Assembly (NCBI RefSeq): GCF_036046055.1 | Contig: NZ_CP107939.1 | Location: 3,162,001-3,226,000, forward strand | Length of the DNA: 64,000 bases | Source: Nocardia sp. NBC_00403 | GTDB lineage: Bacteria > Actinomycetota > Actinomycetes > Mycobacteriales > Mycobacteriaceae | Direction of reading: 5' to 3' | Part shown: positions 1 through 64,000 of the stretch, one piece after another | Layout: each line of letters begins with the position of its first letter | Numbering within the stretch: the first letter of the stretch is position 1 | The notes under the pieces: generated by a model | Seen by the model: only the letters and a program-made list of their open reading frames with translations | What the model was told of the DNA's origin: nothing | The model's database searches: none | Made by a program: the position numbers and the translations under genes

Positions 1-1
1 A

Positions 2-313
2 GTTGTCGATGGCGTCAAAGAACCACCAGCGACGGGGACCGGAACGCCATGCGTCGGCGGATGCGTGCGGCTTGAAATGCGATGGCGCACCGACGAAGTT
101 CTTGGCGATGAGTCGGTCCTGCGCCACCAGTTCATTGGTCACGGCCAGCAGTGGCGTCCGGAACTGGCCATCGACGCTCTTGGCCAACCTGTTGAAGTCC
201 CGCGCGATCTGGTCTTTTGCCGCACAGAAGGCATTCGCAATCGAGTTAGTGCCAAGTGCCACCGGATTGACCTCGCGTTCTCGGTGACCACCGACGTGTC
301 GGCGGACTGACAT
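2..313 (-). CDS. Hypothetical protein, 3' end beyond window
   Basis: An open frame on the minus strand begins at ATG 313 (or GTG 262, which has a CGAGG-like site about 7 bases upstream) and runs off the left edge without a stop. The visible 104 residues include VALGTNSIANAF, DQIARDFNRLAK and RRWWFFDAID. The composition is protein-like (balanced charged and hydrophobic residues), unlike the arginine-rich shadow frames. No family was recognised. The C-terminus is missing, so length and function cannot be judged. Confidence 0.5.
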   Translation of the reverse strand, partial: MSVRRHVGGHREREVNPVALGTNSIANAFCAAKDQIARDFNRLAKSVDGQFRTPLLAVTNELVAQDRLIAKNFVGAPSHFKPHASADAWRSGPRRWWFFDAIDN

Positions 314-389
314 GTACTGTGCCGCTGAATATCACCAAATCGGTCACTCGATTCCACGTCACCGGCGCCGGCATCCAACCCGGCGAACA

Positions 390-602
390 TCAAGCATCTT
401 CTGATGGCAAACTATCGACGATGTCCTGAGCCCTTTCGCTCCGTGCCATGCCATAAGGCCGGGCGATGCTGCCGATGATCATGCGGATGGCGACGCACAT
501 CGGGCCGCCGCGTGGGTCGAGCACGGTGGTAGCGGGGTCGGGCCGATCGGGGGCGGATGCAGCCCGGCGAGCGCAGGGCTCCAGGATGTCATCCGTTGTC
601 AT
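390..602 (-). CDS. Possible small hypothetical protein, divergent from TetR gene
   Basis: A 70-residue minus-strand frame starts at ATG 602, 82 bp from the divergent TetR gene, with a weak purine-rich stretch (GGGAGAGAACAGG) upstream. Genes divergent from TetR regulators are often their targets, which is the main reason to list it. The protein begins MTTDDILEPCARR, has no recognised domain and is rich in Arg and Pro, so it could be a spurious frame. Confidence 0.25.
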   Translation of the reverse strand: MTTDDILEPCARRAASAPDRPDPATTVLDPRGGPMCVAIRMIIGSIARPYGMARSERAQDIVDSLPSEDA

Positions 603-684
603 TGACCTGTTCTCTCCCGTGAAAGCATAAAGTGCTGTGACTGTAAATATCTTGTGACCATACGTCGAGTGTTACCGTGAACCG

Positions 685-1386
685 GTGACCGAACTCGGAT
701 TGCGGGCGCGCAAGAAACTTCAGACCAGGCAGCAGATCGTCGAAACGGCCGCGGCGCTGTTCGCCGAACGCGGCTTCGACAACGTCACGGTGGCCGAAAT
801 CGCCCGCGCCGCAAACGTTTCCGAGAAGACTGTCTTCAACTACTTCGGTACCAAGGAAGATCTGATCTTCAGTGGGATGGACGACTTCAGCGCCGCTCTC
901 CTGCGGGCGATCCGAGAACGGCCCGACGGTATGTCGCCATTCGCCGCATTCGGCGAATACGTGGTCCGACCTCGTGGCCTACTGGCCGCCGACGACCCTG
1001 CCGCCATCGAACGGCTGGCCGCAGTGGCCCGAATGATCGACGCCAGCACTGCCCTGCAAACCCGCCAACGGCAACTCTTCGACGCCAGTGCCGACAGCCT
1101 CGCCGCCCTGATGGCCGAGGAGGCCGGTGTCTCCGATAGCGATATCGGCGCATGGGTAGTGGCCAATGCCCTGATCGGAGTACTACGTGCGATGCAGAAA
1201 TACATCCACCGTGAGGTGCTTGCCGGTCGCCGCGGCCCCGACCTGATTCGTGACATACTCGCACAGGGCAGGCGCGCGGTCGAAGTGCTGGAACATGGAC
1301 TGGCCGACTACACCGTGGGCGACCGGATGGTGTCTCCGCAGCATCCGAGCCGTTCGAAATTCGGCCGGGACGCGCGGGAGAGCTGA
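685..1386 (+). CDS. TetR/AcrR family transcriptional regulator
   Basis: A 233-residue protein with the classic TetR DNA-binding domain. It has helix 1 around residues 13-30 (RQQIVETAAALFAERGF), then VTVAEIARAANVSEKTVFNYF at 34-54, the helix-turn-helix, followed by GTKEDL. The rest is an alpha-helical ligand-binding and dimerisation domain with no assignable ligand. GTG at 685 begins MTELGLRARKK and is the usual position for this family. The likely operator is the intergenic region before it, shared with a possible small divergent gene. The target is unknown. Confidence 0.9.
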   Translation: MTELGLRARKKLQTRQQIVETAAALFAERGFDNVTVAEIARAANVSEKTVFNYFGTKEDLIFSGMDDFSAALLRAIRERPDGMSPFAAFGEYVVRPRGLLAADDPAAIERLAAVARMIDASTALQTRQRQLFDASADSLAALMAEEAGVSDSDIGAWVVANALIGVLRAMQKYIHREVLAGRRGPDLIRDILAQGRRAVEVLEHGLADYTVGDRMVSPQHPSRSKFGRDARES

Positions 1387-1526
1387 ACGGCCGGTTCGTC
1401 CGATGCGTGATGCCGCGCGCGGTGCCCGGCAAATCGATGTGGACGGCATTCGATATCGGCGATGGAGCCGATCACCGGCGGGTCGGCCATCACGATGCGC
1501 GACTTCGGAACTGGGCGTTGTGCAGA

Positions 1527-2135
1527 TCAGCGCGGTACGTCCCAGAATGCGAGCTCGTGGTGCATGCTTGCCAGGAAGAGCTCTTCGGCGCGGGCCTGCT
1601 CGATGTCGGCATCGTCGAGCATCTGGGCGCAGCGCCGGGTCAGCGCGGCGAATCCGGGGTCGGCGTAGGTGTCGACCCAGCGGCGATAGCGAGGTTCGGC
1701 CGGTGGGTTGCGGGCGAGGATGCTGCCAAGTGTCGAGTAGCCCCACATGCATGGGTACAGCGCGGCAAGTCCCTCGCCGTAATCGGCGGCCGACTCCAGC
1801 AGAAAGGCCGTATAGGCAACGCACGGACCGCCTTTCGTCGCGCCGTCGAGGTCGGCGTCGAACTCGGCGGCCAGCGAACGGTGCAGCGACAGCTCCTCGT
1901 GATAGGTGGCGTGGGCCAGATCCACCAGGTCGCCGAGGTGTGCCGCGGGCGCCTGCCAGGCCAGTCGGGAGAACACCCGGACATAGTCGAGCAGGAACAG
2001 ATAGTCCTGCTCGAGCCAGGATCGGAAGATCGGCTCGGCCAGGTCGCCGGCCGCGATCCCGGCGACCGTGGGGTGCGCGAGTTGGTTATCGACCAGTGGA
2101 CGGCCGAGTTCCTCCAGATGTGCCGCGAGACTCAT
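1527..2135 (-). CDS. tenA: TenA family protein (thiaminase II type)
   Basis: A 202-residue all-helical protein of the TenA/THI-4 family, whose members hydrolyse aminopyrimidine breakdown products of thiamine for salvage. The residues that define the Cys-type TenA class are visible: Asp44 in WLEQDYLF, Tyr108, Cys129 and Tyr133 in PCMWGY, and Glu194 in HHELAFWD near the C-terminus. These align with Asp44, Tyr112, Cys135, Tyr139 and Glu205 of the Bacillus enzyme. The gene stands alone; no thi genes adjoin it. It is divergent from the acyltransferase gene that follows, with about 70 bp between starts. Confidence 0.85.
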   Translation of the reverse strand: MSLAAHLEELGRPLVDNQLAHPTVAGIAAGDLAEPIFRSWLEQDYLFLLDYVRVFSRLAWQAPAAHLGDLVDLAHATYHEELSLHRSLAAEFDADLDGATKGGPCVAYTAFLLESAADYGEGLAALYPCMWGYSTLGSILARNPPAEPRYRRWVDTYADPGFAALTRRCAQMLDDADIEQARAEELFLASMHHELAFWDVPR

Positions 2136-2205
2136 ATATGCAGTCTCTCGCAGCCTGCGCGGTTTCCGGTTTGCACCCGGCTCGCAGTTGCCGCACGCTT
2201 GCGGT

Positions 2206-3486
2206 GTGTTGCGGGATGAGGACGATGTGGTGCGGGTACTGGCACCCTCGGAGGAGCGATTTGTACGCCACGGGACCTACACCGGTCGCTCCGTGTCGGT
2301 GGTCGGCGATCTGGATATAGACGCACTGAGCGCCGCGTTCGCCGCGCTGCAGCAGGCTTATCCGGTGGCGACCTGCCGCATTGTGGAGGATGCGGCAGGC
2401 ACGGGCTATCTGCTGCGTCCCGGGGCGCGGACACCGGTCGGCGTCTGGGCGAACTTCGGTGATCCCGATACCGTGCGGTTGCCCGCCGAGCCGATCGATC
2501 CGGCGGTCCAGCTGGTTTACCTGGACATCGTGCGGACGGACGCGGCACGGTCGCGCATCACGTTGTTCGCTCATCACAGCATCGCCGACGCGGGCCACTG
2601 CGTCGAGCTGTTGGCGCGGCTCTGGGACCACTACACCGATTATGTCGAGTCCGGAACGACAACTGTTGTGCCGCACGAGTATCCGCAGGCGCTGGAATGG
2701 TTCGCGGCGACGCGTGGCATCAGCCGGAGCACGCGCTCCGGGTTCGAAGACATCGCGCGGCCGCTCACGCCGCAGGAACGGTCGGTTCCCGCCGACTCCG
2801 CCACCCCGGCGCCGAGCGCGCTCGTCCGACCCCGGCGGGCCGTGCTGGACCGCGCGGCCACCACGCGCATCGTCGGACTCGGCCGCCACCAGGGCGTCAC
2901 GGTCAACGGGCTGGTCACCGCCGCACTGCTGCGCGCCTACACGTCCGAAAAGGACGGAGCCGCAGGCGATCCGGTCCCGGTCGGCTGTCTATACCCCGTG
3001 GACATGCGCTCGCGCCTGCCCCCACCCGTCCCCGCCGCCGCGGGCACCAACATGGCGGGCCTGGCTTCCTTCGCCGCCGACATCGACGTCTCGGCCGGAA
3101 TCATCGAACTCGCCCAACGGATTTCGTCCCGACTACACCACGACCTGGCCGCGGGCATCACCCAGCAGTCGGTGCTCCATTTCCCGGACTTCTTCGGCCC
3201 CGCCAGAGTCCACTCGCTGGCCGGCCATATCGCCGTGACCAACACCGGCGTCGTCCCCACCTTCCGAATCCCCGCGAACCTCGAACTCTCCGACTACGAA
3301 ATCGTCTACCTCTCGGCCCATCCGCGCCCCTCCGCAGGCGCCTCCGCCGCCGTCACCTTCCTGGTCTACACCTTCGCCGGTCGCCTCACCGTCGGCCTAC
3401 TCGGCGGCGGCCCCACCGCCGACCGGCTCCTCACTGCCGTCCGCAAAGAACTGACAGCCTTGTCGGAGGAAGCGCTCGACGGATGA
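2206..3486 (+). CDS. PapA5-type acyltransferase (condensation-like)
   Basis: About 426 residues, related to the phthiocerol/phthiodiolone dimycocerosyl transferase (PapA5) group of CoA- or ACP-dependent acyltransferases with a condensation-domain fold. The active-site motif reads HHSIADAGH (HHxxxDx(G)), and a second conserved part contains GLVTAALLRAY and PVGCLYPVDMR. In mycolata such enzymes esterify lipid alcohols at the membrane. The frame is open further upstream (to 2068), but that part overlaps the divergent tenA start, so GTG 2206 (or TTG 2209) is preferred. There is no clear ribosome-binding site, so the start is uncertain. No polyketide synthase genes lie nearby. Confidence 0.75.
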   Translation: MLRDEDDVVRVLAPSEERFVRHGTYTGRSVSVVGDLDIDALSAAFAALQQAYPVATCRIVEDAAGTGYLLRPGARTPVGVWANFGDPDTVRLPAEPIDPAVQLVYLDIVRTDAARSRITLFAHHSIADAGHCVELLARLWDHYTDYVESGTTTVVPHEYPQALEWFAATRGISRSTRSGFEDIARPLTPQERSVPADSATPAPSALVRPRRAVLDRAATTRIVGLGRHQGVTVNGLVTAALLRAYTSEKDGAAGDPVPVGCLYPVDMRSRLPPPVPAAAGTNMAGLASFAADIDVSAGIIELAQRISSRLHHDLAAGITQQSVLHFPDFFGPARVHSLAGHIAVTNTGVVPTFRIPANLELSDYEIVYLSAHPRPSAGASAAVTFLVYTFAGRLTVGLLGGGPTADRLLTAVRKELTALSEEALDG

Positions 3487-3501
3487 GCTCTATGGTCGGG
3501 G

Positions 3502-3893
3502 CTACACCTTGACGATCCTGATTCCGTTGCCGCACAACAGAGTCAGGTCGTCCGGATCGGACGTCAGTACGGTGACCGGTGGTTTGGATGCGCGGGCAAT
3601 TGCCGCGAGTGCGGAATCACTGGCGAATTTGTGACCATCCAGATCATGGGCGCGCAGCAAGTCTGCGGCAGCGTCGCTGACGGCGCGGGTGATCTCGTGG
3701 ACGTCGATGCGCGACAGCGTCCAGGCGACCCGGGATCGGTGCACACGGCCGAGCTCTGCCTCCAATCGTGACATCACGCTGGTGCCGACGCGGGCCCCTC
3801 GGCGCGGGCCGCCGCCACGCACGTGACGACCAACCGGTCTTGCTGATAAAGCTTCGACAACCCTTCGCGGTCGAGCAACAGTGTCCCGGGCAT
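3502..3893 (-). pseudogene. PIN-domain (VapC-like) toxin gene, frameshifted
   Basis: Two minus-strand frames together make a complete PIN-domain ribonuclease. The first (from ATG 3893) gives LLLDREGLSKLYQQD with the first acidic residue and runs to ARAEG. The second gives ARVGTSVMSRLEAELGR, then HKFASDSALAAIA and VTVLTSDPDDL, the remaining acidic motifs. They join if one G is restored in the run seen as CCCC at 3795-3798 on the plus strand. As read, the first frame ends in SAPA and stops. Either the toxin is dead or this is a sequencing indel. VapC toxins cleave tRNA or rRNA and are held in check by the upstream antitoxin. Confidence 0.7.
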
Positions 3894-4064
3894 CAGACCG
3901 AGCTGGTCTGCGGACTTACCGCGGTTTCGGGGCAGGTTCTGCTCGCGTGCCAGGCCGTCCTCGTGCCGAAGTAGCGCTCGGGCTGCCTCGACTTCCGCGC
4001 TCGACAACGGATCGTGATCCTTGGCGTAGTCCTCGACGGTCTCGCCGAGCTTGTCCATTGCCAC
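3894..4064 (-). CDS. Probable VapB-like antitoxin, short or truncated
   Basis: A 57-residue stretch from GTG 4064 (VAMDKLGETVEDYAKDH and so on) precedes the PIN toxin and fits the partner antitoxin. It is oddly short at the N-terminus, and it has no stop before the toxin: its frame runs straight into the toxin ATG. In another frame a TGA overlaps that ATG (TGATG), which is the normal arrangement for such pairs. A second indel near the antitoxin end, or a natural fusion, would explain this. The open frame upstream of GTG 4064 has no start codon and runs into a remnant of another gene. Confidence 0.45.
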
Positions 4065-4087
4065 TCGCTGCTCCAGAGCTTCCGCGA

Positions 4088-4375
4088 ACGGCGGTTGGTG
4101 TAGCGGCCGCGATTGGGCTGTTTCCTCCTGATTGGGTGATGACCCTGGATGAGCTGCTCATGATGCGGTCGGGTGACCGCGCTGTTGTGGCGACGACAGT
4201 GGATGAGCTGGTTGAGGCCGGCTATGTGCGCAAGGAGTGGTTTCGGCGAGGGGATCGGCTTGTGGATCGGCTGGTTTCGACGGGAAAGAAGTCGATCTGC
4301 GGTGACGCCTTATCTCTCCGTAGTCGCCTCGGGTGTGGCGTCATACTGTCCATGCAGAACGGGGGTGCGGAGTGA
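4088..4375 (+). pseudogene. Fragment of a winged-helix DNA-binding protein
   Basis: The plus-strand frame here reads GLFPPDWVMTLDELLMM, then DRAVVATTVDELVEAGYVRK and RRGDRLVDRLVSTGK. This resembles the winged-helix unit of actinobacterial plasmid and phage replication-type or MarR-like proteins (an 'ELEEAGYL' recognition helix plus a basic wing). It lacks a credible N-terminus, because upstream it is antisense to the antitoxin. It ends in unrelated sequence just before the next gene, so it is treated as a relic. Confidence 0.35.
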
Positions 4376-4971
4376 TCAGCGTTCTGATTGCGGCTGTCGG
4401 AATTGTCGGGACGGCGCTCGGGGCTGTGCTGACCGCGTCTATTGCGGCCAGAACCGAGGGGCGGCGCCAAGCCGCGTTGGAGCGGCAGCAGGTCCGAGAC
4501 GCACTTACTCACAGAGACAGCCAAATTCGCGAGCTACGGCTCGAACACCTGAGGTGGCGTCGGGAACGTCGTCAGGCGGCCTACCTTGATCTGCTCACGG
4601 CCTCGAGTGCCGCGGATCGGGCCAACCAGCAGTACTTCCGGGAACTGCGAGCCGAGTCAGGACCGGTGCCGGTGGATGAAGGCCGACTGGCCGAGATCCG
4701 CGGCCTCCTCAAAGGCGCGGAGCAGATCTTCTACAAGGTCGTCCTCGAAGGACCGGGCAGCGTTTCTGAGGTAGCGCAGAAGCTGGTCGACCAGTTCAGT
4801 GCTCTGGTTGGCGAAGTCCGGCGTTTCGCGGAGGCGCAAGCCGACGGGGCGACCGATCTATCTGAACGTGGCAACACCGTCGAAGCGACCGGACAGATCT
4901 TCATGGTGCTGCACCGCGAGTTTCTCGATGCTGCTCGCACCGCCCTCGACGAAATCATTGACGCGCCTTGA
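4372..4971 (+). CDS. Hypothetical protein, one N-terminal membrane helix
   Basis: A 199-residue protein from GTG 4372, preceded by GGGGGTGCGGA. Residues 1-24 form one hydrophobic segment (VISVLIAAVGIVGTALGAVL). A long charged, probably coiled-coil helical region follows (EGRRQAALERQQVRDAL to LRLEHLRWRRERRQAAYLDLL). The layout, one anchor plus a cytoplasmic helical domain, recurs in actinobacterial proteins of unknown function. The open frame begins earlier (4333), but that part lies in the upstream relic. Confidence 0.65.
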   Translation: MISVLIAAVGIVGTALGAVLTASIAARTEGRRQAALERQQVRDALTHRDSQIRELRLEHLRWRRERRQAAYLDLLTASSAADRANQQYFRELRAESGPVPVDEGRLAEIRGLLKGAEQIFYKVVLEGPGSVSEVAQKLVDQFSALVGEVRRFAEAQADGATDLSERGNTVEATGQIFMVLHREFLDAARTALDEIIDAP

Positions 4972-5304
4972 GAATCCGGAATGTCGCCTGCCGCCGAGCA
5001 GTGCGTAGCCGTCGTCGGATCTCGCAACCTATCCCTGAACTTCGCCGCCCATCGCTGAACAGAACAACCCAAACCGACCCTCTTGAACACCCCCAGCCAA
5101 AAACCGCGTGGTAGCTGTTCAGTTCGGGGTGTCGACGTTGAGGAGCCAGAGCCAAACGGTGATCTGCGACGTGGACGGGTGAGCGTGCACGTGATGAGCA
5201 GCGGCGGATCTCCGGTAATGGGAGTCCATGTCCTCGCTGCCGTCGGCGGTTCCGCTTCGCGACAACGACTTGCTATGACGCCGGCCTGCTGCCTGAGCAT
5301 CGAA
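4972..5304. other. Intergenic region, nothing recognised
   Basis: About 330 bp between the membrane-anchored hypothetical gene and the convergent cupin gene. No credible open frame, RNA gene or clear terminator hairpin was seen. Confidence 0.5.
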
Positions 5305-5640
5305 CTAGCCTTCGGGGTAGAAGAGGAACAGGGTGCAGCCGGTTGTGGTGGCGGGCACGTGCCATGACCCGGCTGGTGCGTGCAGGAATGTGCCTGCGGG
5401 GTAGTCGCGAGCGCCGTCGTTGAACGTGCCCGCGACCACGTAGACCTCCTCCGGGCCGGGTTCGTGGACATCACGGCGCGGCCACGACGTGCCCGGGTCC
5501 ATCTCCAACACGTTGGCGTGCGCACCGGACGGCCCTTTCCACAGTGGACGTACCCGGATCCCGGGGAAGAGCTCGCGGATGGGGGATTCGGTAACGGAGG
5601 CGGAGGTGTAGCCCTCCTGGGCGAGGATCTCGGGGTGCAT
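5305..5640 (-). CDS. Cupin-domain protein (ChrR-like)
   Basis: A small single-domain protein of about 111 residues. The two cupin motifs are visible: a first around PRRDVHEPGPEEVYVVAGTF and a second around YPAGTFLHAPAGSWHVP, with His and Glu residues suited to metal binding. The C-terminus ends TLFLFYPEG. It resembles the cupin half of ChrR anti-sigma factors. ATG 5640 gives MHPEILAQEGY; a GTG three codons upstream (5649) is also possible. It is divergent from the GlxA-type regulator 72 bp away and may be its target (inference). Confidence 0.8.
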   Translation of the reverse strand: MHPEILAQEGYTSASVTESPIRELFPGIRVRPLWKGPSGAHANVLEMDPGTSWPRRDVHEPGPEEVYVVAGTFNDGARDYPAGTFLHAPAGSWHVPATTTGCTLFLFYPEG

Positions 5641-5711
5641 GCCTTCCACGGTGCCGCGCGCGGCGACGCCGAGAAAGTGTCGAGTAAGACACCATAGGGT
5701 ACTTTTCTGCC

Positions 5712-6647
5712 ATGCATCGTGTGGTGGCCTTGGTGCGGCCGGTGCAGTCGACGTTCGAGCTCGGCTGCGCTGTCGAGGTATTCGGTACGCAGCGCGATGG
5801 GATACCGCAGTACTACGAGTTCGAGGTGTGCACGGAGACGCCCGGCCTGGTGCCGACGACGGCCGGATACGCGATGTCCGTGCCGCATGGTCTTTCGGCG
5901 CTCGCGTGCGCGGACACCGTGCTCATCCCAGGCTGGACGCCAGTGGAGGCGCCGCTGTCGGCCTGCGTGCGCCGCGCACTGTTGCGGGCGCACGCCCGTG
6001 GGGCACGGCTGGTCACGATCTGCTCCGGAGTGTTCGCGCTGGCCCGCACGGGGCTGCTGGACGGCCGCTCGGCCGCCACGCACTGGGCGCGCGCCGCACA
6101 GCTGGCCCAGGAGTTCCCTCGGGTGCGCGTGGAGTCGGATGTGCTCTACGTCGACCACGGCGATGTCGCCACGAGCGCCGGGGCAGGTGCGGGAATCGAC
6201 CTGTGCCTGCACCTCGTCCGGCAGGACCACGGCGCCGCGCATGCTGCCCTCGTCGCGCGGCATATGGTGATGCCCCCGCACCGTGAGGGCGGTCAGGCGC
6301 AGTACGCGCCACCCCCACCGCCCGTGGACGCGCTGGATGGCCTCCTCGAATGGGCCGGCGCGCGTCTGGAAACACCGTTGTCGGTGGGCCCGCTGGCCGC
6401 GTATCTCAGCGTCTCGTCCCGCACACTGGCCCGGCGCTTCGCTGACCAGCTCGGCACGAGCCCGGGTGCGTGGCTGCTTTCGCGCCGAGTGGCCGAGGCA
6501 CGCACGCTGTTGGAAGAGACAGACCTGCCGGTGGAGTCGATCGCGGCCCGTGTCGGGCTCACCTCGGCGGTCAACCTGCGCCGCCGCTTCCGCGCTCAGG
6601 TCGGCACAACCCCGAGCGCCTACCGGCGAGCATTCAGGGTCTCCTGA
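5712..6647 (+). CDS. GlxA family regulator (DJ-1/PfpI plus AraC HTH)
   Basis: A 311-residue two-domain regulator. Residues about 1-185 form a DJ-1/PfpI-like sensor fold, with the nucleophile-elbow region reading ICSGVFALARTGLLDGR and then AATHW. Residues about 215-311 carry an AraC/XylS double helix-turn-helix (VGPLAAYLSVSSRTLARRF, then VESIAARVGLTSAVNLRRRF). ATG 5712 is the natural start. It lies back to back with the cupin gene and probably controls it and itself from the shared 71-bp promoter region. Confidence 0.9.
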   Translation: MHRVVALVRPVQSTFELGCAVEVFGTQRDGIPQYYEFEVCTETPGLVPTTAGYAMSVPHGLSALACADTVLIPGWTPVEAPLSACVRRALLRAHARGARLVTICSGVFALARTGLLDGRSAATHWARAAQLAQEFPRVRVESDVLYVDHGDVATSAGAGAGIDLCLHLVRQDHGAAHAALVARHMVMPPHREGGQAQYAPPPPPVDALDGLLEWAGARLETPLSVGPLAAYLSVSSRTLARRFADQLGTSPGAWLLSRRVAEARTLLEETDLPVESIAARVGLTSAVNLRRRFRAQVGTTPSAYRRAFRVS

Positions 6648-6904
6648 CACACATCCGGCGCCGTGGAGGAAGCACAGGCGATGTGGAGGGCGCGGAGCAC
6701 CTCCTCCGAATCTCCAGGCGCCTCGACTGATGGTGCTCGGTGCCGGAAGCCGCTCGGGTGCCCGATCTGGTCTTCCGTCTCGCACCAGCCGCGGTGGCGG
6801 CATCACCGCACCGACGCCGCGTGAGGAAAAGACTGTCGGGTCGGCGGGTTCGTGGAGAATGCTGGATAGCACGGCACGGGTGGTGATCGACGGAAGCGGG
6901 TGTT

Positions 6905-8359
6905 GTGACGGTGCGGAGCAAGAGAGACCGGAGACGTGGTGGGCTCGGTGCCGCCGCCGTCGGTGTCGCGGCGCTCGGCGTCGGCGAAGTGATCGCCGCG
7001 ACGCGGGGCGATTCGCTGATCGATGCCATCGGCCGGGCGCTGACCGATGTGGCGCCGGTTCCGGTCGTCGAGGCCACCGTCGCGCTGTCCGGTCGGCACG
7101 ACAAGGCCGTCATTCGAATCGGAGTCGGTGCGGGCGCTCTCGCGGCCACGGTAGGTCTCGGCGCACTGCCAGATCGGGCGCGCACCGCCGCTGTCGCCGT
7201 ATTCGGCGCCGGCGCGGCCGCGCTCGGGCTGCGGCAGGCGACCCGATCCGCGGCCACCGTCGCGGGTGCGGTCACGGCCGCAGGTGTGCTCGGTGTCGGC
7301 CTACGCAAGCAGCCGCGCGGACTGATCGGCTCGCTCGCGACGGCCGGTGCGGGTGCCGGGCTCTTAGTGGCCGCGCGGGCGCTGCATCGTGACCTCGACC
7401 GTCGCCGAGACGAGGCGATTCAGAAGGTCGGCCCGATGGGCAGTCTCGCGGCGCTGCCGCAGGACGGGCTCGAGGACGAGCCGGGGCTGTCGTCGCTGAT
7501 CACCCGCAACCGCAGTTTCTACGTGGCCGATGTCAATCCGAGTCCGCCCCGGATCGACCCGACTCGCTGGCGGCTGTCGGTCACCGGCATGGTCGCGCAT
7601 CCGCTGCGGCTCTCGCTTGCCGAATTGGCTGCCGACGCAGTGGAATTCGATGCGGTGATGGTCTGCGTGCACAACCGTCCCGGTGAAGGGCGGGCGGGCA
7701 ACGCCCGGTGGTTCGGTGTCCCCTTGGCGAAGCTACTGGAGCATGCGATCCCGGAGGTCGGCGCGACCAGGCTGGTGACCAGGGCCGTCGACGGCTACAC
7801 CATTTCGCTGCCGATCGAGCCGCTGCGCTCCGGGGCGTGGCCCGGGTACCTGGTGGTCGGCATGAACGGCGAACCGCTCGCACCGGAGCACGGCTTCCCA
7901 GCTCGTGTCTTCGTCCCCGGTCTCTACGGCCAGTACACCGGCGCGAAATGGCTTGCCGAACTGCAACTCACCGACGACACCCACGTCGACTACTGGGTGC
8001 GGCGCGGCTGGCCCGCGGAGCCGATTTGGATCACGCCGCAGGCGCGCATCGATGTTGCCGCGCCCGGTCGTGCGGCGGCGGGTACCACCACCGTCGCGGG
8101 TGTCGCCTGGGCGCCGCCGCATGGTGTCGCGGGTGTCGAGATCCGAGTCGACGAGGGGGAGTGGCGCGCGGTCGATCTCGGCACCGACCTCGCCCCCGCC
8201 GCCTGGCGTCGCTGGCGCACCACCATCGAACTGCCTGCGGGCGCACACTCCGTGCAGGCCCGCGCGATCAGCCGCTCCGGCGAGGTTCAGGACAGCCAGG
8301 ACCGCGCGGCGTTCCCTGCCGGACCGAGCGGCTTCCACACCGTGACGGTTCGGGTCTGA
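6905..8359 (+). CDS. Sulfite-oxidase-family molybdopterin oxidoreductase, membrane anchored
   Basis: A 484-residue protein. The first 165 residues are rich in Ala and Gly and contain several hydrophobic stretches (GLGAAAVGVAALGVGEVIAA and others), suggesting membrane anchoring. Residues about 200-370 form the oxidoreductase molybdopterin-binding domain, with VMVCVHNRPGEGRAGNARW carrying the Cys expected to ligate molybdenum, then MNGEPLAPEHGFPARVFVPG. The C-terminal ~100 residues (VAGVAWAPPHGVAGVEIRVD and so on) match the Mo-co dimerisation domain. Catalysis would face outside the membrane. GTG 6905 is used as start. The physiological substrate is unknown. Confidence 0.85.
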   Translation: MTVRSKRDRRRGGLGAAAVGVAALGVGEVIAATRGDSLIDAIGRALTDVAPVPVVEATVALSGRHDKAVIRIGVGAGALAATVGLGALPDRARTAAVAVFGAGAAALGLRQATRSAATVAGAVTAAGVLGVGLRKQPRGLIGSLATAGAGAGLLVAARALHRDLDRRRDEAIQKVGPMGSLAALPQDGLEDEPGLSSLITRNRSFYVADVNPSPPRIDPTRWRLSVTGMVAHPLRLSLAELAADAVEFDAVMVCVHNRPGEGRAGNARWFGVPLAKLLEHAIPEVGATRLVTRAVDGYTISLPIEPLRSGAWPGYLVVGMNGEPLAPEHGFPARVFVPGLYGQYTGAKWLAELQLTDDTHVDYWVRRGWPAEPIWITPQARIDVAAPGRAAAGTTTVAGVAWAPPHGVAGVEIRVDEGEWRAVDLGTDLAPAAWRRWRTTIELPAGAHSVQARAISRSGEVQDSQDRAAFPAGPSGFHTVTVRV

Positions 8360-8665
8360 GTGCGGCGTTCCTGCCCCAGGACGACATTCGTCCAGAGGCA
8401 GGTCGTCCGCACTACCGGTTGAGCCGAACACATTCGGCCCCGAGTTCAGCTCTCCGCATCCCCGCTCGGGGGCGCCGCCCTTTCGTTCTCGCTGGTTGGT
8501 CTCTGGGTCGCGGAGTTCTCGGCGTCCTTGGTTGGCTTCCGGGTCGCGGACTTCCTGAAGCAGGCGACCGCCGCCGGACATGCGGCAGAGCGTGACCGCG
8601 TCGCACGGCAGCGGCCGGACACGCACTGTGCGTCACCAAAAGCCCTGAGGCCGAGCTGATTATGG
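8360..8665. other. Intergenic region with a short imperfect direct repeat
   Basis: About 305 bp between convergent genes. A roughly 28-bp imperfect tandem repeat containing TGGTTGG and GGGTCGCGGA lies around 8490-8555. No credible gene was found; frames here are low-complexity. Confidence 0.4.
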
Positions 8666-9490
8666 TCACACGGTAGTGATCGGCTCCTGGAGTTCGGTGA
8701 CCCAGCCGCTCGGATCCTCGGTGTATTCGAGAGTCACCTCACGGGCATAGCCCGCCGACTTGTAGCCGTTCGCGTCGATCCAGCGGCCCAGCGCCTGCCA
8801 CGACTCCAGGACGTTGTCCATGCTGCCCCGGTGGACGACCGTCGCCGCTTGTGCGATGGCGGGCAGGTCGAAGACAGCGAAGTCGTGCGCGGCATCGGGC
8901 TCGATATCGACCGGCACGGCGGCGTGCACGAGCACCGAGCCGTCGCCCGTCGTGTTCTCCTCGTAGTACGCGATCGCGGGACCCGTAATCGCCACCCCGG
9001 CCTGTTCCAGGCGTTTGCACACTTCCTCGAACAACGGGCCTACGACAGGCCCGATCGACTGTGGTTCGAAATCACCGGCTACGCCGGTCAATTCGGCTAC
9101 TCGTACTGCGGGGATGGACTTGATCACCACATCATTGGCAGGCATGGCGCCCTCTTTCTCGATGATGCGGAGCCTCGTTTCGACCTGGACGAGCCGGGCG
9201 CGATCGTCGCTGATCCGCTGCTCCAGTTCCGCCCGGCGCAGCGTGAGCATGCCGCGCAGCGCGGCGCTGTCGACCCGGTCGTCGAGGATCCGGCCCACCT
9301 GTTCCAGCGTGAAGCCGAGATCCTTCAGCGCGACAATGCGATTGAGCCGAGCCAACTGCCCGGCCTCGTAGTAGCGATAGCCGCTCACCGCGTCGACCCG
9401 ATCCGGGCGCAGCAGCCCGGTCGCGTCGTAGTGCCGCAGCATGCGCACCGATACCCGTCCGTGTCTGGCGAAGTCTCCGATACTGAACAT
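8666..9490 (-). CDS. MerR-family regulator with GyrI-like effector domain
   Basis: About 274 residues. The N-terminal MerR helix-turn-helix begins MFSIGDFARHGRVSVRMLRH and is followed by the wing (YRYYEAGQLARLNRIVAL). A dimerisation coiled coil spans about residues 80-115 (RRAELEQRISDDRARLVQVE). The C-terminal half is a GyrI/AraE-like small-molecule binding domain (IPAVRVAELTGVAG, ending EDPSGWVTELQEPI). ATG 9490 has GGAGTC upstream; the longer GTG start at 9517 is less likely. Such regulators (BltR/BmrR type) respond to lipophilic cations, but no efflux gene lies beside it. Confidence 0.88.
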   Translation of the reverse strand: MFSIGDFARHGRVSVRMLRHYDATGLLRPDRVDAVSGYRYYEAGQLARLNRIVALKDLGFTLEQVGRILDDRVDSAALRGMLTLRRAELEQRISDDRARLVQVETRLRIIEKEGAMPANDVVIKSIPAVRVAELTGVAGDFEPQSIGPVVGPLFEEVCKRLEQAGVAITGPAIAYYEENTTGDGSVLVHAAVPVDIEPDAAHDFAVFDLPAIAQAATVVHRGSMDNVLESWQALGRWIDANGYKSAGYAREVTLEYTEDPSGWVTELQEPITTV

Positions 9491-9559
9491 GACGACTCCT
9501 GGTCTATGGCCTGACACGGTGTCAGGGTCAAGGGTGTTGTCGGAACCACCCGGTGTTCG

Positions 9560-11539
9560 TCAGAATCGGCCACCGCGGCTGGTCCGGCGAGACCCGGAAG
9601 AGCCGCCGTAGGAGCCCGGGCGATAGCCGCCCGACCCGGACCTGCCACCGCTCGCCGCGCCACGCAACAAGCCATCGATGAGGATGCCGCCCAGCACCGC
9701 TCCCGCCTGCGCGGTGCCGGACGGTCCCTGACGGCTCTCCCAAGCCCGCACACTGGCCTGGGCCTCGTGCAGCGCGCGCCCGGCCATGTCGGCGGCGGCC
9801 TGCGCGTGCACGAGCGCCTGCACTGGATCGGTGGCATCGAGCTGCCGGGCCGCATCGAGATTGCGCTGGGCCTCCGAGAGCCGGGTGCGCGCGTCGGCGT
9901 CGATGCCACCGCGGCGGGTGGTGATGTAGCCGGTCGCGGCATCGAGCCGGGTGCGCGCGTCGGTCAGCGCTCGCTCCAGCCTGCGTCGCAGGTCCTCTAC
10001 GGCCAGTTTCCGATCCGTCGCCGCCGCGTTGGCGTGGTCCAGTTCGGCGTCGGCCGCTATCGCGTCGTGGAAGGCGTCGAGCGGATCGTTCGTCGCGTTG
10101 GCCGTTGCCTTCGCCAACGCCGCCTCCGCCGCGGTGATGGCGGCGGCGAATTCCGGACCACCGTAGGACGCGAGAGTATTCGCGGTCGCGATGTCGGAGC
10201 GCAGCTCCTGCAGTGCGGCAGGCAGCCCGGCGGTCGCCTGCTGGATGTTCGCGGCCGCATTGTCGACGGCATCGAGCAGGGCGCGGGCCTGGCCGACCGC
10301 CGCCTCCGCGGCGCGGATCGCAGCTACCGCACCGCCCTGCTTGCCGACCGGCTGGGCAAGAACGGTGCGCCCGTTGTCGATGTTGTGTTCCGCGAAGGTG
10401 ATTCGCGCACGCGCCATGGTCACGTTGTCGCGGATCGGTGCGAGCACGCCGGCCGGGTAGGCGGTGGTGAGCCGGGTGAGCTCGCTCTCCGAAGCCGGTG
10501 TGCGTCTGGTGAGTTCGACCAGATCCCTGGTCAGCGCCTCCAGCCGGTCGGCGGCATTGATGAGCAGGTCGCGCATCACGTCGAACTCGGTGACCTGGGC
10601 GTCGAGCTCCCGGTCGGCGCGGCCGACCGTGCCGATCAGATCGACGAGCATGGTCCGCTGCTGGTCTGGGGTTTCGGGGAGGTCGTCGTCGAGCTGCTGG
10701 CGGATCGAAAATGCTTTGGAGGCGGCCGTTTTCGCGTGGGCAAGCGCAGTGCTGAAAGGGGTGACCGCAGTGGCCCCGAACTCGCCGGTCGCAAGCTCCA
10801 GCTCTTCACCGCTGGTTCGGATCGCATTGTCGATCTCGACAAGAACCTCCCGCGACCGCACCTGCAGCACCGCCAGCGACAACGCCCCGAGCGCCACGCT
10901 GTTATCCGGATCCAACTGCCGCGCGGCCCGTAGTTCGGCGGTGCTGCGGTCCTTGCGTCGCTTGCGCGAATACAGCACCAGCCCGCCGACGACGAGCGCG
11001 ATCACCAGCCCGACGATCAGCAACGCGCGAACGCTGACACCGCCATCGCCGTGCATGGCCGAATCCAGCCCCTCGGCGGTCGCGGTCCCGGCCTCGGCCC
11101 ATCTGCTCTCCCGCAGCGCGGGCTCGACGCCCGTAGTGAGCAGGCTGTCGAGCTCGGAATCGCTGACACCGCTCGGCACGTCGCCGTAGAACCAGTAGTC
11201 GCGGGTCTGGGTGGCCACGGCGAGCAACAGGTCACGCTTGCCGAAACCGGACAGCGTCGCTGTGCGCTCGGCCCATATCTCGGGACCGAGTCCGTCGAAG
11301 TCCTGCACGTAGACGATCCACAGTCGAACCTGCTGATTGGCGTACAACTGGTCGACGGCCGAGCGCACATTGTCGAACTGTGCGCGGTCGAGTACCTCCG
11401 CCGAGTCGACCACATAGGTGCCCAACCGGGTCGGTGGCTCGGCCGCCGCGGTCGCAGCGCCGAGCAGTGCGATACCCGCGAGCAGCAAGGTGATCGTCGC
11501 CCGGGCAGACCAGCGGGCTCGACGATGCGGCAGCAGCAT
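9560..11539 (-). CDS. TPM-domain membrane protein with long coiled coil
   Basis: 659 residues from ATG 11539. A signal peptide (basic MLLPHRRARWSAR then hydrophobic ITLLLAGIALLGAATAAA) precedes a TPM (TLP18.3/Psb32/MOLO-1) domain at about 38-165, with YVVDSAEVLDRAQFD and RDYWFYGDVPSG. One transmembrane helix follows (LLIVGLVIALVVGGLVLY, about 183-200), then a cytoplasmic region of over 400 residues rich in Ala, Arg, Glu and Asp heptads. It ends in a Gly/Ser/Arg-rich tail. This is the usual layout of the actinobacterial TPM family; its role is unknown, possibly envelope stress or repair. Confidence 0.85.
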   Translation of the reverse strand: MLLPHRRARWSARATITLLLAGIALLGAATAAAEPPTRLGTYVVDSAEVLDRAQFDNVRSAVDQLYANQQVRLWIVYVQDFDGLGPEIWAERTATLSGFGKRDLLLAVATQTRDYWFYGDVPSGVSDSELDSLLTTGVEPALRESRWAEAGTATAEGLDSAMHGDGGVSVRALLIVGLVIALVVGGLVLYSRKRRKDRSTAELRAARQLDPDNSVALGALSLAVLQVRSREVLVEIDNAIRTSGEELELATGEFGATAVTPFSTALAHAKTAASKAFSIRQQLDDDLPETPDQQRTMLVDLIGTVGRADRELDAQVTEFDVMRDLLINAADRLEALTRDLVELTRRTPASESELTRLTTAYPAGVLAPIRDNVTMARARITFAEHNIDNGRTVLAQPVGKQGGAVAAIRAAEAAVGQARALLDAVDNAAANIQQATAGLPAALQELRSDIATANTLASYGGPEFAAAITAAEAALAKATANATNDPLDAFHDAIAADAELDHANAAATDRKLAVEDLRRRLERALTDARTRLDAATGYITTRRGGIDADARTRLSEAQRNLDAARQLDATDPVQALVHAQAAADMAGRALHEAQASVRAWESRQGPSGTAQAGAVLGGILIDGLLRGAASGGRSGSGGYRPGSYGGSSGSRRTSRGGRF

Positions 11540-11596
11540 GGCACGAATGTATCGCGAGCACCCACCTGTCGCAGACACCCTGGATACGATCGAGGG

Positions 11597-12274
11597 GTGA
11601 TCACGATCGATCTCCCGTACACCGGCCATATGTCCCCGGGGTCGAATCCGCAGCAGCGCGATATTCCCGGTGGCCGAATCGTCAAAATGTCCGTCGGCGG
11701 CATGGACAACAACTGTTATCTCGTGCAGTGCACCGCCACCAGAGCCGCACTGCTCATCGACGCCGCCAACGAACCCGACCGCATCGAGGCGCTGATCACG
11801 CAGGAAACGCCCGGTCGAATAGCCCTGATCGTCACCACCCACCTCCACCGCGACCACTGGTGGGCGCTGAAGGACATCGCGGCCGCCACCAGCGCGCCCA
11901 CCGCCGCCCACCGTCTCGACGCCGATGCCTTGCCGATCCGCCCCGACCGCTTGCTGGACGACGGCGACCTCATTGATATCGGCGACCTGCGTTTCGAAGC
12001 AATCCACCTCCGTGGCCACACTCCAGGCTCTGTTGCGCTGGCTCTCATCGACGACAGCGGTGCCGCGCACCTGTTCACTGGTGATTCGCTCTTTCCGGGC
12101 GGGGTGGGGAAGACGGCCGGCCCGAAAGAATTCGCGTCGCTGTACGCGGATGTCACCCAGAAGATCTTCGACCGGTACCCGGACGACGCAATCGTCTATC
12201 CGGGTCACGGCGACGACACCACCCTCGGCACCGAGCGTCCGCACCTGGCCGAATGGCGCGAAAGAGGTTGGTAG
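11597..12274 (+). CDS. Metallo-beta-lactamase-fold hydrolase
   Basis: A 225-residue protein of the glyoxalase II-like MBL fold. The zinc motif is THLHRDHW (HxHxDH) around residue 84, with a further His in LRGHTPGSVAL, an Asp in LFTGDSLFPGGVGKT and a last His in DDAIVYPGHGDDTT. GTG 11597 gives VITIDLPYTG; the GAGGG directly before it is too close for a good ribosome site, so a leaderless message or ATG 11630 are alternatives. It lies between the TPM gene and the imine-reductase-like gene and is not obviously co-transcribed with either. Confidence 0.85.
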   Translation: MITIDLPYTGHMSPGSNPQQRDIPGGRIVKMSVGGMDNNCYLVQCTATRAALLIDAANEPDRIEALITQETPGRIALIVTTHLHRDHWWALKDIAAATSAPTAAHRLDADALPIRPDRLLDDGDLIDIGDLRFEAIHLRGHTPGSVALALIDDSGAAHLFTGDSLFPGGVGKTAGPKEFASLYADVTQKIFDRYPDDAIVYPGHGDDTTLGTERPHLAEWRERGW

Positions 12275-12283
12275 CCGCCCTGT

Positions 12284-13180
12284 CTACGCGCGCGGCTTGC
12301 CTACCGGCGGCGGGTTGAGGCTTTCGAACATCCGCTCGGTGCTTTGGGCGCCGTAGCCGTCGGCGACCTGACGGTCGACGAGGTTCTTGAGCGGGCCGAC
12401 GATGTCGAGGTCGACGCCCGCGTCGCGGCTGGCCGACACGATCGCGTCGATCGCGGCCTTGGTGAAGTCGAGCGATTGGAACACCGTGGTGTAGTCGCCG
12501 GTATCGATCTGGGCCCCGGCCCGCGGCAGTGATGCGGTCATCGCCGCCAGCCACCCCGCGGACCGCTGCCCGAAGTCCGCCGCCGAGATTCCTACCGTCC
12601 GCACCATCGCCGCGCCGTGATAGAAGCCCGCGAACATGGCGTACATCCCGGCCAGCAGCGCGAAATCGACCACCGACGCGCTGCCCGCGTCGGTGCCGAA
12701 GTATTCGGCCGAGCCGAACAGCTCCCACACCTCGCGGTGATCGTCGAAGATTTGCTGCGATCCGCTGTAGAGGATCGAAGACCCCGGCTGTCCGATCATC
12801 GGGGGCGTGGCGATGATGCCACCGTCCAGATAGTCGATGCCATGCCGCTGCGCCCATACGGCGAGCTCGCGCGCGCCCTGCGGTTCGGTGCTCGTCAGGT
12901 TCACCAGCGACCGCCCGGCCAGCTGATCGGCCACCGCGTCCAGCACGTCGTGCACGGATTGATGGTCGAACAGGCAGGCGACGACGAGGTCGCCCGCCGC
13001 GACTGCCTCGGCGACGGTTGTCGCGCTCTTCGCCCCTGCCGCAACGAGTTCGGTGTCTTTGCCCGGGCTGCGATTCCAGACCGTCGTCTGGTGCCCGCCT
13101 CGTACGAGGGCCGCGGCCAGCGCCTGGCCCATCGCGCCGAGCCCGAGCACCGTCGCCGTTGTGCGCGGAGATTCCGCCAT
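12284..13180 (-). CDS. NADPH-dependent imine-reductase-like oxidoreductase
   Basis: 298 residues of the 6-phosphogluconate dehydrogenase/beta-hydroxyacid dehydrogenase group. The N-terminal Rossmann fold reads TVLGLGAMGQALAAALVRGGH, followed by TTVWNRSPGK, where Arg suggests NADPH. The C-terminal helical domain (DFALLAGMYAMFAGFYHGAA) resembles actinobacterial imine reductases. ATG 13180 has GAGGAG eight bases upstream and is preferred over the GTG three codons earlier. A large palindromic operator-like sequence lies 135 bp upstream. The natural substrate is unknown. Confidence 0.82.
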   Translation of the reverse strand: MAESPRTTATVLGLGAMGQALAAALVRGGHQTTVWNRSPGKDTELVAAGAKSATTVAEAVAAGDLVVACLFDHQSVHDVLDAVADQLAGRSLVNLTSTEPQGARELAVWAQRHGIDYLDGGIIATPPMIGQPGSSILYSGSQQIFDDHREVWELFGSAEYFGTDAGSASVVDFALLAGMYAMFAGFYHGAAMVRTVGISAADFGQRSAGWLAAMTASLPRAGAQIDTGDYTTVFQSLDFTKAAIDAIVSASRDAGVDLDIVGPLKNLVDRQVADGYGAQSTERMFESLNPPPVGKPRA

Positions 13181-13314
13181 CCTGTCCACTCCTCAGTGTT
13201 GTCGAATCGCTCTGCCGTCCGTGGAGCCGGTTCGGTCGAGCGGAAGAACTTCGGTGTGGCGCGCCGGAACCAATTCTCGGCACATACCGCAGCAGCGGCA
13301 AGTACCTACTATTT

Positions 13315-13348
13315 GGTCATGTACTTACCTATAGGTAAGTACATGACC
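13315..13348. promoter_or_regulatory. 34-bp perfect palindrome, probable operator
   Basis: Positions 13315-13348 are a perfect inverted repeat centred on TATA. Each half contains GGTCATGTACTTACC. It lies between the divergent imine-reductase-like and YdcF genes. Its symmetry and AT-rich centre fit the operator of a dimeric repressor (TetR, MarR or HxlR type). No such regulator gene adjoins it. A related half-site (AAGTACCTACTATT) precedes it. Confidence 0.6.
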
Positions 13349-13430
13349 GCGGTGGAGCGATCGCGCCGTCGATATCCAGCGGTAACCCGAGGCGCATCGA
13401 CACCGCAGGTGACCTGGCAAACTGGGTGGG

Positions 13431-14114
13431 GTGACCATGGCTCCCCAGCGCACCGCGATGGAACCCGGCAAGCAGCGTGGCTGTGGCGCCGGGCTACTGC
13501 GGTGGGCGCGACGGCTCGTTGTCGGCGCACTGCTCATGGGGTCGGTACTGGTGGGCGGGACTGCCTTTCGGGTGTGGCAGGTCGCCCGCATCGACGATTA
13601 CACGAAGGCCGACGCGATCGTGGTGCTCGGTGCCGCGCAGTACTCCGGAACACCCTCGACGGTGTTCGAGGCGCGGCTGGACCGGGCCTACAACCTGTTC
13701 AAGGCCGGTGTCGCGCCCCGCGTGATCACCGTCGGCGGCAAGCAGGATGGTGATCTGTACACCGAGGCCGCGTCGGGCAAGAACTATCTGGAGGCCAGGG
13801 GGATACCGGCCGACAACATCCTCGCGGTGGAGACCGGATCGGACACCTTGCGCAGTATCGAAGCGGTCGCGTCCGAAATGGACGCCCGTGAGCTGTCCGC
13901 CGCGGTGCTGGTCAGCGACCCGTGGCATTCGCTGCGCACCCGAACCATGGCGCGCGACGCCGGTTTGGAGGCATGGACCGCCCCGACCCGCACCGGACCT
14001 GCGGTATACACCAGGGAATCGCAAGCCCACGGCATCCTGCGCGAGACCGGCGCATTGCTCTGGTACCAGCTCACCCATTTCTCGGCGGACTTCAAATACA
14101 CAGCAGGGCAGTGA
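13431..14114 (+). CDS. YdcF/SanA-like DUF218 protein
   Basis: 227 residues. One N-terminal membrane helix (RLVVGALLMGSVLVGGTAF) is followed by the DUF218 domain with the signature ADAIVVLGAAQYSGTPS, then RVITVGGKQDGD and VLVSDPWHSLRTRTMAR. The DUF218 fold binds nucleotide-like ligands, and SanA-type members affect envelope permeability. The start could be GTG 13431 or ATG 13437. It ends 6 bp before dgt and is probably co-transcribed with it. Confidence 0.85.
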   Translation: MTMAPQRTAMEPGKQRGCGAGLLRWARRLVVGALLMGSVLVGGTAFRVWQVARIDDYTKADAIVVLGAAQYSGTPSTVFEARLDRAYNLFKAGVAPRVITVGGKQDGDLYTEAASGKNYLEARGIPADNILAVETGSDTLRSIEAVASEMDARELSAAVLVSDPWHSLRTRTMARDAGLEAWTAPTRTGPAVYTRESQAHGILRETGALLWYQLTHFSADFKYTAGQ

Positions 14115-14120
14115 AATTCG

Positions 14121-15398
14121 ATGAGCGACGGCTACACCGAGCACGACAGGGAGCGCCTGGTCGTCGAGGGAACCAAAACGGCCGGACTCGGTCCGCCGCG
14201 CAGCGAATTCGAAACCGGGCACCGCACCGAATTCGCCCGTGACCGCGCCAGAGTGCTGCATTCGGCGGCACTGCGAAGACTCGCCGACAAAACTCAGGTC
14301 ATGGGTCCACGCGACGGCGACACCCCACGCACCCGGCTGACCCACTCGATCGAAGTCGCCCAGATCGGCCGCAGCATCGCCGACGGCCTCGGCTGCGACC
14401 CCGACCTCGTCGACCTGGCCGGCCTTGCGCACGACATCGGCCACCCGCCCTACGGTCACAACGGCGAGCAGGCACTCGACACCTTCGCCGACGCCTACGG
14501 CGGATTCGAGGGCAACGCCCAGAACCTGCGCATCCTCACCCGGCTGGAACCCAAGGTGCTCGATGCCGACGGCGTCAGCGCAGGCCTCAACCTGACCCGC
14601 GCCGCCCTCGACGCCGCCATCAAATATCCATGGGAGAGACCGGGACCCAGTACCAAGTTCGGTGCCTACGACATCGACGCCGACCGCCTCGAATGGGTCC
14701 GCAAGGGTGCGCCCGATCGCACCAAGAGCCTCGAATGCCAGATCATGGACTGGTCCGACGACGTCGCCTACTCGGTGCACGACGTCGAAGACGGCGTCAT
14801 CGCCGGCCGGATCGAACTGCACGCCCTCGCCGACCCGACCGAGCAGGCAGCGCTCGCCCGCCTCGGCCACGCCCAGCACCCCGCGTCGTCGGTGGAGGAA
14901 CTCGTCGCCGCCGCCCAACGGCTGTCGGAGTTGCCGGTCGTCGCCGCCGTCACCGACTACGACGGCACCCTCACCAGCTCGGTGGCCCTGAAGCGCCTGA
15001 CCAGCGAGCTGGTCGGCCGCTTCGCCACCGCGGCCATCATCGCGACCCGCGAGGTCGCAGGCACGGACCCGCTGTCCCGCTACACCGCCGACCTGGAAAT
15101 CCCGCGCATCGTCGCTGCCGAAGTGGCGATGCTCAAAACCATCGCCCTGCGCTACGTCATGTCCGATCCCGACCACAAACAACGCCAAGCGGCCCAGCGC
15201 GACCTCATCCTCGACGTCGCCACCCGCCTCCTGGCCGCCGCCCCCACCCACCTCGACCCACTCCTGCTGCCCTGGTGGGAAGCCGCCGCCGACGACACCG
15301 CCCGAGTCCGCGTCATCGTCGACCAGATCGCGTCCTATACCGAGAGCCGGTTGGAGCGGGTCGCGGTGATGTTGTCGGCCCCTGGCAGATCACACTGA
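14121..15398 (+). CDS. dgt: Deoxyguanosinetriphosphate triphosphohydrolase-like protein
   Basis: 425 residues. HD-domain enzyme that hydrolyses dNTPs to deoxynucleoside and triphosphate. The metal-binding residues are in [40 protein letters not shown] and, later, the [17 protein letters not shown] region. It lies in the conserved actinobacterial order dgt then dnaG. ATG 14121 follows the upstream gene by 6 bp. Length is normal for the family. Confidence 0.95.
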
Positions 15399-15542
15399 CC
15401 GGGACCTGACTCAGACGCCCATCCGCACGCTGCGCGGTGGCAGCGTCGATCTCCACCGCGCCGAGTGTGTCGACTTCGCCGACCGAATATGGCATGACCA
15501 GCCGCTGGGCGCGTCGAGGGCGGACTGGCCTAGACTCGCTCC

Positions 15543-17465
15543 GTGGCCGGACGACTTCCAGATCGCGATATCGCGGCGATACGTGAACGCGTTCGGATCG
15601 AGGATGTCGTGGGGGAGTACGTCGCGCTGAAGCGAGCGGGCGCGGACTCCGCGAAGGGGTTGTGCCCGTTCCACGACGAGAAGTCGCCGTCGTTCCATGT
15701 GCGGCCCAACCACGGGCTTTTCCACTGTTTCGGCTGCGGCGAGGGCGGTGACGTCTTCGCGTTCCTGCAGAAGATCGAGCACATCGGGTTCGTCGAAGCG
15801 GTCGAGCAGATGGCCGACCGGATCGGCTACCAGATCAACTACGAGGGCGGCGGTACCTCGGTGCAGCGTGATCGCGGCACCCGCTCCCGTTTGGTCGCCG
15901 CCAACGCGGCCGCGCACGAGTTCTACATGGCCAAGCTGCGCGAGCCCGAGGCCGAGACGGCCCGCAAATACCTCACCGACCGCAACTTCGACGCCAATGC
16001 CGCCCAGCAGTTCGGCTGCGGCTACGCGCCCGCTGGCTGGGATGTGCTCACCAAGCATCTGCTCCGCAAGGGCTTCGACTTCAAGGAGCTCGAGGCCGCC
16101 GGGCTGTCGCGCCAGGGGCAGCGCGGCCCGATCGACCGCTTCCATCGGCGGTTGCTGTGGCCGATCCGCAATCTCGGCGGCGACGTCATCGGTTTCGGCG
16201 CGCGCAAACTCTTCGACGACGACACCATGCCCGGCAAATACATCAACACGCCGGAAACGTTGCTGTACAAGAAGTCTCAGGTGCTCTTCGGTCTCGACCT
16301 GGCCAAGCGTGAGATCGCCAAGGGCCACCAGGCCGTCGTGGTCGAGGGCTACACCGACGTGATGGCCATGCACCTTGCAGGCGTGAAGACCGCCGTCGCC
16401 TCCTGCGGCACCGCCTTCGGCGACGAGCACCTCGCGCTGCTGCGCCGCCTGCTGATGGACGACAACTTCTGGCGCGGCGAGATCATCTACACCTTCGACG
16501 GCGATGCGGCAGGCCAGGCCGCGGCGCTGAAAGCCTTTGCGGGCGACCAGAAAATCGCCGGACAGACCTACATCGCCATCGCACCCGACGGCCAGGATCC
16601 GTGCGAGCTGCGGCAGCACTCCGGCGACGGCGCCGTCCGCGATCTAGTGGCCCGGCGAACCCCGCTGTACGAGTTCGTGGTGCGCGGCCTGCTCGCCGAG
16701 CACAACCTCGACACCGCCGAGGGACAGGTGGAGTCGTTGCGGCGCGCGGTGCCGGTGGTCGCGCAGATCAAGGACAACGCACTGCGCAAGGCATATGCGA
16801 CGAAGCTGGCGGGCTGGGTCGGCTGGGACGATATCCAGACCGTTGTGCGCCGGGTGGGCGAGGAAGCCAAGCGGAACCGAAATGGTGAGGGCCGCACCGG
16901 AATACCGAGCCGCGCTGCCGCGCAATCGAGCGCCACCGTCGCCGAGCACCCCGCCGCGCGCCCGAATCCGAACGATCCCACCTTGCTGCCGCAGCGTCAA
17001 ACGCTCGGCGCGGCCCTGCAATATCCCGCGATGGCCGGTGCCGTCTTCGACTCGCTCGAACCCGAAGCCTTCACCCACCCCGCCTACGCGGCGGTGCGCG
17101 CGCTGATCGCCAAGGCAGGCGGCACGGCGGCCGGGCTGGGCGGTGCGGAATGGGTGAACGCGGTCTGTGACGGCACCGACGACCTGACCATGCGTGCCCT
17201 GGTATCCGAGCTGTCGGGTGAACCGCTGCCGGTGAAGACCGCCAATGGCATCCCCCGATTCATCGCGGGTGTGCTGGCGCGGACCCAGGAGGCGTGGGTC
17301 GGTCGTCAGACCGCCGAGCTGAAATCGAAACTGCAGCGAGTGTCCTCGACCGAGGAACCGGAGGCGTACATGGCGCTGTTCGGCGACCTGGTCGCGCTGG
17401 AGCAGTATCGCAAGAGCCTGCTGGAGCAGGCCATGGGCAACCACGACGACTTCGTGCCGAGCTGA
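15543..17465 (+). CDS. dnaG: DNA primase
   Basis: 640 residues. The zinc-binding domain (CHC2 type) is at about 38-66, with CPFHDEKSPSFHV and FHCFGCGEGGD. The TOPRIM catalytic core has VVVEGYTDVMAMHLAGV and TFDGDAAGQAAALKAF. The C-terminal helicase-interaction domain (about 480-620) contains LGAALQYPAMAG. It makes RNA primers for replication. GTG 15543 is the start. It follows dgt and precedes tRNA-Asn, a conserved chromosomal order. Confidence 0.97.
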   Translation: MAGRLPDRDIAAIRERVRIEDVVGEYVALKRAGADSAKGLCPFHDEKSPSFHVRPNHGLFHCFGCGEGGDVFAFLQKIEHIGFVEAVEQMADRIGYQINYEGGGTSVQRDRGTRSRLVAANAAAHEFYMAKLREPEAETARKYLTDRNFDANAAQQFGCGYAPAGWDVLTKHLLRKGFDFKELEAAGLSRQGQRGPIDRFHRRLLWPIRNLGGDVIGFGARKLFDDDTMPGKYINTPETLLYKKSQVLFGLDLAKREIAKGHQAVVVEGYTDVMAMHLAGVKTAVASCGTAFGDEHLALLRRLLMDDNFWRGEIIYTFDGDAAGQAAALKAFAGDQKIAGQTYIAIAPDGQDPCELRQHSGDGAVRDLVARRTPLYEFVVRGLLAEHNLDTAEGQVESLRRAVPVVAQIKDNALRKAYATKLAGWVGWDDIQTVVRRVGEEAKRNRNGEGRTGIPSRAAAQSSATVAEHPAARPNPNDPTLLPQRQTLGAALQYPAMAGAVFDSLEPEAFTHPAYAAVRALIAKAGGTAAGLGGAEWVNAVCDGTDDLTMRALVSELSGEPLPVKTANGIPRFIAGVLARTQEAWVGRQTAELKSKLQRVSSTEEPEAYMALFGDLVALEQYRKSLLEQAMGNHDDFVPS

Positions 17466-17529
17466 GCTGAGTAGCCGACCGCGCCCTTTGCCGCGGTCGG
17501 CCCGCCCGTTTACGCCTTGCCTGACTTGC

Positions 17530-17775
17530 TCAGCGCCGCAACTGATCCTGCGGAACCAGAATGGTCGTCCGCTCATCGAGCGGCACCATCGGCTCCAATT
17601 GCGGCCGGGTGCTCAACTTGTCCGACAGCTTCTGCCTGCCGACGAGCACGAGCTTGCGAGTCACCGGGCTTTCGGTCACAGCGCGGGTCGCCGCACTGAT
17701 CTGCTCGTAGCGAACCCGCCCGGCCTTGGTGCCGAGCACATAGCCGGCCGCGACGCCGATGATCAACCGCAGCAT
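17530..17775 (-). CDS. Small conserved YtxH-like membrane protein
   Basis: 81 residues with an N-terminal hydrophobic, glycine-rich segment (MLRLIIGVAAGYVLGTKAGR). A basic helix follows (RYEQISAATRAVTESPVTRK), as in YtxH/GvpP-like small membrane proteins found beside dnaG in mycolata. Convergent with dnaG. Function unknown. Confidence 0.7.
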   Translation of the reverse strand: MLRLIIGVAAGYVLGTKAGRVRYEQISAATRAVTESPVTRKLVLVGRQKLSDKLSTRPQLEPMVPLDERTTILVPQDQLRR

Positions 17776-17917
17776 CTCCTGGAGCTCCTCCCAATAGCCT
17801 GTCCGCGCCCACCTATCCTGCCCGACGCCCCATCCGCCTGTCGATCCGGATAGCCCTCACCCCACGACCCGCCCGGACACGCTGAACTGGACGCATGTCC
17901 GCAGGTAGTGACACGAT

Positions 17918-17947
17918 TTGGGAAGCCGCGCGGCAATACGCTAGAGT
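17918..17947 (+). promoter_or_regulatory. Putative promoter of tRNA-Asn
   Basis: TTGGGA at 17918-17923 and TAGAGT at 17942-17947, 18 bp apart, form a reasonable sigma-70-type promoter 40 bp upstream of the tRNA. Confidence 0.4.
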
Positions 17948-17986
17948 TTCTCCTCGGCGCGCCCGACACGGACGAGCCAAGGATAG

Positions 17987-18059
17987 TCCCCTATAGCTCA
18001 ATTGGCAGAGCAGCCGACTGTTAATCGGCAGGTTTCTGGTTCGAGTCCAGATGGGGGAG
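17987..18059 (+). tRNA. tRNA-Asn (GTT)
   Basis: A 73-base cloverleaf. The acceptor stem TCCCCTA pairs with TGGGGGA; the D arm is GCTCAATTGGCAGAGC; the anticodon stem-loop GCCGACTGTTAATCGGC carries GTT; the T arm is CTGGTTCGAGTCCAG. G59 is the discriminator and CCA is not encoded. Its 3' end serves as the integration site of the element that follows. Confidence 0.97.
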
Positions 18060-18060
18060 C
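18038..18060 (+). other. Probable attachment site in the tRNA-Asn 3' end
   Basis: The T arm and acceptor end of tRNA-Asn are the usual core of tyrosine-integrase att sites, and the integrase gene starts about 80 bp further on in the expected orientation. The exact core cannot be fixed because no second copy was found in the window. Confidence 0.5.
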
Positions 18061-18064
18061 TTTG

Positions 18065-18095
18065 ACCAGGGCGAACGTTACCGTTCGACCCTGGT
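18065..18095. terminator. Hairpin terminator between tRNA-Asn and integrase
   Basis: ACCAGGG-CGAACG pairs with CGTTCGACCCTGGT around a short TTAC loop with one bulge, followed by TTTTAGTCGTTTTT on the plus strand. It can terminate the tRNA transcript and probably also serves the convergent integrase gene. Confidence 0.75.
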
Positions 18096-18138
18096 TTTAG
18101 TCGTTTTTGGGGTAGAACGACACGGAAACGACACGCTT

Positions 18139-19353
18139 TCAGCCTGCGAGGTGGCCCAAGGCCGCCGTGAAGTCGGGTGCTTCGGTGGGTTGGTCGATGT
18201 AGTGGCGTTTGGTGACGGAGTCGTTGGCGTGGCCGAGTTGCCGGGCCGCGGCCTGGGGGCCGTACTGGTCGGCGATGAGGGATGCGACGGTCTTGCGGAA
18301 GGTCTTGGGGGTGACCCAGGCGAACTGCTCGCCGCGTGCTTGGCGCCACAGGCGGTTGAAGTTGTGGGGATCCCAGATGCCGCCATCGCGGTTGGGGAAG
18401 ACCAGGTCCAGTTCGTTGGCGAGTGCTTCGGCCTTGACCCGTCGGAGGGTGTCGATGACGAATTGGGGGAGGACCACTGTCCTGTAGCCGGAGTCGGTCT
18501 TGGTCCATTCCTGGCGGATCAAGCCTTTGCCTTTGATGCGGATGATGGTGCCGGAGAAGGTGATCCGTGCCGGCTTGCTGTCGAGGTCGACATCGCACCA
18601 GCGCAGGGCGAGTGCTTCGCCGGGGCGTGGACCGGTTCCGAGTTCGACGTCGGCGACGTCCAGGACTCTCGGATTGCGTTTGGGACCGTAGGTGTAGGCG
18701 GGTGCGCCGTCGAGTGGCTTTCCGGCGACCCACTCCTGGAGTTGGGTTCGCAGGTCCGCGAGGGTCTCGAGATCGGCCGCGCGCGGTTTCTGGCGCTTGC
18801 GGGGAAGGTCTGCGACCTCGCGGACCGGGTTGCGGTCGATGGCGTCGTGGCGGACGGCCATGCTCATCATCTCCGACAGGATGACCCGCTGCCGCCGCGC
18901 CTTCTCCCGGTGTCCGTTGAGAACAATCCGCTTCAGGTGCGCATCGATGCGGGAGGTGGTGGCCTCCCACACCCGCAGGCCGCCCAGCGCTGATTTGATC
19001 TTGACGGTTCCTTTGCTCGCCCTGCAATCGGTGGAAACCTCGATCTCCATTCGGTACAGGTCCAGCGTCTGCTCGGTAATGCCTTCTTGCAGAACTTTTT
19101 CCGCCAGCCACAGGTCGGCCAGATCGGTGAGCTTCGTGTCCCGGGTGATCAGCCGGCCCCGGGCTCCGGTGCGCTGAGTGAGTGATTCCCGCAGGGTATC
19201 TTCGGCCCGGCCCTTGGTGGTTCCGAACTTGTGTACGGTGCGGGTGATGCCGTCGTCGTCTCGGTAGCGCGTGGTTGCACGCCAGCTTCCGTTCGGCTGC
19301 CGCTTGGAGGTGATCCGGCCGTAGGTGCTGAGTGGAAGCGATTGTCTGGGCAA
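18139..19353 (-). CDS. int: Tyrosine site-specific integrase
   Basis: 404 residues. It has an N-terminal arm-binding region (YGRITSKRQPNGSW, as in phage integrases) and a core-binding SAM-like domain at about 75-175. The catalytic domain has Arg243 in GTGPRPGEALAL, Lys285 in TKTDSGYR, Arg353 in PKTFRKT, His375 in QLGH and the nucleophile Tyr385 in RHYID. The usual HxxR motif reads KTFR, with Lys350 in place of His. TTG 19353 is the start, with AGGAAGGA seven bases upstream. It should catalyse recombination at the tRNA-Asn site. Confidence 0.93.
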   Translation of the reverse strand: MPRQSLPLSTYGRITSKRQPNGSWRATTRYRDDDGITRTVHKFGTTKGRAEDTLRESLTQRTGARGRLITRDTKLTDLADLWLAEKVLQEGITEQTLDLYRMEIEVSTDCRASKGTVKIKSALGGLRVWEATTSRIDAHLKRIVLNGHREKARRQRVILSEMMSMAVRHDAIDRNPVREVADLPRKRQKPRAADLETLADLRTQLQEWVAGKPLDGAPAYTYGPKRNPRVLDVADVELGTGPRPGEALALRWCDVDLDSKPARITFSGTIIRIKGKGLIRQEWTKTDSGYRTVVLPQFVIDTLRRVKAEALANELDLVFPNRDGGIWDPHNFNRLWRQARGEQFAWVTPKTFRKTVASLIADQYGPQAAARQLGHANDSVTKRHYIDQPTEAPDFTAALGHLAG

Positions 19354-19580
19354 CGGTTGTCCTTCCTGTGGTGGGTGGTCGTTGGGCTGCCGCGTGACCG
19401 CGACCGGACCGGATGCCCCCCGGGACGCGAGGAGTTTGCGAAGGATGCTGGAGCGTCGAGCGTGGGATCGAGCCTGTCAACGTTTGATAGCTGAACCACG
19501 GCACAAACTGCTATATCCAGCAACCCAGGGCAAGCCTCGGTTGATTGCTAAAAGTTAGCTGAATGGCCTGTTGTCTGTAC

Positions 19581-19859
19581 TCAGTGGTCCTGCTGGCGGC
19601 TTCGGTGTTGCTTCGTTGGTGGTCGACGTCGTGGGTGTTGTGCCCGATCGGTCGGCTCATCGGCCTGAGGCCGCCCAGTCTTGTCGAGTTGGTCCTGCTC
19701 CCACTCGAGTAGATCGCTCAATCGATACCTTCGGTATCGCCCGATCCGTGCGTATCTGGGGCCCCGCCCGGCGGAGGCCCAGACCGCGAGCGTCTTCGCG
19801 GGAATCTTGAGGCGTGCGGCCAATTCGTCTGTGCTCAGCCACTCGTCATCGGGGTTCAT
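19581..19859 (-). CDS. Excisionase-like MerR/AlpA-type DNA-binding protein
   Basis: 92 residues from ATG 19859, with AGGGG six bases upstream. It has the winged helix-turn-helix of Xis/AlpA proteins: LSTDELAARLKIPAKTLAVW, then GPRYARIGRYRRYRLSDLLEW. A polar, basic tail follows. It is encoded just upstream of the integrase in the same direction, the normal place for an excision directionality factor. Confidence 0.82.
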   Translation of the reverse strand: MNPDDEWLSTDELAARLKIPAKTLAVWASAGRGPRYARIGRYRRYRLSDLLEWEQDQLDKTGRPQADEPTDRAQHPRRRPPTKQHRSRQQDH

Positions 19860-20286
19860 CTGAGCCCCTGGAGGACATCGATTCTCGCGCGCAGTCCAGC
19901 ATCCGGTCTGATCGGATGAGTCTGCGGCAGAGATGAATTCGATTGTCGGTTACGCCATGCGTAGTGGTTGTTATTCTCGCGCAAAGAGATTGCCGGGTGA
20001 TGGAGGGGCGAATACATGCGTAACTCATTTCTGAGCCGGTCCGCGATTCTCCCTACTCCATGAAACACCAGATTCCACATCTGTACCAGGGCATCGAAAG
20101 GCCCCGCAGGTTCGAATCCGTGATCCGCTCTCGTGAAAGACCAGGTCATCGGCATCGACCTAGCTTCGCGGCAAAGTGCTGTCGTCGATGGCACGGCAGG
20201 CCATCTGGTGCGGCCATCCTGACGACGGTCTGCATCACAGAGGTCGAGGAGCTGCACATCCAGATCGACCGCACGCTAGTTCCCGC
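19860..20286. other. Gene-poor stretch with possible coding relics
   Basis: About 430 bp. On the plus strand, two frames around 20150-20290 (VIGIDLASRQSAVVDGTAGH, then CITEVEELHIQIDRTLVPA) may be halves of a small decayed gene. The second ends in TGA overlapping the ATG of the truncated kinase. Nothing else is recognisable. Confidence 0.3.
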
Positions 20287-20667
20287 ATGAGCAAGGTGGT
20301 CGAGACTGACTGGCTGACGATCGTGCGGTCGGCTGGCGCCGCGGTTGGACTGGATGTCGATCAAGTTGATCTCATTCAGGTCAGTGAAAATGCCATCTAC
20401 CGGCTGCCGGGATGCGTTGTTGCCAGGGTGAGTCGACCCGGCCAACTGGCCGCATCGCGGCGGGAAGTGAACGTCGCTCGGTGGCTGGAGGCATCCGGGG
20501 TCTCAGCCGTGCAGGCTGTCCCGAACGTTGACCAGCCAGTGGACATCGGTGGCCGGGCGGTCACCTTCTGGCGCGAGCTCCCGTCGCACCATCACGGGAC
20601 GCCGACGCTCACGCAGCTGCACCAGCTGCCGGTCCGGTTGCTCATCTACTTCGGTCCCCTTCAGTGA
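20287..20667 (+). pseudogene. Truncated aminoglycoside phosphotransferase-family gene
   Basis: 126 residues of an APH/choline-kinase fold N-lobe: VSENAIYRLPGCVVARVSRP, then EVNVARWLEASGVSAVQ, and FWRELPSHHHGTPTLTQLHQL. It ends abruptly after LPVRLLIYFGPLQ, where the family normally continues into the C-lobe with the HxD catalytic loop. The catalytic residues are therefore absent. It lies just upstream of a complete APH(6)-like operon but is not its copy. Confidence 0.7.
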
Positions 20668-20677
20668 GATCGGTTTC

Positions 20678-20700
20678 CAGTCATGTCCGCGACATGACTG
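20678..20700. repeat. Inverted repeat, possible operator
   Basis: CAGTCATGTC and GACATGACTG flank CGC: 10-bp perfect arms. It lies 150 bp before the ATPase operon and just after the truncated kinase. There is no T-run, so an operator is as likely as a terminator. Confidence 0.45.
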
Positions 20701-20850
20701 CATCGACCCGTTCGCGCTACCTGCATCTCTTCTACCGCGTCGCTCCAATCCTGCAGCACCCCAACATCTCCCGATGCCGCGGCGAACGAACCTCTATGAT
20801 TCATGACTGGAACCACGTGTGTAGCGCGAGGATCGTCAGGAGGGGATGTT

Positions 20851-23238
20851 GTGCCGGGGACAGGTGCTCAAGCGCCGCTGGTGGACAGAATCGACGAGTT
20901 GGCGATGCTGTTGGAGGCCGTCGATCGCTCGGTCGAGTGTCGAGAGGCGCAGGTTGTCGTTCTTCGTGGTGAGGCCGGGGTCGGCAAGACGAGCCTGCTG
21001 ACCACTTTCGCTCACGAGGCGGCCCACCGGCACAGTTCTGTCCACTTACTCACTGGATACGGGCAGGCGATGCTGAACTCGCTGGCCTCGGACTCGTTCC
21101 AGGCTGTGCGGGAGTGCTTGCGATCGTTGGCCGCATCGGCGCAAAGATCGGGATCCCCTTCCCGGTGGCAGCGAATCACGCAGTCGTTCAAGCAGAACGC
21201 ACCGGATTGGATCGAGTCGGTACCCGTCGTTGGGCAAGTGCTGGCAGCCGGTGTCCGAACCGGGCAGTCCTACGCGGCCAGCGGCGGCGACCGCCCGGAG
21301 ATCGACAGTCGACTCGACCAGTTGCTTCGGCTCATCGAGGACATCGTCACTGACACACCGCTGGTGATGGTGCTCGATGACTTGCACTGGGCCGACACCG
21401 CAACCATCGACCTCCTTACGGCCATCGCGTTGCGGGTGCAGGGTCCGCTGGTCCTCGTCCTCGCGTACCGATCCGATCAATTGAAGTCCGCCGACCAAAC
21501 ACATCCGTTGCAGCGGACAGTCTTCAAATTGTGCAGGTATCGTCCGGAGACACCGGTCATCGATCTGCTTCGTCTTTCGCCGCAGGACACTGAGGAGTTG
21601 GTGCGCCGCACTGTCGTCGGACCCAGCGCCCCACCGAGTGTGGTATCGCGGATCGTCCGGTTGAGCGCTGGCAACCCCTTGTTCGCTGAGTCCTTGGCTC
21701 GAGTCGATCGACACCGCGCCCACTACCCGCCGAGACAGATCACGGCAGTAATCGAAGACCGACTGTCCTACTTGAGCTCTGACGATCAGCGGTTGCTCGA
21801 AACCGCTGCCTTGATCGGTTACAGCTTCGAGGTCGACTATCTGGCTCAGCTCACTCGGCTCGACATCGACGATCTGTACGAGCGGCTCCACGTCCTCTTC
21901 GACGAACACGACCTCGTTCGTCCCGCTGAGAAGCGAAATCAATACGACCGCTACCGCATCCATCACCCGCTCTTCGCGCAGGTGCTGCGGGAACGCGGCG
22001 CCGCCAATGGCCCCCGCTGGCGTCGTCACCACGCCAAACTGCTCCAGATCATCGAGGCAGAACAGCACTGGGACGATGAGCTGTTCGTGCGGGCGACAGC
22101 GGTGGCTGTCGAAGCATCCAACGGGCCAAAAGCAGGGGCGCTCGCGCTGCAAGCCGCCCGCCGCCAATTCGCGCTCGGCGCGGTCTCGAAAGCCCGCGAC
22201 CTCGCGCGCATCGCGGTTGACAACACTCCACATTTCGACGCGTTTGCTCTCTTGGCCGAATGCCTTTCCGCCGGAGGCGACCACGTTGCCGGAGTCGATG
22301 CGTGCGTGGCGGGACTCGAGCTGGCTGAGTCGGCGGCGGTAGCGCTCGCCGAGGTGGCGCGTGTTCGACTGCTGTGGGCGCGCAACCTTCGCATGACCTG
22401 CCGATGGATACAGGCAGTAGAGGTGCTCGACCAGCTGGCGATCGACTTCCCGGAACCTGGGCGAGTGTTGGCAGAGACGCTGAATCTCTATGCGGAGGTC
22501 GCGCTGTGCGGGCCTGTCCAGGATTTCGATCGGTGTGTCGATCTGTGCGACCAAGTAGCGGCGATGTCTACCGAACCCGAAGTGCAGTCCCGAGCCTTCG
22601 GCCACCGGGGGCTCGCACACTTGGCCGCCGGCCAGCCGATGGAGGCCGAGCAGTGGCTGCAAAAGGCGATCGACGTCGCCCGCGCGGCCGGACACCCGTA
22701 CGCTGAATACGAGGCAGTCCATTGGCTCAGCAAGAAGACGATGGCGTGCATGGAGGTCGAACGCTCCGCTCAGCTCCTCGCTCAGCTACGGGAGATGTCT
22801 CAGACCTCCGGAGTGGCCAGCGAGAATCCGCCACACGTCCGCGACCTCAGCCGGGTGCTCGGTTTACGAGGCGAATTTCCCAACGCCGCAAACGCTTTCG
22901 CGGTGTTCACCGATATCAGCCAAACGTCGGCCGCTGGGCGGGTTTCGACTACTTTGGCCTGCCAGCTGTCGGAAATCGAGTGGCTGTGGGGTCCGGTCGC
23001 GGCGGCTGAGTTCCTCGAAGAAGTGCTGCGCGCGGCGAATGAAGACTTCTTGCTCGTCGACTCGCGCGAGCTCCTGCGCGGACTGGTCGAACGGCTCGGT
23101 GCCCGCCCGCCGGGATGGGACCCCGTCGCCTTCGCGGTCGCCGAATTGGGAGTGCCCCTCGATCACGCCGAGGCTGCCGATGCGATCTTCCGGTTCGACG
23201 TGCCCAGCCTGGCACACTTGCGGGCCGGGCTGCCGTGA
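20851..23238 (+). CDS. P-loop ATPase with TPR-like helical C-terminus (STAND/AAA)
   Basis: 795 residues from GTG 20851, with AGGAGGGG just upstream. The Walker A motif is GEAGVGKTS (about 40-48) and Walker B is LVMVLDDLHWAD (about 170-180). A winged-helix region follows, with DRLSYLSSDDQRLLETAALI. From about residue 400 on the protein is helical with TPR-like units (RQFALGAVSKARDLARIAVD, GHRGLAHLAAGQPMEAEQWL). This is the MalT/AfsR-like ATPase layout but without a LuxR DNA-binding end. Its stop overlaps the start of the next gene (GTGA), so the three-gene operon is translationally coupled. It may be the sensor or switch of the unit (inference). Confidence 0.82.
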   Translation: MPGTGAQAPLVDRIDELAMLLEAVDRSVECREAQVVVLRGEAGVGKTSLLTTFAHEAAHRHSSVHLLTGYGQAMLNSLASDSFQAVRECLRSLAASAQRSGSPSRWQRITQSFKQNAPDWIESVPVVGQVLAAGVRTGQSYAASGGDRPEIDSRLDQLLRLIEDIVTDTPLVMVLDDLHWADTATIDLLTAIALRVQGPLVLVLAYRSDQLKSADQTHPLQRTVFKLCRYRPETPVIDLLRLSPQDTEELVRRTVVGPSAPPSVVSRIVRLSAGNPLFAESLARVDRHRAHYPPRQITAVIEDRLSYLSSDDQRLLETAALIGYSFEVDYLAQLTRLDIDDLYERLHVLFDEHDLVRPAEKRNQYDRYRIHHPLFAQVLRERGAANGPRWRRHHAKLLQIIEAEQHWDDELFVRATAVAVEASNGPKAGALALQAARRQFALGAVSKARDLARIAVDNTPHFDAFALLAECLSAGGDHVAGVDACVAGLELAESAAVALAEVARVRLLWARNLRMTCRWIQAVEVLDQLAIDFPEPGRVLAETLNLYAEVALCGPVQDFDRCVDLCDQVAAMSTEPEVQSRAFGHRGLAHLAAGQPMEAEQWLQKAIDVARAAGHPYAEYEAVHWLSKKTMACMEVERSAQLLAQLREMSQTSGVASENPPHVRDLSRVLGLRGEFPNAANAFAVFTDISQTSAAGRVSTTLACQLSEIEWLWGPVAAAEFLEEVLRAANEDFLLVDSRELLRGLVERLGARPPGWDPVAFAVAELGVPLDHAEAADAIFRFDVPSLAHLRAGLP

Positions 23239-24359
23239 AATCCGCAGCGGTCGAGGACTTCGCGCTGCGCTGTGAACTTATCCAGTTCAATCACGCATCC
23301 TATGGACTGAGTTCACGGCGAGTCATCGCTGAAGGAGAACGGCTTCGTCGTCAGATCGAATCCGACCCGACCCTGCACCTCGGTTCGGAGCTGACCCGCC
23401 GTCTCACCGCGCAGACGATATCGGTAGCCGAAATGCTCGGTGTGGACAGCACCCGATTGACGCTGTGCACCAATGCTACTTCGGCCGCCGCGGCGATCAT
23501 CGCTTCAGTTCCACTCAACGCGGACAGCACGGTGGTCGTGCTCGATGTCGAGTACTCGTCGATCCGCCGTGCATGGGAAATCGCGTGTACCAAAGCCGGG
23601 GCACGCCTGGTGTCCGTGGCCGTGCCGGTGCCATTCGAATCGGCTGCTGCGCTGCTGGCTGTCCTCGATGACCAGGTCCCCGGCTTGGTCGACTACTTGC
23701 AGATCAGCGCGATTACATCGTCGACCGCGTTTCGAATGCCCGCACCGGCGCTCGGCGCGTGGGTTGAGCAGCGCGGTGGCCGACTGATAGTCGACGCTGC
23801 GCACGTGCCGGGGCACATTCCTCTGCTCCCCGAACTATGGGGTGCGGCCGCCGTATTCGGAACCCTCCACAAGTGGTTTCCGACCTTACGTCCCGTCGGC
23901 CTTCTGTGGCTCACACCAGAGCTCGACATCCGGCCGGCGGAAGTATCGCTGACGTGGGACTCCCCGGACCTCGTCGAGCGATTCTCCTGGCCAGGAACAT
24001 TCGATCCGGTCCCTCGCCTGTGCACGGAGACCGCAGTCGCGCAGTGGCTCGAATGGCAAGACGCCGGGCTACTCGACGACTGCGAGCAGTTGGCAGACAC
24101 CGCCGACCAGGCAATGGTCGACATTGGCGCCCGACGCACGGCCACAACGGAATTCAGGCCGCCTCGCCTTCGTTCGTTCATACTCGACGGAGTGACAGCA
24201 CCCCAGGTTAAGGATGCGCTGCGGGTCGCCGGGATCCGGGCGTGGGTCGGCCACGGTGCGGGCGGCGAATGCCTGCTGCGGCTCGCGACGCACATCTACA
24301 ACGACGAGAACGATGTCGATCGTGTCACCAACCGAATCCAGGAGGTGCTGTCTCGATGA
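23235..24359 (+). CDS. Class V aminotransferase-fold PLP enzyme
   Basis: 374 residues from GTG 23235, overlapping the ATPase gene by 4 bp. It is a fold type I PLP enzyme of the isopenicillin-N-epimerase/cysteine-desulfurase group. It has the N-terminal FNHASYGLSS, a cofactor Asp187 in LIVDAAHVPGH and the Schiff-base Lys213 in FGTLHKWFPT. No catalytic Cys loop typical of cysteine desulfurases was noticed, so an epimerase, lyase or aminotransferase is likelier. The C-terminal domain ends NDENDVDRVTNRI. It is flanked by an ATPase and a kinase in one coupled operon; the substrate is unknown. Confidence 0.82.
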   Translation: MKSAAVEDFALRCELIQFNHASYGLSSRRVIAEGERLRRQIESDPTLHLGSELTRRLTAQTISVAEMLGVDSTRLTLCTNATSAAAAIIASVPLNADSTVVVLDVEYSSIRRAWEIACTKAGARLVSVAVPVPFESAAALLAVLDDQVPGLVDYLQISAITSSTAFRMPAPALGAWVEQRGGRLIVDAAHVPGHIPLLPELWGAAAVFGTLHKWFPTLRPVGLLWLTPELDIRPAEVSLTWDSPDLVERFSWPGTFDPVPRLCTETAVAQWLEWQDAGLLDDCEQLADTADQAMVDIGARRTATTEFRPPRLRSFILDGVTAPQVKDALRVAGIRAWVGHGAGGECLLRLATHIYNDENDVDRVTNRIQEVLSR

Positions 24360-25294
24360 ACATCCCGACAATCCCCGAACGGCTGGAAGCGGCCATCATC
24401 TTCCTCCGCGGCGAGGACGACGGCCGCGCCTGGCTCGGTACGCTCCCAGTCCAACTCTCCCGGTATGCCGAGCAATGGGGCCTGGACCTGGAAAGCATCG
24501 CGGACAACGGCGCAATGTCGTGCTGCGCGTACTGCACTGAAGTCGACACAGGTCGAGCTGCTGTGCTGAAGATCCCCGTCGACCTGGAAGCCGGCAACAC
24601 CGAGACGCAGATGATCGACCGCTGGGCCGTCGGCAACGCCGCACCATCGGTTCTACGCCGAGATGCCGACACTGGCGTCTTCCTGATGACCCGCATCATC
24701 CCCGGAACCGTGGCGTGGCCGGACGGCGATCCTGCTGAATCCACGAGCTTCGCCACACTGCTCAGCCGCCTCAACTCACCGGACCTGCCGGAACCACCTG
24801 CCTTGAAAGACATCGCCGACGTAGTCCAAATGCGAATGGGCTGGGCCAGAGAGCGTTTCGATGATCCCCGGTACGCGGAAGCGATCCAGCGGATCGACGG
24901 CAACCGACATCTCGCCGACGCACAAGCAGTACTCGACAAACTCCTGATCACCACGGAAAGCCGTCACGTACTCCATGCGGATCTGCAGGCCAAGAACATT
25001 TTGCAAGGTCAAGACCTGTGGTACACGATCGACCCGTTGGGTGCAGTCGGCGATGTCAACGCCGAGGCAGCGCTGTGGGTAGCGATCCAGGACGGACCTC
25101 GAACAATTGATGAACGGCTCGATGATCTGGCTACGCACCCTTTGCTGACGCCGAACCGGATGCGGGCATGGACCTATGTTCTTGCGGTCGCAGAGTACCG
25201 GCCGTATCTCCCCGCCTCGGGGGAGCGAATTTTGCACTTCGTCGATGCCATGGATTGTGGAATCGTCGACTCGATTGGATGGGATTGCCCATAA
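24356..25294 (+). CDS. APH(6)/hydroxyurea-kinase-like phosphotransferase
   Basis: 312 residues from ATG 24356 (ATGA overlap with the PLP-enzyme gene). It belongs to the streptomycin 6-kinase-like family. The catalytic loop is His207-Ala-Asp209-Leu-Gln-Ala-Lys-Asn214, and the metal-binding Asp226 is in IDPLGAVGD. The N-lobe has AAVLKIPVDLEAGNTETQMI with the ATP-binding Lys. It could inactivate an aminoglycoside, but its place as third gene of a coupled ATPase/PLP-enzyme operon suggests a metabolic or signalling substrate instead (inference). Confidence 0.85.
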   Translation: MNIPTIPERLEAAIIFLRGEDDGRAWLGTLPVQLSRYAEQWGLDLESIADNGAMSCCAYCTEVDTGRAAVLKIPVDLEAGNTETQMIDRWAVGNAAPSVLRRDADTGVFLMTRIIPGTVAWPDGDPAESTSFATLLSRLNSPDLPEPPALKDIADVVQMRMGWARERFDDPRYAEAIQRIDGNRHLADAQAVLDKLLITTESRHVLHADLQAKNILQGQDLWYTIDPLGAVGDVNAEAALWVAIQDGPRTIDERLDDLATHPLLTPNRMRAWTYVLAVAEYRPYLPASGERILHFVDAMDCGIVDSIGWDCP

Positions 25295-26012
25295 GCCACA
25301 CCGCATGGCTTCGCCTCGGCTCGCCATCGGGCATCACCTCACGGATAGCGGCGTGCACCGCGAACACGTCAGCTGAACGCGCATCAGCACGCGGGCAGTC
25401 CCGACTTGGCTCGGTTCGCTCCACCGGACGTATGAGACGGCCCTCGGTGGGCGCTTTAGACCGTGTCTCACGTCGTTGTCATTCGCTCGATGGCCATAGT
25501 CCCGGCGCATGCTTGCAGAACCATGTCGTTGGAAGGCAGTGGCGTCCTGATGACCGCCTCGCGAAGGTTCGCTGACCTGGTTGATGATTGGGGGGCAATC
25601 TGTAAGTCGTTGGCGCTGTGCATATTTGATCAGCAATTTGTCGTCAAAGGTCATACGCTGCTCCGGGGACTGCTTTGACGCAGTCCATGCTCGAATGTTG
25701 TTGGCTTGGACTTGATTTCGGTTCCAATGGGCTGGGAGCCGTGACGAAGATGCACGCGGAGTCTGTCCACGAGAACCTGTCCTGGCTCGCGGATCTGCTG
25801 CGGTGTCGACGCATCGTTCGCAGGGTGATGTGGCGGTCGCCATCGGCCGAGGTTCTGGGGGTGGGGCGGCTGCGGCGTGATGTGTATCTGACATGAGGTG
25901 GGACCGGCTTCAGATGTGAGGGGCAAGCGTGAGCAAGCGGAAGGGAGCGCATCGCGCGGGCAACCCCGTGCGGCGGAAGCGATGGAGATGCACGGCGGAA
26001 GTGGGGCGAACC
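25295..26012. other. Gene-poor region, nothing firm
   Basis: About 720 bp with only arginine-rich or low-quality frames. A possible inverted pair, GAGACGG near 25434 and CCGTGTCTC near 25460, recalls insertion-sequence ends, but no transposase is attached. Confidence 0.4.
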
Positions 26013-26216
26013 TCAGGCATCGCTTGCTTGCACCAGGAACGCCGTGACCTGGAGGTGTACGAAGCAGTCGTCCGGCCGGTGCGTTGCGTGGATGCGCTGC
26101 AGCTCCACTGCCCGCGCGACGGTCAGCTCGATGAGATGGACATGACACCAGCGCTCCGCCAACGTGCCGTCCGCCGCGACGAACTCCTTGCGTTGTGGTT
26201 GATCTGGCATCGTCAC
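26013..26216 (-). CDS. Small hypothetical protein, last gene of operon
   Basis: 67 residues from GTG 26216, overlapping the stop of the upstream gene (GTGA). It reads MTMPDQPQRKEFVAADGTL, then HVHLIELTVARAVELQRIHA. No family recognised. Tight coupling to the preceding gene supports it as real. Confidence 0.55.
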   Translation of the reverse strand: MTMPDQPQRKEFVAADGTLAERWCHVHLIELTVARAVELQRIHATHRPDDCFVHLQVTAFLVQASDA

Positions 26217-26833
26217 TGCTCTGTGTGGCTGGCGGCGGTGTCACTGCCGTTGGCCGCGGTAGGGGGTTGCCCGTGCACATCTTCGGTGCCATCCAGTCGC
26301 AGCGTCTGGGGCGGCAGAGCATCGGTGGCTTTGTCTGGCAGCCGAACTCCTCCAGCCCTGACATCGGTGACCAGCTGGTCGAATGCCTCGATGTGGCAGG
26401 ACAGCATGTGTGCATCACGTTCGCCGTGCTCGGGATCGTTTCGGCGCAGGGTGTAGAGCAGGTATTTCCAGGCCAGCCAATGCACCATTTCCCCGTACGA
26501 CGAGGGACCGAGCGGAGCGCCGGGCTGGACCGCGATCTCCTTCGAGTGTCCTTCGGCTTCGTGGTCGATCAGGAAGGTCAGGATGGACAGTTGTTCGTGG
26601 ACGACATCGGGAACATCCCGGCGATGGTCGTAGATCACGCGCAGGATGCCGATGTACTGGTGGGCGCAGCGCAGCATCACCGTCGTCGGTTCTTCTGCCC
26701 CGGCGAAGACCCGCAGGAAGGGTCCGGCATCGGGCAGCGGATGATCGGGTTGGGCCTCGACGGGTGGAGGCGAAAAGGAGGCTGGCGTGCTCGGGAAGGT
26801 GCCCAACGCGAGGTGGCCCGACGGCAGTGGCAT
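26213..26833 (-). CDS. Hypothetical helical protein
   Basis: 206 residues. After a proline-rich N-terminus (about 40 residues) it is helical and rich in His and Asp, with AHQYIGILRVIYDHRRDVPD, LTFLIDHEAEGHSKE and DAHMLSCHIEAFDQLVTDV. No family was recognised. The many His/Asp/Glu residues within helices could bind metal (inference). It lies fourth in a five-gene minus-strand run divergent from an XRE/TPR regulator and overlaps the next gene by 4 bp. The start could also lie a few codons inside the proline-rich part. Confidence 0.6.
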   Translation of the reverse strand: MPLPSGHLALGTFPSTPASFSPPPVEAQPDHPLPDAGPFLRVFAGAEEPTTVMLRCAHQYIGILRVIYDHRRDVPDVVHEQLSILTFLIDHEAEGHSKEIAVQPGAPLGPSSYGEMVHWLAWKYLLYTLRRNDPEHGERDAHMLSCHIEAFDQLVTDVRAGGVRLPDKATDALPPQTLRLDGTEDVHGQPPTAANGSDTAASHTEQ

Positions 26834-26902
26834 GAGGAAGTGGCCCTTCAGATTTGAGTGTGGATGGTCCGCGCGGCGGTTGCGCAGGATGGGTGAGAAA
26901 CG

Positions 26903-27124
26903 TCAGTCCCACAGCGCCGCACATGGCAGCGGTGGTAGGTCGGCAGCTACGTCGTTATCGACTGTGACGGTGAACTCTGGAAAGCTCTGGGCCAGTTCGG
27001 CGGCGACGTCGGCGGCTTGCTCGGCCGAGGCAGCGAAATCCAGGTTCAGCGCACCGGATTCGATGTGAATGTGGCGGATGCGACGCGGTGGACGTGGTGC
27101 TCGGACGGGCCGCAGCGGTGCCAC
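26903..27124 (-). CDS. Small hypothetical protein
   Basis: 73 residues from GTG 27124, 6 bp after the preceding stop. A basic N-terminus leads into IHIESGALNLDFAASAEQAADVA and FPEFTVTVDNDVAADLPPLP, a beta-alpha-beta pattern. Family unknown. Operon position supports it. Confidence 0.55.
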   Translation of the reverse strand: MAPLRPVRAPRPPRRIRHIHIESGALNLDFAASAEQAADVAAELAQSFPEFTVTVDNDVAADLPPLPCAALWD

Positions 27125-27130
27125 AACTGA

Positions 27131-27742
27131 TCACCGCCCCAGCACGAGTTGCTGGCCGGATTCGATCGCGGCTACCAGGCAGTCGTAGCCCTCGCACAGC
27201 TGCGCCAACCGGGTTGCCTCGGGCGGCTCCTCATCGGTCGCAACGGCGGCGAGCACCAATCCCCAGAGGTCGGCCATCCGAGCAACCAACGCCCCGATGC
27301 TTTCGGTCTGTACGACCATGACCCGAGTGCCCTCCGGCACGCCGGTGATCGGGACTGGTGGCGGGGCCGAGGGCGGTGCGATTGCCCGCTGTTGTTGGCG
27401 GTTGTCGACTGTATCGTCGACTACGGCGATCAGGGTCTCGATAGCCTCGCGCGCCGAAACTAGGTCCGAGGAAGCCTGTTTCAGTTCTTGATGGCCGATC
27501 TGCTCGCCGGTCAGGGTGAGCAGCGCCTGTCGATATTGTTGCTGGCAGGCCACCAGATTGACTGCCGCGTGGACGATGTAGCTGCCCTGCAGTGGCCGTA
27601 GCCCAGCGAAGAACGCCAGCAATACCTCACTCGACGGCAATGCCGTCACCGGTGCCCATGTCGGGGTCGTCTCACTTGGAGTGTCGTCTGTGGCGTTCGG
27701 GGGACGATCCTGCCGTGCGTCGTTCTCATGCGTGCTGGTCAC
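27131..27742 (-). CDS. Hypothetical helical protein
   Basis: 203 residues from GTG 27742, 6 bp downstream of the first operon gene. The first 35 residues are polar and disordered. The rest is helical, with SYIVHAAVNLVACQQQYRQA, EQIGHQELKQASSDLVSARE and a second helical part IGALVARMADLWGLVLAAV. No known domain. It could be a scaffold or partner of the neighbouring small proteins (inference from operon only). Confidence 0.6.
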   Translation of the reverse strand: MTSTHENDARQDRPPNATDDTPSETTPTWAPVTALPSSEVLLAFFAGLRPLQGSYIVHAAVNLVACQQQYRQALLTLTGEQIGHQELKQASSDLVSAREAIETLIAVVDDTVDNRQQQRAIAPPSAPPPVPITGVPEGTRVMVVQTESIGALVARMADLWGLVLAAVATDEEPPEATRLAQLCEGYDCLVAAIESGQQLVLGR

Positions 27743-27748
27743 GGCCGA

Positions 27749-27967
27749 TCACCGCGGCTTACTTGTGGACAGCACTATCTGGCCGGCTTCGACCAGCGTG
27801 TCGAGCGCGGATGCTTTCCGCGGGCAGTTCTTGGCCCGGCAGGCGACATGGATCTGAACGACCTCGTGGGCTTGGGCTGGAGTGAACGGCACCATCGGTA
27901 CGGCGTGCGCCGCAGCGTCGCACAGGGCGATGAGTTGGTACATGGCAAGGGAATTGGCTGTGGACAT
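27749..27967 (-). CDS. Small hypothetical protein, first gene of operon
   Basis: 72 residues from ATG 27967 (MSTANSLAMYQLIALCDAAA), with AGGAG 11 bases upstream. The frame is open to 28033, but that part lacks a ribosome-binding site. It contains HVACRAKNCPRKASALDTLV, with two Cys and one His that could bind metal. It is divergent from the XRE/TPR regulator by about 300 bp. Confidence 0.55.
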   Translation of the reverse strand: MSTANSLAMYQLIALCDAAAHAVPMVPFTPAQAHEVVQIHVACRAKNCPRKASALDTLVEAGQIVLSTSKPR

Positions 27968-28149
27968 CGTTTTGGCATCTCCTGGTTGGGCGGGCTCGAT
28001 CGGAGGTTCCCGGCACCGGGGGCGTTTCGCCACCGGCCTGCCACTCTGGCGGGTCGGTGCGCCGGACGAGGGGTTCGGCGTCGGCCCGGTGCCGGGTACC
28101 AGGGCTGACCGTAGGGCCGCAAAACCGGCTATTTCCCGCCAAAATAGGG

Positions 28150-28235
28150 AGCCGTTTTAAAACATGCGGAAATCGGTATAAAGTCGGTACGGGCATGAAA
28201 ACGCTTGACAGTCAATCCCGTCCGCGATTTACCAT
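28150..28235. promoter_or_regulatory. Divergent promoter region with palindrome
   Basis: AT-rich DNA between the small-gene operon and the XRE/TPR gene. TTGACA lies at 28205-28210, with TTTACC 17 bp further on (28228-28233), a likely plus-strand promoter. The palindrome GTTTTAAAAC (28154-28163) could be an operator for the adjacent XRE regulator. Confidence 0.45.
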
Positions 28236-28267
28236 GAACGCAACATGATGTAGCGGGGAGCCCGACG

Positions 28268-29476
28268 ATGCACATGACGACCGGTGAGACGATCCGACGG
28301 ATACGCAAGTCCATCGGTATGACACAGGCGGAACTGGGCGCTCTCCTGCACTTCACGCAGCCCGCTGTTTCGCAACTGGAGCATGACGGCCCGGCCGTTT
28401 ACGATGTGCGCGTTCTGCGCCGGGTGGCGAAAGCTCTGCAGGTGCCGCTCGCCATACTGGCGGTGGAGTCGGATGAGGAGGCGGAGGTGAACCGACGCCA
28501 ATTTTTCAAATCGGGGGCGGTCGGAGTCGGTACTGCCACAGCAGCCGACAGGCGGCCGAACCCTCCGGCGGTTTCCGCGGGAGTCAGGGTCGGCCAAACG
28601 GACGTCGAGCGAATCACCAAGAGTGTCAGCCAGATCCACGAGCTGCAGCTGATAGCTGGTGGTGACCGGTTGTGTGAGGTCGCCGCCAACGAAGTGCGAT
28701 ACGTTGAACAGTTGCTGGATCTGGGTAGCTACAGCGACGAGGTTGGCAAAGTCCTGACCGGCGCTGGTGCCGAGATGATGACTGCTGCAGGCTGGGTCCA
28801 CTACGACGCCGGTCGCTGGGGTGAGGCCAGACGCTACTATGCCGATGCCGCTCAGGCCGCCACGGCCGCGGGTGATGGCACCGCTGCTGCTCACGCTTGG
28901 ATCAATGCCTGCCTGCTGTCATACCGGGAGGGGGCGCGGCCCAAAGAAGGGGTCCAGTTGGCTGAAGCCGCGCAGCTCGCAGCCAGGAAGCAAGGCGGCC
29001 CGAAACTGCGGGCGCTGGCAGCTATCCGCGAGGCCGAAGCGCACAGCGCGATTGGCGATCGCACCGCGATGGAGTCAGCAGTGAGCCGGGCGCACCGCGC
29101 GTACGACTCGACCAGGGGACAAGATCCTGCGTATCTGGCGCATCTGCCCGAAGCGCAGCTCAGTGGTTTGACCGGACTGGCCTTCATGCGCCTCGGTAAT
29201 CACCAGTCAGCAACGACCTATCTGCAGGCGGCCATCGACGGCACTGCGGTCTATCCCCGTGAACGTACTGCCTGGCAGATCCGTTTGGCGCAGAACTTCA
29301 TTCGGGCCGCAGACGTTGCCGAAGGCTGTGTCGTGTTGACCGATAACTTTGAGGACATCGCCAAGGTTGCGTCGACCCGCCTCCAAAGAACACTTCACGA
29401 GATCGCTGATGATCTGCGACCGTATTCATCGGTTCCTGAGGCCAGGGACTTTTTTGGGATGTGGACGGCCCACTGA
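28268..29476 (+). CDS. XRE-family regulator with TPR-like C-terminus
   Basis: 402 residues from ATG 28268, with GGGGAG upstream. Residues about 5-65 are an XRE helix-turn-helix (IRRIRKSIGMTQAELGALL, FTQPAVSQLEHDG). From residue 130 the protein is helical with TPR-like units (GWVHYDAGRWGEARRYYADA, LTGLAFMRLGNHQSATTYLQ). A linker at about 78-95 (NRRQFFKSGAVGVGTATA) looks like a twin-arginine signal but is internal. This layout resembles ligand- or peptide-sensing Rap/PlcR-like regulators. It probably controls the divergent five-gene operon. Confidence 0.8.
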   Translation: MHMTTGETIRRIRKSIGMTQAELGALLHFTQPAVSQLEHDGPAVYDVRVLRRVAKALQVPLAILAVESDEEAEVNRRQFFKSGAVGVGTATAADRRPNPPAVSAGVRVGQTDVERITKSVSQIHELQLIAGGDRLCEVAANEVRYVEQLLDLGSYSDEVGKVLTGAGAEMMTAAGWVHYDAGRWGEARRYYADAAQAATAAGDGTAAAHAWINACLLSYREGARPKEGVQLAEAAQLAARKQGGPKLRALAAIREAEAHSAIGDRTAMESAVSRAHRAYDSTRGQDPAYLAHLPEAQLSGLTGLAFMRLGNHQSATTYLQAAIDGTAVYPRERTAWQIRLAQNFIRAADVAEGCVVLTDNFEDIAKVASTRLQRTLHEIADDLRPYSSVPEARDFFGMWTAH

Positions 29477-29481
29477 TACTG

Positions 29482-29880
29482 CTAGTCCATCTCGCGAAGA
29501 TATCTAGCAACTCGCTTATTCAACAGTGCATATCTTTGTCTCGTGCTCTCGTACGACAGGCAGAACTCGCGGGTTGATGCGAAGCCTTTAATTCTCGGTT
29601 CCGGCTTAGAGAACTGTGTCGCATTCGGGAACTGCTGCCGGGTGAGGTCTACGATGCCGCCATCGACGAGATTGAAATAGTGCGAGACTGTTTCACCGCT
29701 GGGCAGGGTGGCAGTCGTATTGAGAATCTCACCACCGAGGTAGTCCTGGACCACACACGCAGTGACAGCGCACTGCCCCTTTGCACGGTTGGCTTCCGTC
29801 CAGCCCGAGGCTGCACTTGTATCCACTGACCACGACTGCTCCAGCGCAGTTCTGAGGGCCTCAATGGCGACCGTGCCCAT
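29482..29880 (-). CDS. YunG-family protein
   Basis: 132 residues from ATG 29880 (MGTVAIEALRTALEQSWS). Conserved YunG features are present: WTEANRAKGQCAVTACVVQD, then FNLVDGGIVDLTRQQF, and a C-terminal STRQRYALLNKRV. The Cys-Ala-Val-Thr segment plus the later aspartates suggest a papain-like or hydrolase fold, but the biochemical role is unknown. It is convergent with the XRE/TPR gene, 5 bp apart. The open frame continues upstream of 29880 but is not protein-like there. Confidence 0.75.
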   Translation of the reverse strand: MGTVAIEALRTALEQSWSVDTSAASGWTEANRAKGQCAVTACVVQDYLGGEILNTTATLPSGETVSHYFNLVDGGIVDLTRQQFPNATQFSKPEPRIKGFASTREFCLSYESTRQRYALLNKRVARYLREMD

Positions 29881-30185
29881 GCTCGGAGAGTACCAAGCGG
29901 CTGGTGGCGCTCTGCGAAAGCCCTGATGGACGCGGAGCAGAATCTTGGTGATCCGAGTGCTGAATCCCGGCATCGAGCACGCGGTGCCGTACCGACAGAG
30001 TGTCGGCGCAAATCTGACGCTCCACGACACCCTGAAGATCGCTGGTGGGCTGGATATCGACGCCCGTGCAGGTGGGTGGTTTGCTGGTGTCGGTGGGGGG
30101 ATGACCGGTCGGATACGGGGCTCGTTTCGAGGCAGTTCCTGGTTGCTCCAGCATGGGATGCGGTCAGGCTTCGAGCGGTGGTCGG
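29881..30185. other. Intergenic region, nothing recognised
   Basis: About 305 bp between YunG and the DUF2075 gene, both on the minus strand. Presumably it holds the YunG promoter. No gene or hairpin is supported. Confidence 0.4.
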
Positions 30186-32132
30186 CTATATGAGGGAATC
30201 GGTCAGACCAGAGATGAATTCCTGGGTCGCCGGGTCGACAGCGTAGATGACCACCCCTTGCATCCCGCGGGTCAGCAAAACCTTGTACGTGTTGCGAATG
30301 AGGATGTCGAAATCTTCATCGAAGAGCTTCTTGCTTCTGAGCTGCTTGTCCTTGTTGGCGTCCCGTCGCACTACCAGGTGCCCGTCCTCTGTGACGATCT
30401 CGGGTCCGAGAATGACACCTGCCCAGTCGAACTCGAATCCCTGTGCGGTGTAGATGCAACCGACCTGTTCGAAACCGCGTGGGTCATGCGCCCACAGCCA
30501 ACTCGGAGGGGGGTCATCCGGCCCGCCGATCGTGTCCTTGTATTTGTTCCACGGTTTGGACCAGTCGCCGATCTTGATGTCGGGCACCAGCGTCCCGTCG
30601 ATATCCGGTTCGGGAGTCCACTCCCAGCAGTAGCCAGCGGTGATCCTCGCAGTGACCGTTGGAGTGATTTTCGAGCGGAGAAATTCTTCCATCTGCCGTG
30701 GTGAGCTTGCGACGCGGACTATGAAATGGTCGTCGTCTTTCCATCGCATCGGTCCAAACGCCCTCAGGCCGAGCAGGTTCAGTACCCACTCGTCGTAGGC
30801 TGCACTGCCACCGCAGCGGAATTGACCGTCGAGGTTGATCTGAAAGACCGGCAGCCCTGCTCGGGCGGCATGGTCTCTGATGTGGTCGATAGTTCCGACT
30901 TCGTTCGGCCGGACCACTTGGTTCTCATCGAGCAGGAAAACCGGAACCTTTGCGGCCTCTATCAGTTCATCGACCTGCGGGCGCTTCGTCCGGAGCGTGC
31001 TCTGGGTGAATCGGTCGGTCGAAATCCGCCGGAGGCGATGAGCTTCGTCGCAGATCACCACATCCAACCACTCCGTTTGCATAGTGGTCAGGCTCTTGTA
31101 GTAGGTGATCTGCTTTTCCAGGTCGGGTTCCTGCTTGCCGTAGATTCTCCGCATGGTTTTGGTGATGGCTTCCGACCCTGTCGCGTATCGCACCCGACGA
31201 CCCTCCGCACGGAGGCGTTGAAGTAGCGACAGCGCGATGATGCTCTTACCGCTGCCTGGGCCGCCGGTCACGAGCACGACGGTCTTGAGCTTGCTTCTGT
31301 GTGAGAGGCTGATTCGGCTCATCACCGCCTCGAAGGCGAGTTTTTGGTTGTCCACCAGCCACTCTCCAGCTGTGTGAAGATCTGCCGTTGTCGAATTCAG
31401 CAGCGTCGCTCTTCGGCGGACCGCGCTGGTGAGCAATCGATCTGCGGCGGAGCTGCCAGAGGTGGGTGCGAGCTGAGTGTGTAGATACTCGATGAACTCG
31501 TCGCGCTGGTCGTCGGTGAACAAGCGTCCGAATTGATCGGGACGGAGGTGGAACAGTGGCTCGACGGACTCCTTTTTGGCGTTGTGCAAGAAGGCCACAC
31601 CGTGCAGTGCCTCGGGGCGGTCATGGAGTACGGCGACGTCTCTTTGGAGGTACCTGCAGTAGCCCCGCACCTGGTCGACTGGGTGAAGGTGATCGCCCCG
31701 CGTATACAGTGACCACGCGATCAGATCGCTGTCCCAACCCAGCTCAGCATGGCTCCATTGCTTCAGCTCGACCACAACGTAGTTGTCGTCGCCAGTCTTC
31801 GGATGGACGCCGGCAAGGACGACGTCGGCGCGTTGGCTCGAGCCCGGAAGGGAGCACTCGATCAGCATGGCGACCTCGCGCAGTTTGGCTTTGATCAAGA
31901 GATTGGCAAGTGTGGGAAGACTGGCCTCCCATGATCGACGCTCCCCTGGATTGCCTTTCTTGCCTGCTCCTTCGGCGATAGCTGTCACAAGCTCATCTCG
32001 GCGCGCCAAGGCTACGACTTCTGGAGCTGTCGAGCGAAACGACCGAAGCGTCACAGTACCCCCACCATTCGAAACCTGTTGTAGTGCAGCAATATCCGAG
32101 ACGCGTTCGCTCGGCGGACCCGTGTTGATCAT
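30186..32132 (-). CDS. DUF2075 helicase/ATPase with N-terminal nuclease-like region
   Basis: 648 residues from ATG 32132. The N-terminal ~250 residues include ADVVLAGVHPKTGDDNYVVVELKQWSH-like sequence, whose D...E-L-K pattern recalls a PD-(D/E)XK nuclease. The DUF2075 superfamily I core follows: Walker A GGPGSGKS (about 288-295), Walker B VVICDEAHRLRR (about 360) and a late QGFEFDWAGVILG plus TYKVLLTRGMQGVVIY. It probably unwinds or cleaves nucleic acid. A MazG-like gene is divergent 159 bp away, so the pair may act together against phage (inference). No strong ribosome site was seen. Confidence 0.82.
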   Translation of the reverse strand: MINTGPPSERVSDIAALQQVSNGGGTVTLRSFRSTAPEVVALARRDELVTAIAEGAGKKGNPGERRSWEASLPTLANLLIKAKLREVAMLIECSLPGSSQRADVVLAGVHPKTGDDNYVVVELKQWSHAELGWDSDLIAWSLYTRGDHLHPVDQVRGYCRYLQRDVAVLHDRPEALHGVAFLHNAKKESVEPLFHLRPDQFGRLFTDDQRDEFIEYLHTQLAPTSGSSAADRLLTSAVRRRATLLNSTTADLHTAGEWLVDNQKLAFEAVMSRISLSHRSKLKTVVLVTGGPGSGKSIIALSLLQRLRAEGRRVRYATGSEAITKTMRRIYGKQEPDLEKQITYYKSLTTMQTEWLDVVICDEAHRLRRISTDRFTQSTLRTKRPQVDELIEAAKVPVFLLDENQVVRPNEVGTIDHIRDHAARAGLPVFQINLDGQFRCGGSAAYDEWVLNLLGLRAFGPMRWKDDDHFIVRVASSPRQMEEFLRSKITPTVTARITAGYCWEWTPEPDIDGTLVPDIKIGDWSKPWNKYKDTIGGPDDPPPSWLWAHDPRGFEQVGCIYTAQGFEFDWAGVILGPEIVTEDGHLVVRRDANKDKQLRSKKLFDEDFDILIRNTYKVLLTRGMQGVVIYAVDPATQEFISGLTDSLI

Positions 32133-32291
32133 CGGAATGCTAGCGCGTCGTGCGCGATTGCTAGGCGAACCCGTCCAGATCGGGGTTACCTCGTCCAGCT
32201 CCCGTCGCCGCGATGGATTCCTGCTGATCGTTGATCGAAGATCCGTGCCTGTGGCGTAGATCGGCTGGGTATTACCTGCTAGAACCAACCC

Positions 32292-32654
32292 ATGGCGATC
32301 GACAGGCTCCAGCGCATGGTTGCGGAGTTCGCGGCGGAGCGAGCGTGGGAACGTTTCCATACCCCCAAGAACCTCGTCATGGCGCTGACCGGGGAGGTCG
32401 GTGAGCTGTCCGAGCTCTTCCAATGGCTAACCGCCGAGCAGAGCCAGGCGCTCATGGGCGACCCGACGCGGCGCACTCCCGTCGAGGAGGAGGTCGCCGA
32501 CGTTTTCATCTATCTGCTGCGACTTGCTGATGTCCTGCAGATCGATCTCGTTGCCGCAGTTGAAGCGAAGTTACGGAAGAACGCCGAGCGCTATCCGATC
32601 CAGCAGGTTTACGGCCAAGCAGTCAAATACACGGAACTCGGCAGCAGGGATTAG
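32292..32654 (+). CDS. MazG-like nucleotide pyrophosphohydrolase
   Basis: 120 residues of the MazG/RS21-C6 type: KNLVMALTGEVGELSELFQW (E-x-x-E motif) and then VEEEVADVFIYLLRLADVL (E-x-x-D motif) bind magnesium, and AKLRKNAERYPIQ closes the domain. It cleaves (d)NTPs to monophosphates. ATG 32292 is the start. It is divergent from the DUF2075 helicase gene; the shared 159-bp region probably carries both promoters. Confidence 0.88.
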   Translation: MAIDRLQRMVAEFAAERAWERFHTPKNLVMALTGEVGELSELFQWLTAEQSQALMGDPTRRTPVEEEVADVFIYLLRLADVLQIDLVAAVEAKLRKNAERYPIQQVYGQAVKYTELGSRD

Positions 32655-32941
32655 GTTGTTCAGCGTTGGTAGTGAGGTCTTCCCGGATGCTGCGGTCAGG
32701 TGAAGCCATGACCACAGGGCCTGGACAACCCGCTCCAACCCAGGTCGAGTCCGCCCTCGCAACGGGCGCTGACCACTGCAGCTTGGACAGTCAGGATCCG
32801 CTGGTCGACCACGTGGCCATGGTGGTCATCTTCGGAAGCGACCGAGGATCGCTGACGTCTGCCCCGCGGCCTTGGCGTCGAATTGTTCCGACATCTGGTC
32901 ATCGGATCTGCCGCCTGTGGGATAGCTGATGTTCTTCTGGT

Positions 32942-33325
32942 CTATTGGAGGGTGGCGGTGGCGACTGAAGCTTCGATTGCCGCGAAGATGTCCGCGTCGA
33001 CCTTCTGTTGCCAAGCCGGAAGTTGCTCCCAGTCTGCGACGTACGACGGTTTCGGCTCCGGGATGTGCTTGTGGATCTGGGCGATCCAGCACAGTGCGAT
33101 CCAGCGCCCTTTTTGTTCGGAGCTCAGCTTGCTTGCGCTGCCGTCTGTGATCGAGAGGAACTGTGCTACTTGGTCATACACTGCGATAGCGGCGGCTTGC
33201 TCCCATGCCGGCATGTCTTCCCACTCGGCGACATATCCCGGTTTCGGATCGCCCGGGTAGTAGCTGCGGACGCCGTCGATCCAGGCTCGGCGGAAGATCC
33301 GCCCGCGGTCAGTGTCGTCGGGCAC
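32942..33325 (-). CDS. Hypothetical protein with an internal duplication
   Basis: 127 residues from GTG 33325 with GAGGAG upstream. Two halves repeat the same pattern: PKPGYVAEWEDMPAWEQ followed by IAVYDQVAQFL, and EPKPSYVADWEQLPAWQQ followed by VDADIFAAIEASV. The first half has an extra HTH-like start (RIFRRAWIDGVRSYY). The W-x-x-(L/M)P-x-W-(E/Q) unit is seen in small actinobacterial and phage proteins of unknown role. Confidence 0.65.
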   Translation of the reverse strand: MPDDTDRGRIFRRAWIDGVRSYYPGDPKPGYVAEWEDMPAWEQAAAIAVYDQVAQFLSITDGSASKLSSEQKGRWIALCWIAQIHKHIPEPKPSYVADWEQLPAWQQKVDADIFAAIEASVATATLQ

Positions 33326-33607
33326 TGGTTCTCCTCGTACTGGTAGTCGGGTACAGCAGGGATGCGATCTGCATGTCGAGGTGGCGGACATGCAGATCGC
33401 GACCCAATGGTTCCAGGTGATGGCGGAGGTCATCGAGTCGACGGCCCAGGTAACCAGAGCGAAAGATCGGTCGACAAGAGGCTCACCGACGACGAGCGTG
33501 CCGCCCTACGCCCTGATTTCTTGCGTCAGGTGTCGCCGCTTGGTTGAGTGGTGTGGACTCCCTCGGAAGGTGGGGTGGTGGATCCGAGTTTGGGAGGACG
33601 GTGGGGG

Positions 33608-34072
33608 ATGGAGCCGGTGACGATGGTGGTGGCCGCAGTGGCTGCTGGTGCTGCGGCGGGTTTGACTGGGACAGCAGAGCGAGCGGTCGCTGACGCGTAT
33701 CAGGCGGTGAAAGCGATGATCAGCGGCCGGTATCGGTCGGTCGATGTGGAAGTGGTGGAGCGGCAACCGCAGTCGGCGAATCGGCGGGCAGTGTTGGTTG
33801 AGGAACTCGAGCAGGCCGGTGCCGGGGATGACGAGGAGCTGCTGGCGGCGGCGGGGCTGGTACTGGTGGCGGTGCATCGCCATGCGCCAGAAGCCGCTGA
33901 AGCGGTCGGTGTGCGATTACGCGAGGTCTGCGCCGGTGAGCTGACGATCACCGATGTCACCTCGACTGGTGCCGCGGTAGTCGCTGAGAACACCTCCGTG
34001 GAGGGCACTTTCACGATCAGCGGAATTCGGGCCGGAGCCGGGCAGGCGCCTCACCCTCCGATGGCGCAGTAG
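33608..34072 (+). CDS. Small STAND-associated protein with C-terminal beta motif
   Basis: 154 residues from ATG 33608 (GGGAGGAC upstream). The N-terminus is hydrophobic (VVAAVAAGAAAGLTGTAERA). A helical domain with VDVEVVERQPQSANRRAVLV follows, then a short C-terminal repeat-like beta segment: LTITDVTSTGAAVVAENTSV, then GTFTISGIRAGAG. It stops 59 bp before an NB-ARC/TPR STAND gene. Such small companions with C-terminal amyloid-like motifs are known for bacterial NLR-type proteins; calling this motif amyloid-like is an inference. It may be the effector or adaptor of the STAND sensor. Confidence 0.65.
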   Translation: MEPVTMVVAAVAAGAAAGLTGTAERAVADAYQAVKAMISGRYRSVDVEVVERQPQSANRRAVLVEELEQAGAGDDEELLAAAGLVLVAVHRHAPEAAEAVGVRLREVCAGELTITDVTSTGAAVVAENTSVEGTFTISGIRAGAGQAPHPPMAQ

Positions 34073-34131
34073 TAGTCGACCAGGATTCTGCTGCGCCACA
34101 CCGTCTTCCGTCCGCGATCTCTATTACGGGG

Positions 34132-36558
34132 GTGAGGGTCGGCCGGGATATCTGTATCCACTACACGGTGGTGCAGCAGCCCGCGCTGCGGCCGAGGGTG
34201 ACCGATACCCTGCTGCGGGATGTGGGCATGCTCGTTGGACGTCGGAGCGAGCTGGCGCAGATAGTGTCTGCGGCGGGCCAGGGGCGGGTGGTGTCGATCT
34301 ACACCGTTGACGGTATGGCCGGTGTCGGGAAGACCGCGTTGGTGACTCACGCTGCCCACCGGTTGGCGGCAGGGTTTCCCGATGGGCAGTACTTCGTCGA
34401 GTTGCACGCCCACACGCCGGGACAAGCTCCCACCTATCCCGCTGATGCATTGGCGAGGCTGCTTACCGACGTCGGGGTCGATCCCAACTTCCTGCCTCCG
34501 ACCTTGGAGGGGCGGCGGGATCTGTGGCGTGATCGTGTGGCCGGTAAACGGGTGTTGCTGGTCCTCGATGACGCCCGTGACCACACGCAGGTCGAACCGC
34601 TGCTGCCGGGGGCTGGTGATTGTCTGACGTTGATCACGAGCCGTCGGCACTTGACCGCTCTCGACGGCGCCGTTCCCCTGCCGTTGGACGTGCTGGATCC
34701 CGAGGCGGCCTCTAAGTTGTTCATCACCCTCGCCAGCCGCGCTGCCGACACCGATGGCGAGCAGGCGGCGGTGGCCGAGATTGTTAGGTTGTGCGGGTTT
34801 CTGCCGCTGGCGATCGTGCTGCTGGCCGGCCGCCTGGCTCACCACCCGGTGTGGACCATCGCTGGGTTGGCGGGGGAGTTCGCCGCTGCGCAGGACCGGC
34901 TTGGTGAACTCGAGGCCGGGCCGCGGGCGGTGCGGGTCGCCTTTACCATGTCCTACCAGAGCTTGCCGCCTGAACAGCAGCGCATGTTTCGGTTTCTGGG
35001 CTTGCACCCTGGCCTGGATATCGACGCTCATGCCGCAGCAGCGCTTGCGGGTGTCTCCGTGATGGTGGCGCGGACGCAGTTGGAGGCGTTCTACATAGAC
35101 CACCTCGTCGAGGAAGCTCAGCCAGGCCACTACCGGATGCATGACCTGCTGCGTGCCTACGCGCGCACCCAGGCTGACACCGACCCACCCGAGACCAGCA
35201 CACGAGTAGTGGATCGGCTGTTGGACTATTACCAGGCCACCACCGCCGCAGCAGACCAATACCTGGCACGACGCACTCGCCCCACTGCGCGCCCATCCAC
35301 CATCCCGCAGGATGGTGTGGTTCGGGAGTTCGGCGACGAGGTGCAGGCGTTGGCGTGGATGCGCACCGAACGTGCCAATCTGCTCGCTTGTATCGACCAC
35401 GCCTTCAACCGTGAGCCACGGCGAGTGATCGAGCTGACCGAGACCCTCGCCAGTCTGCTCGAGCGTGATGGCCCGTGGCTGCAGGCAGCAACCCTTCATC
35501 AACGTGCCCTGGCCGCAGCCGAGCACCTCGACGATCACATCGGGGAAGCCAACACTCTCGCCAACCTGGGCAGAGTGCGCGAGTGGAGCGGGGACTATGC
35601 CGAAGCCATCGACTTGCACCAGCAGGCACTGACTCTCTACCGCGGAATCGGCAGTCGGCTCGGGGAAGCCAACACCCTCGCCAGCCTCGGGAGTGTGCGC
35701 CGGTTGACCGGAGATTATGCGGAATCTGTTGACCTGCACCAGCGGGCGCTTACCCGTTTCTGCGAGATCGGCAACCAGCTCGGCGAGGCCAACACGTTGA
35801 TGAATCTCGGCCTTGTGCGTAAGGAAACTGGGGACTACGCAAAAACGGGCGATCTGTATCAGCAGGCGCTTACCCTCTACCGCGAGATCGGCAACCAGCT
35901 CGGCGAAGCCAACGCGTTGATGAACCTCGGTAACGTGCGCAAGGAAACCGGGAACTACGCCGAATCTGTCGACCTGCATCAGCAGGCGTTGGCTCTCTTC
36001 CGTGAGATCGGCCACCGGCAGGGCGAAGCCACCACCTTCAACAATCTAGGTCTCGTGCGCAGAAGCACCGGGGACTCCGCGGAATCCGGCGACCTGCATC
36101 AGCAGGCACTGATCCTTTACCGCGAAACCGGCAACCGGCTCGGTGAAGCGTTCGCCCTCACCGGCCTCGGCAGTGTGCGCCAGTTGACCGGGGACTACGC
36201 GGAATCCGGTGACCTGCATCAGCGGGCCCTGGTTCTCTTCCGCGAGATCGGCCATCGGCTCGGTGAAGCTGAGGTGCTCAACCAGATCGGGATGCTGCTG
36301 ATGAAGACCGGCGAGCCAGACAAGGCATTGGAAATGTTCACTGACGCGCTCACAGTGGCGCGAACGATCCGTAGTCAACTCGAACAGGCTCATGCATTGG
36401 AAGGGGCCGCGCGGTGCCGGGTCGGCGTCGGCGACACAGTCACTGCCGTGACCGAACTGCGAGAAGCTGTCGAGATCTACTATCGCCTCGCCGTACCGGA
36501 AGCCGAACCCGCGGCGGCCTATCTCCTTGCAACAGAATCAACTCCGCCGTCACACTGA
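34132..36558 (+). CDS. NB-ARC ATPase with tandem TPR repeats (STAND)
   Basis: 808 residues. The short N-terminus (RVGRDICIHYTVVQQPA) is followed by LVGR and an NB-ARC domain, with P-loop VDGMAGVGKTALV (about 59-71), Walker B VLLVLDDARDH and the GLPL-like CGFLPLAIVLLAGRL. A winged-helix region ends in the MHD-like HYRMHDLLRAYA. From about residue 460, eight or so 40-residue TPRs follow (GEANTLANLGRVREWSGDYA and near copies). This is the AfsR/NLR-like switch layout with TPR as sensor. GTG 34132 is the only available start. The in-frame DNA just upstream also reads like the beta motif of the preceding gene (SAISITGVRVG). Confidence 0.85.
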   Translation: MRVGRDICIHYTVVQQPALRPRVTDTLLRDVGMLVGRRSELAQIVSAAGQGRVVSIYTVDGMAGVGKTALVTHAAHRLAAGFPDGQYFVELHAHTPGQAPTYPADALARLLTDVGVDPNFLPPTLEGRRDLWRDRVAGKRVLLVLDDARDHTQVEPLLPGAGDCLTLITSRRHLTALDGAVPLPLDVLDPEAASKLFITLASRAADTDGEQAAVAEIVRLCGFLPLAIVLLAGRLAHHPVWTIAGLAGEFAAAQDRLGELEAGPRAVRVAFTMSYQSLPPEQQRMFRFLGLHPGLDIDAHAAAALAGVSVMVARTQLEAFYIDHLVEEAQPGHYRMHDLLRAYARTQADTDPPETSTRVVDRLLDYYQATTAAADQYLARRTRPTARPSTIPQDGVVREFGDEVQALAWMRTERANLLACIDHAFNREPRRVIELTETLASLLERDGPWLQAATLHQRALAAAEHLDDHIGEANTLANLGRVREWSGDYAEAIDLHQQALTLYRGIGSRLGEANTLASLGSVRRLTGDYAESVDLHQRALTRFCEIGNQLGEANTLMNLGLVRKETGDYAKTGDLYQQALTLYREIGNQLGEANALMNLGNVRKETGNYAESVDLHQQALALFREIGHRQGEATTFNNLGLVRRSTGDSAESGDLHQQALILYRETGNRLGEAFALTGLGSVRQLTGDYAESGDLHQRALVLFREIGHRLGEAEVLNQIGMLLMKTGEPDKALEMFTDALTVARTIRSQLEQAHALEGAARCRVGVGDTVTAVTELREAVEIYYRLAVPEAEPAAAYLLATESTPPSH
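35540..36290 (+). repeat. 120-bp tandem repeats encoding TPRs
   Basis: Six to seven near-identical 120-bp units, each starting near CTCGG(C/G)GAAGCCAACAC and encoding one 40-residue TPR. High DNA identity between neighbours points to recent duplication or gene conversion within the gene. Confidence 0.8.
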
Positions 36559-37199
36559 CAACCATGGTGGTGGGGTATACCCAGCGCCACATCTGCAGGA
36601 AGGCTGAAATGCGTCAGGATAGGCCTTCTAGGGATCGCCGTAGTACTCGCCGAGAATCGGGCGGATATCGGAGTAACCGCAGCTGAGGGTGCTATCGGTC
36701 GTGAGGCCGGGTCCAAAGTGGCGCCACCAATAGATCGCCCCTACCAGGGGATATGCCGAACTTCGTTGGATTCTCGGCGATTACTACCGGAACCCCTATT
36801 CGCCCGAGACCGTCAGCGTCAAGAGGCCACATCGCGGTTGTTGGCGTTGCTGTGGCCGTGGCGCAAGCCCGATAGCCATGGCGAGTTCGGCCCGGCACCC
36901 GCCGACGGTTGTGAACCCTGACGGGTGACAGTCAGCTGGAGGTTGGCTACTGCTTGCCCGATCCCTTCGCGTTGCCGAGGACACTTGAGCATCGGGCATG
37001 ACTGACCTCGTCGAGTCGAGACACTCTCCCGCGTAGCCGAATTCGATCCGAACGGCTGCGCGCAGATCGGGGAGCCTGGAATATGAGAATGTCGACTTGT
37101 CGGCGTTGCGCGCTAATCTCGCGCAAAACTTAAGTGCTACGCTCCCCGGGCGATCTGATTCGTAAGTGAGCTGGCAGGGCTGCAGGGAGGGATCGACTC
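36559..37199. other. Gene-poor region, nothing firm
   Basis: About 640 bp with only short, poor frames. It is more AT-rich near 37120-37145 (CAAAACTTAAGTGCTACGCT), probably the promoter of the following pair. Confidence 0.4.
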
Positions 37200-38000
37200 A
37201 TGAACGACCAAGCGACACCATCGGAGTGGGAGAACGAACGGTTCGGCGAGCTGGCTCTGCCCCTTCGAGGTGCGGTCTGGCGTGCCTTGGAGGCCGCTCA
37301 CCGGCGAGCGCTGGCCGGCCATATGGGATTCGGGCTGGAGACCAACGACGTCTACGGGCAGATGTGGCTGATCCAGAACGAAGAGATGGCGCGAGCGATC
37401 GAAACGGTCGCGGAGGTCCGGCGCATCAGACCCAAGCGGGCACGCTATGAGCTGACCATGGTCGGCGAGAACAACATCATCCTGTATCCGTGGAAGTTCT
37501 CTGGCGACGCCTACAGCCCGCTGTCCTCAGCGAAGATGAAACTGTCCAAGACCCGGGAGCACCTGCTGGCGCTGACCCCGCAGATTTCCGACCAATTGAG
37601 CATCGACCACGCCGAACTCAGCGAAGAAGAGCTCGAGGCCGAATTCCAAGACGTGGAGTCCTTCCTCGAAGATGCCGCGAAGGACGGGCGGATGGTCATC
37701 GTCGCCTACGCCAGTAACCCGCACGCCGGAGTACTGCGCGCCTACTGGGGCGACGCCACCCGCGCCGACGACAGCGGACACCTCTACTGGAGCCATATGG
37801 AGGAAATTCCGCAGATCTCCGAAACAGCGGGGACGTCCGTGCGGCCCGCCGGCCCCGTGGCGGCACCAAATACCGCTACAGCAGCGCGATTCGACCAGGT
37901 CCCGATGGGTGAGATCGCGTTGGCGCCACGCAATCCCCTGACCGCACCGGACGGCGGCGCTCCGCCGACACCACGACCCGAGACCGGAAGCGATGACTGA
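37200..38000 (+). CDS. Hypothetical protein paired with XRE-ImmA/IrrE
   Basis: 266 residues from ATG 37200 (GGAGGGA upstream). The N-terminal part (RGAVWRALEAAHRRALAGHM, DVYGQMWLIQNEEMARAIE) is followed by a beta-rich centre (RYELTMVGENNIILYPWKF), an acidic helix (AELSEEELEAEFQDVESFLE) and a beta strand set (DGRMVIVAYASNPHAGVLRA). The last 60 residues are disordered and Pro-rich. It overlaps the next gene by 8 bp. By position it is the likely toxin or effector controlled by the XRE-ImmA protein; no known toxin family was recognised. Confidence 0.7.
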   Translation: MNDQATPSEWENERFGELALPLRGAVWRALEAAHRRALAGHMGFGLETNDVYGQMWLIQNEEMARAIETVAEVRRIRPKRARYELTMVGENNIILYPWKFSGDAYSPLSSAKMKLSKTREHLLALTPQISDQLSIDHAELSEEELEAEFQDVESFLEDAAKDGRMVIVAYASNPHAGVLRAYWGDATRADDSGHLYWSHMEEIPQISETAGTSVRPAGPVAAPNTATAARFDQVPMGEIALAPRNPLTAPDGGAPPTPRPETGSDD

Positions 38001-39177
38001 ACGCCCCCCGCTGCACCTTTTCGGAGTAGGCCAGGACACCTCGAACGCGGCGGCGCCGATCGCCGCCGCGTTCGACCCGCAGGCCTTCGACCCCGGCCGC
38101 CTCACACAAGCTCGACGCCTGTCGGGCATGACGAAAGCGGCCCTCGCCGCGCAGATCGGGGTGTCGGGGGCCGCGGTGAGTCAGTGGGAAGCGAGGACTT
38201 CACCTCCACGAGCTGATCACCTCAGCTGCTTGGCCGATGCTCTCGATGTCCCCGTCGAATTCTTTGCTGTCGGGCGGCCTTTCGCGCAGCTCGACGGATC
38301 CAGCGCCCACTTCCGGAGTCTGCGCTCGACCCGGGCATCCCAGCGCGCCAAAGCTGTCGCGTTTGTCGAACAAGCGTGGGAGCTGACCTACGCGCTGGAA
38401 AAACACGTTCAGTTCCCCGCCGTCGACCTCCCGGGCTTCCTGCCCGAGGACATCGAGGATCATCAGCCCGCAACGCCAGCCGCCGCCGCGCGCGCGCTGC
38501 GCGCGCGATGGGGGCTCGGCGCCGGCCCTGTCCCGCACTTGGTCCGCACGATGGAGATGCACGGCATTGTCACCACGATGGTGCCCTTCGCCGGTACCGA
38601 CACTCCCACCATCGATGCGTTCTCCACCTCGCGAATGCCTCGACCGTTGGTGGTGCTGACCCCTGACCGCGGCAGCGATGTGTACTGGCACCGCTTCACC
38701 GCCGCCCATGAACTCGGCCACCTGATCCTGCACCGCGACGCCGCCCCTGGCGACCCCGAGCAGGAACGCGAAGCCGACGCGTTCGCCGCCGAATTCCTCA
38801 CTCCGGCCGATCAGATCCGCGAGGACCTGCCTGTACGCGTCGACTTCAAAGCGCTCGAACAGATCAGTCACGAATGGGGCGTCTCACTCAAATCGCTGAT
38901 CTACCGCTCTCGTGAACTCGGCACTATCTCCGACGCCAGTGCCCGCCGCGCCTACCAGCGGCTCAACAACCTCTACGAACTCGGAATCATCGCTGCCGAT
39001 CCGGTAACCAACTACCCCGGCGAGGTCCCCAGCCTGCTCAACAAGGCATTCGAGCTCGCCGAAACTAACGGCACCTTGACCATGGCCGGCCTCGCCCGCG
39101 AAATGCGCTGGCGGCTACCGCGGTTGCGGCTGCTGCTCGGCCATCCCGACCAGCGGCCCGTACTGCGCCTTGTCTAA
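37993..39177 (+). CDS. XRE regulator fused to ImmA/IrrE metallopeptidase
   Basis: 394 residues from ATG 37993. Residues about 30-90 are an XRE helix-turn-helix (RLSGMTKAALAAQIGVSGAA, VSQWEARTSPP). The zincin follows, with HRFTAAHELGHLILH (HExxH) around residue 236-250 and the third ligand region EREADAFAAEFLTP. The C-terminus is helical, with RAYQRLNNLYELGI. Such COG2856-type proteins repress an adjacent gene and can cleave themselves or a partner under stress. Here the partner is the overlapping upstream gene. Confidence 0.88.
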   Translation: MTERPPLHLFGVGQDTSNAAAPIAAAFDPQAFDPGRLTQARRLSGMTKAALAAQIGVSGAAVSQWEARTSPPRADHLSCLADALDVPVEFFAVGRPFAQLDGSSAHFRSLRSTRASQRAKAVAFVEQAWELTYALEKHVQFPAVDLPGFLPEDIEDHQPATPAAAARALRARWGLGAGPVPHLVRTMEMHGIVTTMVPFAGTDTPTIDAFSTSRMPRPLVVLTPDRGSDVYWHRFTAAHELGHLILHRDAAPGDPEQEREADAFAAEFLTPADQIREDLPVRVDFKALEQISHEWGVSLKSLIYRSRELGTISDASARRAYQRLNNLYELGIIAADPVTNYPGEVPSLLNKAFELAETNGTLTMAGLAREMRWRLPRLRLLLGHPDQRPVLRLV

Positions 39178-39824
39178 GGAGGCGCAAGCCATCCTGACCG
39201 CGATGTGCAACCTGCACGTCGCGCCGACCCGAAACCACCCGTCCACCAGACGGACTCGAATGGCAACCGTGGATCTGGACCGACGAGGATGGTGACGAGG
39301 GACCCGCGCCCGCGTTGGTGACCCGCTGACCGAACATGCGGGGCCAAGGTCACCGCCTGGGAAGTGAACCTAATCGGCAGTCAGAATCAGGATGTCGTCC
39401 TGTTCTCCGCACGTACCGACGCGCTGAGCGACAAGAAAATCCTCCTCACTGACATGATCCGCGTCACATGTAATGTGGTGGTTTATCGGGCTTGCGCTCG
39501 CTCGAACGGGCTTGCTGCGCAACCAGATTCCTCAGGCTGCGTCGAAAAATGGGAGCCCCAACTTCTCCAGTCTCGGACAGTTCTGAAACTCAGTTGGCTC
39601 TAGGCCGCGCAATCATGAGCCGCTATGAGTGAATCCGTCCACTACGGCAACTAAGCTTGCTCCAGTCGGCCAGTGTTGAACCGGGGGAACCTGATTCGGC
39701 CGATTGCCTTGTTTCGGCGGCCCTCATTCGTGAGCGCGACAGCTGGGGCCCCTCCGATGGATTCGGGGTGGTCCCCACCGTCGCACTCGCGCGGCGGGTT
39801 CCCTAAACGAGGAGGTGACGGCAC
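39178..39824. other. Gene-poor region with a possible coding relic
   Basis: About 650 bp. A plus-strand frame ending near 39330 (PDGLEWQPWIWTDEDGDEG, then ALVTR and stop) looks like the tail of a lost gene. The rest shows nothing. Confidence 0.3.
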
Positions 39825-40031
39825 GTGGAACCATCACGGCCGGAATCGAACACATCAGCACCAACCAAATCGGTCCGGGCACTGGTTCGGGCCCTGCGGG
39901 ACTCACTGCCGTGGGTTCAAACAGGGATGAACGTCTTCTTGCTGTTCGGCGGGCACGAAACCGCCGCCTCAGTGACCAAGATGATCACCGAGGCGGCGGC
40001 GCGGATACTAGCGGCGATCTCCGGTTCCTAA
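39825..40031 (+). CDS. Small hypothetical protein
   Basis: 68 residues from GTG 39825, with an ideal AGGAGGTG seven bases upstream. The sequence has ALVRALRDSLPWVQTGMNVFL and ASVTKMITEAAARILAAI, two amphipathic or weakly hydrophobic helices that could associate with membrane. The strong ribosome site is the main evidence. Confidence 0.5.
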   Translation: MEPSRPESNTSAPTKSVRALVRALRDSLPWVQTGMNVFLLFGGHETAASVTKMITEAAARILAAISGS

Positions 40032-40420
40032 GCCAAAGGGATCACATAGCTAGTTGGGCGGCCCCGGGTGGTTCTCTGAACCTCCGGGGTCGGTTCATGT
40101 CGAGACTGCAGATGGACCCAGACTGCTCTGCATCAATCTCTCATCAATCTCAAAATCCAAGTCTACCTACTATTGCACTGCCAACAGTGAATTAGTGCCC
40201 AGCTTTCCCACTGTCCGCGACGCCGAAATCATCGCCCCGGCTCCCTCTACCTCAGGCCGCCACTACTCCCAGGAGCTCAGGCCCACGTCATCGACACCCT
40301 CAGGGCCGTTTTCGCGCCCCGTTTCGACGCGGCGACGCGCCGAAACGATCGGGCCGCACCGCACACCGCACGGGGTCGACGTCTCAGGTAACGCTGGACG
40401 CGCTGGCATCTCACAACGGC
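40032..40420. other. Intergenic region, nothing firm
   Basis: About 390 bp. The frame of the next gene is open upstream of its ATG (VTLDALASHNG before MTYQES) without a start codon, which hints at a lost 5' part. Confidence 0.35.
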
Positions 40421-41209
40421 ATGACGTACCAGGAGTCGATCGCGGCGCTCGTCCATCAGTACCAGCAGGCCGAACGTCCCGTGTCCTTTGCGGTAGGCCG
40501 CCAGCAGCCCCTCGTGGACGACCTGCGAGGCAAGCTACACGACTACGCCTTGAATCCTGAGCATATGCACGGCGGACCGAAGGCCGAATTCTTCAGACGT
40601 GAGCTGGGGATCGAGCAGCGCGACTGGAAACTTCTCGCGATCCAGCTGATCTCGGCCCTGCAGGCCGCCGAGCCGCGGGGGTTCAGGGACGAACCACGAC
40701 ATGGAGAAAGCCAGCAGCTCCGCTTCGAGATAGAAGCTCCGGTTGTGGGACTGAACGGCAAGACGAAGTCGGTCACGGCTGCCTGGAAGATCGAGGGCAA
40801 CGCCCCAGCCCAGCTCGTCACAGTCACCCCTGGGAAAAAGGCACCCGGTGCCGAGGACTCGCAAACCCTCGCGCCCAGCGACTGGGCAGCCCTCTACAAC
40901 ATCGCCCTGACAGTTGCTGACCAGGCTCTGCGGGACTGTCGGCCTACACCGATCGCATTGGAAGGCCCTGATGGCGTCGCGGTCATCGCCGAAGGGATGG
41001 CAGGGTTTGCCTGGGTGTGTTTCCCTGGCGCTCGTACTGCATTCGTCCGATGGCTCCTACGTGCGGGGCACGCCACGAAGAGCCAACCCGGAGCGCGAGT
41101 GAGGGCACCGGCCTTCAATCTTGAGCCGGCGGCGGCGTGGGCCGAGGCAATGGCCAGCGTGTTGCAGTCGGCGGGCCATCCCTGCTCAGTCGTACAAATG
41201 CTGGACTGA
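40421..41209 (+). CDS. DUF6883-like domain protein
   Basis: 262 residues from ATG 40421. Residues about 28-125 match the pattern of DUF6883, with DYALNPEHMHGGPKAEFFRR, ELGIEQRDWKLLAIQLISAL and a later VVGLNGKTKSVTAAWKIEG. The following ~130 residues (YNIALTVADQALRDCRPTPI, GFAWVCFPGARTAFVRWLLR) are not recognised. DUF6883 modules occur in polymorphic toxin and immunity settings, but the activity is unknown. The N-terminus may be truncated, since the upstream frame stays open and protein-like without a start. Confidence 0.6.
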   Translation: MTYQESIAALVHQYQQAERPVSFAVGRQQPLVDDLRGKLHDYALNPEHMHGGPKAEFFRRELGIEQRDWKLLAIQLISALQAAEPRGFRDEPRHGESQQLRFEIEAPVVGLNGKTKSVTAAWKIEGNAPAQLVTVTPGKKAPGAEDSQTLAPSDWAALYNIALTVADQALRDCRPTPIALEGPDGVAVIAEGMAGFAWVCFPGARTAFVRWLLRAGHATKSQPGARVRAPAFNLEPAAAWAEAMASVLQSAGHPCSVVQMLD

Positions 41210-41365
41210 CCCCCTTCCCCTGCACTCGGACGCAGGCTCTCCCAGCGTCCGGGAGGCCTGACCAGCGACACGGCATCCTGCGGCCTGTCCCGCTTACCAA
41301 GCATTCCTGGTACTGGACATTGATCTCCCAGGTGCCGATACACCATCGCCGTGCGCACGGACTGA

Positions 41366-41587
41366 GGATTCCGTCGAGTTTCGCTGGCTGAGCAGATATT
41401 CCAGAACGGCAGACTGTCGGTGGAGCACAACGCAATAGCCACCCGGCACAGCGCTGCGCGCCGCGGCCTAATCGTCGGCTTGCTGGAAGACCCGGAGGAA
41501 GTTGCTTTCCGACAGTTCGTCGACCGAGTCGAATCGATCCAGTCAGAGAATGGCGCCCGGATCGAGGACGTGAATGTCGCAACCTGA
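41366..41587 (+). pseudogene. Orphan coding fragment lacking a start
   Basis: An open plus-strand frame of 73 codons after a TGA at 41363. It reads VSLAEQIFQNGRLSVEHNAI, then RGLIVGLLEDPEEVAFRQF and SENGARIEDVNVAT before a stop. The composition is clearly protein-like, but there is no good start codon (only an internal GTG), so it looks like the 3' end of a lost gene. Confidence 0.35.
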
Positions 41588-42187
41588 CCCAGGAGATCCC
41601 CAACAAATAACCTGACGCCCAGTTTCTAACTGGAGGCATAGGCCCGACCATAGGCAGACGGAAGCTGTGTAATGCCTTGCAGCGCTGGCCGTGCGCAGGC
41701 GCATGCGCGCAACTCGGCAATGCCGGATGTTCTGCGCGACCGCGTCGCGGATGTACGGTGCAGCCGGACGTATGAACCGGCTGACGGTACGGTCAGGTCC
41801 ACACCGTCTGAGGATCTCCACGATGCTAGCGTCGGCGCTCGTCGAGCTTTGGTCGGGTGCTGTTGTCAGATCGCAGTACACCAGCGCGTCGACCAGCAAT
41901 TGGTCATCCAGAAGCGGGTCGGATTCCAGCTCTGCGCGACGCCCCCGGCTCCTCGACGCCGGGCAGCGTCAATGAAGGGTCGGCGACCAACCGAACGACT
42001 CGGTCATCCGTCGCATGCTCGTCTCGTAGGAACGAGCACTATCGCCCCTTTGGTCTCGCCAACTATGCGCCACAAAGAGTTTCGCTCACTTAGCCTTGTG
42101 TGGCAGACTGGAAAGCTTGCCGCAAGCGGTGGGCTCGTGTGTCCTGCTATACCACGTCTGTCGACCATCCTTAGGGGGATCTGCGGT
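41588..42187. other. Intergenic region upstream of the helicase operon
   Basis: About 600 bp. The helicase frame is open back to 41672, but this part is low-quality (Arg-rich, no motifs), so it is treated as untranslated leader and promoter DNA. Nothing else was recognised. Confidence 0.4.
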
Positions 42188-45100
42188 ATGACTGCGCAGC
42201 TGGAGAGTGCGAAGGCCGATGTTGTTGTCGCCAAGGTCGCCGAGTGGCGTAATCGGCTGATTGATCTCGGTTTCCGCAACACTCTGCTTTACTTCCGCAA
42301 TACCAAGCACGGCAGCCTGGATCTGACCGCAGCCGAAGCTTCGGGGCTTGCGGACCTCGAAGCAGGCAAGCAGGTGACGTTGCGTGTTCTGTTCCGGGAG
42401 ACGAGCGCACACAAGGACGCCTGCGCCCGTGCTCGCAGTCTCAGTCGACGCATCAATCTGTTCGCCGAAGAACAGGGCATCGATGTTGGGCGGGTTGCGT
42501 TCGGGCTTATCCAAACCGTCCCAGCCCAGCACAGGGGTTCGACCGCCATCCCTGCGCTACGTGCCCCGCTCGTCCTACGCCCTGTTGCACTCAAGGCACG
42601 CACTGCGGCGGAAAGCGACTACAGCCTGGAGCTCGGCGAGGAAATCGAGTTCAACCGGGTACTTCTATACGCACTGGATAGCCAGTACGGCATTGACGTC
42701 GATCAGATTCGCGGACGATTGGATCAGATTCTCGCTGAGACTGCCAATCGAGACACAGTGGTGGAGCGCGCCTTTACTGAGCTCGCCAGGGTGGCTAGCG
42801 CCCAAGGTATTGAGCTGCAGCTCGACCCTGCCGTCGTGCTCGGCACATTCAACTACGAGAAGCTGGCGATGGTTGAGGATCTCGCGACCGCCACGGATCT
42901 GCTTGTCTCACATGATCTTATCGCAGCTTTGGCGGGAGACCCGTCGGCGAAAGAAGCTCTCGTAGTGGCAGGCGCCGAATACCAGGCGCAGGACATCAAT
43001 GAACTGAGACCCGCCGATGAGTTCCTTGTACATGACGCAGATTCATCTCAGCACCAGGCTGTGATGGCTGCGCTCGCGGGTCAGCATGTTCACATCGAAG
43101 GCCCGCCGGGCACCGGAAAGAGCCAGACGATCGCGAACATAATCGCGGGCGCCGCCGCTCATGGAAAGCGTGTCTTGTTCGTTGCCGAGAAGCGCGCGGC
43201 GATCGACGCGGTCATGAATCGGCTGGTCAACGTCGGGCTCGGTGGACTGATGTTCGACCTACATTCAGAGCGTGCCACCAAGCGAGAAGTCGCGCGCCAG
43301 CTCGCCGAAAGTCTTGACCGGGTGAGCAAGGAGCCTCAGGTCGAGGCCGATGCGGTTCACAGCCGATTGGTGGCATCGCGACAGTTGCTCCTCAACCACT
43401 CTCAGGAATTGCACGCTCGACGTGAGCCCTGGGGTATGAGCGCGTACGAGGTGCGGGCTCGACTACTCGATCTGCCGGAAGTGGGCGTGGCATGCGCTTT
43501 TCGTGGCCAGCAGCTCAGATCCCTCGATGCACATGTCGTTCGGCTACTCGAAGAGGATTTGAAGGAGTTCATAGACCTTGGAGGTTTGAAGATTCTCCGG
43601 CAGGAGACGCCGTGGTGCCACACCGAGGTTCGCGACGAACAGCAAGTCGAGCAGATCCTCGTCCAGCTGGATCAACTCGCTGGCCACACCCTCAAGCGCA
43701 GCCAACTCGGCGTGGATCGGTTGCTGAGCCAGACCGGGCTCGCCAAGCCGGACAACATCATTGGTTGGCAGGATGTGCTCACCTTCCTCGACGATGTCTC
43801 CAAAACTGTCGATACGTTCGGGCCGGATATCTTTGGCGACAATCTGGACACCTTCTATCTCGCAACGGGAGACCGGCAGCAACGTAAGCGCATGGCACCG
43901 GACCAGAAGCTGGGTTGGTTGCCGCGCCGCCGGCTAGTCAAGCAGCTGCGCCAGATGACGCAAGGCAAGATCCGCGGCAAGGCAACCTTGCACACCAAAC
44001 TGAACGATGTTCGCGAGCAGCGTCATCGCTGGAAGCAACTGGGAAGGCCTGACACCGAGCCCTCGCGCGTCGATGGCCTTGCTCAGGTCAGCGACGACTA
44101 CCAGCTACTGCGAACAGAGTTGGCTGCCGTGGCACTCTCTGCACGACGCCCCGATCTCGAGTCTGGCTCCGTGCCCGAGGTTGGGGATCGCCTCGAGGAG
44201 TTGCGCGCTGACAAGGACATGCTGTTCCGGATGCCTCGGCTCAACCGACAGCTGGAGGGCTTCGGTGCCGTCGGACTCGACGCTTTCCTGAAGGACGTGG
44301 CACAGCGGAACCTCTCGGCCGAGGAAGCGTGGCAGGCGTTCCTGCGAGTATGGCTCACCTCGCTGGATGACGAGTTCAAACTCCGAGTGCCCGAGATCGG
44401 ACAGTTCGTGCCAGAACGGCAGACTCGGGCAGCAGACGAGTTCTGTTCAACAGATATCCAGCACCGGGAGTTAGCGGCACGGCGAGTGCGTCGCCAGTTG
44501 GCTCGACAAGTTCGGCAGGCTAGCGACGCGTACCCGGAACAGACCCGAATTCTCCGGCAGCAGGCCAGTCGCAAGAGCCGACATATGTCGACCCGCAAAC
44601 TGGTCGAGCAGACCTCGGATGTCCTTCTCGCCCTTCGACCATGCTGGGCGATGTCGCCGCTGGTCGTCAGTCGTATGTTGCCAGCTGAGCAGTTGTTCGA
44701 TCTGGTCATATTCGATGAGGCCAGCCAGATTCGACCCCATGACGCGATCACCTCCATCATGCGCGGTGCGCGGGTGGTTGTTGCCGGAGACGAGAAACAG
44801 CTGCCACCCACCGACTTCTTCCAAAAGGTGCTGGAGAGCGACGAGGACGAGGACGTCGAGGACAGCCTGTCGGACTACGAGTCAATCCTGACAGCGCTGC
44901 GGCCACTCCTGCCGATTGCGAAGATGTTGACCTGGCACTACCGCAGCGCCGACGAGCGACTGATCGCGTTCTCCAACCGCGAAATCTATAAGGACAAGCT
45001 AGTCACCTTTCCGGGTTCGACAAAAGAGAGCCCGGTATCGCTAGTGCGCGTCGACGGTCGGGCATCACCAGGCCAGGATGGTTCTTCGCCCGAGGAGGTC

Positions 45101-46201
45101 GCCAAGGTTGTCGAGTTGGTCATCGATCACGCTCGATCGCAACCCACCGAGACTCTTGGTGTTATCGCGCTGAACGTCAAGCATCAAGCCCGAATTGAGC
45201 GGGCGCTCAGCCAGGCACGGCAAGAGCATCCTGAGGTGGATGAGTTTTTCGCCGAAGACATCGAGCCCAGTCGGCGGTTCTTCGTCAAGAACCTGGAAAG
45301 TGTTCAGGGCGACGAACGCGACGCGATCATCCTCTCCGTCGGTATCGCGCGTGACGCCGCAGGCCGGATCTCCGGCAATTCCTTCGGCCCGCTCAACCGC
45401 GAAGGCACCGAGCGTCGGGTCAATGTTGCGGTGACACGAGCGAAGCAGCGGATGACAGTCGTCGCCTCGTTCTCCGCGGCCGACCTGGCACCCACAGCGA
45501 AGAACGGAACCGCATTACTGCGGCTCTATCTCGATTTCGCAGAGCGGCACGGCCGGATCGAGGAGGTTGGCGCACCGACTGACGTGGCGTTGAACGGATT
45601 CGAACGGGCGATCTACGACGCATTGAAGGCGCGAGGTGTGCCTGTCCACCCGCAGTGGGGTGTTTCGGACTATTGCATCGACTTCGCACTGGCACATCGG
45701 GATCAACCCGGGCGAATGATCCTCGCGGTTGAAGCGGACGGCCACCGATACCACAGCTCGGCATCCGCACGGGATCGCGACCGGCTACGCCAGGCGCACC
45801 TCGAGAAGTTGGGCTGGCAGTTCCATCGCCTGTGGTCCTCGGCATGGTTCCACGATCCGCAAGTTGAGACCGACAAGATCCTCGCAGCCTGGCGCCAGGC
45901 CATGACCGAGGCTGATACCGCGCCTTCACCAACGCCGACACCAGATCCGGCACCTCCGCAGGTCGCGCACCGTGGCCCTCGTCCAAATGTGATGGCCGGC
46001 CTGAAGACTCACGAGTACAGCGACCGGCAGCTCGTCGAGATCTGCAGCTGGTTGATGACCGACGGACTGCAATTGGATAAGGAGCAGCGGCTCGTCCAGG
46101 CGATGACGGAACTGGGGTTCCGCCGCCGTGGTACCAGGATCACCGAACGGCTGATGAAAGCGATCGAGATCGCCCAGCGCCTTGCCGATCAGGAGGAATG
46201 A
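42188..46201 (+). CDS. DUF4011-type SF1 helicase with C-terminal Vsr-like nuclease
   Basis: 1,337 residues from ATG 42188 (GGGGGA upstream). The N-terminal DUF4011 motif is EWRNRLIDLGFRNTLLYF. The split superfamily I helicase has Walker A IEGPPGTGKSQT (about 304-313), a long helical insert, and then Walker B LVIFDEASQIRP (about 841). Later motifs are VVAGDEKQLPP, LTWHYRS, SVQGDERDAIILS and NVAVTRAKQRM. Residues about 1135-1225 form a Vsr/MTES_1575-like endonuclease (YCIDFALAH, AVEADGHRYH, RQAHLEKLGWQFHRLWS). It is a DNA- or RNA-directed helicase-nuclease of the kind seen in defence islands (e.g. COG1112-type helicases). The next gene starts 1 bp after its stop. Confidence 0.88.
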   Translation: MTAQLESAKADVVVAKVAEWRNRLIDLGFRNTLLYFRNTKHGSLDLTAAEASGLADLEAGKQVTLRVLFRETSAHKDACARARSLSRRINLFAEEQGIDVGRVAFGLIQTVPAQHRGSTAIPALRAPLVLRPVALKARTAAESDYSLELGEEIEFNRVLLYALDSQYGIDVDQIRGRLDQILAETANRDTVVERAFTELARVASAQGIELQLDPAVVLGTFNYEKLAMVEDLATATDLLVSHDLIAALAGDPSAKEALVVAGAEYQAQDINELRPADEFLVHDADSSQHQAVMAALAGQHVHIEGPPGTGKSQTIANIIAGAAAHGKRVLFVAEKRAAIDAVMNRLVNVGLGGLMFDLHSERATKREVARQLAESLDRVSKEPQVEADAVHSRLVASRQLLLNHSQELHARREPWGMSAYEVRARLLDLPEVGVACAFRGQQLRSLDAHVVRLLEEDLKEFIDLGGLKILRQETPWCHTEVRDEQQVEQILVQLDQLAGHTLKRSQLGVDRLLSQTGLAKPDNIIGWQDVLTFLDDVSKTVDTFGPDIFGDNLDTFYLATGDRQQRKRMAPDQKLGWLPRRRLVKQLRQMTQGKIRGKATLHTKLNDVREQRHRWKQLGRPDTEPSRVDGLAQVSDDYQLLRTELAAVALSARRPDLESGSVPEVGDRLEELRADKDMLFRMPRLNRQLEGFGAVGLDAFLKDVAQRNLSAEEAWQAFLRVWLTSLDDEFKLRVPEIGQFVPERQTRAADEFCSTDIQHRELAARRVRRQLARQVRQASDAYPEQTRILRQQASRKSRHMSTRKLVEQTSDVLLALRPCWAMSPLVVSRMLPAEQLFDLVIFDEASQIRPHDAITSIMRGARVVVAGDEKQLPPTDFFQKVLESDEDEDVEDSLSDYESILTALRPLLPIAKMLTWHYRSADERLIAFSNREIYKDKLVTFPGSTKESPVSLVRVDGRASPGQDGSSPEEVAKVVELVIDHARSQPTETLGVIALNVKHQARIERALSQARQEHPEVDEFFAEDIEPSRRFFVKNLESVQGDERDAIILSVGIARDAAGRISGNSFGPLNREGTERRVNVAVTRAKQRMTVVASFSAADLAPTAKNGTALLRLYLDFAERHGRIEEVGAPTDVALNGFERAIYDALKARGVPVHPQWGVSDYCIDFALAHRDQPGRMILAVEADGHRYHSSASARDRDRLRQAHLEKLGWQFHRLWSSAWFHDPQVETDKILAAWRQAMTEADTAPSPTPTPDPAPPQVAHRGPRPNVMAGLKTHEYSDRQLVEICSWLMTDGLQLDKEQRLVQAMTELGFRRRGTRITERLMKAIEIAQRLADQEE

Positions 46202-46202
46202 C

Positions 46203-47087
46203 ATGTCTGCGCTCGATCCCCTCACGTTGGACAGGGTTGCCGAGCTGATCGTGGACATCGGAGGGCCATACGAACGCAAGGGCTACCAGTTGGAAGCGCT
46301 GCTGCAGCGAGCCAAATGGATCGACCCGCCCATCTACGATGGCTCGCCGCGGGTGCCGTGGCTCCGCGACCAGTTCGAGGCTCGTCAGCAGAACTCCGGC
46401 GAACTGGAGCGGCTCCTGTGTCGCGTGTGCGACCCCATCGAGTACGATGAGGGTGCTGTGATCGCAAACGAAATTCGTGCCGCGGTCAACGACCGCCTTG
46501 CACCCGAGCACCTGGTCGTCACGCTCGTCGGCGGTCGCCCTGTTCTCGGAGAGATTGGTTCCGACGGGCACAAACCGACGTTCTCCGAACCGCCTGATCT
46601 GCGGAGGCGCCTCGAGATGCTGGTCGCGGACACAGAAACAGTCGACGTACTGATGGGACGGGTCGAAGAAACCCGAATCTGTGCCACTGGCGGTGCCTAC
46701 CGCATGGCGACCATCGGAGTCGGGACATTTATTGAAGGCCTGCTGTTGGCCGTTCTGCTCGAACGTGACGAAGACTTGCGCATCAACGGGTTTCCGGACG
46801 TTCGACAGCGAATTTCCCCCGACAAGCGCACCACCAAGCGCAGCAAGGCGGATTGGGTGTCATTGGAACTGCTTATCGACACTGCCTACGCTAAGAACTG
46901 GGTCCAGCTCGACGCTGCAGCCTTTGCTCACGCGGTCCGTGACTTCCGAAACTTCATCCATCCGCGTAAAGAGATCAGCGAAAAGCCGCGTTTCGACGCC
47001 GACACAGTCATGTTGTGCTGGGGGCCGGTCCAGGCACTGATGAACGACCTCGAGCAGAATCTTCCGACATCGGGAGCGGACTGTTGA
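46203..47087 (+). CDS. Helicase-linked protein with HEPN-like C-terminus
   Basis: 294 residues from ATG 46203, with AGGAGGA five bases upstream inside the helicase gene end. The N-terminal ~75 residues (LDRVAELIVDIGGPYERKGY, QLEALLQRAKWID) form a small helical module like effector-associated domains. The C-terminal helical domain has KADWVSLELLIDTAYAKNW and HAVRDFRNFIHPRKE, where R-x6-H fits a HEPN ribonuclease motif. HEPN assignment is an inference from that motif and the helical context. It is tightly coupled to the helicase-nuclease gene and probably its partner or effector. Confidence 0.7.
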   Translation: MSALDPLTLDRVAELIVDIGGPYERKGYQLEALLQRAKWIDPPIYDGSPRVPWLRDQFEARQQNSGELERLLCRVCDPIEYDEGAVIANEIRAAVNDRLAPEHLVVTLVGGRPVLGEIGSDGHKPTFSEPPDLRRRLEMLVADTETVDVLMGRVEETRICATGGAYRMATIGVGTFIEGLLLAVLLERDEDLRINGFPDVRQRISPDKRTTKRSKADWVSLELLIDTAYAKNWVQLDAAAFAHAVRDFRNFIHPRKEISEKPRFDADTVMLCWGPVQALMNDLEQNLPTSGADC

Positions 47088-47126
47088 GACACTAGGAGGA
47101 ACCGTCCCAAGTTTGATACCACCGGT

Positions 47127-47320
47127 TTATCGGTCCCGGTGGCTCGGCGCGTGGGCATAGTAGTCGGCTGCGTACTCGGTTGGCGGTGTACAACACCAGT
47201 CGGTGCATGAGCCGACTGGTGTTGTACCAGTAAATCCAGTTCACCGTGAGGGTTGCGACGTCGGCGAGCCGCTTGAGCGGCCCGCGCGGGGAACCGTGAG
47301 TCGTCCCGGATCGCTTCGGT
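47127..47320 (-). pseudogene. IS3-family transposase 3' remnant
   Basis: Minus-strand reading gives GPLKRLADVATLTVNWIYWY, NTSRLMH, then after a frame change PTEYAADYYAHAPSHRDR and stop. This is the C-terminal end of an IS3-type integrase-core transposase ('..YNxxRLH..PxEYxxxYY'). The start, catalytic domain and terminal repeats are missing. The frame change coincides with an inverted repeat. Confidence 0.65.
47188..47227. repeat. Perfect 16-bp inverted repeat inside transposase remnant
   Basis: GTACAACACCAGTCGG (47188-47203) and its exact reverse complement (47212-47227) flank TGCATGAG. It lies where the transposase frame breaks and replaces the expected codons between 'RLH' and 'PTEY'. Confidence 0.85.
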
Positions 47321-47753
47321 CTTTAGAGCCCAATTATCTTCGCTGTCAACGTATTATCGCAGGCGTCACCGACCTAGCCGATCGGGCGGGATCATCCCCG
47401 GCGGCATCAGTTACTCACCGAACCGCACCCGCGTGTCTCACCACCCGGCATCCAAATGGTGAAACGTATTGCTGGACAACGGATGTCCTTAAGACGGCTG
47501 CGGCGCCGGCACCCGGGCAGCGCCCGGCACGGACCGAAACAGCCTCTCGGCGGTGAACAACCGTCTTGGATCGGGTCCATGAGAGCTGCTTCGCTGCTTG
47601 GGGTTTGGATACACACAGCTCCCGATACCATCATCGTGCTGGCCGATATATTGTCCACCCCATTGGCGATCCCGCGATCGAACTGCTCTGCCGTGTCGTC
47701 GAGCCATACGTCCTATAGTTCGTAGGCGATCTGCACGACGAGGGGAGGTAGGG
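47321..47753. other. Intergenic region before the WXG100 operon
   Basis: About 430 bp with no supported gene; it should hold the promoter of the toxin operon. Confidence 0.4.
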
Positions 47754-48074
47754 GTGTCCGACGAACTCCGGGTCCAGGTCGACCGGCTGCGTGAGGCCTC
47801 CCGGTTCTCCGCGGACAAAGCCCAAGCCATCCGCGACGAGCTGACGAAGCTCGACGACACCATCGGCAAAGAACTCCTTGCCGATGGTTGGCAGGGAAAA
47901 GCAGCTAGCGCCTACGACGAGTCGTGGGTCCAGTGGAAGGCGGGCACTGACACGATCATCGCCGCGTTGGAGGAATCCGCCGCGAGCCTCGCTGAGGCCG
48001 CCACCCAATACGAGTTGCGCGACACGACAAACCGCGACGCGATCACCGGGCTCACGGGATTGGATCTGCCATGA
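47754..48074 (+). CDS. WXG100-family protein
   Basis: 106 residues from GTG 47754, with AGGGGAGG upstream. A helical hairpin protein with the WxG turn in LADGWQGKAASAYDESW and a C-terminal helix ending YELRDTTNRD. ESAT-6-like proteins pair and are exported by type VII secretion, often as chaperones of the toxin encoded downstream. Its stop overlaps the next ATG (ATGA). Confidence 0.85.
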   Translation: MSDELRVQVDRLREASRFSADKAQAIRDELTKLDDTIGKELLADGWQGKAASAYDESWVQWKAGTDTIIAALEESAASLAEAATQYELRDTTNRDAITGLTGLDLP

Positions 48075-48367
48075 CCGGAGATGACCGCTACCGGGTCGAC
48101 CTCGAGCAACTCGATGCCGCGATCGGCACGATGGAGGCGTTCGGCCGCACCGTCGAGGACTGGTTGGGCGAAGTAGACCGTCACATCGCCGACCTACACC
48201 TGACGTGGTCGAGCAAGGCGGCGACCGCGCAGCAGGTCGCGCACGACAAGTGGAGTGCCGGCGTCAACGAGATGCGCGAAAACCTCGACGAGCTACGCGA
48301 GGTGGCGCGGAAGGCACACACCAACTACTCCGGTGCCGTCGATACCAATCGACGGATGTGGCCGTGA
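48071..48367 (+). CDS. Second WXG100-family protein
   Basis: 98 residues. Helix (YRVDLEQLDAAIGTMEAF), then a WxS-type turn in HLTWSSKAATAQQVAHDKW, then a second helix (EMRENLDELREVARKAH) ending YSGAVDTNRRMWP. It probably forms a heterodimer with the preceding WXG100 protein. It overlaps both neighbours by 4 bp. Confidence 0.82.
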   Translation: MTGDDRYRVDLEQLDAAIGTMEAFGRTVEDWLGEVDRHIADLHLTWSSKAATAQQVAHDKWSAGVNEMRENLDELREVARKAHTNYSGAVDTNRRMWP

Positions 48368-49788
48368 CGCCTGGTCCCAGACCGATCATCGTCAACCCGG
48401 ATGGGCCTCGCGACGCCGGTGACGGATTCGCCGATGTGTATTGGAAGGCCCGGGGTGCTGTCGAGAAAGCGGTGACCGCGCTCAAAGGTTGCGCCAGCTG
48501 CGCGGGCACCGACAACGCAGGCAAGAAGTGGAGCGATGACTACGACCCAGCGGCCGCAGATGCTGTTGAGGCGCTGGGGGCTCTAGTCGAATCCTGCGGC
48601 ATCATGCACGACCTGCTGCACGCGACGGCCGCGAACCACGCCAACGCCAACAGCCAGTCGGCGCCCGAACCCAACCCCAACGACCTGATGTTTCCGCCGG
48701 GTTCGATGCCGATCTACGCACCTGATGATCTCCCAGCATTCTTCGGCAGCAGCAGTAGCGACCCTTCGCTGTGGGAAGTGGTCAAGGGCTGGGTCGAAGG
48801 GGAGCTGTGGCCCAACGGTGATCCCGACAAACTTCGGACCGCTGCCCTCGCGTGGACCGCGCTGGCTGACGAACTCGGGCTTGCCGAAACCGGCGTTCCT
48901 GCTGCTCGATTCATGATCGAGCAGCAGCAGTCGCCGGAAGTCGACCAGATTCTGACCCAGGTCGATGCTGTGAAGACCGCCTTCGACGAGATCGAAGCAC
49001 AGTGCCGGGTGCTGTCGGCGGCCTGCAGTGCCTACGCCGACCAGGTGGAGCACGCGCACCGCGAAATCTTCGCCATGCTCATCGAACTCGGGGCGTGGGT
49101 CGCTTTGGACCAGATGGCCGGCGTCCTCGCCGCACCATTCACTGGCGGTGGCTCGAGTGCCGCCGCGCAGGCCGGTATGGCAGGTCTTCTGGCGGTATAC
49201 GGGGCGCGGATCGCGGCGCGCTGTCGCGTGCTTACTGCGACGGCCGAGGCAACCGGGCTTCCGGTGATTGCGGCCAGTGGTGCGTTTGCGCGCTGCTCGG
49301 AGTCGTTGTTGCCGTTGTTGACGTCGGATGTCCTGCTCTACGGCGCGGATGGCACGTTGTTCGGTGCTGGGGCGCATTGGACGATGGCTCTGGCGTCGCG
49401 TCGGCCGCGGTGGTGGCCGGAGACGATCGCGAAGGTCGAGTCGCAAGCAACGAAAACCCCGGACGGCAAGTACTACATTGTCGCGCCGGAGCCGGATGTC
49501 CGTGTGCCTGTGAACAAGTCGTATGCGGACAAGCCTGAGATCTTGGCTCTGCCCAAAGACGCGAAGGGGCAGTACTACGTGGATGCGGCCAATAAGGTCA
49601 GGTACCCGGTGAACCCGAAGTGGGAGATCGGGCATTCTTACGGCAACGAACACCGTCGCCTGCTCGCGGATGCCCAAGCTCGCGGCCTGACCCAGCAACA
49701 GTTCGATGTCGAGGTCAACACTCAAACAAACAGGCTGTTCATCGAAGACTTACCAGGAAACCGCAGCCATAGACGGGAGATGAAATAG
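48364..49788 (+). CDS. Type VII-secreted toxin with GH-E nuclease domain
   Basis: 474 residues from GTG 48364. The N-terminal ~330 residues are helical and WXG/LXG-like (ADVYWKARGAVEKAVTALKG, a WxxxE-rich middle, and a Gly/Ala membrane-like segment GSSAAAQAGMAGLLAVYGAR). The C-terminal ~130 residues form the toxin: KTPDGKYYIVAPEPDVRVPV, PKWEIGHSYGNEHRRLL with Gly423-His424 and Glu429, then TQTNRLFIEDLPGNRSHRRE. This matches the GH-E branch of the HNH/ENDO VII nuclease superfamily. It would cut DNA of rival cells. The ankyrin gene starts on its stop codon. Confidence 0.82.
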   Translation: MTPGPRPIIVNPDGPRDAGDGFADVYWKARGAVEKAVTALKGCASCAGTDNAGKKWSDDYDPAAADAVEALGALVESCGIMHDLLHATAANHANANSQSAPEPNPNDLMFPPGSMPIYAPDDLPAFFGSSSSDPSLWEVVKGWVEGELWPNGDPDKLRTAALAWTALADELGLAETGVPAARFMIEQQQSPEVDQILTQVDAVKTAFDEIEAQCRVLSAACSAYADQVEHAHREIFAMLIELGAWVALDQMAGVLAAPFTGGGSSAAAQAGMAGLLAVYGARIAARCRVLTATAEATGLPVIAASGAFARCSESLLPLLTSDVLLYGADGTLFGAGAHWTMALASRRPRWWPETIAKVESQATKTPDGKYYIVAPEPDVRVPVNKSYADKPEILALPKDAKGQYYVDAANKVRYPVNPKWEIGHSYGNEHRRLLADAQARGLTQQQFDVEVNTQTNRLFIEDLPGNRSHRREMK

Positions 49789-50201
49789 TGAGTGCCACAG
49801 ACGAATACGGTCGCACAGTGTTGCATTATGCCGCGAACGACGGGGACCTCGAACAGGTCGAGCGGCTCCTGGCCACCGAAGACGTCAACGCCCGCGACAA
49901 CGAAGGCTGGACGCCACTGCACTTCGCGGCCCAATCCGGGCAACCTGAGGTCGTGGCCATCCTGTTGGATGCGGGCGCACAGGTCGATGCCCTCAACGAC
50001 AAGGGAATGCCACCTATCTACTGGGCGATCATGACCCCCCGCGGTGACCAACCCGCGACGATCCGACTCCTCCGTGAGCGCGGCGCGGACCCGACCCGCG
50101 AAACCATCAAGGGCTACTTCGGGTTGAGCAGCCCCCTTGATGTGGTGCGAGACATCGGCAACAAACCTGACATCGTCGCTGAGTTCGCCGACCTGCTGTG
50201 A
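49788..50201 (+). CDS. Ankyrin-repeat protein, probable immunity protein
   Basis: 137 residues from GTG 49788 (TAGTG overlap with the toxin). Three ankyrin units: YGRTVLHYAANDGDLEQVER, GWTPLHFAAQSGQPEVVAIL and GMPPIYWAIMTPRGDQPATI. Ankyrin proteins are frequent immunity partners of polymorphic toxins. Tight coupling makes it the likely inhibitor of the GH-E nuclease (inference from position and family). Confidence 0.82.
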   Translation: MSATDEYGRTVLHYAANDGDLEQVERLLATEDVNARDNEGWTPLHFAAQSGQPEVVAILLDAGAQVDALNDKGMPPIYWAIMTPRGDQPATIRLLRERGADPTRETIKGYFGLSSPLDVVRDIGNKPDIVAEFADLL

Positions 50202-50635
50202 GTACTGATTACCCCGGCCTCGACGCGACTGTTGCTGACATGGCGCAGAAGGCTGCGGTCGCACGCGCGAGTCTGGAACTGGTTCGAGGGCGCGGAACCT
50301 CGGCGAACGGATCAGTTACCGCGACAGTGGATTCCGCGGGTCGTCTCCGCGATCTCAACTTCACTGCTGTTGCGTACAAATCGGGAACTCAGCTACCCAA
50401 GCTGGTTCTCGAGGCTACCCGCAACGCTGAACGTGACGCCCTGAAGCAGACTCGGGAAATAATGCGGCCCATAACGAGCGACTCGCGGGTGCAGGCATCG
50501 CTCGCAGCAGCTCGGGAGGTAGTTGGTAACGCTGCCGCGCCAGCTCCCGCGCAGCATCGGATGACCGAGGAAGAGATCCAGGCTGCCGACGACGCCTACT
50601 TCGAGCGCATGAATGAACGTGGCTGGAACCCCTGA
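50198..50635 (+). CDS. YbaB/EbfC-like protein
   Basis: 145 residues from GTG 50198 (GTGA overlap). The core resembles YbaB: GTSANGSVTATVDSAGRLRD, NFTAVAYKSGTQLPKLVLEA, then RNAERDALKQTREIM. The C-terminal 30 residues are acidic and polar. In Nocardia and relatives, YbaB-like genes accompany WXG100 toxin operons. The ordinary YbaB function is nucleoid binding; here a role in the secretion cassette is likely. Confidence 0.75.
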   Translation: MSTDYPGLDATVADMAQKAAVARASLELVRGRGTSANGSVTATVDSAGRLRDLNFTAVAYKSGTQLPKLVLEATRNAERDALKQTREIMRPITSDSRVQASLAAAREVVGNAAAPAPAQHRMTEEEIQAADDAYFERMNERGWNP

Positions 50636-51124
50636 CAGAAGTCGCTGGTGTAGAGCGGAGGCGGCCTTGGAGTGGGCGACCCCGACTAGTCCGGTTAGCC
50701 CGTGGTAGTCGCGGTAGTTCCGCATGGTGCCGATCTCCCAGCCAGATCCGGCGTTGTGCAGCATCACCTGTTCCAGCGAAGGATTGACGAATCCGAACGG
50801 CAAGGGCTTGGGCTTGCCACCGGACTCTCCGACGATCGCGCAGCCGAATGTCCGGTAGGACAGGAAGTTTTCACTGCGGAGCCCGAAGACGCCCCGGTCC
50901 ACCCACTCCGGCGAATGGCAGCGGACGTGGTTCAGGTTCGCCGCGGCTGTGATTCCGCCGATATCGCGAACGACGAGCGCGGGCAGCTCCGTGCCGAGGG
51001 CACGCCCGCAGCTCTGGCAGTCCACCGGCCACAGGTTCCGGCCGACCTCGTCCAGCGTGCTGGAATCCAGCCGGGACGCGATCGACGTGTCTACGACGAA
51101 TGGGTACGAGTTTGTTTTGCTCAT
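50636..51124 (-). pseudogene. 3'-truncated actinobacterial conserved gene
   Basis: From ATG 51124 (AAGGAG eight bases upstream) the protein reads SYPFVVDTSIASRLDSSTLD, then a C-x-x-C knuckle in LWPVDCQSCGRAL, and GFVNPSLEQVMLHNAGSGWE. It follows a recognisable actinobacterial family of unknown function, normally much longer. After about 163 codons the frame runs antisense into the YbaB-like gene. The join lies at the cassette edge, so the toxin cassette or a deletion cut off the 3' part. Confidence 0.6.
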
Positions 51125-51639
51125 CGGGTCAACTCCTTGAATCCGAAGTTCGGGTCCGACCGTCAATCGGCACGGGCACTGGCCGTAGTATGCGGCCCGT
51201 GTCCGACATGAACTGTTGGCCCACAACATCATTCAACGACCAAGCGGTCGGTGCAGGGCTGCCGCTCGTGGCGGCGGATTCGCTGACCGTGCTGGCAGGC
51301 AGCCACAATGTGCAAGACGACAAATAACCGATGGCGGTAGGTGGCGAATTTCCGTCACCCACCGCTCGTCCTTCGCTCCATGTCGACCGACTGCAACACG
51401 GTGCGACCCGCCTGGCATAAGTCCATGATCACCCATCTCGTCGAGCTCCGACTGAAAACCAGCGGCAACACCAGAGATCGCAGGGAGTGGGCCTGCGATC
51501 GCGGCCTAATCATCAATACTGTTGGGGTACAGCAGTTTCTGAGTGAGGGTGTTGCGGCAGATCAAGAGAGCGGCTCGCCTCGGTGCGGCAGAGTGGTACA
51601 GGACCTGGCACACAGGTTCGGCTGGGCGGAAGGAACATC
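51125..51639. other. Intergenic region, nothing firm
   Basis: About 515 bp between divergent genes; short frames only. It should hold promoters for both sides. Confidence 0.4.
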
Positions 51640-52605
51640 GTGGATCAAGCCAGAGACATCCGACGCAAGGTCACGGTAGATGCAACCGAACTCGCGTATA
51701 CCCGCGCGACCGGACCGTTCTTGTGCATCGGATGCAGGGCTTCGATGATCCCGGTTGCAGTGGGTTCGACGAAGGTCATGCCGCACTTCCGCGTACAGCC
51801 CAATCACGAACCCACCTGCAATGTGGCTGGCCGCCCCGTTCCGATCGCGCCAGCAGATTCCCTGGAGGACGCTCAAATCGAGCGCCTCGGCGGGGTCGCC
51901 ATCGCCTACAAACTGATTCGGCCGACGGTTCACGAAGAAGTTGATCCTGACTCGGACACCGAACCTCAGCAGCGATCGACCCGCTCTACCTCCGGCTCAT
52001 CGGACTCCGAGACCGGTACCGGATACCGGGAGACTGCCGCCTCAACGATCCGCCCGTTCTGCCGGACCTACATCGAGCACCCGAACCTCCGAACGCGCCT
52101 GCGGATCGCGATCCCCGAGATCGAGGCGGACTACTACCAGTTCGCCTTCAAGAGGCTGGAACACGACAAGATCGTGGCCCACCCACTCCGCCGGATCTTC
52201 TACGCACAGGTGGCATGGAGCATCAAACCGAAATTCACTGCCGATACCGCCGAAATCGCCCTGTACGCCGGCGAGCGCGATCCCGAGCGACCCGCGCGAG
52301 TTCTCCGCGGATACCGGGTTGTCATCGACTGGTCGAACTGGAATCCGACGACACGGCTGGCCCTCCAGCGGGAAATCGATGCCGCCCATGCCGACGCGCG
52401 CCAGCACACCGGGACAGCCGCGAAGACATGGCTGTTCTTCCTCGGTACACAGGATCCATCCGACGACGCGAACCTGGGGGTCGATCACCACAGTGACTAT
52501 GTGTTCCTCACCGCCGAGATCAACTACCCGAAACCAGCCAAGACCATCCAGCGTCCGGGACGCAACAGGCTCGGACCCTCACCACGACGTCGCCGACCGC
52601 GCTGA
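51640..52605 (+). CDS. CoiA-like zinc-knuckle protein of unknown function
   Basis: 321 residues from GTG 51640, with GGAAGGA five bases upstream. The N-terminus has a probable zinc site: Cys29 and Cys32 in FLCIGC, His49 in PHF and Cys60, the pattern of CoiA-type competence-associated proteins. An acidic low-complexity linker (about 100-130) follows, then a domain with TYIEHPNLRTRLRIAIPEIE, RVVIDWSNWNPTTRLAL and TAAKTWLFFLGTQDPSDDA. No catalytic motif typical of the CoiA nuclease was identified in the C-terminal part. Confidence 0.6.
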   Translation: MDQARDIRRKVTVDATELAYTRATGPFLCIGCRASMIPVAVGSTKVMPHFRVQPNHEPTCNVAGRPVPIAPADSLEDAQIERLGGVAIAYKLIRPTVHEEVDPDSDTEPQQRSTRSTSGSSDSETGTGYRETAASTIRPFCRTYIEHPNLRTRLRIAIPEIEADYYQFAFKRLEHDKIVAHPLRRIFYAQVAWSIKPKFTADTAEIALYAGERDPERPARVLRGYRVVIDWSNWNPTTRLALQREIDAAHADARQHTGTAAKTWLFFLGTQDPSDDANLGVDHHSDYVFLTAEINYPKPAKTIQRPGRNRLGPSPRRRRPR

Positions 52606-52664
52606 AACGGATCCACGCGGTTCATTCCTCCGCATCTTCACCGGCTGAATGCTCCCTGCTCGAA

Positions 52665-52856
52665 ATGGCCCTCGACATCGACCCGCACAACGAAGATGTC
52701 TTTCGCGATTTGATGAAACTCCAAGCCCGTCATGAACAAATTCACGCCATCGACAGCACCCTCGAAATACTCACCCGTCGACTGAAAGAACTCGACGAAC
52801 AACCAAGCGATGAAACACTTGCACTCGTCCGCACCTTCCACGAAAACGCATCCTGA
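52665..52856 (+). pseudogene. C-terminal fragment of a BTAD-domain regulator
   Basis: 63 residues, MALDIDPHNEDVFRDLMKLQ, then QIHAIDSTLEILTRRLKELD and PSDETLALVRTF. This is the end of the bacterial transcriptional activator domain found in SARP or LysM-BTAD proteins. The frame is open a little upstream (ECSLLE), but the rest of the protein is absent. Confidence 0.6.
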
Positions 52857-53665
52857 CAACAGCGCGGTCCCAGGAGCTGACAATCGAGTCGCCTACTTGT
52901 GGAAGCAGCTCGCTGCACCCCCCATCTCGCTGCGGAAAGCGAATGCCCCGACTGCCCGGTGCTCTCGCGCACTTCAGGGGAAACCACAACGCGACGGAAG
53001 TGCGTTCTCTGTCCCCGGGATATCGATAGTTGTTGCCTCTTGTGTGTGCAACTAAACTGATTGCTAATCGTCGCCGTGCGATTGTCCGCACGTTCAATTC
53101 GTGGCCGAATTCTATGGCGTCTAGTCCCGATTCGGTCGTGCTGAATATCCGCGAGGTGCAACCCCTGGATTTGCGCATTGCCCGGCCGTTCCCCGCGCTC
53201 TGGTCGGCAGAATCCGGGCTGTTCGTTGGGTAGCGCGATAGGTAGCGCGTTGGGTAGCGCGATTAAGACGCGCTACCCCGTGGGCCGTGTATGCCCCGGT
53301 TGTGGCCGTGTTTCGCCGCTTGGAACCGCCCAGGGTCCTACCACCCGGTAGGAACAAACACACATGCGGCCAGGTGGGGTCCGGTCCCCTCGTCGGGTCC
53401 TGCATGCCCGGCCCTCTCCGTACCTCTCTCCGTATTCGATTTATCTCCCCTTCTCTATGCGCTGGCGAGGGCGTGCAGGTGCAGGTTCACCGGCCCGGAA
53501 AGGGCAAGGTCGGATGCCATCGGTGCGCTGGTGGAGGGTACCGAACAGAACCTAACCGAGGCTAAGTCCGGCTGAGTCTGGGGGCAACGGCGGCGCGAAT
53601 CGGTTGCTCGAAGCCCTGGCCACACCTGGCCGTAAACCCCGAGAATGACCAGTCTGCGGGGCCGG
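52857..53665. other. Gene-poor region with iteron-like repeats
   Basis: About 800 bp without a supported gene. It contains the short direct repeats listed separately and several hairpin-capable stretches. It could hold regulatory or replication-type signals. Confidence 0.4.
53229..53278. repeat. Three 12-bp direct repeats plus an inverted copy
   Basis: GGTAGCGCG occurs at 53229-53237, 53241-53249 and 53253-53261, with 12-bp spacing. CGCGCTACC at 53269-53277 is its inverse; the last two form a 10-bp stem with loop ATTAAGA. The regular spacing suggests a protein-binding array. Confidence 0.75.
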
Positions 53666-56410
53666 TCAGAACAGGTCATCCCAGGTCCATTCGGGGGAGC
53701 CGGTGCCATCGGTCTCCCGTCCGAACCGGAAGTCCTCCGGATTTGCGATGTTTCCCAGAAAGAGATCAAAGCTCCCGACTGCGGGCAGGCGGGCATTCAG
53801 CTTCTGCGTTTGGTCGGTCCACTTCCCATCCCGTAACTCCTGCACCAGCTCTACGGGGTCGATTAGTGCATTGGGAGGGGTATCGGACACGGCCCGCTCG
53901 GCCAGTGCTCGTGCCTGGTCGGTCAACCCCCGCTCCCGCAAAAACTTCAGCAGCCACCCGATGCCGATTGCGTCGAAGAGATCAACGACAGCTACGGCGC
54001 GCTCGGCCATCGCCTGCGCCTGGTCGGTCCACCCACCATCCAGTAGCGCCTCTAGCATTTGCAAGACACCAAATGAGTCGTCGAGATCTGCCTCAGAGAC
54101 GGCGTGCTCGACCGGGATTCGAGCCAGGTCCGTCAACCCCTGCGCTCGCAAAACCTCCAGCAGCCATGCGAGAACAGCTGGGTTGTAGAGATAGACGGTA
54201 TTAGAGACCGCGTGGTCGAATAATTCTTGCGCCTTGTCAGTCCATTCTCCCTCATCCAGCTCGTACAGCAGCGCCTCAGTGCCGACCGGAGCATCGGGGC
54301 CGTGGAAAATGTCGGGGGACAAGGCTCGCTCGACCAACTCTCTTGCCTGGTCAGTCCACCCGCCTTCCCTCAGCCCCTTCAGCAGTTCAGCGGCTGATTC
54401 CGCACCGTCGAAGGAAGCGACGGCGGGCACAGCGCACTCGACCAATTCCCGTTCCTGGTCGGTCCATCCGCCCTCCCGCAGCTCCGTCAACAGACGCCCG
54501 ACCCAGAACGGGTTGCCACGAAGAACGACAGCAGATACTGCGCGCTCGACCAGTTCCCGTTCCTGGTCGGTCCATCCGCCCTCCCGCAGCTCCGTCAACA
54601 ACTCCGCAATGCTGTACGGGCGGTTGTAGAGATCGGCGACGGACACAGCGCGCTCAGCTAGCACTCTTGCCTGGTCAGTCCACCCGCCCTCCCGCAGCTC
54701 CTTCAGCAGCTCCGCGATCTCTGCTGGGTCGCTAGTGACGACAGTGGGTGCAGCTCGCTCGGCAAGTACCCGCGCCTGATCCGCCCTTCCCCCCTTCCGC
54801 AGCTGCTTCAAGAGCGCACCAACCTCAGGCGTGTTGGTCTCATCCGAATTGATGTGGTTGATGACCCAGTCTGTCGGGCGTTCGTCACGAGGATGCACAA
54901 CCCGCAGCAGATCAATCAATTCAGCAGCGGCGGTGACGTTCCCAGTACGGGCGGCCTCAACCCACAGTTGGGCGGCGTCACGGTAGAGGCCACGGCAGCG
55001 TGCGGCGCGGCCGAGGACGGCGCGGTCGCCGGGGTGGGCATACTCGGTGAGAGCCTCCCAGAATTCGATCGGTGGGATGATCTGCGCACGCTCTGTGCGG
55101 CGGCCGTGCTGGTCGAGGTAGTCGGCCAGCTGGTACACCGGCCCATTGGCCGTATTCGCGCCTGCGGACGGGCTTGCCTGGGATCGGGTTCTATGGGAGC
55201 GCGTGGGTGCGGCAGCGACTCGGGCCAGTGGCCCGTCGGCACCTTTGCAGGGGCGTGCGGTCTCGGCCAGCGCCTGTTCGAGCCAATCAGGCCTTGCGGC
55301 AACAGCGTTCCATTGATCAGGGATGTAGGAATGGGTGGCGGCGGCCAACAACCCGTGCGGAATGGCGTTGCGGTGACCCATGTGCCGGGCGTCCATCGCG
55401 ATCTGCACGATCGCTTTCGCAACGGCGGAGAGCTCATGCTCGTAGCGGTGCAGCAGCTCCGGCCCGCCGGCCAGATACTGGGTGATGCGTCCGTGCTCAG
55501 CCCGGGCACTCGCAACGGCAAATCGCGGATCTGTCTCGGCGGCTGAGGCCAGTGTCTCCGGGTCGGCGTCGGTGAACGAAACGGGGACCTCGAGGATCGT
55601 GGCGCTGTTCGCAAGCAGGTCTCGTACCTGCGAGGCGTGTGGGCTGCGCAGCTCGGTGTAGTACTCCCTCCAGAGGGTGCCGACGATCAGGACTGGGGCG
55701 CGGGCCGGGTCGCGCAGCAGTTCCCGCAGCGCGACCGCGGCCTTCTCGTCTCCGCCGCGTCCGTCTCCGCCGAGGTATTCCTGGGACTCGTTGAGCCACA
55801 AAACAGTCCGTGGTCGCACTCGCCCGAGATTCTCATGCAGCGCGGTGCGCCTGTCCGGGCTGGTCGGATGCCACAGCCGCCACCCACCTCGCTCCCGCAG
55901 CGGCGACAACGCCTCCCATAGGGCGCGAGTCTTGCCGGTGGAGGAATCCCCCAGCAGCAACACGAACCTGCTGTGCCCCTCTCCGACCGCGGTAACGATC
56001 TCCGCCAAGGCGATGTCGTGAGAACGCGGTACGTAGGGTGTCAGCGTTCCGTCGTCGTGCCAGGGTCGACTGATGGTGATGGGCTTGTGCACGCCTAGTT
56101 CGATCGGGTCCAGTTGCTCGGTGAGTGGCTCTCCAACTTCGTCCTGGCTCGCACGCTGGTAGGCATGCTCCCATGCCGCCAGCTCCTGACTGGTCACCTG
56201 GCAGGCTGTAAGGATCGGTTCGACGGTATCCCACCGGGGCAGGTGGGTGACACCGCTCAGGATGTTGCTCAGCGTCGACTTGCCCAACTCGACACCGACG
56301 TCGTTCACCAGGGCGACGATCCGGTTCTGGCTCAAGTGCTTGCTCTTGAACAACGCACGCAGCGCCGTGCGTAGATCTTGCGGTGTTATCACCGCGTCGA
56401 TGTCGGTCAC
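53666..56410 (-). CDS. HTH/P-loop STAND-like protein with 36-residue repeats
   Basis: 914 residues from GTG 56410. Residues about 10-70 are a helix-turn-helix region (LSQNRIVALVNDVGVELGKS, TLSNILSGVTHLP). The P-loop is LLLGDSSTGKTRALWE (Gly154 to Lys160), with TVLWLNESQEYLGG as Walker B-like. From about residue 535, around ten 36-residue units of the type ELLTELREGGWTDQERELVE run to about 870, giving a helical solenoid. The last 40 residues end SPEWTWDDLF. A DNA-binding ATPase with a repeat sensor is the natural reading. The repeat family was not recognised. Confidence 0.8.
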   Translation of the reverse strand: MTDIDAVITPQDLRTALRALFKSKHLSQNRIVALVNDVGVELGKSTLSNILSGVTHLPRWDTVEPILTACQVTSQELAAWEHAYQRASQDEVGEPLTEQLDPIELGVHKPITISRPWHDDGTLTPYVPRSHDIALAEIVTAVGEGHSRFVLLLGDSSTGKTRALWEALSPLRERGGWRLWHPTSPDRRTALHENLGRVRPRTVLWLNESQEYLGGDGRGGDEKAAVALRELLRDPARAPVLIVGTLWREYYTELRSPHASQVRDLLANSATILEVPVSFTDADPETLASAAETDPRFAVASARAEHGRITQYLAGGPELLHRYEHELSAVAKAIVQIAMDARHMGHRNAIPHGLLAAATHSYIPDQWNAVAARPDWLEQALAETARPCKGADGPLARVAAAPTRSHRTRSQASPSAGANTANGPVYQLADYLDQHGRRTERAQIIPPIEFWEALTEYAHPGDRAVLGRAARCRGLYRDAAQLWVEAARTGNVTAAAELIDLLRVVHPRDERPTDWVINHINSDETNTPEVGALLKQLRKGGRADQARVLAERAAPTVVTSDPAEIAELLKELREGGWTDQARVLAERAVSVADLYNRPYSIAELLTELREGGWTDQERELVERAVSAVVLRGNPFWVGRLLTELREGGWTDQERELVECAVPAVASFDGAESAAELLKGLREGGWTDQARELVERALSPDIFHGPDAPVGTEALLYELDEGEWTDKAQELFDHAVSNTVYLYNPAVLAWLLEVLRAQGLTDLARIPVEHAVSEADLDDSFGVLQMLEALLDGGWTDQAQAMAERAVAVVDLFDAIGIGWLLKFLRERGLTDQARALAERAVSDTPPNALIDPVELVQELRDGKWTDQTQKLNARLPAVGSFDLFLGNIANPEDFRFGRETDGTGSPEWTWDDLF
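53850..54800 (-). repeat. 108-bp tandem repeats within the STAND-like gene
   Basis: Units 108 bp apart share GGTCGGTCCATCCGCCCTCC and neighbouring bases; the copies at about 54451 and 54559 are nearly identical over 40 bp. Outer copies have diverged, so the array seems to grow from the middle. Confidence 0.75.
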
Positions 56411-56620
56411 CGATCTTCTGCCTCATGTGGTTCGTATTGTCTCGTTATGAGTTGCGCCAAGCCAACAGTATTGCCGCGCCAGCGAATTCGCGGAACGCGT
56501 TGCGTGAGCAGAATGCCATCGATCCGCCACGGGAATGGTCGTCCGGATGGCTGCACGGCGGGTGATCACCATCGAGTGCCAGCTGATGTCTGCCGGAGGG
56601 TCCGGGTGCCGTGGAAACTG

Positions 56621-56770
56621 TCACCGGTCACACTTGCGGTCACGAAGCTCGCGCACCGCGTCCAGCAACTGAACACACGCACGGACCAGTTCGGTCAGGG
56701 CGGCAGTGACATGGGAGGCGGCCTGGAGGAGGAGAACGAACGCGCCGATCCAGGCGAGGATCTGTGTCAT
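56621..56770 (-). CDS. Possible 49-residue membrane protein
   Basis: ATG 56770 opens MTQILAWIGAFVLLLQAASH, then VTAALTELVRACVQLLDAV and a basic end. It has one clear membrane helix followed by an amphipathic helix. No ribosome site was seen, so it is listed with low confidence. Confidence 0.35.
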   Translation of the reverse strand: MTQILAWIGAFVLLLQAASHVTAALTELVRACVQLLDAVRELRDRKCDR

Positions 56771-56990
56771 AGCGACGACGATCGACGCGCGACTGGTTCC
56801 ACCGCACCACCGTTTAGCGACCGAACACCGCACCTGCCATGAACGGGAAAGGGATGCGATCGAATCTGGCGGAACCGAACACAACCGAACAATCCGCCCG
56901 GGCGGTGAGGGTGAGTGAATGATGTTGCCTGCTCTTTGCGATGGTCGCTGCTCGCTTGCTTCGTCGGCCGTCGAGTCTAGAGTCGTTCGG

Positions 56991-58058
56991 GTGACCGATT
57001 CGAACGGTACTGAACGTCTCGGTGTGTACGGCGTTGGACTCCAAATCGCCAAGCTGGGCTGGATCTTTCGCATCCAGTCCGAATCTGACTTCGGTGTGGA
57101 TGCGCATGTAGAGATCGTCGCGGATGGGCGGGCCACAGGGAGACTGATTGCGCTGCAGATCAAGTCAGGCCCTGCCTACTTCAGGGAACAGGCACGTGGC
57201 GGCGGGTGGGTAGTGCGGGGCAAGAAGCGAAACATGGTGTACTGGCGTGACCATCAACTGCCAGTGCTACTTGTCCTTCATGACGCCGGCACTGGATGCA
57301 CGTATTGGACCCACATCAATCCGAGCGGTGAACCGGTCGATCATCAATTTACCCCCAACGGATTCAAAGTCGTTGTGCAAGAGACACATCGGCTCGACGA
57401 AGACTCAAGAGATCTCATCTCGTCGATCGCCGAGCGCTGGGTTCCTCGTCGAAACTCCGAGTGGTCCTGGTTGCATGACCGGCTGACAGGTGAGAACGCG
57501 GCTGGCGGTTTGCTCTCACCGCCGGATGCACTTTGGGATGCATTCGTGACTCGGGTCGCCGGGCGAGCCTCATTGTCGGCTCCCCAGCTCCGCCAGTCAG
57601 TGCTGGTCTACAACTTGCCGTTGATCGGGGGATCACGGGCAGCGAAGGCTAGTAGTTCGCCCATGCCAACAAGAATCCCGCTCGAAGAGCTACGAACCAG
57701 TTGGGCGATACAACCGGACACCACAGTGTTCGTCTGCGAGAACTTGGTGGTGATCGACAGCGCTGTGCGCGCGCTCGGGGAGGAGTGCATGCCGCTCGTG
57801 CACCTCGGCGGCTACCCAAACTTGGCGGTGGAGTACCTGCTGTTGGCGCTGGGGCTTTGTGGAGCGAAGCTGCGAGTCCATACAGACCACGACTCGCACG
57901 GGGCTGGTATCACGCGGCTGCTGTTTCATAGGTTGATCGAATACGAGTTGTGGTGTCCCAATCCGTCAGCCGATCAACTTGCTGAGGTTGCGCCTTCGAT
58001 TCGTCGAACTGTAGAAGAGGATTGTCTGCCGTACATGCTGCACGACCTGCGCCGCTAG
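56991..58058 (+). CDS. DUF4365-DUF2399 fusion (nuclease-like plus TOPRIM)
   Basis: 355 residues from GTG 56991 (VTDSNGTERLGVYGVGLQIA). Residues about 15-160 follow DUF4365, a PD-(D/E)XK-like fold: FGVDAHVEI with Asp37 and Glu41, then LIALQIKSGPAYF with Gln56 and Lys58. Residues about 235-320 follow DUF2399, the TOPRIM-like domain of Wadjet JetD: VFVCENLVVIDSA with Glu250, PLVHLGGYPN, then RVHTDHDSHGAGI with Asp299 and Asp301. JetD normally has DUF3322 in front and JetA-C beside it; here neither is present. Both metal sites look intact. It may be a stand-alone two-nuclease defence protein (inference). Confidence 0.8.
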   Translation: MTDSNGTERLGVYGVGLQIAKLGWIFRIQSESDFGVDAHVEIVADGRATGRLIALQIKSGPAYFREQARGGGWVVRGKKRNMVYWRDHQLPVLLVLHDAGTGCTYWTHINPSGEPVDHQFTPNGFKVVVQETHRLDEDSRDLISSIAERWVPRRNSEWSWLHDRLTGENAAGGLLSPPDALWDAFVTRVAGRASLSAPQLRQSVLVYNLPLIGGSRAAKASSSPMPTRIPLEELRTSWAIQPDTTVFVCENLVVIDSAVRALGEECMPLVHLGGYPNLAVEYLLLALGLCGAKLRVHTDHDSHGAGITRLLFHRLIEYELWCPNPSADQLAEVAPSIRRTVEEDCLPYMLHDLRR

Positions 58059-58414
58059 GACAACGGGGATCCGGGGCAATGTGGTTGTGAATCGATTCCT
58101 GCGGTCTAGGCGTGCCGCACCGCACCTAACTACGTTGATCCCTAACCCAGGTCGCGGGCACCGCGCCCGACGTTGAAATGTTGACGCAAAGCGGGAGTCT
58201 CCTAATGGCTACGGGTCGACGACCCGATCTATGCGGACGGCAAAATCGCTGGTCGCGACAGGGGGTTTGGCATCAAATTTGGCATCACGACAGGGCGTGA
58301 CTGATCGGGAATGGTAGGACCACGTGGACACTACGGACGAATGATCTGCCGCTGACCTGTACGGACAGGACGTGGCGATACCGCGCGCTACGTCCGGAAC
58401 TGTTTCCCGTTGGC
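58059..58414. other. Intergenic region, nothing recognised
   Basis: About 355 bp with no supported gene. Confidence 0.4.
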
Positions 58415-58681
58415 TCATAACCCAGCGATCTTCGAGGCGGCGGAGCTGGTACGTCGCGGTCGGTATGCCGGGGGTACGGCGGTCCAGCGGTGATAAGCGC
58501 GGCTGAAGGAGGCTGCGTCATGGTAGCCGAGTCGGCCTGCGATGTCGCCGAGGGTGATGCCGTCGACGCGCAGAATGACGCTGAGCGAATCCAACGTCAA
58601 CTCGGCCTGCCGTCCAAGTCGGTACTGGCAGTGGTGGCTACGGAGAGCTCTGGCGGGCTTGCCCAGAGACGACAAGGTCAC
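58415..58681 (-). pseudogene. AraC-type helix-turn-helix C-terminal fragment
   Basis: The minus-strand frame ends GITLGDIAGRLGYHDAASF, SRAYHRWTAVPPAYRPRR, the second helix-turn-helix of an AraC/XylS regulator. The preceding ~45 residues are poor in motifs and the sensor domain is missing. It lies just beyond the relaxase stop. Confidence 0.55.
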
Positions 58682-58729
58682 GCCGATCGTCCCAACTTCG
58701 CCGGAGCTCGGGAGGAATATGCAGGGAAG

Positions 58730-61700
58730 TCAGAGTCCCAAGTCGGTGTCCGGCTCCCATGCGATCGGAGCCTCGATGAACTCGAGTGAGCCGTTCTCGT
58801 CGGGATTTGTTTGATGTCGCAGTTGCTGTTCGGCCGCCAGCTGAACTTCGTTGAGCATCCTGCGGCGCTGCTGTTCGGTCCGTAGCTCATCGATTTGCCG
58901 CCGAAAGTCGGCGATTCGAGCACGGGTATCAGCATCGGCGGCAGTGTCCTGTTGGACGGGTCGCTGGGGTGTGCGTTCGGGGTCTGGTGTGGCGAGAAGC
59001 CGGTCCCACCCGTCGGCGGCGCTGGCGTAGAGGGCGGCATCGCGTTGGGCTTTGAGGGCGGTGCTGCGTGCCGATTCTCGGGTGTCGGTGCGGTTCTTTT
59101 GTTCAGTGAGGAGTGCGTCGATGCGGGCCTGGACTTCGCGGCGTGTTCCACGACGGTAGGCGGGTGTGGCTTTGAGATCGCTGCGGGCGGTGTCGAGTTC
59201 GGTTGCCGTGGCTTGAACTGCCTGGACGGCATCGCTGAGTTCCTGCTCAGCGGAGCGGGCGTTGCGGATCGCCTCCTGCGCCGCGTGGTGGCGGCGGACT
59301 TCGCCGTCGTAATCCGCGTCGCTGCCCTGCCGATCGAGGGCGGGGCCGTAGAGGACCGTTTCGTTATCGACGAGTTCGATGCGCAAGTGAACGTCATCGA
59401 TCTGTTGCTGTAGTTGCTCGTCGCTGAGAACGATGAGCGGATTCTGCAATGGCGGGTCGTCTGGCGCCGTGGCTTGTGATTGGGGGGTTGTGTCCTCGTG
59501 CGGATGTGTGTCGATCCAGGCGCTGATGGCTAGGCGTTCTGAGAGGGTGCGGGCAGCGCGCCAATCACGCCGGAGCATGGCACGCACAGTTGCGGGTGGT
59601 TGGGTGGCGGCGATGTGGTCGCAGCGCGCACGAATGTGCTCGGCGGCGTGGTGGTCGGGTATGGCGGGTTCGTCGTTGTCGCGGCATTCACTGCACAGGC
59701 CGTCGTCGCTGCGGCGCGGCAGGCGTGGGGTGGTGTCGATGACTGCCCGGCCGATCCCGCAAGCTACGCACGGTAGTGCGCGAGTAACGCGAACCGCGAA
59801 CCGGTCGTAGTCGGGTTCGATCGGTTTGTCGGCGTCGGGTTCTTCGATCACTTTGCCCCGCATGGTGAATTCCATGGAGGTATCGATGTCGGGTTGTTCG
59901 AGGTGAGTGGGTTCGCGGAGGAGCGCGTCGCAGCGCCAGGCCAGTGCGCTGGCGAGTTGTTCGGGTCGCAGGTTCATGGCGCCGTCGGGTTGGGCGCCGA
60001 GGATCAGTTCATTTGCGGTGGTGAGCAGTTCGCGTGGCGTCCAGCCGGTACCTGTAGCGCGGTCGATGGCGGCGACGAGACGTGGCCACGCCGGGTCGTT
60101 GATCACGCGGTCGCTGATGTCGTCACCGAATAGCGCGTGGAGTTCCGGGGCCCAATCGGGGCGGAGGTTGTGGTGGGCGGTGCTAGTGTCGGCGGCGGAT
60201 GGTTCGAGTTCCAGTCGCGACCACAGGGCGGCGGCGGGCATGTCGTCGGGCAACGGTCGTATCCCGGCGGCGTGGATCAGCAGTGTTTCGATGTCGATTC
60301 CCGATCGGTTGGCGACCTCGATTTTGTCGGCCATGGTCGGCCACCACGGATCTGCAATAACTCGGACTTCGAGTCGTTCGATCACCGGTGCCCATTTGTT
60401 GGCGGGGAGATGGAGGTCGCCGAGCGCGCCAGTGACGCGGACGCCGAGAAGATCTTGGTGTTCGCGTTCGGCCACTGTGTAGCGAGGCGGACCGGTCGGG
60501 CGTAGGTCGCGGTCATCGACGTGTAAGGAGCTGCGCCACAACGCGAGATCAGAGAGCAGGCGCGGGTCCGAGCCGATCAGCGGGCGCGCCCAATGCGGCG
60601 ACGACACGGGAGTCCAGGCCTGCACGTCGGTGCGGATCTGGTCGGCGAGGTCGGCGACGATGCGCGCACGCGCGGAAAGCTGGGTGGAATCGCGCTCAGC
60701 GCGCAGCCCACGAGGTATCCCGGACGCCCACGGCAACGGCCCGCTACCGGTGGAGTGTGCGCCGGAGGGATCCAACCGCCAATCCAGCACAGCGGCAACA
60801 TCATCGGCGGTGTCGAGTTCCCGCGCACTCGCGGCGGCGTGCAAGGCCGCGATCGGGTCGCGACCCGACAGTGCGATCGTCGCCAAATGCTGACGGAGTA
60901 CTGGGTAGGCGGGGCTGTCGGTAAGGTTCGGACGCAACGTTTCCGCGGCGGTGTCGAGCTGCTCGAGACCGTCAGCGCCGAGTGCGTTTTCGGCGGCGAC
61001 CCCGATCGCATCGAGGTAGATATCGAGCGCGCGACCGATACGGTGATGCGGGTCGAGCGCATCTCTCAGCATGGTGTGCGCCGACTTCTGCGCACCGTCG
61101 CGACCGAGAATGCGCAACAGGATCTCCACGGCGGTGCGTGGATATACGGCGGGTTCGGACCAGAACGAGCCTTCGGAACCGTCCAAAGCGGTCGGCACGT
61201 ACGCGTGATTGGCGTGTACTCCGCGGGTGAGTGCGACGTAAAGCTGTTGGCGCGACTCACCTCCGGTGAGCGCGACATGGCACGAGTCGGCGGTGATTCC
61301 TTGCGCGGAATCGATCGTTGTCGCGTAACCCAGACGCACGTGCGCGCTCACATAGTCGGCGGGAATTCGCACCGTGTGCCCGTTGTGGCCGTCGGCGTGG
61401 CGGTGGATGGCGGTGATACTGCGGTCGTCGTGGACGGCGGTGACGGTCCAGGCGTAGCCGTTGCGGACCCAGTCACGCTCGCCCAGGCGTAATCGTGGGT
61501 TGTTGCGGCGAGTGCGAATCAGGTCACCGACCGAGGCCGCAAGTCTGTCGGCGAGTACACATTCCGCGCCAACCTCACCGCCGTCGCGGGCGATGCGGTC
61601 GGCGCGGGCGCGGGCGTTGAGCTCGGTCACGACGTCGTGGGTCGCGGCCAACATGATGGTGTCGCGGCCGGCGAGGTGGTCGGTTAGCCACGCGGTGAAG

Positions 61701-64000
61701 GCGTCGTCGTGGGTGGCGCCGAGGTGCCCGGCATGGATGCGGCCGTTGTCCAGATACCAGCCGAGTGCGGCGGGGTCACCGTCGCGCAGTTGCAAACTCG
61801 CTGTCGCTTCGGCGCCGGAGGCGAACCGCACGACGTGGGTCAGGGTGAGTGAATGCTCGGGTGCGGCCCGGTCGATGTCGCGATCGGCGCCGCCGGCTTC
61901 GATCGAGGCGAGCTGTTGGGGGTCGCCGATACAGCGGACCGTCGCACCCCGCGAGGTTAGGAATCGCAGCAGGCGAAGGCGTTTGAGGTTGCCGACCTTG
62001 ACGTGCTCATCGACGATCACCAACGTGCCCGGGTCGATTTGCAGCACCCATTGCGGCAACGACGGCGGCTGTTCCCGGTCCAGGGCGAGGTTGTCGCGGC
62101 TGGGGGTGTGCTTGGTGAGAACGTCGAGGACCTTGTCGACGGTTTCCACGCGCGCACCGATCGACTCACCCAGCACCGCCGCGGCCGATGCGGTCGGTGC
62201 CAGGCCCAGGACTTGGCCGCCGCTGGCATGCCAGGCGTCGGCGAGTACTCGCATCGCGGTGGTCTTGCCCGACCCCGCTGGGGCATTGGTCGTTTGCACC
62301 CGCAGGTTCGAGCCAGCGAAGCCCTCGATCACGCTGATCTGCCCAGCGTTCAGGGGGCGATCCGGATTCTGGGCGTTGTGGTCGCGCACCGCCGCCGCGA
62401 CGAGATCGCGTGGAAGTTGGCGTCCGCCGGGTTGCACCGACATCTCGATCAACTGTCGTTCGACCGACAGCGTCTGCGCCGTCGTATACAACTGCGCATC
62501 CGAGGAGGTGTACACGCTGGTCCCGTCGCGGCGACGCAACAACACCGGCACAGTCCGCAGTTCAGGTTCATCGGTGAGGTCGGGATCTTCGAGAGCAACC
62601 GAGAGCGCCGGGGAAACCGCCTCGGCGAGTACGGCTTCGGCGACCTGCTGCCACTCCTCGCCGCTCACTCGTCCGCGTAGTTGTCGTTCGATTTCGGCCC
62701 GCAGATTGTGGTGCTGCCACGTTGACCGGTGCTGCGAGACGACCTCGACGACGTGCTCGGCGGCGTGGGTAATCCACTGAGTCGTGACCGCAGAGCGCGC
62801 AGGTCGGACCGGATCAAGTGCCGCGGTGACCATCCGCGCCACCGCGTCCCGGCCACCGAGCAAAGCCACAGCCTCGGCCCGCCAGATGCTGCGCTGCGCG
62901 GCCAGGGACCGCAGCGCGTGCTTGATGGGGCGGGTCTCGAGGGTGGCGCGCTCGGCCAGGTCATACATTTCACCCGGGATCGGTTCGCGCCCGAGCTGCT
63001 GTTGGAACTCGGCGGCGAGCTGCCCCAGGCGGGCGGTGATTGCGGTGTCGCGGCGCGACCAGGCGGTGATCAATCGCGGTGGAACATTGACGATTTCACG
63101 GATCGGACGCTTCGAGGGATCCTGCCCGGGGCGTTCGGCGAACTCGACGCCGACGAGATGCTCGAGGTGGTGTTCGAGTCTGGTGTTGTAGATCTCGGAG
63201 ACCGTGACGAGTGTTTGGTAGATCGTGGTGCCGGCGAGGGTGCGCCATGTGCCGTCGAGGGTGCGCACACGGTTGGCCATGAGAACGTGGGTGTGCAGGT
63301 CGGGGTCACCGGCGCGGCTGTCACGATGGGTGAATACGGCCGCGACGAGACCCTCGACATGGACCTGACGGATCCCGTTTCGGCCGAGCCGGGTGAAGAT
63401 GCCGTGCCCCTCGAGCCACCGCAGTGCATCCTTGACGGCGGCATGGTGAGCGGCCTCGATCTTCTCCGACACCGCCCTGGGTGCCACCGCCCATAACACC
63501 GAGACGCTCTTGACCGGACTAAAGGTGATGTCGAAACCAGCGACCGCGGTGGTGTTGGGGCGCGAGTTGCGGGCCACCCAGCCTGACAGTTCCCGCGCAT
63601 CCAGGGGTGCACGATCGTACTGTTTGGTGAACATTTCGAACGCGACCTGGGTGCGGATGTGTGCCCGTTCGTCATCAGCAATAGCGTCATGAGGGGCGAA
63701 TCCGTGTGCGGAATTGTATTCCTCGAAGGCGTTCGCGCACCTTTTTCTGAACTCGGAAACTTCGCCATATACGCGGAATGGGTTACCTAGACGCGACGCT
63801 TGGTCGGCTGCACGTGTGGCGTCTTTGTGCTTGGCGCCCTTGCTCATCTCGGTGTCGTAGACGCGGGCTTCGATCACTTCGGCGTTCGGATGACGACCTA
63901 GCCCGAACAGGGATTTCAATTGTTCTTCGGTGACCTCATCACCTGGTTGGACGCCTAACGCAGTCAGGCCTGTGCCATGCCAGTGACCCGGTGCTTCCCC
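58730..64000 (-). CDS. MobF relaxase/helicase (TraA-like), 5' end beyond window
   Basis: Over 1,750 residues are visible; the frame stays open to 64000 (GEAPGHWHGTGLTAL at the edge), so the start is outside. The TrwC-type relaxase has KSLFGLGRHPNAEVIEA, AGFDITFSPVKSVSVLWA and the His cluster DPDLHTHVLMANRV (near 63290). The helicase half has Walker A NAPAGSGKTTAMRV (near 62270), VIVDEHVKVGNLKRL, RCIGDPQQLASIEAGG and QLYVALTRGVHANHAY. The C-terminal third has two CxxC pairs (CVACGIG, CSECRD) and a coiled coil. The tyrosine nucleophiles would be upstream of the window. It nicks oriT and unwinds DNA for conjugal transfer. Confidence 0.93.
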   Translation of the reverse strand, partial: GEAPGHWHGTGLTALGVQPGDEVTEEQLKSLFGLGRHPNAEVIEARVYDTEMSKGAKHKDATRAADQASRLGNPFRVYGEVSEFRKRCANAFEEYNSAHGFAPHDAIADDERAHIRTQVAFEMFTKQYDRAPLDARELSGWVARNSRPNTTAVAGFDITFSPVKSVSVLWAVAPRAVSEKIEAAHHAAVKDALRWLEGHGIFTRLGRNGIRQVHVEGLVAAVFTHRDSRAGDPDLHTHVLMANRVRTLDGTWRTLAGTTIYQTLVTVSEIYNTRLEHHLEHLVGVEFAERPGQDPSKRPIREIVNVPPRLITAWSRRDTAITARLGQLAAEFQQQLGREPIPGEMYDLAERATLETRPIKHALRSLAAQRSIWRAEAVALLGGRDAVARMVTAALDPVRPARSAVTTQWITHAAEHVVEVVSQHRSTWQHHNLRAEIERQLRGRVSGEEWQQVAEAVLAEAVSPALSVALEDPDLTDEPELRTVPVLLRRRDGTSVYTSSDAQLYTTAQTLSVERQLIEMSVQPGGRQLPRDLVAAAVRDHNAQNPDRPLNAGQISVIEGFAGSNLRVQTTNAPAGSGKTTAMRVLADAWHASGGQVLGLAPTASAAAVLGESIGARVETVDKVLDVLTKHTPSRDNLALDREQPPSLPQWVLQIDPGTLVIVDEHVKVGNLKRLRLLRFLTSRGATVRCIGDPQQLASIEAGGADRDIDRAAPEHSLTLTHVVRFASGAEATASLQLRDGDPAALGWYLDNGRIHAGHLGATHDDAFTAWLTDHLAGRDTIMLAATHDVVTELNARARADRIARDGGEVGAECVLADRLAASVGDLIRTRRNNPRLRLGERDWVRNGYAWTVTAVHDDRSITAIHRHADGHNGHTVRIPADYVSAHVRLGYATTIDSAQGITADSCHVALTGGESRQQLYVALTRGVHANHAYVPTALDGSEGSFWSEPAVYPRTAVEILLRILGRDGAQKSAHTMLRDALDPHHRIGRALDIYLDAIGVAAENALGADGLEQLDTAAETLRPNLTDSPAYPVLRQHLATIALSGRDPIAALHAAASARELDTADDVAAVLDWRLDPSGAHSTGSGPLPWASGIPRGLRAERDSTQLSARARIVADLADQIRTDVQAWTPVSSPHWARPLIGSDPRLLSDLALWRSSLHVDDRDLRPTGPPRYTVAEREHQDLLGVRVTGALGDLHLPANKWAPVIERLEVRVIADPWWPTMADKIEVANRSGIDIETLLIHAAGIRPLPDDMPAAALWSRLELEPSAADTSTAHHNLRPDWAPELHALFGDDISDRVINDPAWPRLVAAIDRATGTGWTPRELLTTANELILGAQPDGAMNLRPEQLASALAWRCDALLREPTHLEQPDIDTSMEFTMRGKVIEEPDADKPIEPDYDRFAVRVTRALPCVACGIGRAVIDTTPRLPRRSDDGLCSECRDNDEPAIPDHHAAEHIRARCDHIAATQPPATVRAMLRRDWRAARTLSERLAISAWIDTHPHEDTTPQSQATAPDDPPLQNPLIVLSDEQLQQQIDDVHLRIELVDNETVLYGPALDRQGSDADYDGEVRRHHAAQEAIRNARSAEQELSDAVQAVQATATELDTARSDLKATPAYRRGTRREVQARIDALLTEQKNRTDTRESARSTALKAQRDAALYASAADGWDRLLATPDPERTPQRPVQQDTAADADTRARIADFRRQIDELRTEQQRRRMLNEVQLAAEQQLRHQTNPDENGSLEFIEAPIAWEPDTDLGL

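Follow-up and report, generated by a model that had tools for sequence, protein, structure and literature searches.

A DREN nuclease domain joined to a JetD-type TOPRIM on a Nocardia conjugative element: a predicted single-gene defense nuclease

The fusion gene and the element that carries it

The window, by which we mean the whole 64,000-nucleotide stretch of the Nocardia sp. NBC_00403 chromosome that was analyzed (NZ_CP107939.1, positions 3,162,001 to 3,226,000), holds on its plus strand, at 56991..58058, a gene for a DUF4365-TOPRIM fusion protein of 355 amino acids. It starts with GTG, runs for 355 codons without an internal stop, and its stop codon ends at 58058. Upstream, the frame stays open as far as 56919, and an alignment of 15 fusions places the family start near residue 1. 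Pfam assigns DUF4365 (PF14280) to residues 8-145 (57012..57425, plus strand), with 92.7 bits against a cut-off of 24.3, and DUF2399 to residues 231-315, with 48.2 bits against 23.4. Together with the open frame and an identical 355-residue protein on record (P0002, 100% over 100%), these matches bear out the preliminary description of one protein carrying both domains. The C-terminal part of TIGR02679 matches residues 191-322 with 61.9 bits, below its NCBIfam cut-off of 196. PADLOC returned five matches, each over one half of the protein, the best being JetD2 (191-321) and Aga_REase (3-148), an Argonaute-associated nuclease model, and no single PADLOC model spans the whole. Both folds are present in the predicted structure of the monomer, with the PD-(D/E)XK-like nuclease core of a DREN domain in the N-terminal part and a TOPRIM of the TopoVI-A/Spo11/JetD type in the C-terminal part, which agrees with the two-domain reading that structure prediction had been proposed to check.

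A tRNA-Asn gene (gtt; 17987..18060, plus strand) marks the attachment site. Outside the window, at 93800-93837 in coordinates that continue downstream from it (L103:9800-9837), the final 38 nt of the tRNA gene are repeated with 94.7% identity, which gives an element of about 75.8 kb. The tRNA is followed by a tyrosine integrase (18139..19353, minus strand; PF00589, E 1.6e-12) and a small HTH gene, and a TrwC-type relaxase/helicase is encoded at 58730..63919 on the minus strand (PF08751, E 7.8e-68). Judged from the integrase, the tRNA-Asn repeat, and the relaxase, the fusion gene is carried on a conjugative element at tRNA-Asn, among other defense candidates, as its earlier placement on a mobile element had anticipated. 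The divergent neighbor (53666..56410, minus strand) encodes 914 amino acids with weak HTH_31 and AAA_16 matches, both below the Pfam cut-off.

Several further genes of the same region were scored by PADLOC or carry recognizable domains. A GajA/GajB Gabija-like pair lies on the same element about 14 kb past the right end of the window (L076:14085-17569). Two more candidates on the element lie within the window, where 41672-46201 encodes a 1509-residue helicase with an MTES_1575 nuclease domain (PDC-S37, E 3e-266; Hhe, E 4e-141) and 51583-52605 a 340-residue protein matching PD-Lambda-4_B (E 6e-29). At 30186-32423 of the window, a 745-residue protein carries a helicase domain of Schlafen group 3.

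Conserved sites and parent families of the two domains

The N-terminal half of the fusion is like that of SPARDA DREN-APAZ proteins in having an N-terminal DREN fold with aligned catalytic D, Q, and K. In a phmmer alignment, Asp37 (57099..57101) and Gln56-Ile-Lys58 (57156..57164), both on the plus strand, fall on D41 and Q60/K62 of the NbaSPARDA DREN, which are described as catalytic (PMC12205087), and E41 falls on E45, which the same source places at a tetramer interface (PMC12205087). An inactive mutant of TmuRE, another DUF4365 protein, is reported to have been made by altering its Q-x-K pair (Q62A/K64A; PMC10810196). By alignment, the DREN catalytic set of the fusion is D37, Q56, and K58, with E41 matching the interface residue instead. 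The PD-(D/E)XK site proposed earlier had comprised all four residues; each is identical in 17/17 fusions, but only D37, Q56, and K58 lie on the catalytic set. The fusion differs from SPARDA DREN-APAZ in its C terminus, which is TOPRIM. Neither Pfam nor the predicted structure placed an APAZ domain after the DREN domain, and no short Argonaute was among the 11 window proteins scanned by Pfam.

The C-terminal half aligns elsewhere. In a profile alignment, residues 198-354 (57582..58052, plus strand) match residues 223-408 of the TIGR02679 protein P0051 (probability 99.4, E 4.8e-22), so that Glu250 (57738..57740, after strand 245-249), the Asp299-x-Asp301 DxD motif (57885..57893, after strand 293-297), and the Glu342-Glu343 pair (58014..58019), all on the plus strand, fall on E283, D332, D334, and E396/E397 of TIGR02679, each invariant in a 38-row TIGR02679 alignment. 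Glu250 is the TOPRIM metal-site glutamate. The three residues given in the preliminary description for the TOPRIM site, Glu250, Asp299, and Asp301, therefore stand, each being kept in 17/17 fusions; E342/E343 is, from the alignments, a further conserved pair absent from that list (E342 in 17/17, E343 in 16/17). In MksG, changing E236 or D279 is reported to impair cleavage drastically, and the C-terminal pair E349/E351 is discussed as a match to possible JetD nucleophiles (PMC10123090). Among the 15 aligned fusions, 47 of the 355 columns are invariant and include all seven residues that the preliminary description had named without an alignment (hypergeometric p 4.7e-7, or 9.7e-7 when only D/E/K/Q positions are drawn). 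Both nuclease sites of the fusion look intact on this sequence evidence.

The same alignment equates residues 198-354 with the TOPRIM portion of Wadjet type II JetD (TIGR02679; DUF3323-DUF2399), with which they share the region from residue 223 to the end and the invariant E, DxD, and EE. The fusion is unlike this parent in that the first ~222 residues, comprising DUF3323 and its CAP-like region, are replaced by DUF4365 and a linker, in having no JetC nearby, and in its TIGR02679 score. The domain replaced had earlier been taken to be DUF3322; it is instead DUF3323 (PF11796), found as the N-terminal domain in 120/120 TIGR02679 proteins among the matches listed of 1709, the query's own record included. 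Parent-type relatives are located in Wadjet-like loci. At one such locus (L082), TIGR02677, 02678, 02680, and 02679 matches follow in order, each below its NCBIfam cut-off yet strongly JetA2/B2/C2/D2 in PADLOC; at another (L081), a TIGR02680-matching frame lies about 2.4 kb before the TIGR02679 gene with one frame in between. Compared with MksG or type I JetD and with topoisomerase VI-A/Spo11, the fusion has no recognizable CAP domain. JetD and MksG, for their part, are described as also lacking the catalytic CAP tyrosine (PMC10123090, PMC10586767).

Membership, rarity, and surroundings of the fusion family

The protein search gave 51 matches, comprising 15 with both domains (the window's record included), 31 other DUF4365 proteins, 4 DUF3323-DUF2399 proteins, and 1 shortened protein. 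The last, P0005, is a 90% identical relative whose extreme C terminus is read in a different frame of the gene; the copy is either broken or wrongly sequenced. A genome scan, with both of its patterns taken from the N-terminal half only, confirmed 45 loci, 2 of them spanning nearly the whole query; these two, from Lentzea aerocolonigenes (L003) and Kineosporia rhizophila (L004), together with the 15 aligned fusions make up the 17-member set. Whole-genome searches found full-length fusions in 2/397 genomes of the order (E<=1e-20), the window's own included, and solely in the window's own among 394 genomes of the class (E<=1e-40) and 150 of the genus (E<=1e-20). The fusion is rare. In an unrooted tree of the C-terminal region (n=30; 17 fusion and 13 JetD sequences), the fusions form one side of a 100/100 branch of length 1.16, for which a single origin of the fusions is the simplest reading of the sequences.

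DUF4365 itself stands at the N terminus of many different proteins, some in open frames of more than 1200 amino acids. Together with the 31 other DUF4365 proteins among the 51 matches and the description of the SPARDA DREN as an effector driven by its partner domain (PMC12205087), this fits a protein in which DREN alone works as a nuclease, with the TOPRIM as a dimerizer that senses DNA or a ligand, its cutting lost or irrelevant, much like APAZ in SPARDA. We consider this rather unlikely, as E250, D299, D301, and E342 are kept in 17/17 fusions across long branches, and a purely scaffolding role would have no obvious need of them.

The genome-wide search for the same fusion, suggested earlier along with a look at its neighbors, showed no neighbor common to the three loci compared. 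An all-versus-all comparison (E<=1e-6) of open frames of at least 70 amino acids, drawn from the window with 20 kb of flank on either side, from 38.5 kb of Lentzea, and from 21 kb of Kineosporia, showed only the fusion and its antisense frame as shared; the 914-residue divergent neighbor had no relative in the other two loci. In Kineosporia, the fusion begins 78 bp downstream of a same-strand DUF4917 gene, scored as PDC-S21 by PADLOC, and has an AlbA_2 Schlafen gene nearby. The surroundings bear on whether the protein serves general immunity or instead works for the conjugative element, as an enzyme for its maintenance or DNA processing or as a weapon against rival elements. In the window, the fusion is 671 bp from the relaxase gene, and the Lentzea fusion has conjugation genes (T2SSE, TraG-type, TrwB-type, and PrgI) within about 20 kb. 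However, the fusion is not part of a conserved transfer module, the three neighborhoods having nothing else in common, and transfer genes number 0/4 among the Kineosporia neighbors scanned; a role tied to the element itself seems to us distinctly improbable.

Chromosomal JetABC and the predicted mode of action

The preliminary description had found no JetABC genes, which is true of the element, in that the genome-wide TIGR02680 search placed no JetC on it, but not of the chromosome. The genome has one TIGR02680 gene at 4,944,663-4,948,712 (4.94 Mb), 1.7 Mb from the fusion at 3.22 Mb, so the fusion is not in an operon with JetABC there. TIGR02677 and TIGR02678 genes lie beside it, PADLOC calls the three JetA2/JetB2/JetC2 (G000:C1:4944495-4951816; L087:8496-15817), and a convergent frame lies on the far side of the TIGR02680 gene. 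The set is possibly a housekeeping MksBEF-like complex. Searched to E 0.1, TIGR02679 has no full-length match in this genome and none adjacent to the JetA2/B2/C2 set; its three places are a C-terminal piece at 3,905,472, the fusion, and a chance-level match (E 0.06). The piece (G000:C1:3905472-3905996; L074:7473-7997) is a JetD C terminus in a 218-residue frame, just upstream of a 1274-residue frame.

Because the chromosomal JetABC set has no adjacent JetD, the fusion could have a trans partner in it, acting as a new nuclease for that SMC motor. JetC scores over cut-off in 3/3 fusion genomes versus 20/118 in the class (own genome included), which, with three genomes and a matched base rate for one of them only, hints weakly at a trans link, and Lentzea has two TIGR02680 places with no TIGR02679 over cut-off alongside, one of them with weak TIGR02679 pieces nearby. 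Several points nevertheless count against such a partnership. TIGR02680 is over cut-off in 116/148 Nocardia genomes (132/148 at E<=0.001) and TIGR02679 in 29/148 (48/148 at E<=0.001), which makes a JetABC set without JetD ordinary in Nocardia. The only Kineosporia JetC over cut-off and one Lentzea JetC adjoin a JetD over cut-off, the N-terminal part of JetD is gone from the fusion, and the fusion adjoins JetC in 0/3 loci. We therefore regard a trans role as very unlikely.

The likeliest use of the fusion, to which we give about an even chance, is that of a single-gene, stand-alone defense nuclease borne on a mobile element, in which the JetD TOPRIM nuclease and dimerization domain would have moved out of its SMC system and become attached to a DREN effector nuclease. 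The TOPRIM of the JetD/MksG type is reported to dimerize, and the JetD CAP is thought to hold JetD shut (PMC10123090, PMC10586767). Two copies of the fusion may likewise pair through the TOPRIM, in the manner of JetD/MksG and topoisomerase VI-A, and take hold of DNA; with DREN in place of CAP, such pairing would bring two DREN domains into proximity. DREN alone is described as monomeric and inactive, firing on tetramer formation (PMC12205087). Invading or replicating DNA might let dimers assemble and so gather their DREN domains, which in SPARDA have no activity as monomers. The clustered domains would then cut DNA irrespective of its sequence, with the TOPRIM sites cleaving the DNA that is bound, and the invader would be destroyed or the cell arrested. 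An anti-plasmid or anti-phage role, as first suggested for this protein, would follow by inference. A further and rather doubtful form of this proposal is a one-protein immune system with two different nuclease sites, in which the TOPRIM dimer, released from the SMC motor, senses or cuts particular DNA and also scaffolds and switches on DREN, one polypeptide covering the roles of the Argonaute filament in SPARDA and of JetABC in Wadjet.

The stand-alone nuclease would exemplify, in nature, the escape of a Wadjet nuclease domain from its SMC sensor and its rearming with an effector nuclease known from an Argonaute system. Provided that it is active, the protein would offer a small single-protein system in which to ask what the JetD TOPRIM recognizes without JetABC and whether forced dimerization alone switches on DREN. 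A literature search with most subscription papers and preprints outside its scope found neither DUF4365 together with Toprim or JetD nor any hit for DUF2399, TIGR02679, or JetD-like. Three DUF4365-PLD proteins (P0020, P0025, and P0042) resemble the fusion in joining DUF4365 to another nuclease-type domain but differ in that their second domain (PF13091) is unrelated; two of the three have the full HxK(x)4D motif, and P0025 has HxR. They suggest a recurring pairing of DREN with second domains of nuclease type.
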